Source of the DNA: Paraniabella defluvii | GTDB taxonomy: Bacteria; Bacteroidota; Bacteroidia; Chitinophagales; Chitinophagaceae | Length of the DNA stretch: 64,000 bases | Direction of reading: 5' to 3' | Assembly: GCA_019316985.1 (NCBI GenBank) | Contig: CP079215.1 | Coordinates: forward strand, 2,666,001-2,730,000 | Shown: positions 1-64,000 of the stretch, piece after piece | How the letters are laid out: each line of letters starts with the position of its first letter | How positions within the stretch are numbered: position 1 is the stretch's first letter | Notes under the pieces: model-generated | What the model saw: only the letters and a program-made list of their open reading frames with translations | Told to the model about the DNA's origin: nothing | Database searches by the model: none | Position numbers and translations under genes: made by a program

Positions 1-1171
1 GTCTTTGAAAATCAACGATAATTTATTTGTTAAAGTTCTCCTTACTTTTTGGGCCTGGGTAAAATATGCATCATAATAGCCCGAACTTAAAACAAAGTTC
101 CCCAGCATGATCCTTCGTTTTACCTCCCAGCCAAAGCCCTGAGAGCGGTTCTGTTTATAGAAATTGTCGAGATCCGTAATTCCTGCATCTTTGGCCCTGA
201 AACCGTATTTAACGCCATCATACCTCGACAGGTTAGAGGTGGCTTCAGCTGTTGTAAGGATATAATAAGCTGGTACAATATAATCGAGCAGGTCAAAATG
301 CACTTCTTCAACCATATGGCCTGCTGCTTTCCATTCTGCCAGCTTGCTTTTTACCGCACTGGCAATTTCGGGTCAAGGCCCGGATGCGCAAGAGCCTCGG
401 GAAAGTAGGCGATCTTGTATTTTTCCCGGTTTCAAGCGCCGTGGAATACGACGGTACCGGTTGGTTGGATACGGTGCTGTCAAATTCATCGGCGCCGGCG
501 ATTACTTCTAAAAGTAAGGCGGCATCGGTTACCGTAGAAGAAAAAATGCCAATTTGATCGAAAGAAGAAGCATAAGCAATCAATCCATATCGGGAAATAC
601 GCCCGTAGGTAGGCTTCAGGCCAATAATGCCGCAGAAGTCGGCAGGCTGCCTTACAGAGCCCCCGTATCACTTCCAAGCGATACCATACAAAGCCCGGCC
701 TGTACGGCTACCGCCGACCCCGGAAGAACCTCCGGAGATGCGTGTTTCGTCAGCTGCATTGAGTACTTTTCCGTACACCGAGTTTTCATTGGTTGAACCC
801 ATGGCAAACTCGTCGCAGTTTAACCGGCCGATAATGATAGCGCCTTCGCTCAGGAGCCGCTCTACCGCCGTTGCCGAAAAAATAGAAGTAAATCCATTTA
901 ATATATGCGACGCGGCCGTAACCTGATGCCCCTGGTGACAGATCACATCCTTTATGCCCACAATTACGCCGTGAAGCTTACCCTGCGGCGCATTGAGAAG
1001 GTCCAGTTCTTTTGCCCTGTTTCTTGCTTCATCAGCATAAACCTCTACAAAAGCATTGAGGTGCTTTTGAGCTTCTATTTTCTGAAGATAAGTTTCAACT
1101 GTAGATAAACAAGATATGTTACCCGCTTTTAAATCCTGGTGGTATTGGGCAATAGAAATAAAATCTGGCAA
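1..1171 (-). CDS. gatA: Asp/Glu-tRNA amidotransferase subunit A (partial, frameshifted)
   Basis: Amidase-signature subunit of the GatCAB complex, which converts Glu-tRNA(Gln) and Asp-tRNA(Asn) to the amidated forms in the cytoplasm. The N-terminal 160 residues are clean and run into the amidase signature (G-G-S-S-G), where one G is missing from a G run near 709-712. A second G is missing near 655-660, after which the frame continues as Gly-Leu-Lys-Pro-Thr-Tyr-Gly-Arg and then Asp-Gln-Ile-Gly, both typical of GatA. The 3' end runs off the window. No ATG fits the start; the frame begins at a TTG at 1171. tatA lies just upstream on the same strand. Family assignment is secure; the broken frame is probably a sequence error because the gene is essential where it is the only route to Gln- or Asn-tRNA. 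Confidence 0.93.
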
Positions 1172-1214
1172 AAGGATGGCTTTTGTTAGTCAGTAAAAAA
1201 ATATGGAGGGCGGT

Positions 1215-1429
1215 TTATTCGGCTCTTTTGGGCTCGCTGGTGATAGTGTTTGCGCTTTCCTCTATCTCTTTTTAACATTGTCTTTAGCATCGTTAAATTC
1301 ACGTACGCCTTTACCCAAACCTCTCATCAATTCAGGGATTTTACGGCCTCCGAATAACAACAGCACAATAACCATAATAATGATTATTTCATTAGTACCC
1401 AAAGCGCCTAATAATTGAATTTGTGTCAT
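1215..1429 (-). CDS. tatA: Sec-independent translocase protein TatA (one frameshift)
   Basis: Small inner-membrane component of the twin-arginine translocase, which forms the pore for folded proteins. The product starts [11 protein letters not shown], has one N-terminal membrane helix rich in Ile/Val (about residues 13-27), the hinge F-G-G-R-K-I-P-E-L, and an amphipathic helix G-L-G-K-G-V-R-E-F, which is the TatA/TatE pattern. A base is missing in a T run at 1269-1273 (an A run in the gene), which otherwise makes an early stop; restoring it gives about 71 residues with an acidic/basic tail ending near 1215. It sits 43 bases upstream of gatA on the same strand. Because of the frameshift it is easily missed by gene callers. 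Confidence 0.9.
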
Positions 1430-1531
1430 GATCAATAAAAATTAGTTATCAAAGATACGAGAAGAATACAAATACAGATGTGAAGTTGTTTAAAAAACCC
1501 CAATCATATTTATATATCGGCGTCTTTTAAC

Positions 1532-1562
1532 AAAAAATCCCGCCGATAGGGCAGGATTTTTA
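1532..1562 (-). terminator. Rho-independent terminator after rplS
   Basis: AAATCC and GGATTT arms close over a GC-rich inner stem (GCC-GATA-GGC), with an A run on the left and a T run on the right, so it could work in both directions. It lies 18 bases past the rplS stop. Confidence 0.7.
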
Positions 1563-1580
1563 TAAATATCTGTAATTAAA

Positions 1581-1964
1581 TTATGCCTGTTCTGCAACAG
1601 CTGTTTTAGGGGCAACAGCCATGCGTTTTTCGCGGATACGTGCACTTTTACCGCTTCTCTCTCTGGTAAAACAGCTTAGCCCTGCGAACCTGGCCAACTT
1701 TGTGCAATACAATAGAATCGATATTAGAGAAGTAAAAGGGAACAACCTTTCTACACCAACGCCGTCAGAAATTTTTCTAACCGTGAAGGTTGCAGTGGCT
1801 CCGCTACCTTGTTTTTTAATAACGTCTCCTTTAAAAGACTGGATACGTTCTTTATTTCCTTCTATAATTTTATAGTTTACAGTAATATTATCGCCTGCTT
1901 TAAAAGCCGGGAATTTTTTTGTCTGTGTCAATTGCTCGTGAACGAAAGCTATTGCGCTGCTCAT
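1581..1964 (-). CDS. rplS: 50S ribosomal protein L19 (two compensating frameshifts)
   Basis: L19 sits at the interface of the 30S and 50S subunits. The N-terminal half (KAGD, V-N-Y-K-I-I-E-G-N-K-E-R-I-Q-S-F-K-G) and the C-terminal R-E-R-S-G-K-S-A-R-I-R-E-K-R are unmistakable. Between them the frame is shifted for about 28 residues: a base is missing near 1745 in the run before ACTTC, and bases are missing again near 1672. Reading the alternate frame over 1675-1745 restores the expected S-N-I-D-S-I-V-L-H-K-V-G-Q-V-R-R-A-K-L-F-Y. The open frame is therefore continuous but wrong in the middle. It has a short Ala-rich tail after the conserved end. An automatic annotation would report an intact protein here with a false internal segment. 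Confidence 0.95.
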   Translation of the reverse strand: MSSAIAFVHEQLTQTKKFPAFKAGDNITVNYKIIEGNKERIQSFKGDVIKKQGSGATATFTVRKISDGVGVERLFPFTSLISILLYCTKLARFAGLSCFTRERSGKSARIREKRMAVAPKTAVAEQA

Positions 1965-2065
1965 AACTTATTTTTTTAAGGACTGCAAAGGTAAGGAGAA
2001 AATTTGAAATTTTAATACAAGTTGCTCAAAGTTTTTATTCTGCCTGCTATATTATAGTTCTGATA

Positions 2066-3289
2066 TCATGTCAACTGAGCTTTTTCTACCTCGGCCTTGC
2101 GTGCGCGATACCGCACAATGCCCTTTCCCGTTAAAAGTATGGTTAATGCTGTTAAGGCACAAAAGCCCATTACCAGGCCCAGCGGGGTGGCAGTTGCATC
2201 ATGAAAAACGCTAACCATTGCCGAAGAAAGCGCTCCGGTGGCCATTTGAATGCAGCCCAAAAGTGCAGATGCGCTGCCTGCATTTTGTTCGAACGGGGCT
2301 AAGGCCAGTGCCGAGGCGTTGGAAATGTAAATCCCTGGCAGGCCAGAAATATGCTGCAAAGGACAATGCTGCTGGCCATACCCCACCAGTTATAAGCAAA
2401 GCCAACAAATAGCAGGATGCCGGCAACTGTTTGAAAAAGTATCGCGCGGGGAATAATCTTTTCGCTGGAGGTAACCCTGAGGATCTGGGCATTGATCTGT
2501 GTAGCCACAATCAGCGCGCCGGCTATCATGGCAAATATCCATCCATACAGCTTTTCGCTGGCGCCAAATACCTCCATAAAAACATGCGGAGAGCCTGCTA
2601 CATAAGCGTATAGCCCCGCCGCTGTAAAAGCGCTTGCAAAAGTGTAAATCACAAACTGGGGCTGCTTAAAAACAGCTGCAAATTTTTGGAGAATAGATGC
2701 CGGGGCCAATGAGTAATCCGGGGCCGGTTGCTTGCTTTCCGGCAACAGGAAAATGCACAACAGTAAAATAAGAAGTACAATAGCCAGAAGAATAATAAAT
2801 ACATAGCGCCATCCGATAGCTGCAGTTACATAACCACCAATGGTGGGCGCTAACAGGGAGAAACGCCAATTACCAGCATTAACAGCGAAAAAACTTTGGC
2901 ACTTTCTTTAACATCAAAGAGGTCCGCACCATCGCACGCGAGGCTACCATGCCCGCACAGCCTCCTAAAGCCTGGAGGAACCTGAAAATAATAAGCATAT
3001 TTACAGTGGCTGAAACCGCGCAGCCCAGTGATGCAAGAATGTACAGGCTGAGGCCAAAATAGAGCGGTTTCTTACGCCCGTATTTATCCAATAATGGCCC
3101 GTATAGAAGCTGTCCCGCAGAAATGCCGATGAAAAAGCTGGAAAGAGTCAGAGATACATTGCTAACATCTGTCTGCAATTCTTTGGCGATATTGGGGAAG
3201 CCCGGCAGGTACATATCGATAGAAAATGGTCCGATTGCACTGAGGAGGCCTAATAAGAGTATTTTTAAAAATTTATTATTGCCCTTCAT
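2066..3289 (-). CDS. Bcr/CflA-type MFS drug exporter (frameshifted)
   Basis: Twelve-helix major facilitator of the Bcr/CflA drug resistance subfamily, a proton-driven inner-membrane exporter. I chose the ATG at 3289 because the protein then begins MKGNNKFLKILLLGLLSAIG followed by the subfamily motif P-F-S-I-D-M-Y-L-P-G-F-P. The cytoplasmic loop G-P-L-L-D-K-Y-G-R-K-K-P is the MFS motif A. The frame breaks near 2890-2910 and near 2340-2350; the rejoined length is about 407 residues, normal for the family. It ends in a short charged tail (YRARKAEVEKAQ). No regulator gene is adjacent. The substrate cannot be told from sequence. Confidence 0.88.
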
Positions 3290-3460
3290 AAATACGATTG
3301 TGTTTGGGGCAAGCAAGAGTCTGGATAAATGAGGGGCAAAACTACGGCAATTTTCGGTAACTGCGTAACAGCAGGCGCCAGGCAAAAGATGGCGGCCTTT
3401 TTAAATGCTTGTGATTTTATTTTTATTGAAGTGTATAAAGCAGCACACTTTATTTTTGCG

Positions 3461-4605
3461 ATGATTAAACCAAGTTTGATGCGTTTATTGCCGACATTAT
3501 TTTTTTTTCCTGGTTACAACAGTAGCAGCACAAAATCGGCATATTGATTCTTTAATACTGCGCATTAGTCAATTACAGGCAACGGGAGCAGACACCAATT
3601 ATCCTGCAGGCATATTTCCTTCCCAGAGAGTTTACTTATCAAGGAAAAAGCTGGTAAAGGAGGACGATAATATATTTTTACGGGATTAATTATTTGGACG
3701 CTGAAAAGCATACGGGAACAATTATCGGTAAAGAACCAGGCAATCGTAGATGCGATGGCAGCAAAAGCAATTGCCAATTATTACAGATATCAGAATAAGG
3801 ATGGGCGGCCGGTGTATAATTTCTGGCAAACAAACCCTTCCCGCCATTTTCCCAATAGCCGCTATTTTTCCCGGCGGAAAAAATATATTATACCCGACGA
3901 CTTGGATGATACCGCCATCTTGTACCTGTCTGCCGAATTCAGCGATAGCCTGAAGCGGGCCGTAAAAAAGCTGATGGCCGAAAATGCCACGGGCAGAAGA
4001 GAAGAATCCGGAATACTTTCAGAAGGTACAAAAACGTGCCGGCTTATTCTACGTGGTTCGGCAAAAATATGCCGGTAGACTTTGATATCTGTGTGCAGGC
4101 TAACGGGATGCGGTTGGTGCTCGATAACCAGCTTGAGTTAAACAGATATGACAGCGCTACCATACGGCTGATGAAAGACATGTTGATTGCCCGAAAACAT
4201 ATAAAACGCCCGCATTACACCTCGCCGCATTACCAAAGCACCCCTATTATTTTATATCACCTGGCACGGTTGGTGGCTGCGCATTCTCAACACCCCTTGT
4301 TGGCCGATGTAAAGCCTTTGCTGGTGAAAGATTTAAAAAAGGAAATGCAAAGGGCCGGTAATGGAATGGAGCAAATACTCTTGCAAACCTCTTTATCGCG
4401 GCTTCATGAACCTGCCGGGGAAAGCAATCATATAGCCCGGGAAGATTGGGACAATTTTTATTTTTTTGTAGCCAATATGACTTCAGTATTTCCGAATCCT
4501 ATCAAAGGCATTTTTGCGAATAGCAGAAAAACTAATTTTTTCTACAGGTCGGAAGCTTATTACTTAACACTATTGGTAGAAAATGAAATGTTGAGGTTTC
4601 GGTAA
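3461..4605 (+). CDS. Exported protein of unknown function (frameshifted)
   Basis: The start at 3461 gives a signal peptide: Lys near the N-terminus, a hydrophobic stretch with a T run that has lost a base near 3508-3516, then Ala-Ala-Gln as a likely cleavage end. The frame breaks again near 3652 and near 4035. The rejoined product is about 380 residues, helix-rich, with motifs such as F-P-S-Q-R-E-F-T-Y, W-Q-T-N-P-S-R-H-F-P-N-S-R-Y-F, D-D-L-D-D-T-A and S-T-W-F-G. The alternation of aromatic and helical segments is reminiscent of alpha/alpha-barrel proteins, but I do not recognise the family. No neighbour indicates a role. Confidence 0.7.
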
Positions 4606-4668
4606 CAAGGAACCGGTACCCCTATATATCATCCGGAGACGATAGTAAGATACAACGGGGAAGGATGG

Positions 4669-5322
4669 TTATTGATTAAACAGCTGCTTTTTTTCTCGGC
4701 CTTTTCTACGTCTATATTCTCACGCATTTCCCTGAACTCGTTGTGCCCGGGCTGCGGCTCGCCGATATAAGCCAGTAAAGATTTTTAACATGCCCCTTCT
4801 TTGCCTGCTTATAAGCCTCTTTATTTTCTTTTACCAAATCGATGACATCTTCTTTGGTCGCTATCCTGAATTGATCCTTTTCTTTTATAAAAACCATTTC
4901 GTCGTCGCCTTCAGCCTGGTAAAACTGTTCCACATTCCTATTGAGTTTGCTAAGCCAGTATTTATTATTAAAATTGATCAACTCTTCCTTACCTCCGCGC
5001 CCGTTGCGGCTTAGCTTGTTGAGCTGGGAAGGCGTATAAATGACTTCTTTACCCTCCGCTGTCTTTATTTCTACAGTAGCAAGGTTGTTTTTAAATTTTA
5101 TTACGCCGCTCCCGGTTGTATTAGATCCATCCTTTAATTCAGCTATAAAGAAATTACCGGATGGCAGATTTTTGAACTGCCCGTTAGGCTCCCTGGCCTG
5201 TCGCCGTGATCCCGCATAGCGGCGCTGCCGGGACGTCCTCCACCCATGCCGCTTCCTCCCCATTGTGCGTTTAGGTTCGTCAGGATAAGGATACCAATTG
5301 CCAGGGAGAAAAAACGCTTCAT
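4669..5322 (-). CDS. Exported protein of unknown function, Gly-rich N-terminus (frameshifted)
   Basis: The start at 5322 gives a signal peptide (MKRFFSLAIGILILTNLNAQ) ending in A-Q, followed by a Gly/Arg-rich linker. The frame breaks near 5185, then runs through a beta-rich domain (S-G-N-F-F-I-A-E-L-K-D, G-V-I-K-F-K-N-N, K-E-V-I-Y-T-P-S-Q-L) and a charged helical part. A further break near 4785 restores a tail with Y-I-G-E-P-Q-P-G-H-N-E-F-R-E-M-R and a Lys-rich end, with a stop at 4669 if one A is restored in the run at 4690-4695. About 217 residues. Family not recognised. It faces the preceding exported gene tail to tail, so the two are not one operon. Confidence 0.65.
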
Positions 5323-5500
5323 TAAAAATAGATTTATGAAATCAAAAGTACTGCCCGGTGAGGTTAATAATGCCAGATGCGTGATAAAGTAATATTAAAC
5401 TTTGACAAAACCAGGTATCCCTTAGCAAGAGATTTAAGTAATACGACGGGTTGGCGTCCGGTAGATTGCAACAAGTATTAGTTTTATTCTATAAGCGCCC

Positions 5501-5540
5501 CGGAAACAAAACAGCCGGCACCTTACAGGTAACCGGCTGT
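5501..5540 (-). terminator. Rho-independent terminator after rny
   Basis: Perfect 8-base arms ACAGCCGG (5511-5518) and CCGGCTGT (5533-5540), followed on the minus strand by a T-rich tail (complement of 5501-5510). It begins 20 bases after the rny stop. Confidence 0.8.
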
Positions 5541-5559
5541 AATATCTCTGGTTGTATGA

Positions 5560-7114
5560 TTATCTTGCCACGTTCACCGCTCTTTTTCACGGATCACGGT
5601 TACTTTGATCTGTCCGGGGAAGGTCATTTCGGTCTGGATCTTTTGGGCGATCTCAAACGACAGTTTATCGCTATCCTGGTCGGTTACTTTATCAGACTCA
5701 ACGATAACGCGCAATTCACGGCCGGCCTGTATGGCATAGGCTTTTTCTACGCCGGGGTAGCTGGTTGCCAGGTTCTCCAGGTCTTTGATGCGCTGCAGGT
5801 ACTGCTGCATGATCTCACGACGTGCGCCTGGGCGTGCGCCGCTTATGGCATCGCAGGCCTGTACGATAGGAGAGATCACGTACTGCATTTCTGCTTCATC
5901 GTGGTGCGCGGCAATGGCATTTACAACGGCAGGATTTTCGCCGTATTTTTCAGCCAGTTTAGCCCCAGCAATGCGTGGCTCAATTCACTTTCTTCATCGG
6001 GCACTTTACCAATATCGTGTAATAAGCCCGCGCGTTTAGCCAGTTTTGGATTTAATCCTAACTCTGCTGCCATGGTAGCACAAAGATTGGCTGTTTCGCG
6101 GCTGTGCATCAGCAGGTTCTGGCCATAAGACGAGCGGTAACGCATACGCCCTACCATTCTAACCAGCTCTTTATGTAAACCATGTATGCCCAGGTCGATA
6201 ACCGTACGCTCACCTATTTCCATTACCTGCTCTTCAATTTGCTTGCGGGTTTTTTCCACCACTTCCTCAATGCGCGCAGGGTGAATACGGCCGTCAGTTA
6301 CCAGGCGTTGTAAGCTTAGCCGTGCAATTTCACGGCGCAGCGGATCAAAACAGGATAACAGGATGGCTTCGGGTGTGTCATCAACTATCAGGTCTACACC
6401 TGTTGCAGCCTCCAAGGCGCGGATATTACGTCCTTCCTTCCAATGATCTGGCCTTTTACTTCGTCGCTTTCCAGGTTGAATACCGTTATGGCATTTTCGA
6501 TAGCCTGCTCTGCGGCAGTGCGCTGTATCGTTTGTATAATGATTTTACGGGCTTCTTTATTGGCCTTTTGTTTGGCTTCATCAATAATTTCCTGCTGCAT
6601 GCCAATGGCCTGTGTATGAGCCTCGTTTTTAAGGCTTTCTATCAGTTGTGTTTTGGCTTCGTCGGCAGTAAGGCCGGCGATTTTTTCCAGGCGGCGAATA
6701 TGTTCCTCCTGGTGTTTTTCCAGCTCAGTACGTTTTTTATTAACTACCTCGATCTGTTTGTTCAGGTTATCTTTGATTACATCATTGTTTTACCTGCTTT
6801 TCCAGGTTGGCTTCCTTTTGGCTTAAAGACTGTTCTTTTTGTTTGATGCGGTTCTCACTTTCTGCCAGTTTTCTGTTGCGCTCATTTACTTCTTTATCGT
6901 GGGCAGATTTTAAGGAAACAAATTTTTCTTTAGCCTGCAGCTCTTTTTCTTTCCTTATGTTTTCGGCATTAAGTTCTGCTTCTTTTACAATGGTTGCGCT
7001 CTTAAACTGGCTTCATCGATTTTTTTGTTGTGTGTTTTTAGCGAAAATAAATTTACCCGCCACTATGCCCAACACCAGGGCCACTGCTGCTACAATAATT
7101 ATTGTGGGTTCCAT
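5560..7114 (-). CDS. rny: Ribonuclease Y (several frameshifts)
   Basis: Membrane-anchored endoribonuclease that starts mRNA turnover. In order: an N-terminal membrane helix ([21 protein letters not shown]), a long Lys/Glu-rich coiled coil, a KH RNA-binding domain ([20 protein letters not shown]), and an HD phosphohydrolase domain with the metal-binding pair in [10 protein letters not shown]. The frame breaks near 7000, 6790, 6420, 5920 and 5585; the last break hides the true end R-A-V-N-V-A-R at 5560. Rejoined length is about 519 residues, the normal size. It lies downstream of zapA and pheT on the same strand, a common Bacteroidota order. Confidence 0.94.
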
Positions 7115-7320
7115 TAAAAGTCATTTGTTTTTTCTTTCGAAAAATGGTTCTATAATTCTAAATATCAAAAAAATACCCAACCAGGGGATGGGTAGTGGGC
7201 GAAGATAAAAATAAATTTGGTATTTGGGATTCGAGATTTGCTATTTGACCAACCGGACTCCGGAGACGGGCTGTTTCAGCTACCCGAATAGAAGAGGTAA
7301 GACCTGTTTTCCCGGGATCA
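7115..7320 (-). other. Structured gap between zapA and rny; candidate small RNA or repeat
   Basis: No coding frame is convincing here. Read on the minus strand it has an AGGT-CTT-ACCT hairpin enclosed by CCCG/CGGG (about 7283-7314), a second hairpin GCTG-AAA-CAGC (about 7268-7278), the self-complementary CTCCGGAG (7258-7265), and a terminator-like ACCCA...TGGGT followed by a T run (about 7165-7195). The middle part is a run of simple CAAAT/CCAAAT words typical of degenerate intergenic sequence. It may be a short transcript made after zapA or only a dispersed repeat. Confidence 0.25.
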
Positions 7321-7610
7321 TTATTGCAGTTCATTGTCAATTAATGATTCAATCTGATCCAGTTTGCTTAAGAGGTGATTTTCGTCGGCGATAGACACAT
7401 TTTTATTCTTACTTTCGGTTACAAACCAAACTAATACCATAGATATATAATCCTGCATGTCTTTGCCGGGTATCTTAGTTTTGAACTCAACAATTTATCA
7501 TTGATAATGCGTACCGATTGGCGAACTACCTGTTCATCTTCGGGTAACATCTGCACGCGGTAGATCCTGTCGGCTATATTGATATTGGCTGGAATAAGAT
7601 TTTCTTGCAT
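7321..7610 (-). CDS. zapA: Cell division protein ZapA (one frameshift)
   Basis: ZapA binds FtsZ and stabilises the Z ring. The product starts MQENLIPANINIADRIYRVQ, has the conserved E-D-E-Q-V-V-R-Q-S-V-R-I-I-N-D-K-I and a C-terminal helix ending D-Q-I-E-S-L-I-D-N-E-L-Q. One A is missing at about 7497 in the AAAT segment, so the raw frame stops early; the total is 290 bases where 291 would encode 96 residues, the family's size. Its position between the pheT side and rny supports the call. Gene callers would probably miss it. Confidence 0.87.
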
Positions 7611-7664
7611 GATAACGAAATGGTGAATAGTGAATGGTGAAGATGAGTAAGTGAATCGGCTATA

Positions 7665-7692
7665 AGCTATGATCTGTCGACCATGAACTTCT
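7665..7692. repeat. Copy of a short dispersed intergenic repeat
   Basis: The words CTATGATCTG and CCATGAACTTC match the repeat units at 12845-12882 and 46580-46603. It lies in the gap between zapA and the coiled-coil gene. Confidence 0.5.
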
Positions 7693-7694
7693 TC

Positions 7695-7983
7695 CTACAC
7701 ACTTAATAACGCAATACATTTATCGATTTCTTTGATATAGCCGTTGATCTTTTTTCAAAAGCCTTTTTTTCTTCCGGGTTCATCATCGCCTGGCTGTACT
7801 TTTTGGCATCCAGCTGATGCTGTAAGGCTTCGGCTACATCGGCCGCTTCATTAAATTGCAGCCGGGCTTCGGCCAGTGCTTCTTTTAAAGACTGGTTTTC
7901 CTTTTTACGGCTGCATGCTGCTTTGCCAGCAATTGCAATTTCTCCTGTATTTGCTTTATTTTATCTTCCAAAACCTGCGACAT
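7695..7983 (-). CDS. Small coiled-coil protein between pheT and zapA (frameshifted)
   Basis: Starts MSQVLEDKIKQIQEKLQLLA at 7983 and continues as one long heptad-rich helix (K-E-N-Q-S-L-K-E-A-L-A-E-A), then N-P-E-E-K-K-A-F-E-K and I-N-G-Y-I-K-E-I-D-K-C-I-A-L-L-S-V. The frame breaks near 7907 and near 7750, both in A/T runs. About 96 residues. No enzyme motif. A small coiled-coil gene in this place, next to zapA, is usual in Bacteroidota. A ZapB-like role in division is possible from size and position but is inference. Confidence 0.75.
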
Positions 7984-8025
7984 GGGAGAAGTTTAAAGTT
8001 GAAGGTAAAAAGTTTACCTATAAAA

Positions 8026-10467
8026 TTACTTCCTGATCTCAGCCTGTAATTCCTTTTCCAGGCTTTGCATGATCTTTTTCATCCAACCATCTATTTCACC
8101 ATCGGTCAGTTTTTTCTTCATCTATAAAGGTGAAGTTCACCGCAATGGATTTTTTACCGGCGCCGAGCTTCTCGCTTTCAAACACATCAAACAGCTGAAC
8201 AGACTGCAGCTTTTTAAGGTTCAGTTTTTTCACCTGTTCTTCAACCGCCGCATATTTTAAATCTTTCGGTATAATCACTGCTATATCCCTTTGCACCGCC
8301 GGGAATTTAGAAAGCGGCTTAAACTGCACTTTGTCAGCTTTTGATTTCCTGAGAATCAGGTCCCAGCTGAGATCTGCAAAAATACGGGTTGCCTGATGTC
8401 AAATCGTTCCAGCATTTTTTTGTCTACCAGCCCGATATGGCCTATTATTTCCTTTTCAGCCATAACAGTCAGGCCATATTGTAACTGTGCATTATCGGCC
8501 TCATCAAAACTAATCCTGGTAATGCCCGCCAATGCCAGTACCTTTTCAACGGTTCCCTTGAGGGTATAAAAATCATTCGGGGCGCCTTTTCCTTTCCATG
8601 CATCTGCCTGTTTTTTGCCTGTAAGATAAATACAAAGATGCTCCGGTTCCTCAAACCCGCCTTTATTATTAATGGCATAGGTTTTCCCGTATTCAAACAA
8701 ACGGAGATTTTCATTTCTCCGGTTAAGATTATGCGCCAGCACTTCCAGGCCTGTCTCCAGCATTTTCGGACGCATGATGTTCAACTCTGCGCTCAGGCTA
8801 TTCTTCATCTTTACCACACCGGCCAGTTCCGCTTCGCTAAAGTAGGCTTTGTTGGTGATGGAGTTGGTCAAGGTTTCGTTAAAACCAAGTCCCGCCAGGT
8901 AGTTAGCCGCCTTTTCTTTTAATACTTCTGCATCCCTGTTTTCTTCCACGGCCGGGGTCATGGTAATGGAAGTGGGAATGCTGACATTGTCCAGCCCGTC
9001 AATACGTAATATTTCTTCTACGATATCAGCGGGCAGGCTGATATCTGGCTTATGGTAAGGAACTGCTATTTTAAGAGAGTCTATATCTTCTTTTTCAACC
9101 ACAAATCCCAGGGCTGTCAAAATTTTCTTTACCGCATCGGGGTGATAATTTTTGCCGCTTAACTTTTTAAGGTAGTGGTATTTAAGCGTAACCGACGTTT
9201 TGGGTTTTTCTTCAGGGTAGATGTCAATGATATTTGACGCTATTTCGCCACCGCATAGTTCCAGGATGAGCCCGGCTGCCCGTTTCAAAACATTAACCGT
9301 TGCTGAAATATCGGTGCCTTTTTCAAACCGTGTGGCTGCATCTGTTCTTAAACCATGAGCAAATGAGGTTTTACGGATGGTAACAGCATCAAAGCAGGCG
9401 CTTTCAAGAAAAATATTTTTAGTGGCTTCCGTAACACCGCTACCGAGGCCGCCGTAAACACCAGCGATGCACATACCGCCATTGGCGTCACAAATCTTAA
9501 GTCATAACTGTTCAGCTTTCTTTCTTTACCATCGAGCGTAATAAAAGGAGTGTCCTGCGGCAGGTTTTTTACAATAACTTTTCCGCCCGAGATCCGGTCT
9601 GCATCAAAGGCATGCAATGGCTGCCCGGTTTCGTGCAATATGAAATTGGTAATGTCAACGATGTTGCTGATAGGTTTAAGCCCGATAGCTTTCAACTTAT
9701 CCTGCAACCACTGAGGGCTGGGAGCTATGGTTACATTATTGATAGAAATGCCACTATACCTCGGGCAGGCAGCGGTATTTTCCACGGTAACTTCAAGCGG
9801 ATTTTTGCCTTTAAATGCAGGAAGCGCCTTTATAGCCGGAAGCCTGGGACCACCATTCTTTTTGTCATGATGTGCCAGGTAAGCGGATACATCCCTGGCT
9901 ACACCCCAATGGCTCATTGCATCCATACGATTCGGGGTAAGGCCTATCTCAAATATCGTATCTGTATAAATATTAAATAACTCGGCAACCGGTGTTCCGG
10001 GTTTTGAATTTTCGGGCAATACCAGTATTCCTTCATGCGAGTTGCCCAGGCCTACTTCGTCTTCGGCGCAAATCATGCCCTGGCTTTCTTCCCCGCGTAT
10101 TTTAGCGGCTTTCATCGTTACCGGTTCCGAATTAAGCGGGTAAATGGTGGCGCCAACAGGCGCTACTATTACTTTTGCCCCACGGCAACATTGGGTGCCC
10201 GCAAACTATCTTTAAAGGCTCTGAAGCCCCGGTATTTACCGTGGTTAATTTCAGCTTATCAGCGTTCGGGTGCTTTTCGCAGGTAAGTACTTCACCTACT
10301 ACCAGGCCCTTCAGCCCTCCTTGATGCGATTCGTAATGTTCTACCGCTTCTACCTCCAGCCCGATAGATGTCAAAATCTGGCTGAGCCTTTCAGGTTGCA
10401 CTTTTTCCAATCCACCCGCCGGTGCGGCCGGCAGGTATTCGCTTAGCCAATTGTAAGAAATGGTCAT
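8026..10467 (-). CDS. pheT: Phenylalanyl-tRNA synthetase beta chain (frameshifted)
   Basis: Beta subunit of the alpha2-beta2 enzyme that charges tRNA(Phe); carries the editing site. In order: N-terminal MTISYNWLSEYLP and a tRNA-binding domain (H-P-N-A-D-K-L), the B3/B4 editing region (S-I-N-N-V, R-F-E-K-G-T-D), the B5 domain, a catalytic-like core, and the C-terminal anticodon-binding fold (F-P-A-V-Q-R-D-I-A). Frame breaks lie near 10185, 9475, 8365 and 8112. Restoring the last one gives the end Q-S-L-E-K-E-L-Q-A-E-I-R-K at 8026. About 813 residues, normal for the family. The start at 10467 is the first ATG before the conserved N-terminus. pheS is not next to it. Confidence 0.95.
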
Positions 10468-10571
10468 CTTAAATAACAAATTTTGCCCGAAGAACCCCTC
10501 CGGGGTGCGCAAAGATACGCAATGTTTAAAGTTTAGAGGGTAATGGGTACGTGTAACCCGAAAGAAAAGGA

Positions 10572-10601
10572 ACTCCCCGGTACCAAATTATACCAGGGAG
10601 T
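10572..10601 (-). terminator. Probable terminator downstream of the small lipoprotein gene
   Basis: ACTCCC-c-GGTA pairs with TACC-a-GGGAGT around an 8-base loop. On the minus strand it is followed by a pyrimidine-rich TCCTTTTCTTTC. It sits between pheT and the small gene at 10703-10873. Confidence 0.5.
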
Positions 10602-10702
10602 GGTTTGTTAATGGTGAGTTCTTAATTTGAGTTACTTTAAGTATTTTTTTGCTGGAAGATGGTGAGCTCAATCCAATTGCTCAGCCCATCCATTTAAAGA
10701 AT

Positions 10703-10873
10703 TTAAAAAATGAAAGAAAAATCCGTGTGGGCTGCGATAGCAGCCGGTTGAATAGGGTGGGTGTATCGGATTTTTCCAGATTCTTCTTTCACTTCTTGTT
10801 TATCGTTTTTGCAAAAGCTAACAGTAGTCAGCAGCAGGCTGGCAACGGCGATAAAACAAATTGTTTTCTTCAT
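10703..10873 (-). CDS. Small possible lipoprotein
   Basis: A 56-residue frame starts MKKTICFIAVASLLLTTVSF with Cys next, then K-N-D-K-Q-E-V-K-E-E. The shape is that of a Bacteroidota lipoprotein (Cys followed by a charged stretch), although Phe before the Cys is not ideal for the lipobox. Its second half overlaps a strong inverted repeat (AAAATCCG / CGGATTTT, about 10720-10780) with an inner GGCTGC/GCAGCC hairpin, so the true coding end is doubtful and a frameshift may hide a different C-terminus. No family recognised. Confidence 0.4.
   Translation of the reverse strand: MKKTICFIAVASLLLTTVSFCKNDKQEVKEESGKIRYTHPIQPAAIAAHTDFSFIF
10720..10780 (-). terminator. Large stem with inner hairpin and T-rich tail
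   Basis: Outer arms AAAATCCG and CGGATTTT enclose about 40 bases that include a perfect GGCTGC-TATC-GCAGCC hairpin. On the minus strand the stem is followed by TTTTTC and TTTTTT. It resembles a terminator or attenuator lying inside the small gene above. Confidence 0.45.
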
Positions 10874-11252
10874 GGGTAAATTTTGCTGGTTAAAAAAGCA
10901 CCCGGTTATACGTTCTCATGCGTGCGCTTAATAAACCGCTTTGATTTTTTATAAGACGATCAAAAACATCATTTCGTAACACATGTATAAAATTTTTTTT
11001 GACAATTTAACCGGCATGTACACTATATGAGATAGCTGATCTGTCAAAATGTGTATAACCTGTGTTTTCGTGTACGGAAAATGTTTGGAAATAAAGATTT
11101 TTTCTACCCTTTTTCGGGTCTAAATTCGCCTTTTGATTTCAAAGGGTAAGTACACCTCAACTAATTAATTAACAGAATTACAAGTAGGATTGCACCCGCC
11201 GAATCGTTGGTAATAACTGATGACAGGACCTTTTATCTTATGAACTGAACAA
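10874..11252 (+). promoter_or_regulatory. AT-rich leader region upstream of dnaB
   Basis: No gene is seen in this 380-base gap. It carries a sequence fitting the Bacteroidota promoter pattern only loosely (TTTG near 11082-11086, then 17 bases, then TACCCTTT) and an AGGG/CCCT-type dyad around ACCCTTTTTCGGGT near 11106-11120. The dnaB transcript probably starts in this region. Confidence 0.3.
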
Positions 11253-12836
11253 ATGGACCCTATAAATTTAAATAAAGACAGGAAACAGAAAAGAAGGACA
11301 GCAGGAAGCGCTGTAGATATGGGCACAATGATGTATGGCAAAGTACCACCGCAGGCACGCGAGCTGGAAGAGGCGGTTTTGGGTGCCATTATGCTGGAAA
11401 AGGGTGCGTTTGATGCCGTAATTGAAACTATCCGGAATCCTGAATGTTTTTACGTGGATGCGCACCAGCGCATTTTCCGCGCCATACAGTCTTTAGCAAA
11501 TAAAAGCCAGCCGATCGATATTCTTACCGTGGTGGAAGAGTTGCGTATGAAGGAAGAGCTGGAGATGGTGGGCGGTCCTTACTATGTAACCAAGCTTACA
11601 AATACCGTGGTATCCGCTGCCAACGTAGAGTCGCACGCGCGTATCATCATGCAGAAGTTTATTCAGCGTGAGCTGATACGGATCAGCGGGGAAATATTGA
11701 CGGATGCCTACGAAGACAGTGCTGATGTTTTCGACCTGCTGGACGATGCAGAATCCAAGCTTTTTGAAATTACCAACTCGCATATGAAGAGTACGATGCA
11801 ATCCATCGACTCCGTATTGGTTGATACCATAAAGCGTATCGAAGATTTGCGCCACCGCAACGAAGATGTAACGGGCGTTCCCAGTGGTTTTAAACCTTTG
11901 GATAAAGTAACCTATGGCTGGCAGAACAGTGACCTGATCATCCTGGCGGCAAGGCCGGCTGTGGGTAAAACAGCCTTCGCGCTAAACCTGGCGCGACGCC
12001 ATTATGAATCCGTTGAAGCAAACGCCGGTTGCCTTTTTCTCTTTGGAGATGAGCGCCGCCCAGCTGGTACAGCGTGTATTGTCGGCCGAAAGCGAGATCA
12101 TGCTGGAAAAAATTGCCCGTGGTAAAATGGAAGAGCACGAGATGAAGCAGTTGTATACCAAAGGGATACAACGATTATCGCAGGCCCCTCTTTTTATTGA
12201 TGATACAGCAGCCTTAAACATATTTGAGCTACGTGCCAAATGCCGTAAGCTTAAAAACAAACATAATATCGGTATGGTGATCATCGACTATTTACAGTTG
12301 ATGAGTGGCGGAGGAGATAATAAAAATGGAAACCGCGAGCAGGAGATCAGCACCATCAGCCGTAACCTGAAGGGATTGGCCAAAGAGCTGAATATTCCTA
12401 TCATCGCCCTTTCGCAGTTAAGCCGTGCGGTGGAGCAGCGGGGAACCAAAGAAGGGAGCAGGGTACCTCAGTTGAGTGACCTTCGTGAATCGGGTGCCAT
12501 TGAGCAGGATGCGGATATGGTTATGTTCCTGTACCGTCCGGATTATTACGATATCAATACCAATTCGGAGGAGAAGACCAAAAGGGTTTAACCGAGGTAA
12601 AGATTGCCAAGCACCGTAACGGTTCACTGGAAACAGTGAAGTTAAAGGCTTTGCTACATATACAAAAGTTCATTGCCTGGGACGATGATCCTTATAATGC
12701 TATTGGATTGGGTGGCGGTACCTGGCGTCCCGTAAATGATGATGCGGATGGTGGCGGAGCCGGCGCAAGACTCTTCCAGGCGCAAAGCAAGATGAACAAT
12801 ATGAGCGATGATGAGCTGGATGAAGCGCCGTTTTAG
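11253..12836 (+). CDS. dnaB: Replicative DNA helicase DnaB (frameshifted)
   Basis: Hexameric helicase that unwinds DNA at the replication fork. N-terminal helical domain (P-P-Q-A-R-E-L-E-E-A-V-L-G-A-I-M-L), linker, then a RecA-like core with Walker A (A-R-P-A-V-G-K-T-A-F) near residue 232, S-L-E-M-S-A in the H1a region, Walker B (V-I-I-D-Y-L-Q-L-M) and the D-L-R-E-S-G-A-I-E-Q-D-A-D motif. Frame breaks lie near 11995 and 12588. The rejoined protein is about 527 residues, as in other Bacteroidota, and ends in an acidic tail (D-D-E-L-D-E-A-P-F). No intein is present. The breaks must be sequence errors, since the gene is essential. Confidence 0.95.
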
Positions 12837-12844
12837 AGAGCTTA

Positions 12845-12882
12845 CAGATCATGGTTCATAGATCATGGTTCATAGATCATAG
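12845..12882. repeat. Short tandem repeat, 14-base unit
   Basis: The unit AGATCATGGTTCAT occurs twice in direct succession, followed by the partial unit AGATCATAG. Similar words in the other orientation occur at 7665-7692 and 46580-46603, so it belongs to a dispersed intergenic family. Confidence 0.6.
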
Positions 12883-12915
12883 TAGAGAGAATCCAATCAG
12901 ATTTTAATCAGGAAT

Positions 12916-13793
12916 TTGTTGCCTTATTTTTATATACAGGAACTTGGGCTTAGTTCGAAGATATCGGAAAGCGATGAAGGTATTTTCACAGGAGTGAACT
13001 TAGCAGCGGATCAGCCCGGTATCAATGTTAAATATCCATCGCCTGAAGCTGGAAATGATGAGAAGGCAAGCGCTGAGGCAACTAATGAACCTGCTGCTAT
13101 TGCAAAAAAGAGATAAGGAAAAGACCAGTCGTAACCATAACATTGGATGAAACCAACTCCAAACATGCGATCCAGGTATTGAGGATGAAAGTGGGCGATC
13201 AAATGCATCTAACCGACGGAAAAGGGCACCTGATTACTGCTACTATTGTTAACGATCACCGGAAACACTGTCAGGTGTCGGTTGATTTTATAGAGTCCCA
13301 AGAAAAGAAAGGTTCGGAAGTAACTATTGCGATTGCCCTCACCAAAAATACCAGTCGCTTTGAGTGGTTCCTCGAAAAAGCCGCAGAGCTGGGTGTAAGC
13401 AGGGTAATCCCACTTATTACCAAACGAACCGAAAAACAAAAGTTTAAAGAAGAGCGCCTTCAAAATATACTGGTAAGCGCCATGCTGCAAAGCCAGCAAA
13501 CCTGGCTCCTGCAAATGAATGCCCCGGTTGAATTTGGTCAACTCATTGCTAATCCTGAGCTTGCGCCTGCCTCTAATAGGTACATTGCTCATTGTATTGA
13601 AACCGATAGGCTGCCGCTAAAACATTCCTTGTTGTCTTCTATCATTTTAATCGGGCCCGAAGGCGACTTCACCTCAGAAGAAATTGCAACCGCCTTGAGC
13701 AACGGCTATCAGCCGGTTACATTAGGACCTACCCGCTTGCGAACAGAAACAGCAGGCATGGCAGCTGCAACATTATTAAGAATCGGCAATTAA
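12916..13793 (+). CDS. rsmE: 16S rRNA m3U1498 methyltransferase RsmE with an insert in the PUA region (one frameshift)
   Basis: SPOUT methyltransferase that methylates U1498 of 16S rRNA. The N-terminal strand L-P-Y-F-Y-I and the segment L-D-E-T-N-S-K-H-A-I-Q-V-L-R-M form the PUA domain; the C-terminal knot has I-G-P-E-G-D-F-T-S-E-E and L-G-P-T-R-L-R-T-E-T-A, the SAM-binding motifs. Between the first strand and S-K-H-A-I there are roughly 70 residues where the family has about 15; the extra part is Ala/Glu/Lys-rich. The frame breaks near 13115. The best start is TTG at 12916. Assignment is sure; the insert is unusual. Confidence 0.9.
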
Positions 13794-13830
13794 GGCCGAT
13801 AACTTTATTATGTTTGCTGAAAATCTGATC

Positions 13831-14942
13831 ATGCAGCAGGCAATTATCAATGCTACCATTTTTACCGGCGCTGAAATTATAGAAAGAGCTTCCATTCTTA
13901 TTGAAAATGGGAAGATATCGGAAATAGGCACTGCTTTGCCTGATGGCGTTCCGGTAATAGATGCCGCGGGCAAAAATATTGCACCTTCCTTTATCGATAT
14001 ACAGCCGAATGGCGGTTATGATCTTTATTTTTCCAAAGAGTTATCCGAGGCTTCTTTGCAGGATATGTACCAGGCCAGTACCGATCATGGTACCGGTTAT
14101 ATACTGCCCACATTAATCTCTTCCGATTTTAAAACAATTTTGAAAGCTATTGAAGTGGTTAAAAACTTTATGCAGCAACAACCAGGGGTATTAGGTATGC
14201 ATCTGGAAGGCCCTTTCATAAATGCAGACAAACGGGGCGCGCATCCGGCTGCTGTTATTCGCAGGCCGACTGATGAAGAATTAAAACAGATCATTGCATT
14301 GGGTAAGGATGTGATTAAGATTATTACAATAGCTCCCGAATGCTTTACGGACGACCAGTTACAATTATTGCTGGATAGCGGGATGAATGTAGCCATAGGA
14401 CATACTGCTGTTACATATGATCAGGCGCAGTATTATTTTTCAAAAGGTATTCGGCTGGTAACGCACTTATATAATGCGATGACCCAGATGGGGCACCGGG
14501 AGTGCGGCCTGGTGGGTGCTATATTTGATAACGACGAGGTATATGCGCCTATAATCCTGGATGGAGGCCATTGCCATTATGCTGCTGCAAGAGTGGCCTA
14601 TAAGCAAAAAGGCAATAGGCTTATATTATTATCTGATGCCGCTTTTCTGGGAAGGAAAAAACAGGTGTTTGACTGGGAAAACCTGAGTATAAAAATGGTA
14701 GACGGGTATTACCGCGATGGTGCCGGTAATTTAGGGGCGCTGCTATATCAATGCCTGATGCTGTTAAAAACGCTGTGGCACATCTCCATGTAACCTTACA
14801 GGAAGCTGTTGAAATGGCTACCAGCCGTGTAGCAACAGCTTTAAAAATGGATGATCGTATAGGATTTATTAAGCCGGGATACGACGCCAGGTTTATATTG
14901 TTCGATAATGAACTGAATACAGTGGAGTTTTTAGCCGGCTAG
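13831..14942 (+). CDS. nagA: N-acetylglucosamine-6-phosphate deacetylase (one frameshift)
   Basis: Cytoplasmic amidohydrolase that removes acetate from GlcNAc-6-phosphate in amino-sugar recycling. Motifs: H-L-E-G-P-F-I (metal-binding Glu), G-H-T-A and H-L-Y-N-A-M (metal-binding His), H-R-E-C-G-L-V-G, and L-L-S-D-A (catalytic Asp). The frame breaks near 14745, after which G-A-A-I-S-M-P-D-A and the C-terminal beta strand (G-F-I-K-P-G-Y-D-A-R-F) follow. I prefer the ATG at 13831 over the one at 13810 because it places M-Q-Q-A-I-I-N-A-T just before the first strand. No nagB or transporter is adjacent. Confidence 0.9.
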
Positions 14943-14945
14943 GTA

Positions 14946-15443
14946 TTAAACATCGCCTTCCTCAAATGAAAGCTCTATATGCTTTTGCTGTGCTTCCATC
15001 TTCCTCATTGTAATGCCCGCCTTTTCCAACATTTTCTTCGAAGCGATAAAGCTGTCCTGTGTTGCATATTTATCCGAGAGGTAAATAACTTCTCCAATAC
15101 CGGCCTGAATAATGGCCTTGGTACATTCGTTACAAGGGAAAAGTGCGGTATATATTTTACACCCGTGCAGGCTGATGCCTATATTGTTGAGGATGGCATT
15201 CAACTCTGCGTGGCATACATAGGGATATTTGGTGTCGAGGAAACTGCCCTGTTTTTGCCAGGGAAATTCATCGTCGCTGATGCCAATGGGCAGGCCGTTA
15301 TACCCAACTCCTACAATTTTATTTTGAGTATTTACAATGCAGGCGCCCACCTGGGTAGAGGGATCTTTGCTACGTTTGCCCGAAAGCAATGCTACTCCCA
15401 TAAAGTATTCATCCCAGCTGATATAATTTTCTCTTTTTGCCAT
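14946..15443 (-). CDS. dCMP deaminase / cytidine deaminase-family protein
   Basis: Zinc enzyme converting dCMP to dUMP, a precursor of dTMP. Intact at 165 residues. Zinc site: C-H-A-E (His and catalytic Glu) and P-C-N-E-C (two Cys). The segments S-K-D-P-S-T-Q-V-G-A and G-Y-N-G-L-P are typical of ComEB-type dCMP deaminases. It ends only 3 bases from the nagA stop on the opposite strand. One of the few undamaged genes in the window. Confidence 0.92.
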   Translation of the reverse strand: MAKRENYISWDEYFMGVALLSGKRSKDPSTQVGACIVNTQNKIVGVGYNGLPIGISDDEFPWQKQGSFLDTKYPYVCHAELNAILNNIGISLHGCKIYTALFPCNECTKAIIQAGIGEVIYLSDKYATQDSFIASKKMLEKAGITMRKMEAQQKHIELSFEEGDV

Positions 15444-15513
15444 TCGCGAATTTTAATCGTCTCGGCAAAATTATTGGAATGGATGATAGACTATCTGGCG
15501 GTAAATATGCCGC

Positions 15514-16086
15514 TTATACTTTCTTGATTTCTTGAGTGGCCTTAAGGTAGAGCTCATATACTTTTTGGGCGCCCAGCAGCGTGCTTGTATCATCTTCACA
15601 TTGATTCAAGACTTCCAGGAACTGTTTCCACAAGGTACCCGTCTGTTCTGCATAAACATTATAATAAGCTAGCGGAAGCAAAGCGAACAAGGGGTTCTTT
15701 TTTAGCTGCCTGATAATTACCTGCCCGCCTAAAGTAGCGCCTTCCAGAACATATAAGGCACCTAAAGCTTCGCTTTCATTGGTAAAGGCAGAGCCATGAA
15801 CTGATATGTGCGCATCTTCGGAAAGGTTGATATGGGAACTATGCATGTCCTCTTTAAGAGCGGGTAGTTTCTCTCTTTGGTGTAAATCGATTTTCTTTCC
15901 TGTTTTTTCTTTCAACGCCGAGAAGATGACAGGTTCTATCAAATGATGCACGAAATAATTCACGCGCAGCACGGTGTTGTAATCAGATAAGCTGAAACTC
16001 CCGTTCATGATAGCTGCCGAAAACATTGCCTGTTCCAGCTGCGCATGTAACGGGGCGGTTGCTTTTTTAATAGTATTACTGATCAT
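15514..16086 (-). CDS. bphO: Biliverdin-producing heme oxygenase (BphO-type)
   Basis: Cytoplasmic enzyme that opens heme to biliverdin, the chromophore of bacteriophytochromes. Intact at 190 residues. Early His in T-A-P-L-H-A-Q-L-E is the likely proximal heme ligand. The segment G-A-L-Y-V-L-E-G-A-T-L-G-G-Q-V-I is the distal-helix signature of bacterial heme oxygenases. Its start directly follows the phytochrome kinase stop, so the two genes are translationally coupled. That neighbour makes chromophore supply its most likely job rather than iron scavenging. Confidence 0.92.
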   Translation of the reverse strand: MISNTIKKATAPLHAQLEQAMFSAAIMNGSFSLSDYNTVLRVNYFVHHLIEPVIFSALKEKTGKKIDLHQREKLPALKEDMHSSHINLSEDAHISVHGSAFTNESEALGALYVLEGATLGGQVIIRQLKKNPLFALLPLAYYNVYAEQTGTLWKQFLEVLNQCEDDTSTLLGAQKVYELYLKATQEIKKV

Positions 16087-18302
16087 TTAAGATGGCGTGT
16101 TTTGAAAGACCAGGTAGAAGGCTGTTCCTTCGCCCAGGTTACTGATGCACCAGGCATAGCCTTTATGTTTTTCCAGTATCGTTTGTACAATGGGAAGCCC
16201 TATGCCCGATCCTTCGAATTCACCGGCATTCTGGCAACGGTTAAACAGGTCGAATATATGGGCATGATCTTCGGGTGGAATTCCAATGCCGTTATCCAAT
16301 ATCTTATAACAGGTATAGGTGTCTTTTTGAAAACCAGTGATCTCAACCCTGGGGTTGCTTGCTTTGGAGCTGTATTTTAAAGCATTCCCTATTATATTGG
16401 AGAAGCAGTGATAAATAAGATGATGATCTCCGAATATCTGGGGCGTGTTGCCAATTACAATCTTTGTTTTATAGTACTCATGTGCAATGGTATGATCGCT
16501 TACAATGTCTTTAATGAGCTTAGAAACGTCTACTTCCTTAAATGTGATCTCATTTTTATTGATGCGTGTAAGCTGGTTGACACCCGATATCATTTCGGTC
16601 ATCTTGTCAACACTTGTCATGATCTTTTGGTGATCTCCTTTTCTTTAGGACTCATAGAATCACCTGCCAGCAATAACAGCTGTGCATACGACCTGATTAC
16701 GGTGAGCGGTGTTTTCAGATCATGAGAAACAGTATAGCTGAAAAATTCAAGATCCTTGGTAATACGGTTGAGCTTGCTATTGTAGTCTGATAACTGCTTT
16801 CTTTCCTTTTCGAAAGAAGAGTCGATCAGTAGCGCCACACGCTGGGCCGAACTGATTTCTTCGTTGGTCCAGCTTTCTGATTGCCGGGTAATATTTTCCC
16901 GCCAAACGGCGAATGATTTCCTGGGTACATATTGCTGCAGCTGCTGATTGCCCTTTACCGGTTGTGTATCTTTATTATGCGGGTTGCCGGCCCACTGAAC
17001 CACATACCGGTTTTCTTTTTTAAACCATACCAGGTATCCGCCTTCTACAGCAAGCGGGGCTATTAATATACCACTGGCTTTTTTATAATACTCGCCGGCT
17101 TTTTTATCTTCCTGCGAAAACTGTTGTGTATAATACAAGCCATAGATACGCCTCGCTTTATGCCATTCGATGACGGATAGTATCTGGTCTCTCTCAGGTA
17201 CAAGGCCATAGGTATACAGCTGGCCGTCGAACATCATCGCAAAGCCAGATGCGCCGGTAGTTTGCAGCAGGTGCTGCAATCCCTTGTTCAGGCTCGATTT
17301 AAAATGATGCTCCTGTATGATCAGCTCCTGCAGTTTGGAATAGCTGGCTGTATATTTACGTTCGGCCTGTTTGGAAATATCTTTTAACTTTTCGGAGATC
17401 CGCGACATCATTACTTTGGCTATAAGCAAAGTTGCCTGCCGAACTTTATAGTCTATGATCTTGCGGGAGCTGTGATGGCATGAAACAAGGCCCCATAGCA
17501 TATTGTCGTCCATTATAGATACACTGTAGCTGGACACAACCCCATGTTCTTTAAATACTCAATATGTGTGGGAGATACCGCGCGTAAAACAGAATAGGTA
17601 AGATCAAGGGGGCGGGCGTTAACGAAATGACAGGCGGCGTAGCTCCACCCGCTTCATGTACCAGCCGGATATGATTCTTTTATAGAGTTCCCGGGCTTGC
17701 CTTGGTATATCCGTTTCAGGATAACGCAGCCCCATGAAGGGCTCCATCGAGAGGTCGATGGCCTCTGCAACCACCTGCCCGCTTCCGTCGTTATGAAACT
17801 GGTATACCATTACCCGTTCAAAACCGGTGATCCGCTTTATCTCCGAAACAGCAGCGTCCATAATGTCGGCAATGGCGTTCTGGCCGATAACAGTATCCAC
17901 TATTTCAAATATTTTATCCGACACATCGCCTTCCTGTAAAACGGGTTCTGTTTCGAATATCAGGTAATTGCTGCTAAAAGAATGAACCAGGTAATAGCTG
18001 GCATCATCATTGCAGGTGACAACAGGGTAATGACTGGGTAAGCTTTCATCACCTTTGCACAGCGAGGCCGCATAACGGGAGAAAGAAAACCCGGCGCCGG
18101 TAATGAGCTGATCTAAAATTTTACAATGTCTTCCAATAATGTCATTGGCGTTAATTGATAACAGCACATCTACGTTTTCACTTACATGGGTGATCTGTTC
18201 TTTATCCTTCTCTATTCCGATCAGGAATCCCCGGTCCTGGATCTTTCCAAGAATATGAATCGGTTCAGTATGGCATTGAAGTATTGAAGAAGGATTACTC
18301 AT
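16087..18302 (-). CDS. bphP: Bacteriophytochrome histidine kinase (frameshifted)
   Basis: Red/far-red light sensor kinase. Order: PAS (1-110), GAF (about 130-310), PHY (about 320-500), HisKA and HATPase. Cys10 precedes E-P-I-H-I-L-G, the biliverdin-binding position. The usual Q-P-H-G after it reads Q-D-R-G here. The GAF holds Y-P-E-T-D-I-P-R-Q-A-R (the PRxSDIP motif), S-P-T-H-I-E-Y-L and S-C-H-H. The PHY tongue has V-P-R-K-S-F-A-V-W. The kinase has S-H-D-L-K-T-P, an N box, D-N-G-I-G-I and G-S-G-I-G-L. Frame breaks fall near 17695, 17625, 17545 and 16620. No response regulator is attached or directly next to it. About 740 residues. Confidence 0.93.
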
Positions 18303-18399
18303 AAACGGTGTGGGTGATTATTCCTGAACCTGACAGAGGGTAAATGTAGCTATTGTTTTCGATATATATATTATAAACGTTTTTAAAGACTTTTTAGTA

Positions 18400-18413
18400 T
18401 TGATTTTCATCCA
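18400..18413. promoter_or_regulatory. Near-match to an FNR-type site between bphP and the DUF4846 gene
   Basis: TTGAT-TTTC-ATCCA differs by one base from TTGAT-N4-ATCAA. It is about 104 bases upstream of bphP and 80 upstream of the divergent gene. Weak alone; noted because of the perfect sites at 29815 and 36259. Confidence 0.25.
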
Positions 18414-18487
18414 AGTACATTGTAAATAATGTTGCTGCCGCTATGGAATACATGCATAACCGTGTCTTTATTTCAAAAAAATCTTTT

Positions 18488-19263
18488 ATGACATTACACA
18501 TGTGGAGCCTGCTTTTCTTAATTGGCTGTAATCAAATAAAAGCAGAGCAGGAAAAAGCTGTCTCCGCCACTGCATCAGTTAATAATGTTGAAGTGTATGA
18601 TAATGTAAATGCTATCCCGGTACCCGATGGCTTCAAGCGACTAACCTGTAAGGAAGGCTCCTTTGGACATTGGTTAAGGAAATTGGCATTAAAACCTGGT
18701 AAAGAAGTGTACCTGTATAATGGTAGCCTGAAACCCAATCAGGACGCACAATTCGCTGTTATTGATATGTCGGTAGGGAAGAAAGATCTGCAGCAATGTG
18801 CAGATGCCGTGATGCGGCTCAGGGCCGAATTTCTTTTCGATCAAAAGCTTTTTTCTGCTATTGTTTTCAGCGATAACCTTGGTAAAAAATATGAGTGGAA
18901 GGAAAATAATAATAGAGCCCGCTTCCAGGCGTATCTTGACCGTGTATTTGGAATGTGTGGTACTGCATCGCTTGAAAAACAACTTCGTCCGGCCGCTCTC
19001 AGCAGTGTAGAGCCGGGAGATGTATTCATAAAAGGAGGCTTCCCGGGTCATGCGATGATTGTTATGGATGTAGCCGTAAATAAGCGGGGAACCGCTGGTT
19101 TATGTTGGCGCAAAGCTATATGCCTGCACAGGATATACATATAGTTAAGAATCCCGGCAATCCCGCCAGTCCATGGTACCCCGCCGATGATGTTCAGCCG
19201 GTTGTAACTCCAGAATGGACGTTTATGCCAGGCCAGTTAAAAAGATGGCAGGCAACTTTGTGA
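18488..19263 (+). CDS. DUF4846 lipoprotein (one frameshift)
   Basis: Exported protein of the DUF4846 family, function unknown. Starting at 18488 gives MTLHMWSLLFLIGC, a good lipobox with Cys14. The body shows G-S-F-G-H-W-L-R, L-Y-N-G, and the characteristic G-H-A-M-I-V-M-D-V-A. The frame breaks near 19092; after it, L-A-Q-S-Y-M-P-A-Q-D-I-H-I and S-P-W-Y are the family's conserved end. About 258 residues. An upstream ATG at 18443 would add 15 residues before the signal peptide and is less likely. Confidence 0.82.
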
Positions 19264-19360
19264 GATGTTACGGTAATATTGACCAGGATCATTATTTGAA
19301 TTGAGTTTTATCATAAGCCTCCTAACCGGTAAAAATTAGTTTTACACCATCTTGGCTAAA

Positions 19361-19715
19361 ATGCAACTATATATTTCGGAAAGCACCCGACCGGAGGATG
19401 TAAAGAATTTCTTTTCATCCTGTTATCCTTTTCTGAAAATTGAGCTTTATAAAATGGGAGAGAACAATACAACTGCCCCGGGTAAAAAGCATTGCCCGGT
19501 AAAGGATAAGTTTATGGATCTTCCCGGGGAAGGAGTTGTTGATATTCATAGTGATATTACTGTTGCCGAATTGGGAAACAGCTTTGCCTGTTTTTGGTCT
19601 CAGAACGGAAGTTTTCAGAAAAAGCGGAAATGTATGGGTAGCAACTTTGCTAACCGATAACTGGACGCTGCAGCAGCAAAACAATGCAGGCGAAGAAATC
19701 ACCAATAATCCCTGA
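19361..19715 (+). CDS. Conserved small protein of unknown function (frameshifted)
   Basis: Starts MQLYISESTRPEDVKNFFS at 19361. The pattern (a short beta strand, then P-F-L-K-I-E-L-Y, then V-A-E-L, then V-F-R-K-S-G-N-V-W with L-T-D-N-W-T-L-Q-Q-Q-N) is one I associate with a conserved small Bacteroidota protein of unknown function. A frame break near 19600 hides the last 35 residues. About 118 residues, cytoplasmic, no signal peptide. It converges on the receiver-CRP gene, with 24 bases between the stops. Confidence 0.65.
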
Positions 19716-19739
19716 TCCGAATCTAATAAGGCAGGTTTC

Positions 19740-20793
19740 TTAATTTGCTTTCATTGAGTATAACAATACTTCCCCTTTTATATCAATCAGTTTTTCTGCC
19801 TTAAAGTCTGAGAGGGTCCTGATCAGTGATTCAGTAGCAATTCCGGTAGCCTGGGCCAGGTTATCTCTTGATAACCTGATTTCTGTTGTATCCGGTAATT
19901 CTTCCTTAAACTTATCAAGCATTATTGCCAACTGGTACGCTACTTTTTTTTCGTAATGAATTGTAAGCAATATTCAACAGGCTTTCTTCTTTTTCCAGCA
20001 CATTGTGTGTAATCAGCTTTATGAACTGGCGGGCAACCTGCATGTCGGCCGACATCAAAACCAAAAAATCATCTTTAGGGATGATCATTATTTCGGCATC
20101 TTCCAACACTTCCGCGCTTTCCCGGTAAACTATATTTTCAAGAATATAAGTGTAGCCCAGGAAGTCGCCCTTGCTTAATACATTTGTTATCAGCTCTCTT
20201 CCCGTCGTTATTCGATTTAAAGGTTTTTACCTTGCCGCTTTTCACATAATACACCGCCCTGGGTCTTTGTCCTTCGGCATAAATCTGCTGCTTCTTTTTA
20301 TAATTATATACTTCCCTGTCTTCAGAGACCAGGGGTATATGATTTACATTTTTACATTGGTCAGAAAGTTATTGAATGAGTCAGCCCCTTCAATGTCGCG
20401 TGCCAGCTGCTGTTTTACAGCTTCTGACTTATGTAGCCTCATCTCTACGGCTTTCAGCAGTTCTATTCCTTCAAACGGCTTGGTAATGTAGTCGTCAGCG
20501 CCTAGTTCCATGCCTTTCCGGAAGTCTGTTTTTTCCGACTTTGCTGTTAAAAAAATAAAAGGGATGCTGTTGGTTTTAGGATGTTGATTCAACAGGTATA
20601 CCACTCCATAGCCATCTAATACCGGCATCATGATATCGCAGATGATCAGGTCGGGTACTTGCTCTATAGCTATTTCTGTGCCCAGTTTGCCATTTTCGGC
20701 AGTAATAACGCAGTAGTTGGACAGTTCCAGTATTTCAGCAATGTTATCTCTTACTTCGTCGTTATCTTCTATTACAAGAATTTTTTTCATCAC
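19740..20793 (-). CDS. Receiver domain fused to a CRP/FNR-type transcription factor (frameshifted)
   Basis: Response regulator whose output is a CRP/FNR fold. Receiver at 1-120: acidic pair Glu8-Asp9, phosphate-accepting Asp52 in D-L-I-I-C-D-I-M-M-P, Thr in F-L-T-A-K, Lys in I-T-K-P-F. A linker leads to a cyclic-nucleotide-binding fold (V-Y-Y-V-K-S-G-K-V-K-T-F, L-E-D-A-E-I-M-I-I-P), then a long helix and a winged helix with the recognition segment A-T-E-S-L-I-R-T-L. That keeps the E-x-x-x-R spacing of CRP and FNR. Frame breaks in an A run near 20346, near 20207 and near 19950 split it into pieces. No Cys cluster for an iron-sulfur centre is seen. It follows the kinase gene by 12 bases. Confidence 0.88.
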
Positions 20794-20805
20794 GGGCTTT
20801 AGGGG

Positions 20806-22060
20806 TTATTGAGGGATATGTATGGTGAAAACAGAGCCTTTTTCCAGTTCGCTTTTATATTCGATAGATCCATTCATCAGTTCTATATAGCGTAATATGA
20901 TGTTTAAACCCAATCCGGTACCCTGGATGTTTACCGCATTTCTGGCCCTGAAAAAACGCTCAAACAAATGAGCCTGGTCTTCTTCTGAAATGCCTATGCC
21001 CCGGTCTTCAATTGAAAGCACCAGTTCTTCCGGGTTAATATCACAGGTTAAATCGATCGTGCTGTTTTCCGGAGAAAACTTAATGGCGTTGGAGAGCAGG
21101 TTGATGCATACATTTTTAAGTAATCGCTCATCTATAACAACCGACCCGCCTCCCCTGAAATCTGTTTGAATCAGCTGACCGGTTTTGCAGTGAACCGACA
21201 TTTCATGAACCACATCATTTAAGGCCTCAAAACAGGCGGCTGCACTTAGCTGTTCGGGCTTTGCCTGCACGATACCCTCATCCAGTTTATCCAGCGAAAG
21301 GAAGTCATCGAGAATCATTTTCATATCATTTACAGCATGTTTAATGCGGTTGATATGCTTGATCCTTTACCGGGCTCGTTAAGGTCGTTATATTTTTCCA
21401 ATAAAAAAGAGGAGGATAAAATGGTGCTGAGCGGCGTTTTAAATTCGTGTGAAGCCATTGATACGAATTTAGATTTCATCTCACCCAGGTCTTTTTCGGT
21501 TTTTAACGCATCGCTTAATTCCAGCTTCGATTGCTCTAATGCCGACAGGGTTCCCTCAGCATCTTGGTGCGGTCTTCAATCTTTTTCTCGAGTGATACAT
21601 TAAGCTGTGTGATCTCTTTGGTAATCTGCTCCAGCTCTTCTTTTTGCCTGATTACTATTTCCTCCTGAAGCTTTCTTACAGTTATATTTATTACAAAGGC
21701 TATCACGAAAAGCTCGCTGTTTACGGTGTAGCTGCTTAAACTTACCTCCACCGGAAATACATCGCCATCCTTTCTTTGTGCGTACAGGTCTCTTCCATGT
21801 CCCATCGAGCGGGGCGTAGGATGCTTATAATAGCCCTCCCTGTAGTCTTCGTGCCGCGCTTTAATGGCAGGTGGTAATAGTATTTCGAGTGGCCGGTGAA
21901 AAACTTCTTCCTTAGTGTAACCAAAGTCCTTTTCAGCCTGCTTGTTGAAATTGATGATCAGTCCGTTCCGGTTGGTAACCACAATTCCAATGGTGGCATG
22001 GTCAAGGGCCTCAATCCAGTTTCGCTGATCTTCGTTGGTATGTTCAAAAAGCTGATGCAT
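20806..22060 (-). CDS. PAS-domain sensor histidine kinase, FixL-like PAS (frameshifted)
   Basis: Soluble histidine kinase with no membrane segment. PAS domain at about 15-125, a coiled-coil linker, HisKA (S-M-A-S-H-E-F-K-T-P-L), N box (N-L-L-S-N-A-I-K-F-S), G1 (D-R-G-I-G-I) and G2 (G-T-G-L-G-L). In the PAS, His70 (A-R-H-E-D-Y) and Arg90 (G-H-G-R-D) are 20 apart, as are the heme ligand His200 and Arg220 of Bradyrhizobium FixL. This pattern also occurs in PAS domains not known to bind heme. Frame breaks lie near 21557 and 21375-21325. Partner of the receiver-CRP gene downstream; overlaps or abuts terC upstream. About 418 residues. Confidence 0.9.
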
Positions 22061-22066
22061 GTAAAG

Positions 22067-22892
22067 CTAGCGCTCTTCCGGTTGTTGAGTAGTTTTTGTG
22101 CATCCTCCAGAGATGGCGCATTTAGTTTTACCACCTTCGTAGCCCTTTTACGCATCACCATGTTCAATAGTTCTACGATAAAGGAGAAGGCCATAGCAAA
22201 ATATATATAGTTTTTCAAATGTAGTTCGTGCGCCATATCTGAATTCCATCCTTCTACAATCAGACTTACACCTATCATTACCAAAAAGATAATGCCAGCA
22301 TTTTTAAAGTGGGGTGCTTCTCAATAAAAGCGGCGATTTTGGGGCTGAAGGTAAACATCACTATCATCGCCACAATTACCGCTGCAATCATAATTTCCAG
22401 GTGTTTGGCGGTACCGCCGGCTGTGATTACGCTATCGAAAGAAAAAACGGCATCAATAACAAGTATTTGCGCAATAGCTTGCCCAAAACTTAGTTTCTTC
22501 TGGCTTTGTGAGTTAGCAGCAGGATCTTCGCCTTCCAGTTTATGGTGTATTTCTTTTACCGATTTATAAATAAGAAATAATCCTCCCGCCAGCATCACAA
22601 TGCTGGCCAGGTCAAACCCTTTGCCAAACCACGATTCAGGGATGATGTGTTTACCTTTCTGGGCCAGCAACCAGCTAAGGCCGGCCAGCAACAGGCAGCG
22701 GCTCAGTATGCCCGTAAACATCCAGGTGCGCCGGGCTTTCTTTTGAAGGTTGGCCGGCAGCCGGTTTAAAATGATGCTTACAAAAATAACGTTGTCAATA
22801 CCCAGCACTACTTCCAGCACAACAAGTATTAAAAAGCTCAGCAAAGACTCGAACGTAAAAAGTTCTGAACCGGAAATAAATAGAAGGTCCAT
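22067..22892 (-). CDS. TerC-family membrane protein (frameshifted)
   Basis: Integral membrane protein of the TerC family, members of which export manganese or protect newly exported metalloproteins. Acidic membrane motifs L-G-I-D-N-V-I-F and F-S-F-D-S-V-I-T-A fit the YjbE/YgdQ branch. Frame breaks occur near 22290 and in an A run near 22100; restoring the second gives the stop at 22067, seven bases before the kinase start. About 275 residues. It may be transcribed with the kinase and the receiver-CRP gene. A different TerC lies at 52021. Confidence 0.88.
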
Positions 22893-22903
22893 TTTTGATA
22901 AGG

Positions 22904-23948
22904 TTATAATGATTTACATATTTGCTTTACAATACCCGGACCCTGGTAAATGAAACCGGTCCATACCTGCACAAGGGATGCCCCAGCAGCCATTTTCTCT
23001 CTTGCATCCACCCCGGTAAAAATACCCCTGATCCTATGATAGGAATGCTTCCGCCAGTTTGTTTGTGTACGTATTCAATAATACCGGTGCTTTTAGCACG
23101 AACCGGCTTCCCACTTAGCCCGCCGGCGCCTATCATTTCCTGCTCAGCCACCGGGGTAAGCAGGCCACTACGGTCAATTGTTGTATTGCTGATTACAAGG
23201 CCATCCAGTTTCACCTCTGATGCCAGGTCTATCACATCATCGATCTGCGACTGCGTAAGATCGGGAGCGATCTTTAATAAAATAGGTTTAGCCACCGCTT
23301 TACCGTTATTGATCATCGCCAGGTTCCAGATGATCTTGCGAAGCGACTCTTTTTCCTGCAGCTCGCGTAAACCCGGAGTATTAGGACTGCTCACGTTCAC
23401 AACAAAGTAATCTACATAATGATGCAGCTTGTTGAAGCAGGTAGCGTAATCTTTCCAGGCGTCTTCATTGGGTGTAATCTTGTTTTTCCCGATATTACCG
23501 CCTATGATCAGCGGATGTTTATCGGTAGCTTTTGCCTTTCTTTTCCTCCAGTTTTTTAATCTTTCTGCAATAATATCAGCTCCCTCATTATTGAAGCCCA
23601 TGCGATTAATCAACGCCTTATCCTGTGGAAGGCGGAAAAGCCTTGGTTTCGGGTTGCCGTCCTGTGCCAGGGGCGTAACGGTTCCTATTTCCACAAACCC
23701 GAAGCCCAGAGCTTCCAGCTCGTTCAGGTAGCGGGCATTTTTGTCGAACCCGGCCCCAAACCAACGGGGTTTTTGAAAGTCATATTTAAAAACCGGGTCT
23801 CGTGCCGGTTATCGGCAGGCGCGGCCAGGGCGCTTACCAGTTTCTTCCCGGGCTTCGTTGCAGTAAGCAGGCTTAGCTGGTTCATTGCCATATAATGAGC
23901 CTGCTCGGCCGGAAACATAAAGTACAATTTACGCAGTAGAGAATACAT
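22904..23948 (-). CDS. pyrD: Dihydroorotate dehydrogenase, quinone-type (frameshifted)
   Basis: Class 2 enzyme of pyrimidine synthesis: oxidises dihydroorotate with FMN and passes electrons to quinone at the membrane. N-terminal amphipathic part [18 protein letters not shown], then [10 protein letters not shown] (after a break near 23745), [20 protein letters not shown] (catalytic Ser region), [14 protein letters not shown] and I-I-G-S-G. Frame breaks near 23020 and 22960 obscure the C-terminus, which ends K-Q-I-C-K-S-L at 22904. About 348 residues. Same strand as terC, 11 bases upstream of it. Confidence 0.92.
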
Positions 23949-24169
23949 CGGTTGCAAAAATAAGTATTTGAGTATTGCTATTAGTTTTCTAGCCGGTACA
24001 GATGAAAACAAAATAGGCATGGTAATGATATAATTGAGTTGATCGCCGTCACTTATTTTGCAACTAATCGTATAACCCGTTGTGCCGTATTTAAAAATGA
24101 ACGGAAATACTTAAATTTGGGTAATAAGGTTGTTTATGCAACTAATTATCAATATTAAACAGGATTGCC

Positions 24170-25340
24170 ATGGAAGCATATATTGTTGCCGGCTACAGAA
24201 CGGCGGTAGGAAAAGCAAAAAGAGGCGGGTTTCGTTTTTACCGGCCCGATGACCTGGCTATTGAAGTGATCAAAGGATTAATGAGCAGTGTGCCGCAGCT
24301 CGATCCGGCGAGGGTAGATGATGTGATTGTAGGAAATGCCGTTCCTGAAGCAGAGCAGGGGCTACAGGTAGGGCGTATTATTGCAGCAAGGGCTCTCGGC
24401 ATTGCCACGCCGGGGATGACGGTGAACCGTTATTGCGCTTCTGGATTGGAAACTATCGCTATCGCCAGCGCAAAGATAAGAACGGGGATGGCCGACTGTA
24501 TTATTGCCGGCGGTACGGAAAGTATGAGCCTGGTTCCTGCTTCGGGCTGGAAAACGGTGCCCTCTTACTCCATTGCCAGCGACGCACCCGATTACTACCT
24601 CAATATGGGATTGACAGCCGAAGCCGTGGCTAAGGACTTTGGTATTAGCCGTGAAGCGCAGGATGAATTCAGCTATAACTCGCACCGCAAAGCTATCGAA
24701 GCTATTAGCAAAGGCTATTTTAAAGAAGGCATTTTACCCATTAACGTGGAAGAGGTTTACCTTGATGAAAAAGGTAAAAAGCAGACAAGGAATTTTGTAG
24801 TGGATACTGATGAAGGACCGAGGGCCGATACCTCTTTGGAGGCGTTGAACAAGCTTAAGCCTGTGTTTGCGGCCGGGGTACTGTAACGGCAGGTAATGCT
24901 TCGCAAACCAGCGATGGGGCCGCATTTGTAATAATAACGAGCGAAAAGCTTATGAATGAGCTGCAGCTACAGCCAATCGGAAGGTTGGTGTCTTCGGCTG
25001 TTCAGGCGTTGATCCGCGTATTATGGGTATTGGGCCTGTAGCGGCTATCCCAAAAGCTTTGCAGCAGGCTGGTAAAAACCTTGGAGAGATCGACCTGATC
25101 GAGTTAAATGAGGCCTTTGCTTCTCAGTCCCTTGCTGTTATACGGGAAGCCAACCTCGACCCGGAAAAGGTGAATATTAACGGTGGGGCTATTGCATTGG
25201 GGCATCCGTTGGGTTGTACGGGTACCAAACTTACTGTTCAGTTATTAGGCGATCTAAAAAGGTTGAATAAGAAATACGGTATGGTTACAGCCTGTGTAGG
25301 TGGCGGTCAGGGCATTGCAGGAATTATAGAAAGATTATAA
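24170..25340 (+). CDS. Acetyl-CoA C-acyltransferase (thiolase, frameshifted)
   Basis: Thiolase, most like the beta-oxidation type that cleaves 3-ketoacyl-CoA; a biosynthetic acetoacetyl-CoA role is possible. Catalytic Cys in N-R-Y-C-A-S-G-L-E, then G-G-T-E-S-M-S, N-E-A-F-A, the His in [14 protein letters not shown], and the second Cys in C-V-G-G-G-Q-G. Frame breaks near 24883 and 25000. About 391 residues, standard. Single gene; no 3-hydroxyacyl-CoA dehydrogenase partner within the window. Confidence 0.92.
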
Positions 25341-25521
25341 GAAGTCAGATTAAATTTAAGATTCAAGGTTTAGGGTTTTAGCAGGCTCTAAGCCTTTTAT
25401 TGTTATTTGTTGCGAATAACAAAGTATGCGACGGCTTTTAATAAAGGGATGTACTGACTATAAAAGTTTTTATCCGGAATTTCGTCTAACCAGTATTATA
25501 TACCTAATCCTTACGTAAAGA

Positions 25522-27321
25522 ATGGCTAAACCCTTCTCTAAAACATTAAACCTTGTTAATATAGTAAAGCAGCTCTGGCCTTTTGTAAAGCCCTATCGTA
25601 CAATGATCTTTGGTACGCTGGCGCTTACATTGGTTGGCTCGGTGGCGGCACAGGTAAATCCGCTGGTGTTAAAATATACGGTTGATCATGTAGATGCACT
25701 TATTCAGATGCCCGCCCCCATGAAAGAGGGCTTGAGATTGCTGGGCGTCATTTCTGTTATACTGTTCGCTAAGGAAATAGTCAACATTTTTATCCAGTTC
25801 GGGCAAAAGTTTTATGGCGAGAAGATCCGTATCAATGTAAGTAATGCCCTGGCCCAAAAGGCAATCAGGCGGATACTTTCTTACCATATGGGATTTTTGC
25901 CGCACCGGAGAACCAGTCGGGTAAGTTGCAAACGCGTATCGACAGGGGTGTGGATAGCCTTACAAGGCTGGTGCAAAATTTTTCATCGATATGCCGCTGT
26001 TCTGTAATGCTATCCTGGCTCTTGTTATTATGTTCATGGCCAATGTTTACGTGGGCCTGATCGCGGTTACTATACTGCCGGCATATTTTTATGTAAGCGC
26101 CCGGCAGGCAAAAAAGCTGCAGGGTGTAAGAAGGCAGTTACGCGGGGGCGGGAAAATAAAAGCAATGGCTTGCTTAACATTATTGATTCTATGACCGTGA
26201 TCAAAAGCTTTGTACGGGAAGAGGTAGAGGAGAAAAAACAATTAGTGATACAACAGCAGCTAACCGATGATCAGCTGTATACCCGGCGTACCAACTTTAC
26301 TTACGATGGCGTAAAAACATTTATTGAGCAGATTGGGGTGGTGCTGATCATTATACTTACAGCTTACCTGGTTTTGAATCACCAAATAAGCATTGGGGCA
26401 ATCATGCTGCACATTATGCTGTTCAATAATGTATCTGCGCCCATCAGGCAGCTGCACCGTATTTATGATGAGGTGAATGATGCTTTTATTTATGCAGAGG
26501 CTTATTTCCAGATCATTGAAGATGATGACGAAATAGAACAAACCGGTACGCACGCGGTAACTGAGGCGGAAGGAACCTTTGAAATGAGGCAGGTGAATTT
26601 TACCTATCCTAATGGCACCAAAGCGTTGCATGATATTCATCTTAAAATTGAAAGAGGAAAAACAACCGCTTTAGTGGGACTGAGTGGAGCGGGCAAAAGC
26701 ACTATTTTAAACCTGCTGAATAAATTTTATGAGCCGGACAGCGGAGCAATATTATTGGATGGTATCAATTTGAAGGAATATGAAAACGCTTCTTTACGCA
26801 GCGAGATAGGCCTGGTGCTTCAGAAAAACCATATTTTTAAGGGAACCATTGAAGACAACATCCGCTATGGGAAAACAGAAGCTACTAATGAAGAAATTAT
26901 AGCTGCTGCACGAAAGGCCTACCTGCACGATCAGATCATGGAATTGCCCATGCAATACCAGAGCGATGCGCAACTATTAAGCGGCGGGCAGCAGCAACGC
27001 ATTGCCATAGCCCGGTTATTCCTTAAAGATCCGCCTATTATATTTCTGGACGAGCCTACTGCCAGTCTGGATGCTATAGCAACTGAGCAGATCAAGAACA
27101 GCCTGGATGCCATTAAACAAAATAGAACAGTAGTAATTATTTCGCACTCTATTTCCCAGATCGTAGATGCGGATATTATTTATGTACTAAAGCAGGGCCG
27201 GCTGGTAGAAAGCGGTAAGCATGAAGATCTTGTAAAGCAGGAGGGTGTGTACCGGGAGATTTTCGACGCTTCTGCACGCAGCCTTAATTTAGCGCGTATA
27301 GCCCAAACACTGGGCGTTTGA
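25522..27321 (+). CDS. ABC exporter, fused membrane and ATPase domains (frameshifted)
   Basis: MsbA/MDR-type half transporter that works as a homodimer in the inner membrane. Six-helix domain in the N-terminal 330 residues, then an ATPase with Walker A (G-L-S-G-A-G-K-S-T), signature (L-L-S-G-G-Q-Q-Q-R), Walker B (I-I-F-L-D-E-P-T-A-S-L-D) and switch His (S-H-S-I). Frame breaks near 25905, 25975 and 26150 all fall in the membrane domain; the ATPase is unbroken. About 600 residues. Substrate not predictable. The next gene, a small secreted protein, follows after 68 bases. Confidence 0.92.
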
Positions 27322-27389
27322 TGCTTTTTATTATTTTATTAACAACTGTAGTTGCCTGTAAAAGGTCTTACCAGCAAAACCGTTGAACG

Positions 27390-27706
27390 ATGAAAGCAAG
27401 AATTACAATTGTAGCGCTGGTATTTCTTTTATTAGGTGTTACCAATGCTGATGCACAAAAGCATTATTACAAAGGGAAAAAATGTATGCCAGGCATGGCC
27501 ACTATTATAAAGGTCATCCCGGCCATTATAATAGTTATAAGTACCACCGGCACAGGAGGGTAGGCTATGCCAGGCCATCGCATCACTACCATTACCCCAA
27601 CCGGTATAGCAGGAGAGCGATGTATGCAAATCCGTATCCCGGCAGGTATTATAGCAGGGCTCCCTATTACAGGCCTGCCATTCAGGCAACTATTTTTTTG
27701 CCATAA
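27390..27706 (+). CDS. Small secreted His/Tyr/Arg-rich protein (one frameshift)
   Basis: Signal peptide MKARITIVALVFLLLGVTNADAQ ending in A-Q, then a mature part of about 80 residues made almost wholly of His, Tyr, Arg, Gly and Pro (H-Y-Y-K-G, H-H-Y-H-Y-P, P-G-R-Y-Y-S-R). An A is missing near 27482 in the AAAAAA run. No fold or family is evident; low-complexity basic sequence such as this could bind metal or the envelope surface. A good terminator follows. Confidence 0.7.
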
Positions 27707-27730
27707 GTATAATTCATTGAAATAAATAGC

Positions 27731-27766
27731 AAAAACCGTTGTACCTCACAAGGCAACGGTTTTTTA
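27731..27766 (+). terminator. Rho-independent terminator
   Basis: AAAACCGTTG pairs with CAACGGTTTT around a 12-base loop, followed by TTTTATTT. It ends the small secreted gene 24 bases after its stop. Confidence 0.85.
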
Positions 27767-28088
27767 TTTGACAGGATGGTATTTATTTTCCCGAACTCGT
27801 AAACGGTTTTTCCTGATTTCGCAAATGAATGACGAAAAGCCGGGGTATTTTTGTTGTACAAAAGCAATAGGGCTTCGCTGGCTTTTTCTTTTCGCCCCGC
27901 GATTGGTTTTTGAGAGCGGGCCCAACAAAACCAGGTATAGTTTTCCTTAAGCAGATAGTTTTCGAGAGTGCACCGTTTATTTCTATAAGGGGTGCTTTTT
28001 TTTTTATTGGTTGACAGTTGGTGGATGACAGAGTATAGCGTATGAATAATGCAACCGTCATCTGTAAACTGACAGCTATCTACTTACC
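27767..28088. other. Gap without a convincing gene; terminator-like hairpin inside
   Basis: Short frames exist on both strands but none has a start with a ribosome-binding site, a signal peptide or a family resemblance. A GCACC...GGTGC hairpin followed by ten T lies at 27970-28005. The stretch 27800-27950 alternates G/C-rich blocks (GCCGGGG, CGCCCCGCG, GAGCGGGCCC) with T runs and may be a decayed repeat. Confidence 0.4.
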
Positions 28089-28667
28089 TTACGGCACATT
28101 AATATACTTGTGTATCTGCAGGCTGAGTTCCCATTTGGGATTTGCTTTGATATACTCCACAATTTGTGGCGTCATTGTATCGGCTTTGCTCCATTCGGGT
28201 TGAAGGTATAGTTTGCAGGTATCGGCAACCTGCGCTGCAAAACTTTCGCCCCAGGCAAAATCAGATTTATTATATACAATAATTTTCAGCTCGTTAGCTA
28301 ATGGCAGAATTTCGGGTAAGGGGCTTTAAATTTCTTGGGTGAAAGGCAGATCCAGTCCCAGCTGCCACTTAGTGGCGATGAACCCGATGTTTCAATGTTG
28401 GTGGCAATTCCCTCTTTTGAATGGCTGCTGTGAGTTCGTCCAGGTTATGCATGAGTGGCTCGCCACCTGTAATTACAGCCAGGGGCGTTTTCGACTGTTT
28501 GATGGTTTCAACAATCGTATTAATCTCCATAAGGGGATGACCATGAACCGGCCAGCTCTCCTTTACGTCACACCATACGCATCCAACGTCACAGCCGCCC
28601 AGGCGTACAAAATAAGCGGCACGACCCTGGTGAAAGCCCTCTCCTGCAGGGTATAGAAGTGTTCCAT
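28089..28667 (-). CDS. queE: 7-carboxy-7-deazaguanine synthase (frameshifted)
   Basis: Radical-SAM enzyme of queuosine precursor synthesis. Starts MEHFYTLQGEGF (once a base is restored near 28645), then the cluster motif C-D-V-G-C-V-W-C (C-x3-C-x2-C), I-T-G-G-E-P-L, and T-S-G-S near the middle. Further breaks near 28410 and 28325. Ends S-L-Q-I-H-K-Y-I-N-V-P at 28089. About 193 residues. The break at the start hides the gene from simple frame searches. No queC, queD or queF in the window. Confidence 0.88.
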
Positions 28668-28863
28668 GACGGGGAGGGTAGTTGAAGATTTAATATTTAA
28701 AGTTTTAGGTTCCAATCTTTAAGGAAAACAGTTCCTGCCTATGCTGTGGGCATCGGCATACTGAACTTTTAATTTTGAACATTGAATATTACGCGACCGG
28801 CCTTGGGTGGAGATAGAACACGATGACCTGATTGCCATCCGGCATCCGGGGATCAGCTCCTTC

Positions 28864-29741
28864 CTAATCCCTATCCACACACGATTTATACGTATTCTTC
28901 ATCAGGGCTGCGATGGTCATAGGACCAACACCACCGGGAACCGGGGTGATAAATGAACATTTGGGAGCCACCTGCTCAAAGTCTACATCACCTACCAGCC
29001 TGTAGCCCTGATTTTTTAGAAGCGTCTTCCAGGCGGGTAATTCCTACGTCTATTACCACAGCTCCTTCTTTCACCATGTCGGCTTTTAAAAACTCCGGTT
29101 GCCCGATAGCCGCCACTATAATATCGGCCTGGCTGCATATTTCATTCAGGTTCTGGGTACGGGAGTGGCAAACGGTAACGGTACAATTCCCGGGATTGGT
29201 ATTATTGCTCAGTAAAATACTCATAGGGCGACCTACTATATTACTGCGGCCCAGCACAACGGCATGTTTGCCTTTGGTGGCAATATTATTATGTTCCAGC
29301 AGCAGCATAATGCCATAAGGAGTAGCGGGTATAAAAGCTTCGGCTTCGCCCATGATCATGCGACCTATATTTTCGGGATGAAAACCATCCACATCCTTGC
29401 TGGGGCTATAGCTTCAATTACTTTTCTTTCTGAAATATGGGCAGGTAAAGGCAATTGAACCAGTATACCATCTACCGACATATCTTCGTTCAGTTCCTGG
29501 ATCTTATCCAGCAGCTTCATTTCACTTATTTCTTCCTCGTATTCTATTAAGGTAGAAATAAACCCGATTTCATTACAAGCCTTAACCTTCGAATTCACGT
29601 ACGTTTGGCTCGCGCCGTTGGTACCTACCAGTATTGCCGCCAGGTGTGGAATTTTCTTACCTGTTGCTGCCCGCTGCGCTACATCTATTTTAACGGTATT
29701 CAATATAGCTTTGGCCGTCTTTTTCCATCCAGTAATTGCAT
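28864..29741 (-). CDS. folD: Methylene-THF dehydrogenase / methenyl-THF cyclohydrolase (frameshifted)
   Basis: Bifunctional enzyme of one-carbon metabolism (5,10-methylene-THF to 10-formyl-THF, with NADP). Start at 29741 gives [14 protein letters not shown] after restoring one A near 29727; catalytic Tyr/Lys in Q-T-Y-V-N-S-K-V-K, then [21 protein letters not shown] and the final P-G-G-V-G-P-M-T. Other breaks near 29390 and 29020. About 292 residues. It is divergent from the first SusC/SusD operon. Confidence 0.94.
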
Positions 29742-29814
29742 CGTGCAAAGATGCATCAATTTTTTTAAGGGGTGCTAAATTTGTTTAAAGCGGCGTTGAA
29801 ACATTAAAAAAATC

Positions 29815-29828
29815 TTGATTTAGATCAA
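29815..29828. promoter_or_regulatory. Perfect FNR-type palindrome upstream of the first susC
   Basis: TTGAT-TTAG-ATCAA matches the FNR consensus TTGAT-N4-ATCAA at all ten fixed bases. It is centred 215 bases upstream of the susC start and 80 upstream of folD. Confidence 0.55.
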
Positions 29829-29844
29829 AATTAAATTTCATATA

Positions 29845-29959
29845 CTTACAAATATTAATATGTAAGGGTTGTTTAAACAATAGTTTTTAATTTTTTTAAA
29901 GAACTTTTTAAAAATTGTATTAAAAAAGGTCAACTTATTGTTAAAAAAATATAATTTAG
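29845..29959 (+). promoter_or_regulatory. Dyads and probable promoter for the first SusC/SusD operon
   Basis: Two more inverted repeats follow the FNR-type site: CTTACA-N10-TGTAAG (29845-29866) and the perfect palindrome TTGTTTAAACAA (29869-29880). A sequence close to the Bacteroidota -7 element (TAATTTAG, 29952-29959) follows a TTGTTAAAAA run and leaves a leader of about 75 bases. Confidence 0.4.
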
Positions 29960-30036
29960 TCCTAGCTGCTAATGTACCCTGCAACCAACCTCCAGGATCG
30001 TTTAGCTGCTTTTTTTTAAATAACAAAAAGTTTTAC

Positions 30037-33000
30037 ATGAGAAAAATTCTATTGCTTTTAGCAATGTTTATGGGATTTTCGTTTCTGGCTATTTCTCAAA
30101 CCAGAACGGTAACCGGAACGGTGGTTGATGAGGCAGCAGCCCCGATACCTTTTGCATCTGTTGCAATAAAAGGAACAAGTACCGGTGTTTCTGCTGACGC
30201 AGATGGAAATTTTTCCATACAAGCTGCTTCCAATGTTACTTTGATTGTTTCTGCAACGGGCTATGCCACTAAGGAAGTGGCAGCCAACTCAACTTCTTTA
30301 ACCATTGTTCTTGCCAAAGGCGGAACTGATGTTATTGAAGAAGTAGTGGTAACGGCAACCGGACAGCGGGTTAACAAAAAGACGGTAGGGTATGCTGCTA
30401 CCGTTGTAAGTGCAGAACGTTTAGTACAGGCGGCGCCCATTAGCGCAGCAACAGCTTTATCTGGTAAAGTACCCGGCTTACAAATTAATGTTACGGGGAG
30501 CGGCGTTAACCCATCAGTAAGCGTGGTGCTTCGTGGTTATCGCTCCATCACCGGTAACAACCAGGCGCTGATTGTTTTGGATAACGTTATTGTGCCTAAC
30601 GAAATGTTGGGAAACATTAATCCAAACGATATCCAGGACATTAACGTTTTGAACGGTTCGAGTGCTTCTGCATTATACGGATCCCGCGCATCTAACGGCG
30701 CCTTGATCATTACCACAAAAAAGGAACTCCCGGAAGAACCGATGTTAGGTTGGCTCAAACCGTAACCATAGCAAGCACTTCTTTCTTACCTAAATTCCAA
30801 ACCAGGTTCGGATCTGGATCAACAGGCTATGTTAAGATTTATGATCCTTATGAGAATCAGCAGTACGGGCCCGCTTACGACGGATCAATAGTTGAACTGG
30901 GTGAATATCCAACTCCGGGTGGACAAATTCAAAAAGTACCGTATAGTTATAAAGACAAAAATGGCAAAAGCAACTTCTGGCAACCGGATGTATCTTATCA
31001 AACAGATCTTTCATGTCAACTTCAACGGAAAGGGGAAGGTTCTTTTTTTCTGGCCAGTTTGTAACTAACGAGGGCACTATACCCGGTGATAGCTACAAGC
31101 GTGCTGCAGTAGGAATAGGGGAACTCAGAAAATTTATGACAACTTAAGCGTAGATTACTCGGTTCGCTATACTCAAAACTATACAAGACAAACAACACAG
31201 GCCGCCAGTATCTATGATTTACTGTTAAACTCTCCGGGCCATGCACCCATTACTTCTTATAAAAATTGGAAGGTGGATTCTTTTGCCATGCCCGATTATT
31301 ATTACAATGCTTATTATAATAACCCTTACTTCCTTAAAGATAATTACAGGTCGTTAGCAAGAAATGAATACCTGGTAGGAAACCTGTCATTAAAATGGTC
31401 TCCACTGCGGTGGATGGACCTGGTGGGTAAAGTAGGTATGACCGGCAGGAACTATTCCGCCAAAAGCTGGTCTGACAAGTATATGTTCAGCACTTACGCT
31501 AAAGACAGATCACGGCTCGTATAAAAATCTGATATATTGGGAGCTGTTTCCGACAATATGTTCTACACCAACACCCTGGTTGGAGATTTCCAGGCAAACT
31601 TCAAAAAGACCAATATTGAAAACTGGGACTTTAAGCTAAATATTGGTACGCAGTTGATACAGGACGATTCCAAAAACCTGAACGCCGGTATTTCCGGATT
31701 GGCGCTACCGGGGATCTTCAATCTGTCTAACCTTACTACTGTTCCTTCTGCAGGTGAAAATATTTCACAAGCCAGAACTATTGGTCTTTACGGAGAGTTG
31801 TACGCCACCTATAGGAAACTGGGCGCTACTTTACACGTAACAGGCAGAAGAGACCACGTATCAATATTAGACCCTGGTTTTAATACATTCTTCTATCCGT
31901 CTGCAGATTTAGCGATCGTACTTTCGGATGCAATTCCGGCAATAAAAAATAATCCCAATATTAACCTGTTAAAAATACGCGGCGGTATTTCTAATGTAGG
32001 TAACGTAAACTTAAATCCTTACAGCACGGAGCCTACAGTGGGACAAGGTGCTGGTTATCCTTATAACGGTATTGTGTCGTATACTATCGGCGACCGATTG
32101 GTACAAAAAGGACTGAAACCTGAGTTTACTTTAGGAACAGAAGTTGGTTTTGATTTTGAGGTCTTCAAAAGGGTATCGGGTGAATTTACTTACTATGTAA
32201 ATAAAACCAAGAACCAGACGTTGCCTATTACCATTGCTTCTTCATCGGGTTACTCTGGTTTGTTGAGCAATGTAGGTTTAACCCGCGGAGCCGGCGTTGA
32301 AGCGTCTGTGAACGTAAAAATAATAGAAAGGGATGATCTCAGACTGGCTATAGGTGCCAATTACACCTATAATGATAACAAGATTGTTGATCTTGGAATT
32401 CAGGATATCAACAGGTTTGCGTTATTTACTTATGGAAACGGATCGGGTGTTTATGCTGCAAATGGTTTGCCATTCCCTGCTTATTTTGGTACTACGCATG
32501 TAAGAGACTCCGCGTCAGGAAAGGTAATTGTAGATCCGGTAACCGGTTTGCCAACAGTGAATACGAATATAAGCTATATGGGTAATACCCAACCCAGGCA
32601 CAGGGCAGGTGTAAACCTGGATGTAGAATATAAGAATTTTGGCTTAAGAGTATTGGCTGAATATAGGGGCGGTTATGTTATGTATGCCGGGGCAGGTCCT
32701 TCTTATGATTTCTCAGGGGCAGGTATTAACACCGTTATGTTTGACAGGGAGCGCTTTGTATTCCCGAATTCTGTTTACAAAGACCCCGCAACCGGCCAGT
32801 ATGTTGACAACACGAATGTAACTATTGCTGATGGTAATGTGGGCTACTGGACGCAGGATCAAAGAAGAGGTATAACAGAAAACTATATTATCTCGGGAGA
32901 TTTTTGGAAGTTAAGAGAGGTATCTCTTTCTTATAATCTTCCTAAGAGCTTGTTTAACAATTCCAGATTTTTCAAGGGTGCAGCGATCAACTTTATCGGA

Positions 33001-33153
33001 AGAAACCTGATCATCCTGGTACCTAAAGAAAATGTTTACGCAACTGATCCCGAGTACAGCGATAATGCAAATGGAAACTACCTGGGTATAAGCACTCTGG
33101 CTCAAAATCCACCGGCAAGATATTATGGTGCTACACTCTCGTTAAATTTTTAA
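30037..33153 (+). CDS. SusC-like TonB-dependent outer membrane receptor 1 (frameshifted)
   Basis: Outer-membrane barrel that imports large substrates with its SusD partner. Signal peptide MRKILLLLAMFMGFSFLAIS, a carboxypeptidase-regulatory-like beta domain (V-T-G-T-V-V-D-E, about 22-100), a TonB box region (E-E-V-V-V-T-A-T-G), plug (L-S-G-K-V-P-G-L-Q-I), then a barrel ending in aromatic L-S-L-N-F. Frame breaks near 30730, 31040, 31125 and 31525. About 1039 residues. It starts an operon with susD (gap 12 bases) and a DUF1735 lipoprotein. No STN domain and no adjacent sigma/anti-sigma pair, so transenvelope signalling is not indicated. Confidence 0.93.
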
Positions 33154-33165
33154 ATATCATTTGAT

Positions 33166-34832
33166 ATGAATACAAATAAGAATAGAATATATGTGCTTTT
33201 GATGCTGACGAGTATCGTAGTCTTTTCGGCATCCTGCAAAAAATTCATGGATATCAACAAAAATCCGAATTCACCAACCGGAACTGTTGAGGAATCGTTT
33301 TTACTAGGTAAAGCTATTGTGGCCTGGTCCAGAACTTATCCTGCTGCAGACAGCTATGGTGGCGAAATGAGCGGATCTATTGCCAATCCCGGAGGCGTTT
33401 CTGGTTTTGCTGCATTGATCAATTATAATTTCGGCCCTGGTGATTATGGTTTCTGGTGGGGATTATATGATAATATAACCGACCTTAATGCCATTATAGC
33501 AAGGGGTAATGCGGATGAAAGCTATAAGAATTATGCGGGCATCGCGAGGATTATAAAAGCAGTACATTTCCAGGCCCTGGTAGATGCGTACAACAATGTG
33601 CCCTACTCTGCAGCAAACAAGGGTATTGAAAATATGACCCTGAGTATGATAATGGCCCTGATATTTATAAAAATATCGCTTCATTGATCGACGAAGCATT
33701 TGCCGATTTTGCGGCCGCCAATACTGCTGCTTTAAAACCAACCAGCAACACCGATCCTTTATTCGGCGGTGATTTACTCAAGTGGAAACAGTTGGCCAAT
33801 ACAGTTAAATTAAGGATCATTTTACGGGGTGGTGATAAAGTGAGTTTTGCCAATAAAACCTTTACAGCAGACGGTTTCTTAACACAGGATGCAATGGTAC
33901 AGCCCGGCTTTACCAACCAGGATGGTAAAACCAATCCTACCTGGGGCCGGGTATATACAGCGGCCGGCGCTGCAACAGGCCTTACCCAACGCGTACCTAC
34001 TTTCTTTATGTTAGGTTTTTACGATGGCACCAAGATCAACGATTATTTCCGCGGTCGCCTTTTATACAGAACCTTTCCTACGCCAGGTGTAAATCAGCTA
34101 GGCGAGCCTGGTGGTTCAGGTGCGGTTGTAAAACAGCCTAATGACTGGTATTTAACCCTCGCAGCTACTCCTTCTGCTACCAACTATGCGGCTTTAGGTA
34201 TCTTTAAAGGCCCTGCGGCTCCCCAGCCGGTAATGTTAGCTGCAGAGAGTTACTTCTTACAGGCTGAAGCACAGGTGCGTGGAATTATTCCCGGTACTGC
34301 TAAAACCAGCTTCAATAATGGAATCCTGGAGTCTTTCAGGTATTTAAATAAGGATGAATCAGGAGGCATATCAACCAAATTTGTGGATACAGCTAATGGC
34401 GCCATTGCTGCTTCCGCTACAACAGCGCGGTTTATTCAGATTAATCCTGCCAAAGAAACAGAGATTTATCTGAGAGATAATGCAGGCAATCGCCTGGTGA
34501 ACTTTGACCTGGCTACAACCGATGAGCAAAAAATTGAAGCCATCATTACTCAAAAGTATATTGCGCATAATATGATCAGGGCTGATGAATCGTGGAATGA
34601 ATATAGAAGAACCAAGTATCCAGTTTCGAGCAGTGATAATTCGGCCGCGAACAGGTATAATAGCATTGCGTCTACATTATCGCCATCTACACAGCCAGAT
34701 AAATTACCAACCCGTTTGCAGTATCCATCATCCGAATTTTCTTACAATGCGGATAACGTGAACCAGCAAAAAGGATCTGGAACAGGAGGCGGTGTAAGTC
34801 CGCTATTGGATAAAATATTTTGGGCTAAATAA
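33166..34832 (+). CDS. SusD/RagB-like surface lipoprotein 1 (one frameshift)
   Basis: Substrate-capturing lid for the adjacent SusC barrel. Lipobox F-S-A-S-C followed by K-K-F-M-D-I-N-K-N-P-N-S, which is the standard SusD start; anchored at Cys24. Helical TPR-like body, with a frame break near 33645. The C-terminal W-N-E-Y-R-R-T-K-Y-P motif is typical of the SusD-like family that includes PF12771-type members. About 555 residues. Substrate unknown. Confidence 0.9.
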
Positions 34833-34843
34833 ATTTAAAAAAT

Positions 34844-35772
34844 ATGAAGAAAATACTTTTTTAATAACGGTCATCTCAGTTCTGTCACTGCAGTCTTGCT
34901 TGAAAGGGAGAGATATGGTGCTGGACCCTGATGCGGTTCCTAGTGTTGTAGAATTCGGAAATGCTACAGGATTAGTACATGCAGCTACAGATTCTTTTAG
35001 AGTGTATTCAAGTTATCCAATTTCACCTTCTGATTCTTTGGAAATTCCCATCAATTACGCTGGTTCGGGTACAGCTCCAAAGGATATTGTTGTGAGCATA
35101 GGGTTGAACAACCAACTATTGACCAATTATAACACGGCTAAAGCATCATCTACTTGGGTTACTAACGTGTTACTACCCAGTAATGTGTATACATTACCAA
35201 GTTCTGTTACTATTAAACAGGGTACCAAAGGAACTACATTGGTAATTCCATTTAATCCAAGTTTAATAAATCCTTCAGGTATATTCGCACTGCCTTTGCA
35301 AATTACCGACGCTTCGGGAGTAACAGTTAGCAGAAGTTTTGGAAAAATAATTGTAAGGGTAGCTCCTAAGAATGCTTATGATGGTCTTTATACTACTGTA
35401 GCAGGTTATGTACAAAGATATTCCGCTCCCGGCGTGCCGTTGAATACTGATGGATTAACCGGTAATATGTCTACCTCCGGTGATGTGACCCTTACAACCA
35501 CAGGCCCTTACAGTGTTAAGATTACAGGATTAAAATGGGCCAATAACGGCGGTATCGGCGGTATTGATGATTTAATAGCTACAATTGATCCGGCTACAAA
35601 TCTTGTTACAATGAGTTCAACTGTTGCTTCTACCAGTTTGAGAAATACTCCTGGCAAAATAAACAGTTATAACCCTGCAACTCAAACATTTACTTTGAAT
35701 TTTGACTGGAACCCAACTGGGGCTACCAGAGAAATTACCGGGTTGATATTAAGATACAGAGCTACACGCTAA
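34844..35772 (+). CDS. DUF1735-type surface lipoprotein (one frameshift)
   Basis: Third gene of the first Sus operon. MKKILF plus a T run with one T missing near 34862, then L-S-L-Q-S-C as lipobox. Beta-rich body with an N-terminal DUF1735-like Ig fold (about residues 40-160: D-S-L-E-I-P-I-N-Y, V-T-I-K-Q-G-T) and a lipocalin-like C-terminal half (Y-D-G-L-Y-T-T-V-A-G-Y). Such proteins often help SusD bind glycans at the surface. No enzyme motif. Followed by a strong terminator. Confidence 0.8.
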
Positions 35773-35803
35773 ATGAGATAAATAATACTGCAAACTTAAA
35801 AAT

Positions 35804-35834
35804 AAGGCTGTCTCAATCTGAGACAGCCTTTTAC
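35804..35834 (+). terminator. Rho-independent terminator of the first Sus operon
   Basis: AAGGCTGTCTCA and TGAGACAGCCTT are perfect 12-base arms with a 3-base loop, followed by TTAC and T-rich sequence. Confidence 0.9.
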
Positions 35835-35863
35835 TTTATGTGTTTACTAACTGAAATAAAGTA

Positions 35864-36060
35864 CTATACACCAGGAGTAACTTCCACATCATCAAGATGC
35901 ACCTCTGTACCGTCTGGTAACGTACCATGAAATGTTACAAATATTTTTGGCATTTGATATGGCCCTGTTGGAGGTTCACTTCTAAAGGTTCCTGAATAAA
36001 CTGCCGGCGTTCCTGGAAATTAACCAACAAGGCGCTTATATTATATAACCCCCATTGCAT
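35864..36060 (-). pseudogene. Fragment of a protein-coding gene
   Basis: On the minus strand, a frame of about 50 residues ends in H-L-D-D-V-E-V-T-P-G-V at 35864, preceded by K-I-F-V-T-F-H-G-T-L-P-D-G-T-E-V. With one base restored near 36016 it extends to an ATG at 36060 (65 residues). The composition is clearly protein-like, similar in style to the C-terminus of a beta-sandwich surface protein with a Val-Asp-Asp-Val end. No start-site or signal peptide. It reads as the remnant of a lost gene between two Sus operons, not a working one. Confidence 0.45.
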
Positions 36061-36258
36061 CGAGTATAGATAAAATTATAGTTTGTTTGATGGTTAGAAA
36101 TATCTGAATTGTGGGGGAATTTTTCTACATTGGCAGGCCTCGTTAATTATGACGGGTTAAACTTCGGTAAGAATCTATAACGAATAGATTGGCGGTAGTC
36201 GCTAACCTCTTGCTTTTGAATGCTTTTGTTTGTATCAAAAAAAAGCTATACAGAACGG

Positions 36259-36272
36259 TTGATTTGTATCAA
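36259..36272. promoter_or_regulatory. Perfect FNR-type palindrome upstream of the second susC
   Basis: TTGAT-TTGT-ATCAA, all ten consensus bases, centred 237 bases upstream of the susC start. A half-site with the same spacer word (TTGT-ATCAA, 36230-36238) lies just before it. Confidence 0.55.
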
Positions 36273-36339
36273 TATTTATGGAATACGATTATTTATAATA
36301 AATATTTGTAACTGTTTTATTTTCAATTTATTATAATGT

Positions 36340-36419
36340 ACAATCTATTTTTAAGTCTATTATTTGATAATAAATTATTAATGAAATGTAATTTTTTTGT
36401 TAAAAACATTCTAACTTGG
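36340..36419 (+). promoter_or_regulatory. AT-rich promoter region of the second Sus operon
   Basis: Contains TTTTTAAGT, ATTTGATAAT and AATGTAA words in the same order as at 41283-41331 before the third susC. It ends in TTGTTAAAAA and TAACTTGG (36412-36419), close to the Bacteroidota -7 element, 84 bases before the start codon. Confidence 0.4.
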
Positions 36420-36502
36420 TAATCGCTAAGCTTAGGGACATGGTGAATGCATGTCCGTTTAATCCGGGGTCAAACCAATTTGTTTAACAAAAAAATATTT
36501 CA

Positions 36503-39500
36503 ATGAGAATAATTCTATTGCTTTTGGCAATGTTGGGATTTTCCTTTATGGCATCTTCCCAAATCAGGACCATTACCGGCACTGTTTCAGATGAAACGGG
36601 AGCGCCCGTTCCCTTTGCGTCCGTTTCGGTAAAAGGTTCTACAACCGGCGTATCTGCTGATGAGAAAGGTAACTACAGCATCAGCGCTGCAACTGGCGCT
36701 ACCTTAATTTTTACGGCAACCGGCTATTCCACTGTTGAAGTTGTGGCTACAGGGAGTACGGTAAACGCCACTTTGCAAAAAGGGGAGGGACAAGTAATTG
36801 AAGAAGTAGTTGTAACCGCCTTGGGAATAAGAAGAGAGAAAAGACAGCTTACCTACAGCACTCAGGAAGTAAAAGGTGAAACCTTGGTACAGGCTAAACA
36901 GGACAATGTTGTCAATTCGCTCGCCGGCAAAGTTTCGGGTGTGCAGATATCCAATTCAAGTGGTATGGCAGGAAGCTCTTCCCGCATTACCATACGAGGT
37001 AATGTATCTTTATTACAGGACAACCAACCATTGTTTGTGGTAGATGGTGTTCCTATAGATAATAATGAGCCGGGTGGCATCGACGTTTTCAGTCAGGGTG
37101 CTAATAATACCGCGCTTAGTCAGGGAAGTACTTCCAACAGGGCTATTGATATTGACCCAAACATCATTGAAACGGTAACCGTATTGAAAGGTGGCGCCGC
37201 TACAGCCTTATATGGCGCTGCGGCAGCAAGGGGAGCTATTCTTATTACTACAAAAACGGAGCCAGATCTTCTAAGCCGACTTTTAAAATAAGTTCGAGCT
37301 TAAAGTTCGATAGCCCTATCCTGGGAGAATACCAGAATAAATATTCGCAAGGGCTCAACGGGCAGTTTATTAACGGTAGTATCCAGGGTATTGCAAGCAG
37401 CCAGTCTTACGGGGCACGGGTTGATACTCTAAAAGTGGATGGCGTGCCGGTGCAGATCTACGATCCAAGAGATATATTCTTTCAAACAGGTGTGACAACA
37501 GATAATAATGCCAGTGTAAGCGGCGGTACTGATAGGTCAAAATACCTGGTTTCTTATTCTTATTTAAACAATAAGGGGATAATACCCACTACAGCTTTTA
37601 AAAGAAACTCATTCTTTGGGAAATTTACGAATCAGATTACAGATGATTTAACAGCAACTATTTCGCTAAATTATGTAAACACGGTAAATAACCGAACCCA
37701 AGAGGGCAACGGGCTTACGAATCCTTTGTGGGGTATTTTAGCAGCTCCTATTACATGGAACCCATTACCAGCAACATGGCCTGATGGCACACAAAGATTA
37801 TATAGAACATTATCCAGGAATAACCCATTTTATCAGATAGAGAACTCGGGATTTGTATCTACAGTAAACAGGTTTTTGCCAACAGTAAACCTCGCATATA
37901 GTCCTGCAAAATGGATAACTATCACTGAGAGAATAGGTATGGATGTCTATTCAGATAATGCAAGATATCATGAGGATAAAACTATCAACAGTGGTGTATT
38001 TGGAAATCAGACAGGGGAGTTTCTAATAGGTTACAAGAGTACCGCCAGCTAAACCATGATTTTATAGTAACCCTGCAAAAGGACTTAACCAAAGACTTTT
38101 TCGGATCCATATCTGTGGGAAACAATATTCTCTCTAATTTTTCAGATACTTATACCCAATCAGGTATTGGACTTAATATACCCAAATTCTACAATATAAG
38201 TAACACAAGCACTTCTTTGGTAAGCGATTTTGTTTCTAAGTATAGAAAAGTTGGGTTTTACGCCCAGGCTAATCTGGAGTATAATAAAATGTTATACCTG
38301 AGTTTGACCGGACGTTATGATGGAAGCTCTTTATTAGCAGCAGACAAACAATATTACCCTTATGGTTCCGCGGGGCTGGGTTTTGTGTTTAGTGAGCTAA
38401 TGAACAAAAGCAGTGCATTCAGCTATGGTAAAGTTCGTATTTCGTATTCTTCTGTCGGTAATGATAATATCCCGGTTTATTCTACAAGTACCCCATACGT
38501 TTTGGGCAGCGCTATCAGTATCAACCACGTGAACTTTCCCTACAATGGCTCCAACGGTGCAAGGTTAACAAATGTTCAAGGCAATCCTAACTTGAAAAAT
38601 GAAAGCCTGAATGAGTTTGAGATTGGAACAGAGCTGAAGTTTTTAAACAATCGTCTTTCTTTTGAAGGCAGCTATTTTAACAGAGAGTCTAAAGACTTGT
38701 TAAGCCAGATACCTATTAACCCCAGTTCAGGTTTTTATATAAAATAGATAATGTAGGCACTATCCAGAATAAAGGGTTTGAGTTTTTATTGAGTGGAACT
38801 CCTGTTAAGACAAATAATTTTAATTGGGATGTAAATCTGAGTTTTACACGTATACGCAGTACCGTAACTTCGTTAGGTGCAGGGGTTGACCAGATTCAAT
38901 TAGGTGGTTTTGGTAATGCCGGTGTATTCCTCTTTAAAGACAAGCCATACGGAATCCTCTATGGATTGGGATATCAGAGAAATGAGCAAGGACAAATATT
39001 GGTGGATGATGACGGTCTGCCTATCCCTACAGATAATTTTGTAGCAATAGGTGATGTAAATCCGGATTTTAACGCTGGACTGTATAATACATTTTCCTAT
39101 AAGGGGCTTTCATTGAGTTTTCTGTTTGACTGGAAAAAAGGAGGGGATGTGCTAAACCTGGATAATAACTATATGTGGTTTTATGGAACATCTAAAGTAA
39201 CAGAGCAGGGTAGAGAAACACCATTCGTAGTGCCAAATTCTGTTTATGCAAGCAATGGCTCACCCAATACTACTGCGGTAAGCGCCCAGGACTATTGGCC
39301 AACGGTTTCTGGTATTACTGAATCTAACATAGAAGATGGTAGTTACATCAAATTACGTACCCTGAGCCTTGCTTATACTGTATCAACAGGAAGTAAAAAA
39401 TTACCTTTTAAATCTCTGACGTTTAGCGTTGGGGGCAACAATCTCTGGATACATGCCCCTCACTTTACTGCGGGTGATCCTGAAGCAAATGTTTCAGGCG

Positions 39501-39580
39501 GTACAAACGGACAGGGAGTTACAAACTTCCAAACGCCTACAACAAGGTCATTTATTGTAGGGTTAAACGCAACATTTTAA
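36503..39580 (+). CDS. SusC-like TonB-dependent outer membrane receptor 2 (frameshifted)
   Basis: Same architecture as receptor 1: signal peptide ending S-Q, carboxypeptidase-regulatory-like domain (I-T-G-T-V-S-D-E), then E-E-V-V-V-T-A-L-G-I-R-R-E-K-R, plug with L-A-G-K-V-S-G-V-Q-I and T-I-R-G-N-V-S-L, V-V-D-G-V-P-I-D-N, and a barrel ending in V-G-L-N-A-T-F. Frame breaks near 37258, 38048 and 38742. About 1026 residues. The A-L-G-I-R-R-E-K-R TonB-box variant and the K-G-G-A-A-T-A-L-Y-G segment set it apart from receptors 1 and 3. susD follows after 32 bases. Confidence 0.93.
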
Positions 39581-39612
39581 GTAACTCCATTTTTTCTTTA
39601 AAATTTTTTCAG

Positions 39613-41068
39613 ATGAAAAATAAAATAGTATACGGACTAATTTTTATAGCGATATTGTTTAGCGTGACCGGTTGCAAGAAATTTTTGGATGTAAATAAAG
39701 ATCCTAACAATCCAACAGAGGCACCTGAAGACCTGCTTTTACCGCCCATTATTACAGATATTGGAACAACCGTTGCCGGTGGAACCTTCTCTGTACAAAA
39801 TACTTCAGGTATTGCATTGATAAATGCATACTGGATGCAGCAGTTATCTTTAAATCAGCCATTGCCTCAATATGAAAGTTATAAATTTACGACCGGCGAT
39901 GCAGAGTATACCTGGGGGCAAATGTATATCAACATATTGCAAAACTTAAAACGTTTAGGAGACGCGGCGCAAGCTAATCAAAACCATTCGTACGGAGTGA
40001 TAGCAAAAGTTTTAACGGCTTACACATTGGGTGTTACTACTGATATGTGGGGATGTACCGTTTACAGAAGCTTTTGAGGGAAGTAAGCCAAAATATGATA
40101 AACAACAGGATCTTTACGTATTAATACAAAAGATGCTTGATGACGCAATTGCTGAAAATCAGCTTGATCCAGGAAATTTAACTCCTGGTGCTGATGACTT
40201 CCTGTTCGGTGGCGATATGGATAAGTGGGAACAATTCGCATATGCTTTAAAAGCAAGGCACTATATACACCTTACTAAAGCACCAGGGCATACCGCTGCT
40301 GCTCAGGCAGATTTGGCCTTAGGCGCTCTTGAGCATGCATTTACAAGTTCGGCAAGTGATGCAACACTGGATATCTACTCCAGTGATGCAGGGCATGAAA
40401 GCCCCTGGTTCAAAAATACTGAATTGGCTCAGGGTGGTGTTGTGTTGGGAGCCACACTGGTAAACTTCTTAATAGCCAATTCTGATCCACGATTGCCAAT
40501 TATTGCTAATAAAGGCTCTCAAGGAACTTATTTGGGCAGAGTAAGTACTTCTGCTGTTGTTCCGGCTGTAGGTATATATTCAACGTTGGGAGATTTTTTT
40601 GGAGGCGCTAATCCCAATGGAAGTGACGCTGGTGCCTCAGCTCCCATAGCTATTTTACCTTATTCAGAGCTTCAGTTTATAAAGGCCGAAGCTACTTTTA
40701 TAAAATCAGGAGCAGCGGCCGCACAGCCAATTTATCAGCAAGCAATAAAAGACAACATGGCAAAATTGGGATTGGATATAACCAGTGCGCCTGTGACCAG
40801 CTATCTCGCAGCAAGGGGTACCCTTACCAATACAAATGCTCTGCAAAGAATAATGGAAGAAAAGTCAATCGCCAATTTGCTTTCCATTGAAAACTTTAAT
40901 GACTGGAGAAGAACAGGATTTCCGTTATTGACAATAGTTGCCGATCCGGAAGCCGGTATAACAACCATTCCGAGGAAATATCAATATTCTCAGCAGGAAA
41001 TAAGCAGTAATCCCCAACCAGAGAATACAAATGCTAAAATAACCGACAGAGTGTGGTGGGATCAATAA
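39613..41068 (+). CDS. SusD/RagB-like surface lipoprotein 2 (one frameshift)
   Basis: Lipobox F-S-V-T-G-C then K-K-F-L-D-V-N-K-D-P-N-N. One break near 40060 in the G run of the conserved W-G-D-V-P-F-T-E-A segment. C-terminal L-S-I-E-N-F-N-D-W-R-R-T-G-F-P is the SusD-like signature. About 485 residues. Surface-bound partner of receptor 2. Confidence 0.9.
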
Positions 41069-41112
41069 GTCGGAAATTTCAAATACTATATAAAGAAAAA
41101 GAATAGGTTACG

Positions 41113-41141
41113 TCCCTGGTTGAATAAACCAGGGATTTTTT
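41113..41141 (+). terminator. Rho-independent terminator of the second Sus operon
   Basis: TCCCTGGTT and AACCAGGGA arms with a short loop, followed by TTTTTT, 45 bases after the susD stop. Confidence 0.88.
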
Positions 41142-41280
41142 GTATTATTTGTTAAACTGGTATGCGATTTATTGTTTAATACTTTTGCTAAAGGAAAAAA
41201 TATTGTATTCAGTTTGTTGATTTTCGTCAATAAATTTTCTGCCTTATATTACAAATAAGTTAAATTAATGACTTGGTTTT

Positions 41281-41340
41281 AATTTTTAAGTTAATTTAAT
41301 ATTTGATAATCAAAGAGTTTTAAAATGTAAATTATTTCAA
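41281..41340 (+). promoter_or_regulatory. Upstream segment resembling the one before receptor 2
   Basis: TTTTTAAGT, ATTTGATAAT and AAATGTAA occur in the order seen at 36350-36391. A dyad TTTGAT-A-ATCAAA (41302-41314) has FNR-like half-sites but a one-base spacer, not four. Confidence 0.35.
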
Positions 41341-41389
41341 ACTGTTTGCTATTTGATAAAATAATTGATTTTTTCCAAAAATAGATCTT

Positions 41390-41408
41390 CTATAACGTAA
41401 CGTTATAG
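41390..41408. promoter_or_regulatory. Perfect inverted repeat, operator-like
   Basis: CTATAACGT-A-ACGTTATAG: two 9-base arms around one base, 166 bases upstream of the third susC. The AACGT/ACGTT core resembles operators of dimeric LacI- or TetR-type repressors. The rest of the 500-base gap 41069-41573 is AT-rich with a -7-like TAGCTTTAG at 41524-41532. Confidence 0.5.
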
Positions 41409-41573
41409 CTACTAGAGATTTCATTTTGATGATAATTCAAAAAAAAGTGATCGTTTTTTAGATTTTGTTTAATAAAGTTTGTATTTAATAAAGTAATCAT
41501 ATTAATTTAACTAAAAATTTACATAGCTTTAGCCCCGTATTTTAAATTTTCATCTTAAACAAATAATTTTAGC

Positions 41574-44500
41574 ATGAGAAAATTCAGGCTACTGCTAACA
41601 GCTACCCTATTACTCATTACGAGTCTTGCATGGGCCCAGACCAAAACGATAAAAGGAACCGTGACTGACGAATCTGGTTTGCCCATTTCATTCGCTACCA
41701 TTAGTATAAAGGGAACGAATATCGCTAACGCGGCTGACGATCAGGGTCGCTATACAATACAGGCGAGATCTGGAGCTACTTTAGTAGTTTCGGCTACCGG
41801 TTATGCAACTAAAGAAGCTGTAATAGGCAGCGACGTTGTTAATATTATTTTAAGTCCTGGTAACACACAGGTTGTAGACGAAGTGATGGTTATTGGGTAC
41901 GGAGCGGTAAAAAAGAAAATTTTACAGGTTCTGCGTCGGTAGTTAAAGCCGATGTTTTCGAAAACCGCCCGGTTACCTCATTTGAAAAAGCGTTACAGGG
42001 GCTGCTGCCGGTGTTCAGGTAACAAGCGTTTCAGGCCAGCCAGGCGCTACATCTACCGTACGTATTCGCGGGGTTGGTTCGTTTGCTGCATCCAGCACAC
42101 CACTTTACGTAATAGACGGTGTTCCGATAACGAATGGTGATTTAACTTCTACAGCTACTACCGCGGATGTTTTGGCTACTTTAAATCCTAACGACATCGC
42201 TTCTGTTACTGTTTTAAAAGACGCAACAGCAGCTGCTATTTATGGATCAAGAGCCGGTAACGGGGTTATACTTATCACGACGAAGCAAGGCAAAATTGGC
42301 CGTACCAAGTTGAATTTGAATGCCAGTACCGGGTTTTCAAATCAGGCGGTGAAATATCACGATGTAATGAATGCATCAGAATATTATAAAATGTATTGGG
42401 ATGTTTATTATGCTGACAGTCTTAAGAAATATAATGACCCGGCGAAAGCGGCTCTTTTAGCAAATGCGGCTACCAACGCTAAATTAGCTGTAAACCCTTA
42501 TAATACTGCCAACCCGTACATAGGCGGAGGGGCGTTGGCCGATGGGGCCGCTTTGCTGTACGATACAGACTGGCGCGATGAAGTATTAAGGAAAGGTATT
42601 ACTAATAATATTGACCTCTCGGTTAGTGGAGGTAATGAAAAGACCAAATTCTTTTTTTTCGGGAGGGTATTTCGATCAAAAGGGGATAATTATCGCTTCC
42701 GATTTCAAACGCTATTCCAGCAAGTTAAATATCAATACAGATATTACCAGTTTTCTGAAAATAGGAATCAACAATACGCTTTCGTATACCATACAAAACA
42801 CACCTCCCGGCGCTACAGGATCTGCTAATCCGGTAAATTTTGCCAACCAAACGGCAAATATTTATCCTCTGTACGTTTATGATGCCAACGGTAATATCGT
42901 TTTGGATGCTTCAGGAAATCCTACCTACAGCTATAAAAACCCCGTAACACCTGATTTTAATCCGGTTGGTCTATCTAAATTGAATGAGTATAATGTGAAA
43001 ACCGCACGTGCGATCACCAATCCGTATGTAGAAGTAAGATTTTTAAAAGACTTTGTTGCTAAATCTTCTTTAGGTGTTGACTATATATCACTTCGCGAAC
43101 GTCAGTTTTACAATATGGAACATGGGGACGGTGTTAGCGTAAAGGGACGTGGATATCGCTATTCAAAAGAAGACTTGTCCATTACCATTGCAAACACCTT
43201 AACTTATAATAAATCATTTGGCGAACATAATGTTAATGTGTTATTGGGCCAGGAAGCATACCGTACTAAGTTCGAAAACCTGTATGCTCAGGCTACTGGT
43301 TATCCGTTTCCTGGTATCGATGAGCTGATTGCAGCATCAACGCCAAATACAACGCAATCTTATTTTACTGAAAAAGGCTTTCTTCTTATTTTTCTCGTGT
43401 GGAGTATAATCTGGGGCTAAGTACTATCTGTCCGGAAGCTTACGTAGAGACGGCTCTTCAGTTTTTGGCGCAGACAGGAGATTCGGAACATTTTATTCTA
43501 TAGGCGGTGCCTGGCGTATAGGAAAAGAAGAGTTTTTGCAGTCAGCCAATTGGATCGATGATCTGAAGATAAGAGCGAGTTATGGAACTTCGGGCAACGA
43601 TAGAATTGATCGTTATGCTGCACAGGGATTATATAGCCTCGGTAGGAATTATGAGGGGCAGTCAGGTATTAACTATACGCAATTAGCTAACCTACTATTG
43701 CAATGGGAGCAAAATTCCACGTTGGATCTTGGGTTGGAGTTCTCGTTATTTAAGGGAGGTTTAAGCGGTGAAATAGGATACTATAAAAGAGGAGCGCAAG
43801 ATATATTGTTTGATAAACCATTGTCAAGGCTTACAGGCTTTAATACCATTCCGACTAACTTGGCGTCGATGGACAACTATGGTATAGAAGTTTTATTAAA
43901 TGGAAATCCTGTAAGAACTGCAAACTTTAACTGGAACGTGTCATTTAACATTACATCCAATAACAACAAGATTCGGAAGATGACTCAAGAGCAGGTGATT
44001 GATGGAACAAAAAGATGGACTGTTGGAGAAGACAGGTATCAGTGGTATTTGAGAGAGTACGCTGGTGTGGATCCTGCTGACGGTAGACCTATGTGGTATC
44101 AGGACGAAGTGGTAGATGGAAAGCCAACAGGCAAAAAAATCACTACTAAAAACTGGTCGAGTGCAACAAGGTATGAAGGATTTGGGTCTGCGCTACCTAA
44201 ATTTACAGGAGGTTTCAACAACTCCTTTACCTATAAACAGTTTGATTTAGATATACGTACTTATTATTCACTGGGCGCTAAGATCTATGATAATTTATAT
44301 GCGAATTTGATGCACAGCGGAGGATCAGTGGGTAAACAGCTTGCTACGGATATTTATGGCCAGTGGAAAAATCCTGGAGATGTTACAGACATTCCGAGAT
44401 TTGTTATTAACAATACCGATTTGGGAAATAACGAGTCAACCCGCTTCCTTTTCAACGGTTCTTTTATGAGGGTTAAAAATATCAGCCTTGGCTATAGCCT

Positions 44501-44681
44501 TAATCCCGATCTTTTGAAAACCCTGCAGTTGTCCAATTTAAGGATCTATTTTATGGCAGAAAACCCTTTTACGTTTGCTGCGCATAAAGGCATGGATCCT
44601 GAAGTTGAAATTACCGGGTTGGCCAATAATGATATCCCTAATGTTAAGACATTTACTTTCGGAATTAATGTTGGATTTTAG
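41574..44681 (+). CDS. SusC-like TonB-dependent outer membrane receptor 3 (frameshifted)
   Basis: Signal peptide [22 protein letters not shown], carboxypeptidase-regulatory-like domain (I-K-G-T-V-T-D-E), classical TonB-box end [10 protein letters not shown], plug with R-I-R-G-V-G-S-F and [24 protein letters not shown], and a barrel ending F-G-I-N-V-G-F. Frame breaks near 41920, 41995, 42655 and 43375. About 1036 residues. Closest to the common SusC type; paired with susD 20 bases downstream. Confidence 0.93.
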
Positions 44682-44701
44682 TTATTAGTAAACTATTGAA
44701 A

Positions 44702-46147
44702 ATGAAAAAAATAACACGATATTATATATAATTACCATTTCCCTCTTTGTAGCATTTTCTGCTTGCAAGAAGGAATTTCTTGAAGTTTCTCCCACTCAGC
44801 AGATTAATGCCAAAGAAGTGTTTTCTTCGTTGGAAAAGATACAGGCTGCAATGACCGGCATTTATGACCTGACTACTTTTTCGGGTTATACTAATAATAT
44901 GATCTTAAGTGCTGACGTGAAAGGAAACGATGTGATGATTGTAAGCGGCGCGGCTAATTATAACCGTTTTGTTGCGCAGTACCAGTTTATTGAAACGGTA
45001 AACAATGGCGATGTGGCTACCTGGTGGGAGTATAGCTATAAAGTAATTTCTAATGCAAATCAATTTGTAGCCAATATTCCCGGTGCGCCCATTACCGAGG
45101 CTCAGAAGAATGAATATTTGGCAGAAGCAAGGGCGTTGCGGGCCTATACCTATTTTTGGCTGGTTAGGTGGTTTGCGCAACCTTACAGTGTAAATCCTGA
45201 TGCTTTAGGAGTACCTATCTTAAGGGAACCACTAGGACCTAATGATGTATCTCCAGACAGGGGTAAGGTAAAAGAAGTGTACGATTTTATTATTGAAGAT
45301 TTGAAATTCGCTGAAGCGAATCTCCTACGAGCCGGTCAAGTGTTTACCGCATGCGGGTGCCGGTCATTCAAGGTATTCTTGCCAGAGTTTACCTGACAAT
45401 GGGTAACTGGCCTGAGGCTAGCAAATATGCAAAATTAGCCAGGGCTGGTAAGCCTCTGGCTGCAGCGTCTGCGTTATTAACCGGGTTCAATAATCCTACA
45501 AATGAATGGATCTACGCCATTAACGTTCGCACAGACGATAACCAGGGCTTTTTGGCTGTATCGTCGTTTTATGATCCTTATGATATTGGCTATTCCAGTT
45601 TTAGAGTAACTGATGACTTTTTTAACTCGTTTGCAGATAATGACGAAAGAAAAAGCAGTTTTTGGTAAAAGTAGCCCCACCGCCGCAGCCAGCACCGGCG
45701 CTTACAGAAGAAGAGGTGAAGGATATCTGATCAATAAATTTGATTTTAACACTACTCCTGCTAATAATCAGGTATTAATGCGTTCAGCAGAAATGTACCT
45801 GATAGAAGCTGAAGCTGAAGCCAGACAAGGCGGAGCCAATGAAGCAGCTGCCAAAGCAGCATTATTGGAAGTGCAAAAAGGGCAGGTGTTGCAACTGTAG
45901 CATCATCCAATACTGGTAATGCACTTATAGAAGAAATTCTTACAGAGCGCAATAAAGAGTTGTATGGAGAAGGACACAAGTTTTTTGATCTGCTGCGCAC
46001 CAATAAAGGAGTGAATAGAACAGGATCTACCGTTCATTGGAAGATAGTAAATTTCCCATCGGGGCAGACCGTTTAGTATCTCCTATTCCGCAGGCCGAGT
46101 TAGATGCAAATCCTGTATTGAAACCTCAACAAAATCCTGGGTATTAA
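44702..46147 (+). CDS. SusD/RagB-like surface lipoprotein 3 (frameshifted)
   Basis: Start MKK at 44702 with a break in the first codons (near 44715), then I-T-I-S-L-F-V-A-F-S-A-C-K-K-E-F-L-E-V-S-P-T-Q-Q, a standard SusD lipobox and mature start. A-R-A-L-R-A-Y-T-Y-F-W-L-V-R matches the classical RagB/SusD fold (PF14322/PF07980 type), unlike partners 1 and 2. More breaks near 45345, 45665 and 45885. Ends with R-N-K-E-L-Y-G-E-G-H-K-F-F-D-L-L-R, the family signature. About 482 residues. Confidence 0.9.
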
Positions 46148-46171
46148 TTCAAAATTTTTTACATACAAAGA

Positions 46172-46197
46172 AAGGGCCACCATTACGGTGGCTTTTT
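46172..46197 (+). terminator. Rho-independent terminator of the third Sus operon
   Basis: GCCACC-ATTAC-GGTGGC followed by TTTTTCTTT, about 30 bases after the susD stop. Confidence 0.88.
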
Positions 46198-46224
46198 CTT
46201 TATCTTCACCCGCAAATTAACAAC

Positions 46225-46533
46225 ATGCAGAATCAGCAAGAAGGAAACCAGTTGAATATAGAAATTTCAGAAGAGGTAGCAGAAGGAACTTATGCCAACC
46301 TGGCTATTATCACACACTCTCATGCAGAATTTGTGTTCGATTTTGTAAACATTATGCGGAACCCTAAAAGCCGCGTAAAATCAAGAATTATTTTTACGCC
46401 CCAGCACGCCAAGCGCTTTATGAAGGCATTGATAGATAATATAGAAAAGTTTGAGGCGATGAACGGAACTATCAAAGACCTGGACGAAGTACAAATACCG
46501 GTAAATTTTGGCGGCCCTACCGCACAGGCCTAG
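46225..46533 (+). CDS. DUF3467 protein
   Basis: Intact 102-residue cytoplasmic protein. A-N-L-A-I-I-T-H-S-H-A-E-F-V-F-D-F, K-S-R-I-I-F-T-P-Q-H-A-K-R-F and V-N-F-G-G-P are the DUF3467 pattern. Function of the family is not known; it is widely conserved in Bacteroidota. Confidence 0.88.
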   Translation: MQNQQEGNQLNIEISEEVAEGTYANLAIITHSHAEFVFDFVNIMRNPKSRVKSRIIFTPQHAKRFMKALIDNIEKFEAMNGTIKDLDEVQIPVNFGGPTAQA

Positions 46534-46579
46534 CCCTCTTAATAGCTATTGTGCAAAGATCATAGCACTTATTTATACA

Positions 46580-46603
46580 ATGAACTATGATCTATGAACT
46601 TCC
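46580..46603. repeat. Copy of a short dispersed intergenic repeat
   Basis: ATGAACTATGATCTATGAAC plus TTCC matches, in the opposite orientation, the tandem units at 12845-12882 and the copy at 7665-7692. Confidence 0.5.
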
Positions 46604-46978
46604 TATCTGTATCTCTTCCGCCGACTGCTGCTGTCATCTGTCAACGGCGGATCCGGCTTTTGCTTGATCCAGATGGTGATCTGCTTGGTCTTTTCCTTGT
46701 CAGACTTTAGGCTGGCCGTAACAGTTACTTTCGTAACAGCCGGATTGTCAGGCAATACCAGGTCATTTCCTTCAAATGTACCATAATCGGTTTTAAAGTC
46801 GAGCTCTTTGGCGGTAAGCGGCTTCCAGCTTCCGTCGCTTATTTTGCCATCTACATTAATATAATTATGTGTACCTTTTTTAGGCTATCGGTGTATAAAT
46901 GAAAATGAATGCTTTCTATGCGTTGTGCATGCAGCGAAAAAATGAAGAAAAAAATAGGACCGAAAAAATGTATTTCAT
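46603..46978 (-). CDS. Secreted protein of unknown function (frameshifted)
   Basis: Start at 46978: MKYIFSVLFF then, with a base restored near 46945, a signal peptide ending S-L-H-A-Q. Mature part of about 105 residues: H-F-H-L-Y-T-D-S-L-K-K, N-Y-I-N-V-D-G-K, then a break near 46885; further on K-E-L-D-F-K-T-D-Y-G-T-F-E-G-N-D-L-V-L-P and a basic end S-S-S-R-R-K-R-Y-R at 46603. The beta-rich second half resembles an Ig-like fold. No family recognised. Because both breaks fall early, no single frame shows the gene. Confidence 0.65.
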
Positions 46979-47039
46979 GCTAACTGATTCACTTTAATAG
47001 ACGACTGTAGTGATCAAAACGTTGGCATCCCGTCAAGCC

Positions 47040-47763
47040 TCAGCTCTTTATTTGTAACTGCCTTTTATACAATTGTATCGTATTCTCAAAGCCCAAATAC
47101 AACGCGTCGCAGATCAATGCATGTCCGATACTTACTTCATCCAGCCAGGGAATATTGGCCGCAAAAAAGCCAAGGTTATTCAAATCCAGATCATGGCCCG
47201 CATTTAAACCTAGCCCCAGCTCCTGGCTTTTTCAGCAGCCTGCACATAAGGGGCAATAGCTGCTTCCCTGCCGGCGTGGTAATGCCTTGCATAACCTTCG
47301 GTATATAACTCTATACGATCAGTTCCGTTGCTGCTGCGCCTTCCACCATGCGTTCATCCGGATCCACAAAAATAGATACCCTGATACCCGCGTTTTTGAA
47401 AATACCAATAATGTCTTTCAGATATTCTTTATGAGTGATCGTATCCCAGCCGTGATCGCTGGTTAGCTGGCCCAGGGCATCCGGAACCAGGGTTACCTGG
47501 TGGGGTTTCACTTCCAGCACCAGGTCAATGAACTTTTGCTCCGTACAATTGCCTTCTATATTGAATTCAGTAGTTAACAGGGGTTTCAGGTTCCTCACAT
47601 CTGCATAGCGTATATGCCGCTCATCAGGCCTGGGATGTACCGTGATACCGTCGGCTCCAAACCGTTCAGCGTCTTTCGCCATCTTTACCAGGTCGGGGCT
47701 GTTGCCCCCGCGCGAATTGCGGAGGGTGGCAATTTTATTTATATTTACAGAGAGTTTAGTCAT
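47040..47763 (-). CDS. pdxJ: Pyridoxine 5'-phosphate synthase (one frameshift)
   Basis: Cytoplasmic enzyme that condenses 1-deoxyxylulose 5-phosphate with 3-amino-2-oxopropyl phosphate to pyridoxine 5'-phosphate, the first vitamin B6 vitamer. N-V-N-K-type start ([15 protein letters not shown]), [21 protein letters not shown]. Break near 47320; after it [15 protein letters not shown] and V-S-I-G-H-A-L-I, all family motifs. About 241 residues. Confidence 0.94.
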
Positions 47764-47871
47764 TTCGATATTACATTTAGACTATCGAAGGTACTATTAT
47801 CATCGTTTTGGCTGAATACTTTACTGCCATGCTTTTATAACTAATATTTGTATCCCTGTTATTCAATTATT

Positions 47872-48404
47872 ATGATACCTAAAATCATTTATTCTTTTAT
47901 TTTCAGGTTTAACATTGGCTTCGATGGCGCAGACGCGCCCACTACCTGCTGATACAATATTGTCGAAAGCCTTTAGTAAGGCCAGGCTTGAAAACAAGAA
48001 GGTGTTTGTTATTTTTCATGCCTCCTGGTGCGGATGGTGCCGGAAAATGGATGCAGCTATGAATGATGCAGCCTGTAAGCCCTTTTTGATGCTAACTATA
48101 TTGTTGAACATTTAACCATACTGGAGTCGAAAGATAAAAAAGCCTGGAGAACCCAGGGGCGGAAGAATTATATAAGAAACACGCGCCTGCTGATTCGGGA
48201 ATCCCTTACTGGATGATTTATGATGCAAAAGGAACGGTTATTGCAGATGCTACTATGCCAAACGGGAGTAATGCCGGTTGCCCTGCTTCAGTGCAGGAGG
48301 TAACCCATTTCATAAATACGCTACGACGTTCTTCGAATATCGACGAAAAAACAAGCAGCGTTATTTTCGAACGTTTTCGTAAAAATGAGCCGGTTAAAAA
48401 TTAA
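47872..48404 (+). CDS. Thioredoxin-like exported protein (frameshifted)
   Basis: Thioredoxin-fold protein with a signal sequence (K-S-F-I-L-L-F-S-G-L-T-L-A-S-M-A-Q) and the redox motif W-C-G-W-C (C-x2-C). The N-terminus has a frame break close to 47876, another near 48085 and another near 48155. F-V-I-F-H-A-S-W-C-G-W-C-R-K-M-D is typical of envelope thioredoxin-like domains (thioredoxin_7 type). A later segment G-I-P-Y-W-M-I-Y-D-A-K-G is the cis-Pro region. About 177 residues. Probably periplasmic thiol chemistry; partner not known. Confidence 0.82.
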
Positions 48405-48510
48405 TCATCATGCCATCGCCTAAATTAGGGATGGGCTCTATTTTGTATAATCTTTAACAAATCTTAATTTTATATCAACTTATGATAAAAGATATTCAGA
48501 GAAACACCGG

Positions 48511-48544
48511 TATCCGCTGAAGCATGCTTCAGCGGATATTTTTT
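48511..48544 (+). terminator. Perfect palindromic terminator
   Basis: 28 bases (48511-48538) are a perfect palindrome with arms beginning TATCCGCTGAAGC, followed by a T run to 48544. It lies about 107 bases after the thioredoxin-like gene and may also act on the opposite strand. Confidence 0.85.
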
Positions 48545-48728
48545 GCGTAAGAAGAGCCAAATTAAATGCCTGAAGAAGGAATTCCGGCAAAACCCGTTAA
48601 ATCTTAAGGAGTGGTGATGATCCTGGTAAAAGAATATCGACCCTGCTGTATAAATAAATAGTAGTGTTTACATGCTATCGATCCCAACCAATCAGGATCG
48701 GTGTGGTATCCTATTGAGTAGCGATCAT

Positions 48729-49405
48729 TCAGGCTGCAGATTCGAGCGAACTGCTGGTTTGAACCCTCCTGTAAAACCGTTTTTGAAAAACAAGCAATGT
48801 AATAACCCCGGTAGAAATGGCCATATCGGCAATATTGAAGATAGGGCTGAAAAACTCGAAAGGTTCGCCTCCTACCCAGGGAAGCCAGGAAGGATAAGTG
48901 GTTTTTACCATGGGGAAGTAAAGCATATCCACCACACTTCCATGCAGGAAAGACGAATAGCCCTTGCCACCCCTAAGTTGGCAATGCCACTGTAACCTAC
49001 GTAATCGCCCACCGCGGGATCAAAATGAAGCCCCTTGTCAAACAACATTCCGTAAAACATGCTATCAATAAGATTGCCCAGAGCGCCTGCATAAATAAGT
49101 GCTACACAAACCATAAATCCTCTTGAATATTTTTCTTTTGCAAACTTTACGATCAGCCAGCTACCGAAAATTACAGCTACCAGCCTGAACAAGGTCAGCG
49201 CAACTTTTCCACCTTCATTGCCAAATTTCCAGCCCCAGGCCATACCGCTATTCTCAATAAAGTGTATGCGGGCCCAGTCCATACCCAGTATGCGGGTTAC
49301 TTCACCAACCGGATAATGTGTTTTAATATAGATCTTAACCACCTGATCTACTATGAGAATCAGTAAAATAATAATGATAGATGTACTTAACTTCCCTGCT
49401 TTCAT
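48729..49405 (-). CDS. lspA: Lipoprotein signal peptidase (one frameshift)
   Basis: Inner-membrane aspartic protease that cleaves prolipoproteins before the lipidated Cys; needed for all the SusD and other lipoproteins here. Four membrane helices; catalytic Asp in G-N-L-I-D-S-M-F and in F-N-I-A-D-M-A-I. I-E-N-S-G-M-A-W-G is the family's N-T-G-A/N-S-G motif. Break near 48960. About 226 residues, longer than the proteobacterial enzyme but normal for Bacteroidota. Gap 48405-48728 holds only the terminator above. Confidence 0.93.
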
Positions 49406-49503
49406 GAGGTTACAAAGATGATTTTTAATTTTTAAATTTCAAGTTTTAATTTTCGCCTGCTGAGGTTATAAAAATGCTAAAATCACCAATAAAAAACAAT
49501 GTG

Positions 49504-52012
49504 TTAGCCCGTTTTAAAAAGTAGTTCATCGAAGAGGAGGAGATGATTACTCACTCCAGTACACCGTTTTACCCTTTGAGAAATACCTGTCATTATTTCA
49601 TAGGGAATGGTGCCTATTGCCTGGGCCAGCTCCTCCACCGGAAGCCCATTGCCAAATATAATTACATCGTCGCCTTCCTTCACATTTTTAATATGTGTTA
49701 CATCAATCATTACCATATCCATACAAACAGTGCCTATTACCCTGGCTTTTTTACCATGTACCAGCATGTAGCCTACGCCATTGCTTAAGCGCCTGGAATA
49801 ACCATCGGCATAGCCGATTCTTACAGTAGCGATCGTAGACTTGCGGGTAGCCACTCCCCGGCGATTATAGCTCACCGTTTCCCCTTTTTGAATATGTTTT
49901 AACTGGGCAATGGTTGATTTTAATGTAAGCGCCGGCTGTAATTTTTCAGCTACTTTTTTGCCGCCAATGCCGTATAGCCCGATGCCCAGGCGAACCATAT
50001 CCATTTGCAGTGCCGGAAAACGGGCAATGGCCGAGGAATTCGCAATATGAGTAAGAAAATGATACCCTATATTGTCACGTATCTGGTTAGCGGCCTGTAA
50101 TAATAGCTCATACTGATGTAGCGTAAATGCATCCTCAACCGCATCTTCGCTGGCCGCCAGGTGAGAGAAAACCGACTGTACTTTAAGAAAGCTGGTGTTT
50201 TTTAATCTCCGGGCCAGCACAGGAACATCGGTTATGGCAAAGCCAAGCCGGTTCATCCCCGTTTCAATTTCAATATGCACAGGATAATGTTTTAATCCTG
50301 ATTGCTGCACATGCTTTTCGAATGCATGCAGCTGACCGAAGGAAAAGATATCGGGCTCGAGCAGGTGCTCGGTAATAGCATCAAATGCGCTGGGCTCAGG
50401 GTTTAATACCATAATAGGGGTAGAGATGCCTGACTGGCGTATTTCTACTCCTTCATCGGAGTAAGCTACCCCCAGGTAATCAGCTTTGTGGTATTGCAGT
50501 AAACCCGCTACCTCGGTTCCGCCGCTTCCATAGGCAAAGGCTTTTACCATTACCATCATTTTTGTGGCGGGTTGCAGCATTTGCTGGAATGTTTTATAAT
50601 TATGGGCGATGGCGTTTAAGTTGATCTCAAGTATGGTTTGGTGGGCTTTCAGCTCGAGCAGCGAAACAATCTGCTCCAGCTCAAATACTCGGCCTCCTTT
50701 TATTAAAATAGCTTCATCTTTAAAATCGAAAGAGTGCAAATGCTGTATGAAATCGGCGGTGGTAAGAAAGAAATTGTGACTGATCTTTGTATTTCCCGTG
50801 ATAATCAGACCATGCATCACCGACTGCATTTTTTCACCAATGCCTATAAATCTTGCAATTTTGTGCTTTTGCAATTGTTCCAGGATGTCCTGGTATAAAT
50901 AGACAGGCTCGGCGCCGGCCTGAGAAAAATCTGACAGAATAACTGTTTTGGAAAGCCCTTTAGCCTGCTGCTGCAAGAAATGCAGTGCTATGGCTAGAGA
51001 ATCGGGGTCGGCGCTGTAGCTGTCGTTGATAAGAATACAATTGTTGTTACCTTTTTTAAACTCCAAACGCATATTTACCGGTTGAAGCTGCTGCACCGTT
51101 GCTGCAAAGTGGTGATACCTGTTTTCAGATAAACAGCTACAGCGCAGGCGGTCACCGCATTTTCTATAGAAGCTTCGTCGGTGAAAGGGACCTGCACCGA
51201 AAATTTATGACCCGAATGGCTCATGCTTACCTCGGTACCAGTAGCTTTCTTTTTGACAGCCAGTATCCGCAACGCGGAGGATTTATCTTTACCCCAATAA
51301 AAGGCGGGTTGCTGCAGCCGGTCTACTTCTTTTCTGATTAGAGTGTTATCCCCGTTGGCAATAATGATACGGGCCCCTTTAAAAAGTAACAGTTTTTCTC
51401 TCAGCTTCTCCGAATTATTCTTAAAGCCTTCGCTATGTGCACTGCCTATATTGGTTATGACGCCAATGGTTGGTTGAATTACCGATGCCAGCTGCTGCAT
51501 TTCACCAGGCTGGCTGATACCTGCTTCAAATATCGCCAGGTTGTTGGCAGCATCCATTTCCCAAACGCTCAAAGGCACGCCTATTTGAGAGTTATAGCTT
51601 TTGGGGCTTCTCACAATATTCTTGTCGGCCTGCAACAATTGGTATATCCATTCTTTTACGATGGTTTTACCGTTGCTTCCTGTAATTCCTATTACGTCTG
51701 CAGTAAACTTTGACCGGTGAAAAGCAGCGAGTTTTTGCAATGCTGTCAGCACATGATCTACCACCAGAAATACCGCGCCCGGGTAATTTCGGGCAATGAT
51801 CTTCTCCGAAACAACAAAGTAGCGTAATCCGGCTTTATACAACTCTGGTATAAATAAATGCCCGTCTCTCCGCGGGCCTGTTAAAGCAAAAAACAGCGAA
51901 GTATCGGGGTTGATAAGTTTTCGGCTGTCTGTAAGCAATGTATGAATGACTACCGGGGAAGCTTCTGACCGGACAATCCAAGAGCGCCTGCAATATCCTG
52001 TAGCGTGTGCAT
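49504..52012 (-). CDS. murF-alr: Bifunctional MurF ligase - alanine racemase (frameshifted)
   Basis: Fusion of UDP-MurNAc-tripeptide:D-Ala-D-Ala ligase with PLP alanine racemase, making and using D-alanine for peptidoglycan. N-terminal half: MHTLQDIAGALGLSG, Walker-like G-I-T-G-S-N-G-K-T, E-A-G-I-S-Q-P-G-E-M, S-A-H-S-E-G-F. C-terminal half (from about residue 460): PLP Lys in M-V-K-A-F-A-Y-G-S-G, N-R-L-G-F, H-I-A-N-S-S-A, and the second catalytic Tyr in R-I-G-Y-A-D-G-Y. Breaks near 51950 and 51090. About 836 residues. This fusion is known in Bacteroidota. The next gene, terC-like, ends 8 bases before its start. Confidence 0.93.
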
Positions 52013-52020
52013 GAACAACC

Positions 52021-52997
52021 TTAATCGTTGAGTGTATCTGTAATGGGTTCTTCTTCTTCAGGCACTCCTTTTCGCTTTTTAAAACCGAATAAACGATACT
52101 GCCCGTTATACAAAGCACTATTACCAGCAATGAAAGTACCACCTGCTGTGATTTCCCGATCCACTGCGATATCCAATGTTCTGCCAGCATTTTGGCTCCG
52201 ATAAAAATCAATACTATAGCGATGCCCTGTTGCAGGTAATCGAATTTGGTAATGGCGCCTCTTAATAAAAAAGAAAAGGGAACGCAGGCCGAGCACGGCA
52301 AAAATATTCGATGTATAAATTACCATTTTATTAGTAGAAATACCCATTACTGCGGGGATGGAATCTACTGCGAAAACCAGGTCGATGACAGAAAGCATCG
52401 CTACCACTACAAACAGCATAGTATAACGCCGTTTGCCCTCTTCTTTAATAAAATACCTGCCCCCGCCATCGTGCGGCACCAGCGGCAGCACTTTTTCATC
52501 CATTTATAAACCGGGTGCGCCTTGGGGTCAAACTCTTCATCATCGCCGGCAGTAAACATCTTAATCCCGGTATACACGAGGAACGCGCCAAATACGTATA
52601 ATATCCAGTGAAAGCGGTTTACCAGCTCAACGCCCAGTGTAATAAAAATCACCCGGAAAATGATGGCCATCAATACCCCGAAGAGCAGTGCCCGGCTGTA
52701 ATAGATCTCTTTTACTCTAAATGCATTAAAAATCAGTATAAACACAAAAATATTATCAATGCTGAGGCTTTTCTCCATAAGGTAGGCGCTCAGGTATTCC
52801 AGGGCGATGGTTTTATTTTCTTCAAAAAGGAGGAACACGAAAAAACCCAGGCCCAGGGCAACCCAGAATACAGATTGCCAGAGAGCTGTTTTAATAGTAA
52901 TAGCTGTATTCTTTTTGCTAAACAGCCCCATATCGAACACCAGGGCAATAACGATAACAATACCAAATACGAGGTAAGAAATTTGATCGGGAGTCAT
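52021..52997 (-). CDS. TerC/Alx-family membrane protein (frameshifted)
   Basis: Second TerC-family protein, of the Alx branch: D-M-G-L-F in the first helices, M-E-K-S-L-S-I-D-N-I-F-V-F and V-F-A-V-D-S-I-P-A-V with the membrane acidic residues. Members are linked to Mn2+ export. Breaks near 52500, 52260 and 52060. About 325 residues. It precedes murF-alr on the same strand with 8 bases between, so they are likely cotranscribed. Little resemblance in length or motif spacing to the TerC at 22067, so the two are not duplicates. Confidence 0.88.
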
Positions 52998-53030
52998 GAA
53001 TCTTTTAAATTGGATAAGATGTAGGGCTGT

Positions 53031-53384
53031 TTATACAGCAAAGCTTTCGCCGCAGGCGCAGGTACGTGCTGCGTTAGGATTATTAAAATAGAAACCTTTA
53101 CCGCTTAAACCTTCAGAAAAATCAAGCGTAGTACCTAAAAGATACAACAGGCTTTTCATATCAGTAACAATTTTTACACCGTTATCTTCAAATACCTGGT
53201 CTTTGGGTCTTTCTTCGCTATCAAAGTCAAGTTTATAACTCAAACCGGAGCACCCGCCGCTAACAACGCTTACCCGTACAAAACTATTGATACCCTGCTC
53301 TTTGTTTTCTGAAAGTATTTGCTGTATACGGGCTTTTGCGGTATCGCTTATTTTAATGCTGTCTGCAGAAAATGTATTATTCAT
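53031..53384 (-). CDS. Iron-sulfur cluster assembly accessory protein (IscA/ErpA type)
   Basis: Small scaffold or carrier for Fe-S clusters. Starting at 53384 gives MNNTFSADSIKISDTAKARI, then the three conserved Cys: one in S-G-G-C-S-G-L-S-Y and two in T-C-A-C-G-E-S-F. 117 residues, intact, standard size. An upstream start at 53453 would add 23 residues without a family match. No sufBCD operon is adjacent. Confidence 0.92.
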   Translation of the reverse strand: MNNTFSADSIKISDTAKARIQQILSENKEQGINSFVRVSVVSGGCSGLSYKLDFDSEERPKDQVFEDNGVKIVTDMKSLLYLLGTTLDFSEGLSGKGFYFNNPNAARTCACGESFAV

Positions 53385-53640
53385 CACTTGTCTTTTTAAT
53401 CGGCTGTGATTTTCGGCCCCTGCTTTGCAATACTCCAACACAGCCTCGTCCAAAATACAAAGTTACCACATTATTGAAAGAGTTAAACCAGTTGCTGTTG
53501 TTATATTTTAAGCAGCCCGAATGAGCCTTACAGGGTTATAACATTGGTACTGAAGGTATTGGCTTATAAGTCCTGAATAAAGCAGGTTTTCTTTACTTTT
53601 ACCGTAATTCGTATTAATTGTTTAACCTTTTTACATTACT

Positions 53641-54197
53641 ATGAAATTACTACAGCCCCTGGTCCTTTTTATAATGTTGTTATTTTGTTCGTGCGGACTG
53701 AATGAAAGGGAGAAGTCAATAAAAATAAAGAAGCAGAGCTGAATGAGCGGCAGCAGGCGCTGGTGCTTTGGGAGCAGCAGCTTACTCAAAGGAAAGTGCT
53801 TTACAGGAACGTGAGCACAGGCTGGACAGTACCAAAGGGAAATTGATTCGGTGGTGATACATGGACCTTCTGTTGTGGGAAAATGGCAGGTAAAAATGCA
53901 ATGTGTGGAAACTTCCTGTTCGGGCTCCGCAATCGGTGATGTGAAAACGGAGCAATGGGAGTTTGATAGCAACGGCAATGAAGTGATCGTAAAAGCCTAC
54001 GCAGGCAAGAACCTGACACGTATTTACAATGGCAGGTATACCAGCCGTGGTATGCAATTAATCGATAAGGGTCTTTAAGTTCTACTACAATGGAGGTTAA
54101 TTTGCGGATGCTGACTGAGAAAAAAATGGATGGCCTGAGAGAAATTGTGCTTCCCGATTGCAAAACAACCTATTCTATTATCGCTGAGCGTTTGTAA
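53641..54197 (+). CDS. Lipoprotein with coiled coil and unknown C-terminal domain (frameshifted)
   Basis: MKLLQPLVLFIMLLFCSCG is a lipoprotein signal with Cys18. Next is a Glu/Gln-rich helix (N-E-R-Q-Q-A-L-V-L-W-E-Q-Q-L-T-Q-R) likely to form a coiled coil, then a beta-rich domain with G-K-W-Q-V-K-M-Q-C, C-S-G-S-A-I-G-D and I-Y-N-G-R-Y. Breaks near 53720, 53805 and 54075; the true end is R-L at 54197. About 184 residues. Gap to the next gene is 16 bases. Confidence 0.65.
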
Positions 54198-54213
54198 AAC
54201 GCATATAATATAT

Positions 54214-56378
54214 ATGGTATCTTTATTATCAACGCTGGATTTTACCTTACCGCTCACCAACCCGGTGATCATATTTGCGCTGGTACTCTTTATTATTTTG
54301 TTTGCACCTATCATTTTCAGCAAAATAAAAGTGCCGCACATTATCGGGTTGATTATAGCCGGTGTATTGGTGGGCCCTCATGGTCTTAACCTGCTGAAAC
54401 GCGATACCAGCATTGTATTATTCGGTACGGTAGGGCTGCTTTATATTATGTTCCTGGCCGGTTTGGAAATAGACCTGGCCGAGTTTAAGAAAAATAAAAA
54501 AGATATTCGTTTTTGGTATCCTTACCTTTTGCTGCCTTTAATATGTGGCACATTGGCCGCATATTATATCCTGGGGTACAGCTTTTTGTCATCGCTGTTA
54601 CTGGCCAGCATGTTTTCCACGCACACATTGGTTGCTTATCCTATAGCCAGTAAGTATGGCGTCATAAGAAACCGCGCAGTGGCAATGGCAGTAGGCGGCA
54701 CAATGATTACCGATACTGTGGCCCTGCTTTTACTGGCGGCAATATCGGGGATGGCCAAGCAGGAGGTGTCGCCAGGGTTTTGGGTACAGTTAGGATTGTC
54801 GTCTATCGTGTTTGTATGCATTGTGCTCTTTTTGTTCCCGGTGATCATCCGGTGGTTCTTTAAGAAGTTTGAAGACAGTGTGTCTCAGTACATTTTTGTA
54901 TTGGGGATGGTTTTCCTTGCCTCTTTCCTCGCCGAGGCAGCAGGTATTGAAGCTATTATAGGGGCCTTCTTTTCAGGACTGGTGCTGAACCGGTTTGTAC
55001 CACATAGTTCAGCTTTAATGAACAGGATTAATTTTGTGGGCAATGCCATTTTTATTCCTTTTTTCTGATAAGCGTGGGGATGCTGGTAGACGTTAAAGTA
55101 CTGGTGAAAGGCCTCGGCGCTGCAAAGGTGGCCGCCGTAATTATTGTAGTGGCCTTAATTACCAAGTATGTGGCTGCGTGGCTCACGCAAAAAATATTTA
55201 AGTTAACCGTTACCGAAGGCCGGATGCTTTTTGGGCTGAGCGCTTCCCATGCGGCGGCAACCCTGGCCATAATACTGGTAGGATATAATATTATTATTGG
55301 TGAAACTGCCACCGGGGAGCCCATTCGTTTGCTGGACGAAGATGTGCTTAATGGTACCATTTTATTGATACTGGTAAGCTGTGGGGTAGGCTCGTTTGTA
55401 ACAGAAAGAGCTGCCAAGAAACTGGCCTTGCAGCAGGACGAGCATGTGCCTGACGCAGAGCAGGCCGGCAATGCTGAAAAGATTTTGATTACATTGGCCT
55501 ATGCAGAAATTGCCACCGATATGGTTGATTTAGGTGTTTTGCTGAAACCCAAAAAAGTAACGTGCCGCTTTACGGGTTGCACATTGTGGATGATGCGGGA
55601 GAGGTTTCGAATGCCGCAGGTAAGGGGAAGAAAATACTGGAGAAAGCCATCTCGCATGGCGCAGCTTCCGACAATACTATAAGCCCGCTGTTAAGGTACG
55701 ATTCAAGTATCAGCAACGGTATTGTGTATACAATAAAAGAACAGCAGGTAACGGATATTGTTATAGGCTTGCATAAAAATGCTGATCAGAAAGTTTTTTT
55801 TTGGCGAAGTGGCTGAAAATATAATCAGGAGGATTCATGAAACCATTTACGTGTATAAGCCTGCACAGCCATTCAACACATTGAAAAGAATGGTAGTGGT
55901 AGCGCCACCGAATGCCGAAACCGAGCCTGGATTTATACACTGGTTACAGAAGATTATGCTGCTTTCAAAAGAGTCGGGTATGAAAGTGAATTTTTACGGC
56001 AGCGCCACAACTTCAGAGGCGATAAAAGCGGTGATACAGCGCGATAGCAGCGATTTGCAGGCATCCTGCAGCGAATTTGATAATTGGGATGATTTCCTGA
56101 TATTTACCCGTGAGCTAAATGCGAACGACCTTTTTGTTATTATTTCTTCGCGAAAAGGATATACTTCTTATCTGCCCCAGTTTGGCAAGCTACCTTATTA
56201 TCTGACCAATTATTTCAACAGGCATAGTTATATCATCCTCTATCCCGAGCAGCTGGAAACAGGTATTAATATGAGTGATATTCAGCAGGCGGATGGTAAG
56301 CTGATCGAAACCCTGAGCGAACAGATAGGCGTTATAAACAAGGCGGGTAAATACCTGCGAAAGTTGTGGAAGAAATAA
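54214..56378 (+). CDS. Monovalent cation/proton antiporter, CPA2 family, with C-terminal USP-like domains (frameshifted)
   Basis: Inner-membrane Na+ or K+/H+ exchanger. Twelve or so helices with I-K-V-P-H-I-I-G-L-I-I-A-G, S-T-H-T-L-V-A-Y-P-I and the transport motif G-T-M-I-T-D-T-V-A-L-L; then a soluble half with two universal-stress-like repeats. Breaks near 55065, 55560, 55790. I start at 54214 because the membrane part begins just after. About 720 residues. A second, unrelated antiporter of the CPA1 type lies at 56739. Confidence 0.9.
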
Positions 56379-56385
56379 ACCAATA

Positions 56386-56732
56386 TCAGCCGATCTTCTG
56401 GCCGTTTTTCACCGGCTTATCGGGTGTAAGTAAGGTTACTTCTTTATCGTTGCCTACAACGCCCAGCACAAGGCACTCGCTGAAGAAATTGGCGATTTGC
56501 TTTACCGGGAAATTAACCACGGCTATTACTTGCCTGCCCGGCAATTCTTCCGGCTGGTACAACCGGGTTATCTGAGCCGATGATTTTTAATACCCAGCTC
56601 TTCTCCAAAATCGATCAGCAGCTTATAGGCCGGGTTACGCGCTTCGGAAAATACCTGCGCCTCCACAATGGTTCCAACGCGCAGGTCTATTTTTTCAAAA
56701 TCGTTCCAATTGATAAGGGTGGAGGTACTCAT
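56386..56732 (-). CDS. csaA: CsaA-like tRNA-binding protein (one frameshift)
   Basis: OB-fold protein of the CsaA/EMAP-II type that binds tRNA and acts as an export-related chaperone in Bacillus. Start at 56732: MSTSTLINWNDFEKIDLRVG, then N-P-A-Y-K-L-L-I-D-F-G, a break near 56580, then S-S-A-Q-I-T-R-L-Y and V-V-N-F-P-V-K-Q-I-A-N-F. 115 residues, normal. It ends 7 bases from the stop of the convergent CPA2 antiporter, while the CPA1 antiporter ends 6 bases upstream on the same strand. Confidence 0.88.
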
Positions 56733-56738
56733 AAAAAA

Positions 56739-58333
56739 TTAATGTTGAAAGCCCGTTATTTTTGTTTCGTCAAAGTCCAGCTGCATTTCCAGGTTGCGTA
56801 ATACCACATCATCAAATTTTCTTTCCCGGCGTATTTTATGCAATTCTGCCCTTTGCAGTTTAATGATGTCCCTGATTACATCCCTGTTGCGGGCTGCGGC
56901 GGCCTGGAAGTGGTCAGAGTGATCAATACAGCTAAACTTATCGGTAAGTAATTCCAGTTCGTTCTCCAGCTTGGTTTTCTGGTGACGTACGAGGCTGTTC
57001 TCGGTAAGGTCGTCGTTGCTGTAGTCATTATTTATCTTTTCCAGTGCAACCTGTTTTAGCTGTTGCTGTATAATGGCTTCCTGCTTCTCATGCGGGATCT
57101 TCACTTCATCTTCCTCCACTTTTATCCATTTTAAAACCGTGGGCAGCAACAAGCCTTGTCCAACCAAAGTGATCAGAATAATCACGAAGGTTACAAATAG
57201 TATAATGTTGCGATGCGGGAGATTTAAGGGAATAGACAGGGCGGCGGCTAAAGACACCACACCGCGCATAGCGGCAAAGCTGATGATGAATGGCTCTTTC
57301 CAGTTGGGTTTCGGCCTGGTGAGGCGAACCTTTTAAAGCAAAAACCAGGCAGGTATGCCAGGGCATAGCTGTAGAGTAATCGTAAGGCAATCATAGCGCC
57401 TCCTATAATAACAGCGTATTTGATGCCTTCGGCAATAGAGTATTCCTTCATGCCCGCTACCACTACAGGAAGCTCCAGTCCTATCAACACAAATACGATG
57501 GCATTAATAGTAAAAATAAGCGTGCTCCAAACAGCGCCGGCCTGTATACGGGCGGTATGGCTTAAAAAGCAATGAGAATGATACGACATCATAAGCCCGC
57601 CGCTGACAACAGCCAGCACACCCGAAAAATGAAAGTGCTCGGCGGTAATGTACATTACGTAGGGAACAATGAGGGTAATGATAGTATCGATATTGGAATT
57701 TGAGGGAATAATGCGTAACAATGCAGAAAACAGGTAGCCTACTACAAGGCCAATAGTTATACCCATTACCGACATCATAAAAAAATCACCGATCGCCTGT
57801 TTAAAAACAAACTGGCCTGTAAGGGCCGCGGCCAGTGCAAACTTAAAAACGATAAGGCTGGACGCATCGTTAATAAGGCTTTCCCCTTCCAGTACTGTAA
57901 TAGTTTTCTGGGGAATTTTAAGATGTTTTAATACCGAGGTTGCTGCTACGGCGTCGGGAGGTGAATTCACGCCACCTAATAAAAAACCCATAGCCAGCGT
58001 TAGACCGGGGATCAGCGATGAGGAAACATAAGCCACAACCAGCGATGTAAGAAATACCAGCCCAAAGGCCATCCACGAAATTTGCTTCCGGTGTTTCCAG
58101 AAATCTTTCCAGGAGGTAAACCAGGCCGCTTCAAAAAGTATGGGAGGGAGGAAGATTAAAAATACAATGTCGGGGTCTATCTGAAATGCCGGCATGCCCG
58201 GAATAAGGCTGATAATCAACCCCGCGATCACCAGGAAAATGGGATAGGCTACCTTCAGCTTTTGACCGATAAGCACCAGCATTATCACGCTAAAAGCCAC
58301 TGCAATAGCAATTAATACATAATTCTGAATCAT
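56739..58333 (-). CDS. Na+/H+ antiporter, CPA1/NhaP family (one or two frameshifts)
   Basis: Inner-membrane exchanger. I start at 58333 (MIQNYVLIAIAV); the ATG at 58342 would only add 3 residues. Family motifs G-G-V-N-S-P-P-D-A-V-A-A-T, E-G-E-S-L-I-N-D-A-S-S, then F-T-I-N-A-I-V-F-V-L-I-G-L. The break near 57330-57290 separates the last helices (M-R-G-V-V-S-L-A-A-A-L-S-I-P) and a charged C-terminal tail of about 140 residues. About 530 residues. csaA follows downstream. Confidence 0.9.
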
Positions 58334-58453
58334 ACAAAACAATTGAATTGGCTATAAAGTTAAATATATACCTGCCCGATTCGAACACCCGTAAATACCA
58401 GGGAAATACTTTCAGTTTTCGGTTTAAAATAACATAGAAAGACCATCTTTTGT

Positions 58454-58993
58454 TTATGGAGCCTCACTTAACCTTTTCAGCTCCTGCAAGCTGAGGGCAT
58501 AATTGGTTGTTATTATTTTCTCGGCCCGCTTAAAAAGCATGATGACCTTGAGAGGATAGGAGCTTTGGCTGTTAAAATTAAGGGTTACACGGGTAGATTG
58601 GCCTATGGGTTGTAAGCTAATATAAGTTTTTGCATGTGTTTTGTAGGGCGCATAAAAAAGAAGGTCCAGTTCTACATCCCTCAAAGTGGTTAGCCTGGAC
58701 AAGGTTAAACAGCCTCTCCCCAGATCTGCATGATCACTTTCCCAGCAAAACTGTGAGCCGGGATTACCGTCTTTGCCGGCCACGGAGGTTTTCATCGTTT
58801 TATCCTTCTTAAACCAGATGTTCCAGCTGTTTAATGCTTTTATATTGCTGGTAAAATTCCAAACGGTCTCAACCGGTGCATCAATGTCTATCGACTGCTG
58901 CACTTTAATTTCTCCATCCACAAATGCAGCACCTACCAGAACAATTCCTGATGCGGCAAGAAGAAAAAGAAACAGTTTTTTAAGAATACTCAT
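58454..58993 (-). CDS. SRPBCC-family (START/polyketide-cyclase-like) protein
   Basis: Intact at 179 residues with an N-terminal membrane helix (K-L-F-L-F-L-L-A-A-S-G-I-V-L-V-G). The soluble part follows the SRPBCC pattern: I-D-I-D-A-P-V-E-T-V-W-N-F, then a lipid- or ligand-binding cavity fold with the C-terminal helix (A-L-S-L-Q-E-L-K-R-L). Ligand unknown. Probably membrane-anchored, facing outward. Confidence 0.85.
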   Translation of the reverse strand: MSILKKLFLFLLAASGIVLVGAAFVDGEIKVQQSIDIDAPVETVWNFTSNIKALNSWNIWFKKDKTMKTSVAGKDGNPGSQFCWESDHADLGRGCLTLSRLTTLRDVELDLLFYAPYKTHAKTYISLQPIGQSTRVTLNFNSQSSYPLKVIMLFKRAEKIITTNYALSLQELKRLSEAP

Positions 58994-59263
58994 ACTGAGT
59001 TTTCAATTTCCATTTGAATAAACAGTCTCCTGTTTATGGTCGGTTTATCACGCACCACTAAATACCTTTCAGAAAACTCTCCGGAATTTATAAGAAAACC
59101 TGCTTATTAGTTGGCTGAATTGATTGTTTTAACCCTAAAGGTAATAAAAAGTATCATTTGTAAAAGCCTGCTTAAAAGAAACTAAAGAAGAATAATTGGC
59201 CTAAACGGGAGTGTTTGGTATAAAAGCAAACCGCCCGTTAACCGCCTGAACTACCGGCATTCG

Positions 59264-59722
59264 CTAAAATTTTTTCTTGCTTACTTTTTCACTGTATGGT
59301 AAATACATGGGCAAGGCTGCTGATCCGTACCAGTCTAAAAGGTCGTAAGCCAGTAAGCCTGTTTTAACAGCCGGGTCTGTCGCCAGCAGTTTTGCAGCTT
59401 CTTCTTTATTCTTCGCATTTAATATAAACAGCCCGCGGTATTGCTGGTCGTTTTTACCAAAAGGCCCTGCTACCACGAGGTAACCGTCTTTTACCAATTG
59501 TCCGATATTTTGCATATGTCCCGCAAAAATCTGCCTGACCGAATCCTTATCCGCAATGGCGGCAGGGCCTGTTTTAAGCAGCACCAACTGGTACATTTTC
59601 ATCCCTCGCTCGTCAGCCTTCAGGCTGTCGGCCAACGATTTATTATACTGCGGATTATCCTGCGACCATGCGGCAAGGGGTGTTAATAGCAAAACGAACA
59701 AAGCAAACCGGAAGCAATTCAT
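59264..59722 (-). CDS. Exported YCII-domain protein
   Basis: Intact at 152 residues. Signal peptide MNCFRFALFVLLLTPLAAW-S-Q, then a ferredoxin-like YCII fold (M-Y-Q-L-V-L-L-K-T-G-P, G-H-M-Q-N-I, D-G-Y-L-V-V-A-G-P-F). YCII proteins are usually cytoplasmic; the exported form with a basic end is less common. Function unknown. The 270 bases from 58994 to 59263 hold nothing recognisable. Confidence 0.85.
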   Translation of the reverse strand: MNCFRFALFVLLLTPLAAWSQDNPQYNKSLADSLKADERGMKMYQLVLLKTGPAAIADKDSVRQIFAGHMQNIGQLVKDGYLVVAGPFGKNDQQYRGLFILNAKNKEEAAKLLATDPAVKTGLLAYDLLDWYGSAALPMYLPYSEKVSKKKF

Positions 59723-59749
59723 AACTTAAAATTAAAATTGATACATTAC

Positions 59750-60203
59750 TTAAACGCCAAACTGGGTAAGGTGGTGGTCCAGATGCTTGGCAAACATATT
59801 ATTCCATTCTGTTTGGGTAAGCGCACCGAATGAATGCGATTCTTTACCCTCAAAGTAAGTGCCTCCCAATTCCTGGGTTTTAATAAGGTAGCTGATCAGC
59901 CTTTTTTTCGGATTCGTAGTTTTTATGATCGGTGATAATAAATGCCGGGGCAGTACGCATGTTGCGGGGGTAAGGTTTCTCATTTACAATATTCTTTTTA
60001 CAAACTTTTTAAGTATCCATTTCATCAATCCTTTAGGCTTCGGGTGTGTTTGCCTGGCTCAAATAACATTTCATAGGGCACATTTACATGGGCCAACATT
60101 TGATCTGCTGTCATTTTACCCCACTGCGGTTGGGTTTGCGGGGTTAAATGGTTGATGCGTGCAATAAATTCGGTTACCCCTCTGAGGAAAAAAGGTCAGT
60201 CAT
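59750..60203 (-). CDS. DUF1569 protein (frameshifted)
   Basis: Start at 60203: MTDLFSS, break near 60180, then E-F-I-A-R-I-N-H-L, Q-W-G-K-M-T-A-D-Q-M-L-A-H (conserved metal-ligand-type His), break near 60030, K-W-I-L-K-K-F, a break near 59910, and the end F-A-K-H-L-D-H-H-L-T-Q-F-G. The motif M-L-A-H plus H-L-D-H-H is the DinB-like helix-bundle pattern of DUF1569. About 151 residues. Function unknown. Confidence 0.82.
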
Positions 60204-60429
60204 GTTATTGGATTTATGTAAATGTACAACATACCTTAATATTATAAGACAGCAGGGTATATGAAGCGCATGTGGCGGAGGGTCAGTTAAAACTTCGTAT
60301 TTTTAAGGCCATCAATCAAAAAAATATAGATGAAACCGGCATGATTACAATTTTCATTTTTATCACACCAGGGAGATGAAAATGAAATCATCAAAGGTCA
60401 CATTCAACCACTAAAAATAAAATGTACAA

Positions 60430-61025
60430 ATGAAAAAGATTCTTGCTATTGCTTCAATGTTATTGTTGGTCTCCATGCTTCATGCTCAAAAAGCTTTTTG
60501 CTGTTTAACGGTAAAAACCTCAATGGCTGGACGGTACATGGTACCGAAAAATGGTATGTGGAAAAAGGAGAGCTGGTTTGCGAAAGCGGCCCGGATAAAG
60601 CTTATGGCTACCTGTCTACCGATAAAAAGTATAAAAACTTCGAACTGACCTTGAAATTTAAACAGGAGGCTAACGGCAACAGCGGCGTTTTCTTTCGTTC
60701 TTCAATTGAGGGCGTAAAGATCAGCGGCTGGCAGGTAGAAGTGGCACCTCTTAATATGCATACCGGTGGTATTTATGAATCTTATGGCCGTGGCTGGATG
60801 ATGCAACCCAAAGCTGAGGATGAAAAATGGTTGAAGCAGGGCAAGTGGAATACAATGAAGATACGCGTGTTAAACGACCAGGTAACCACCTGGCTTAATG
60901 GTCACCAGATGATTGATCTTGCCGACTCAAAAATTGGCGCCGCTAATGGTTTTATTGCTTTGCAAATACATGATGGAGGCGGTATTAAAGTGCGTTGGAA
61001 AGATATTGTGCTGAAGGAGTTGTAA
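60430..61025 (+). CDS. Exported DUF1080 protein (one frameshift)
   Basis: Concanavalin-like DUF1080 (3-keto-disaccharide hydrolase) domain after a signal peptide (MKKILAIASMLLLVSMLHA-Q). One base is missing near 60495. Motifs: L-F-N-G-K-N-L-N-G-W, N-F-E-L-T-L-K-F-K, G-N-S-G-V-F-F-R-S, and the final G-I-K-V-R-W-K-D-I-V-L. About 198 residues. May act on sugar-derived compounds in the periplasm; it is 14 kb from the Sus operons, so a link is not supported. Confidence 0.88.
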
Positions 61026-61093
61026 AAAGGCCTTGCTTATTTATACCAGTGCTTTTATTAGCGTATTCGTGCTAATTGAAATACATTTGCGCC

Positions 61094-62627
61094 ATGAGCG
61101 ATAAAAAAGTAAGAGTACGTTTTGCCCCCTCGCCTACAGGGGCTTACATTTAGGCGGTGTAAGAACCGTTTTATATAATTACCTCTTTGCAAAAAAACAC
61201 GATGGGGATTTTATTTTAAGAATAGAAGATACTGACCAGACCCGTTTTGTACCAGGGGCAGAAGAATACATATTTGAGTGTTTGAAATGGGCAGGGCTGG
61301 AGCCGGATGAAAGCGTGCAGCATGGGGGCAATTTTGGCCCTTACCGGCAAAGTGAACGCAAGGAGTTGTACAGGAATTATGCCGATCAGCTGGTTGCAGA
61401 GGGCCATGCATATTATGCGTTCGATACCCTGAAGAACTGGAGCAGATGCGCCAGCAATATAAAACGGATGAAAATCCCGCTCCACAGTACGACCACAAAG
61501 TTCGCATGCAAATGCGCAACTCATTGACGCTGGATGGTGATACCGTACACGAGCTGATGCATAGCGATACGCCTTATGTGGTACGTATTAAAATGCCGGA
61601 GAACGAAACAGTGAGCTTTAATGATATGATACGTGGCGAGGTGAGTTTTAATACTTCTGTAGTAGACGATAAAGTGTTGCTGAAGGCAGATGGTATGCCT
61701 ACTTATCACCTGGCGGTTGTGGTAGACGACCATTTAATGGAGATCAGCCATGCCTTTCGCGGAGAAGAATGGCTGCCCAGTGCACCGGTGCATATATTGC
61801 TATGGAAATACCTTTTTGGTGAAGATAAGATGCCCCAGTGGGCACATTTTCCACTGATACTGGGGCCCCACGGTAAGCTTAGCAAAAGAGACGGAGCTAA
61901 ATATGGTTTTCCTGTATTCGCTATGAACTGGAAGGACCCTAAAACGGGCGAGTTAACGGAAGGATTTAAGGAAAAAGGATTTTTACCTGAGGCTTTCATC
62001 AACCTGCTCGCAGTGCTGGGCTGGAACGACGGTACAGAGCAGGAGCTTTTTTCCATCGGGGAAATGATTGAACGGTTTTCGATGGACCGCGTACACAGCG
62101 CCGGGGCTAAATTTGATTATGAAAAGGCCAGGTGGTTTAACCAGGAGTGGATCAGGAAACTGGATGCAGCTGCATTGTCCTCTAAGGTACGGAATGTACT
62201 TGCAGCTAATGGCATTGAGGTTACAGATGCAGCGCTGCTAAACAAGGTAATCGACCTGGTAAAAGATCGCTGCACACTGCTGACAGACTTTTACGAGCAG
62301 TCTTCCTACTTCTTCGCCACGCCCCAGGCAGTTGATCTCGCGGCTATTCAACCCAAATGGAACGAAGCAAAAACATTGTTCTTCCAGGAGGTGATCAGAA
62401 ATTATCAGCTATCGGCTATCTGGGAGGCTCATGATCTGGAGAATAATTTTAAAGAGATTGCCGCCGCCAACCAGTTAAAGCCCGGGGAGGTAATGCTGCC
62501 GCTACGCATTATGCTGGTGGGTGGTAAATTCGGACCCGGTGTGTTCGACATTGCCCAGTTGATTGGCAAGGAAGAGACCATTAAAAGGATCGAAAATACA
62601 TTGAAGCGCTTGACCGCAGGTCACTAA
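61094..62627 (+). CDS. gltX: Glutamyl-tRNA synthetase (frameshifted)
   Basis: Charges tRNA(Glu), and in organisms with GatCAB also tRNA(Gln). Start [16 protein letters not shown], then a base missing in the G run 61139-61142 and L-H-L-G-G (the HIGH-like motif), R-I-E-D-T-D-Q-T-R, a break near 61436, H-A-F-R-G-E-E-W and the K-L-S-K-R motif. About 511 residues, normal. gatA at the window start fits a non-discriminating role, but this is inference. The next gene is convergent. Confidence 0.95.
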
Positions 62628-62670
62628 CCCATTTGCTTAAAATCCCAGGCCATCGCGGTATAAGAACGAG

Positions 62671-63049
62671 CTACAATTTAGGATTAGCTTCTTCATATGC
62701 CCTGATGGCTTTTTTTGATGCCAGTTCACGCCAGCTTAATGCTAATATCTTTTTTAAAAATGTTGTATCGTAGTGGTGAATCCACATACAAACGTAGGGG
62801 TAGTTCCTGAAGTGTTCAGGCAGGTGAAACAATTCGGGGTGACTATCTAGGTACCGATCTCTCAGCCCGAAAGTAAGACGTATAGGAATAAAGCGACCGC
62901 TTTCGTGAAGGCGGCACATCAGTTTCCCTCTTACTTTTACGGAGGAGTACCCTCGTGTGAAACCGACTCCTCTGTTTCGGGGAAAGATAATGCCACCTGC
63001 TTCACGGCTTCAAAATCTGCGGGATTGTATAAGGGTAGGGGGATTTCAT
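62671..63049 (-). CDS. MmcQ/YjbR-family protein (frameshifted)
   Basis: Small double-wing DNA-binding-like fold of unknown function. Start at 63049; a break near 63015 and another near 62945 before V-K-V-R-G-K-L-M-C-R-L-H, then Y-P-Y-V-C-M-W-I-H and S-W-R-E-L-A-S-K-K. About 125 residues. Its ATG lies two bases after the stop of the upstream GNAT gene, so the two are coupled. Confidence 0.82.
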
Positions 63050-63051
63050 TG

Positions 63052-63502
63052 CTATATCCTTTTTAAGCATTGTTGCTGCCATTCCGGTGCGGTCATTTCA
63101 AACCTTATTTCGTTTTTTCCGTTGGTACCGGTTTCTTTCCATCCGGCTGTTTTGTAAAATGCAGCAGCCCGTGTTCCGGGCGCAGTTCCCAGCCATACTG
63201 TTTGCGAGGTTTGTGTAAAATACCAATCCATCATTGTATGGTGCAGAAGTTGGCCAACACCCTATGTTCAAAATCAGGATGCACAAATAAGGCCCATATA
63301 TTGTGTTCCTGCAAGTCGGCAATAGCGAAGCCCGTAATTCTTTCGTTTTCTTCACAAACCCATCCTTTTCCTCTTTCCTGCATAAAGTACGCACAATCTG
63401 TGTCGGTAACCACACCGGGGCAGAAAGCCTGTTTTCTTTCACAGCATTCCTTATCATTTGTATTTGGGGAATATCTTTCGTTTCTGCCTGTCTAATAATC
63501 AT
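63052..63502 (-). CDS. GNAT-family N-acetyltransferase (frameshifted)
   Basis: Acetyl-CoA-dependent transferase. MIIRQAETKDIPQIQMIRNAV is the GNAT start (I-R-x-A-x-x-x-D). Breaks near 63420 and 63265. Between them G-F-A-I-A-D-L and W-A-L-F-V-H-P-D-F motifs; the last part has A-A-A-F-Y-K-T-A-G-W, the conserved substrate-side helix and strand. About 150 residues. Substrate not predictable. Stop and the next start are 2 bases apart. Confidence 0.87.
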
Positions 63503-63525
63503 GGCTCAACAGTTTAATTGGTGTA

Positions 63526-64000
63526 TTAAGGTTTGTCGCGTCCGATAAATCGTTCCTTACCTTTTAAAAAATTAAGTGCGCGGGTAATATTCTTATGGAT
63601 ACTTTCCTGTGTTTTTAAACCAGAAAGATACTGGTTGATTTCTTTTCGCAGGTAGGGTGCTAATGTGTCGTACACCAGTTTTGCTTCTTTGTCTTTCCTA
63701 AGCGCCTGTTCAAATTCTGCCGGAGGTTTTATTTCCGGTGCGGCAATGTCATTGTAAGCAATGGTAAGGTGTATTTTCTCTCCGATCCGCTGAGGCGAAT
63801 TCACCAACATGCTGGTATTGATATATAGTCGCCAGTCGCCTCTGAACCTGACCAGCGTTTGAGTATACGGCACTTTATTAATAGTGCCTTTAACCGGTAC
63901 AGGCCCTTTATCTTTTCCCGCAGCTTCAAAAATACTTTTAAGAATGCGTTCCCGTACCGATACAAAGGGGTTAATGCCTATCAGGTCTATGACGGCTGTA
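63526..64000 (-). CDS. DUF1905/YdeI-like protein (partial at its start)
   Basis: The frame runs past the window edge, so the N-terminus is missing. A DUF1905-like beta barrel (V-P-V-K-G-T-I-N-K-V, L-Y-I-N-T-S-M-L) is followed by the YdeI/OmpD-associated helical end (P-P-E/P-A-E-F-E-Q-A-L, Y-L-S-G-L-K-T-Q-E-S, R-A-L-N-F-L-K-G). The visible part is 157 residues and unbroken. Role unknown; the family is loosely tied to bacteriocin or stress tolerance. Confidence 0.8.
   Translation of the reverse strand, partial: TAVIDLIGINPFVSVRERILKSIFEAAGKDKGPVPVKGTINKVPYTQTLVRFRGDWRLYINTSMLVNSPQRIGEKIHLTIAYNDIAAPEIKPPAEFEQALRKDKEAKLVYDTLAPYLRKEINQYLSGLKTQESIHKNITRALNFLKGKERFIGRDKP

Follow-up and report, generated by a model that had tools for sequence, protein, structure and literature searches.

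The window analyzed here, a 64,000-nucleotide stretch of the Paraniabella defluvii contig CP079215.1, carries three plus-strand susC genes, each followed by a gene for a SusD-like protein. The first of these, susC1 (30037–33153, frameshifted in this assembly), is divergent from the frameshift-broken 5' part of folD (29003–29741, minus strand), whose start codon, as read from the sequence, lies at about 29741. It is followed by susD1 (33166–34832; SusD-like/SusD-like_2, spread over two frames) and by a gene whose product matches the BT_3987-like_N family (34900–35772). The second operon comprises the frameshifted susC2 (36503–39580) and susD2 (39613–41068; SusD-like_2 match in 40031–41068), and the third the likewise frameshifted susC3 (41574–44681; family match in 43419–44678) and the start of susD3 (44818–45396; SusD-like_3 match). 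An exact FNR/DNR-type palindrome of the form TTGAT-N4-ATCAA, to which no strand is assigned, stands before operon 1 in the gap between folD and susC1 (TTGATTTAGATCAA, 29815–29828), and again before operon 2 (TTGATTTGTATCAA, 36259–36272). These are the positions given in the original prediction, and its distances of 215 and 237 bases are also correct when measured from the site centres to the ATG codons at 30037 and 36503. A further copy with one mismatch (TTGATTTTCGTCAA, 41217–41230, also strandless), which that prediction had not listed, lies before operon 3, 357 bases upstream of the ATG of susC3 (41574).

The 6.13-Mb genome contains 20 exact copies of the motif, i.e., 0.21 per 64 kb; a reversed control pattern occurs five times, and 11 of the 20 copies overlap open frames of at least 110 amino acids. 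At this rate two exact copies in a single window (Poisson P ~0.019) are unusual but not decisive. Allowing up to one mismatch, the window holds six sites against 3.55 expected, a number reached in 18 of 100 shuffles, and therefore the one-mismatch site upstream of bphP (18400–18413), proposed earlier as a relative of the pair, is at chance level. A general role at susC genes of this genome can likewise be rejected: only one of 35 other susC upstream regions (L053, with the site at −31 from the estimated start) has a copy with at most one mismatch within 300 bases, in a list that is incomplete (the family search scored 56 of 506 candidates, and susC2 is missing from it), in which frameshifts make many starts uncertain and eight regions come from genes without an N-terminus. 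The 15 stretches around listed sites of three other genomes (G005, G010, and G015) have no common intergenic target; the one repeat among them lies inside a coding gene.

We judge the palindromes to be real because they are conserved in other genomes of Niabella, the genus of this DNA, which constitutes the decisive evidence. A copy with at most one mismatch is present in the gap beside folD in all 17 Niabella genomes (exact in 14), and in none of the 13 readable loci of other genera. In a comparison of 32 array promoters, drawn from 16 genomes of Niabella, with 300 dinucleotide shuffles, the exact box is found in 19 (shuffle mean 0.07, maximum 2) and the box with up to one mismatch in 29 (mean 1.63, maximum 6; the exceptions being G003_2, G010_2, and G004_3), although these counts are not independent events since the promoters are related by descent. 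In 28 of the 29 boxed promoters the box lies 185–266 bases upstream of the susC start codon, and its conserved form is TTGAY-N4-RTCAA with both half-sites symmetrically kept. Further elements occur in register with it, namely TTTT[CG][TA]AAA at −15/−16 (9/29), a second palindrome with at most one mismatch at +53/54 (5/29), GTTN8AAC at +75/76 (10/29), and a T-rich stretch from +14 to +19; TANNTTTG-like boxes have no constant spacing in the susC promoters. By raw counts in a scan for gapped 5-base palindromes, TTTTT-N3-AAAAA is the commonest (21/32), with TTGAT-N4-ATCAA second (19/32). These comparisons support the palindromes being conserved, regulatory-looking elements of the FNR/DNR type at one folD-linked spot in Niabella, and to that extent the predicted link between an FNR-type box and SusC/SusD operons holds.

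Three readings would dispense with a Crp/Fnr regulator altogether. The unremarkable one-mismatch count of the window would fit chance palindromes of AT-rich intergenic DNA, but the shuffle counts of the array promoters refute such an origin, as do the positional and clade restriction of the box, leaving it practically no weight. An inverted repeat trailed by a T-rich stretch might instead function at the RNA level, forming a leader hairpin or a weak terminator with a T-run; however, the stem would consist of five mostly A-T pairs, its innermost pair becomes C-A in four of the 24 distinct sites, and pair changes are never two-sided in any of them, for which reason we reject this highly improbable alternative. 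An architectural protein of the IHF/HU type, or another binder from outside the Crp/Fnr family, has somewhat more in its favor, albeit still quite unlikely: the IHF consensus is WATCAANNNNTTR, and a match to it occurs at any position in 15 of the 32 promoters (base shuffles: mean 2.4, maximum 7). Only six of the 29 boxed promoters have such a match in register with the box, on which ground the IHF-like site was rejected, and the symmetric conservation of both half-sites is what would be expected of a dimer.

With respect to the binder within the family, the original prediction had favored the receiver-CRP response regulator of the window (19726–20790, minus strand; frameshifted, its domains being taken from the REC-cNMP-HTH_Crp relative in G008), which might act with a neighboring PAS histidine kinase. 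Its gene is about 9 kb from the susC array, relatives lie ~11, 22, and 41 kb from the array in G003, G008, and G001, and 11 other Niabella genomes have a full-length relative, that of G012 being split in two. Against this, the search found no full-length relative in G002, G006, G010, and G016 (91%, 99%, 100%, and 90% complete, respectively), all with exact susC-upstream palindromes, or in G013, which has an exact palindrome beside folD. Moreover, members of the family that bind TTGAT as a rule have an ExxSR recognition helix, whereas that of the receiver-CRP protein reads ESLIR. The lack of a full-length match in several genomes that keep the site, together with this helix, makes it an unlikely binder. 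That the box is recognized by another Crp/Fnr paralogue, or by one that varies between species, is less easily set aside but still rather improbable. Each genome encodes a number of small Crp/Fnr proteins, ExxSR helices are frequent among them, and one of the related YETISR and AYETVYK groups is present in 14 of 17 genomes among the matches fetched; the comparison covers a subset of the paralogues in each genome, with these two groups and the cysteine-rich ESAIR group judged from 50 fetched loci. For the REC-CRP, ETVIR, and SRLLK groups, in contrast, a search with a query from each left several genomes without a match, and the latter two were thus rejected as universal binders. G006 and G016 have six cNMP-domain proteins each, and the sole one common to both is a protein encoded next to icd (61.7% identity; next pair 37%), with the proviso that, as G016 is 90% complete, a shared regulator may be missing from it.

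We therefore consider this icd-adjacent protein of ~207 residues the most likely binder and propose that the palindromes are probably Crp/Fnr operators controlling the folD-linked SusC/SusD operons of Niabella. A single clear orthologue is present in 17 of 17 Niabella genomes with 63–78% identity to the G008 protein, the next matches reaching at most 36%; the G000 orthologue is a fragment. All 17 contain the sequence PETFSRFKHL, and hence a recognition helix, PETFSR, of the ExxSR type; DNR of Pseudomonas (3dkw) has the identical helix. The protein matches PF00027, and its structural model (pLDDT 83) adopts a CRP/FNR fold with a TM-score of up to 0.79 to FNR, combining the cNMP-type beta-roll with a C-terminal winged HTH; the latter is visible by alignment and in the model, while no Pfam HTH model matches it. 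As counterpoints, G019 and G020 have orthologues of it and yet folD gaps without the box, and ExxSR helices are common among other small Crp/Fnr proteins. The aligned N-termini lack the [4Fe-4S] cysteine cluster of the FNR oxygen sensor, and oxygen control is accordingly not implied by the box.

On the above model, a Crp/Fnr dimer would set its PETFSR helices into the two TTGA(T/C) half-sites, usually 185–266 bases before the susC start, and would thereby switch the operon; in the species that have another copy 53–54 bases downstream, this would provide a further site at roughly the same face of the DNA. In some species the icd-linked protein may additionally bind its own promoter: an exact box precedes the crp gene in G001, G007, and G016, and a one-mismatch copy in G013 and in the non-Niabella genome G035, with none having at most one mismatch in 13 of the 17 Niabella genomes, including G000. 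In three species this box overlaps a putative −33 element, which suggests autorepression.

Next to folD, Niabella genomes carry between one and three SusCD operons, and in one clade the SusC proteins are only 27–34% identical where folD is 93–95% identical, while the promoters remain alike. The retention of the box at a near-constant distance where the receptors differ points to a real control site. We tentatively suggest, as a possibility somewhat short of probable, that a Crp/Fnr switch resembling DNR has been coupled to a locus of exchangeable receptors, where these are swapped between species and the box-spaced promoter is kept. If so, an incoming receptor would fall under the same switch, pointing to a fixed site of outer-membrane receptor replacement behind an unchanging promoter, with the switch conserved and not the receptor.

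Among the open-licence PMC articles listed, titles and abstract openings mention no FNR/DNR box upstream of susC in Niabella or its relatives. DNR, a heme-dependent NO sensor, and FNR target denitrification and anaerobic genes, as opposed to SusC/SusD operons here, and FNR has the N-terminal cysteine cluster that the candidate lacks. DNR binds a motif like TTGATnnnnATCAA (PMC1274295), the same 14-base palindrome as the Niabella sites. Within Bacteroidota, the closest parallel in kind is Cur/BT4338 of Bacteroides, described in PMC3878776, PMC6989115, and PMC10294740 as a Crp-family regulator of sugar-use genes, in a phylum where, per the same papers, cAMP is undetected. Both involve Crp/Fnr-like proteins with palindromic operators before carbohydrate-use genes and the regulator's own gene, but the Cur box (wwwTATGTTnTAnAACATAwww) differs in sequence from the conserved TTGAY-N4-RTCAA, and Cur binds 834 places according to these sources, compared with conserved targets found here at one SusCD locus and at the regulator gene of some species. 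SusR-like and hybrid two-component systems also act at SusCD promoters, but their predicted motifs, as given in PMC3878776, are direct repeats (~21, or 67–77 bases apart) rather than palindromes. The icd-linked protein, if it does bind the box, would represent a second Crp/Fnr-type control of SusCD operons in Bacteroidota, acting through an FNR/DNR box where Cur uses its own; it is a testable regulator, and what such a protein senses when it lacks the cysteines of FNR becomes a direct experimental question. Beyond the shared recognition helix and predicted Crp/Fnr fold, its overall likeness to DNR is weak (sequence E 0.0019; whole-fold TM-score 0.53, rank 35), and its best solved relative (E 1.5e-25), which also heads the fold search when ranked by E-value, is the cyclic nucleotide binding regulatory protein of Cytophaga hutchinsonii (3dn7).

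The two exact FNR/DNR-type palindromes (TTGAT-N4-ATCAA) that the original prediction placed ahead of SusC/SusD operons (29815-29828 and 36259-36272) are indeed present, with their centres 215 and 237 bases upstream of the susC ATGs at 30037 and 36503 as it had claimed, and a third copy, with one mismatch against the ten fixed bases, occurs at 41217-41230, 357 bases before the third susC (ATG 41574). The genome, a single contig of 6,134,315 bases with a completeness rating of 72%, has 20 exact sites as against 5 for the reversed control pattern. At this rate the probability of two exact sites per 64 kb is ~0.019, and so the window by itself does not settle the matter; its count of one-mismatch sites is ordinary (6 vs 3.55). 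The assembly appears rich in frameshifts, with susC1-3, folD, and the receiver-CRP and phytochrome genes each split over several frames.

The reality of the palindromes is settled by their conservation in relatives, the named ones among which place the window's genome in Niabella. The folD-adjacent gap contains a copy with at most one mismatch in all 17 Niabella genomes (the window's genome, G013, and 15 others, among them G012, whose folD match is incomplete), and this copy is exact in 14. folD was matched in 58 of the 59 genomes searched, and the best 30 loci, 14 of them from other genera, were examined: within 700 bases of folD, no such copy was found in 13 of these other-genus loci, the fourteenth (G035) falling outside this set because its sequence ends at folD. 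The informative loci among the 13 are the only three with a SusC-like N-terminus beside folD (G029, G031, and G032). Likewise, across 80 named loci a site with zero or one mismatch lies within 500 bases in 9/9 of the Niabella type vs 3/71 of the others, the latter all being one-mismatch matches, of which ~2 are expected from the window's one-mismatch rate.

The box is a signal of this locus and not of susC genes generally: upstream of the other susC genes in the window's genome, a site with up to one mismatch occurs within 300 bases in just one of 35 cases (L053, 31 bases before the estimated start). In the seven genomes read at both ends (G001, G002, G003, G005, G007, G008, and G014), the array of one to three SusC/SusD operons is bounded by folD and a small gene, which is DUF3467 by Pfam in G003 and has a similar N-terminus in the other six; no such flanking gene was seen within the 13 kb read in G006. 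The 32 array promoters considered, from 16 genomes (with L191 of N. hibiscisoli counted as G012), are those that were read, and further promoters may exist in arrays not read to the far end. The exact motif is found in 19 of them (mean of 0.07 and maximum of 2 in 300 rounds of shuffling) and a copy with zero or one mismatch in 29 (shuffled mean 1.63, maximum 6), the three without it being G003_2, G010_2, and G004_3. The box is located at -185 to -266 in 28 of the 29, the exception being the window's third site at -357. Information content is 1.81 bits at the ten core positions vs 0.37 upstream, a core value inflated by picking the anchors by match; the clustered positions and a T-run at +14 to +19 are free of this inflation. 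Some promoters additionally display a second palindrome with at most one mismatch at +53/54 (5/29, with weaker copies in several others), TTTT[CG][TA]AAA 15-16 bases before the palindrome (9/29), or GTTN8AAC 75-76 bases after it (10/29), the latter two both including L225, L226, L230, and L231; none of the three elements is clear in the window's three promoters. G005 also has an additional exact palindrome ahead of a short 194-aa open frame between its two susC operons (L226, 11729-12401), perhaps the remnant of a lost operon.

The binder originally proposed was the receiver-CRP protein (19726-20790, minus strand), whose gene lies in a minus-strand cluster (15514-22060) coding for a heme oxygenase, a phytochrome histidine kinase, this regulator, and a PAS histidine kinase. 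Relatives spanning its full length occur in G001, G003, G004, G005, G007, G008, G009, G011, G012 (in two pieces), G014, and G015 and share 52-74% identity with the G008 protein; none was found in G002, G006, G010, G013, or G016, all of which keep exact palindromes. The recognition helix of the receiver-CRP protein is ESLIR. Two further Crp groups that were searched individually are patchy across the genomes, as are the remaining groups among the matches listed. G006 and G016, each with six cNMP-domain proteins, share a single orthologous pair (61.7% identity; next best 37%), and this ~207-residue Crp/Fnr protein has one clear orthologue in 17/17 Niabella genomes and weaker ones outside the genus (G019 60%, G035 58%, and G020 53%). 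We favor it, with moderate confidence, as the putative binder of the box. Its gene, crp (L305, L307, L308, and other icd-linked loci), adjoins one that we take from its translation to code for isocitrate dehydrogenase and, in several genomes, a convergent gene on the other side whose product is presumably an NRAMP-like metal transporter. All 17 Niabella orthologues preserve the recognition helix PETFSRFKHL, that of the window's genome in a shifted frame. Among solved structures the protein matches 3dn7, with a weak match to DNR (3dkw) as well, in which PETFSR recurs unchanged. Its predicted model adopts the CRP/FNR fold; the highest TM-score is to FNR (0.79), and DNR scores 0.53. DNR is reported to recognize a motif resembling TTGATnnnnATCAA (PMC1274295).

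In G001, G007, and G016 the crp promoter itself has an exact box, and in G013 and the non-Niabella G035 one with a single mismatch; in the other 13 Niabella genomes, including that of the window, the best match has at least two mismatches. The conserved targets found among the sites examined are the folD-linked operons and, in some species, the regulator gene. In G001, G007, and G016, a TANNTTTG box follows the palindrome by 7-8 bases. The Bacteroidota promoter consensus comprises -7/-33 elements, and with this spacing the palindrome would overlap the putative -33 element of crp, suggesting autorepression.

A comparison across 10 genomes of the array SusC proteins whose whole sequence was read, 19 in all (excluding the incomplete G010_2), points to receptor genes having been replaced downstream of retained promoters. 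Among G005, G010, and G014, folD is 93-95% identical and the best SusC pairs only 27-34%; G008 and G010, at 77% in folD, have a common SusC at 78%. Counter-cases are G005/G015 and G010/G015, where SusC is kept at 88%. When aligned on the box, with the box excluded, promoters are 69-73% identical where SusC is 29-36% (G005_2/G014_2, G014_2/G010_1, G005_2/G010_1, and G005_1/G014_1), much like G015_2/G010_1, with a 69% identical promoter and an 88% identical SusC; the off-register control reaches at most 48%. Only one clade shows this resemblance: over all 406 in-register pairs the median is 41%. Aligning these regions with gaps discriminates poorly (67% on average after shuffling). Cur/BT4338 of Bacteroides is likewise a Crp/Fnr-like regulator, controlling sugar-use genes with predicted autoregulation, although its box differs (PMC3878776, PMC6989115); the added interest of the Niabella system lies in differing receptors beneath a constant promoter. 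The folD-adjacent SusCD spot (30037-45396 in the window; L224-L235) is a variable receptor locus, with strongly different receptors between close Niabella species.
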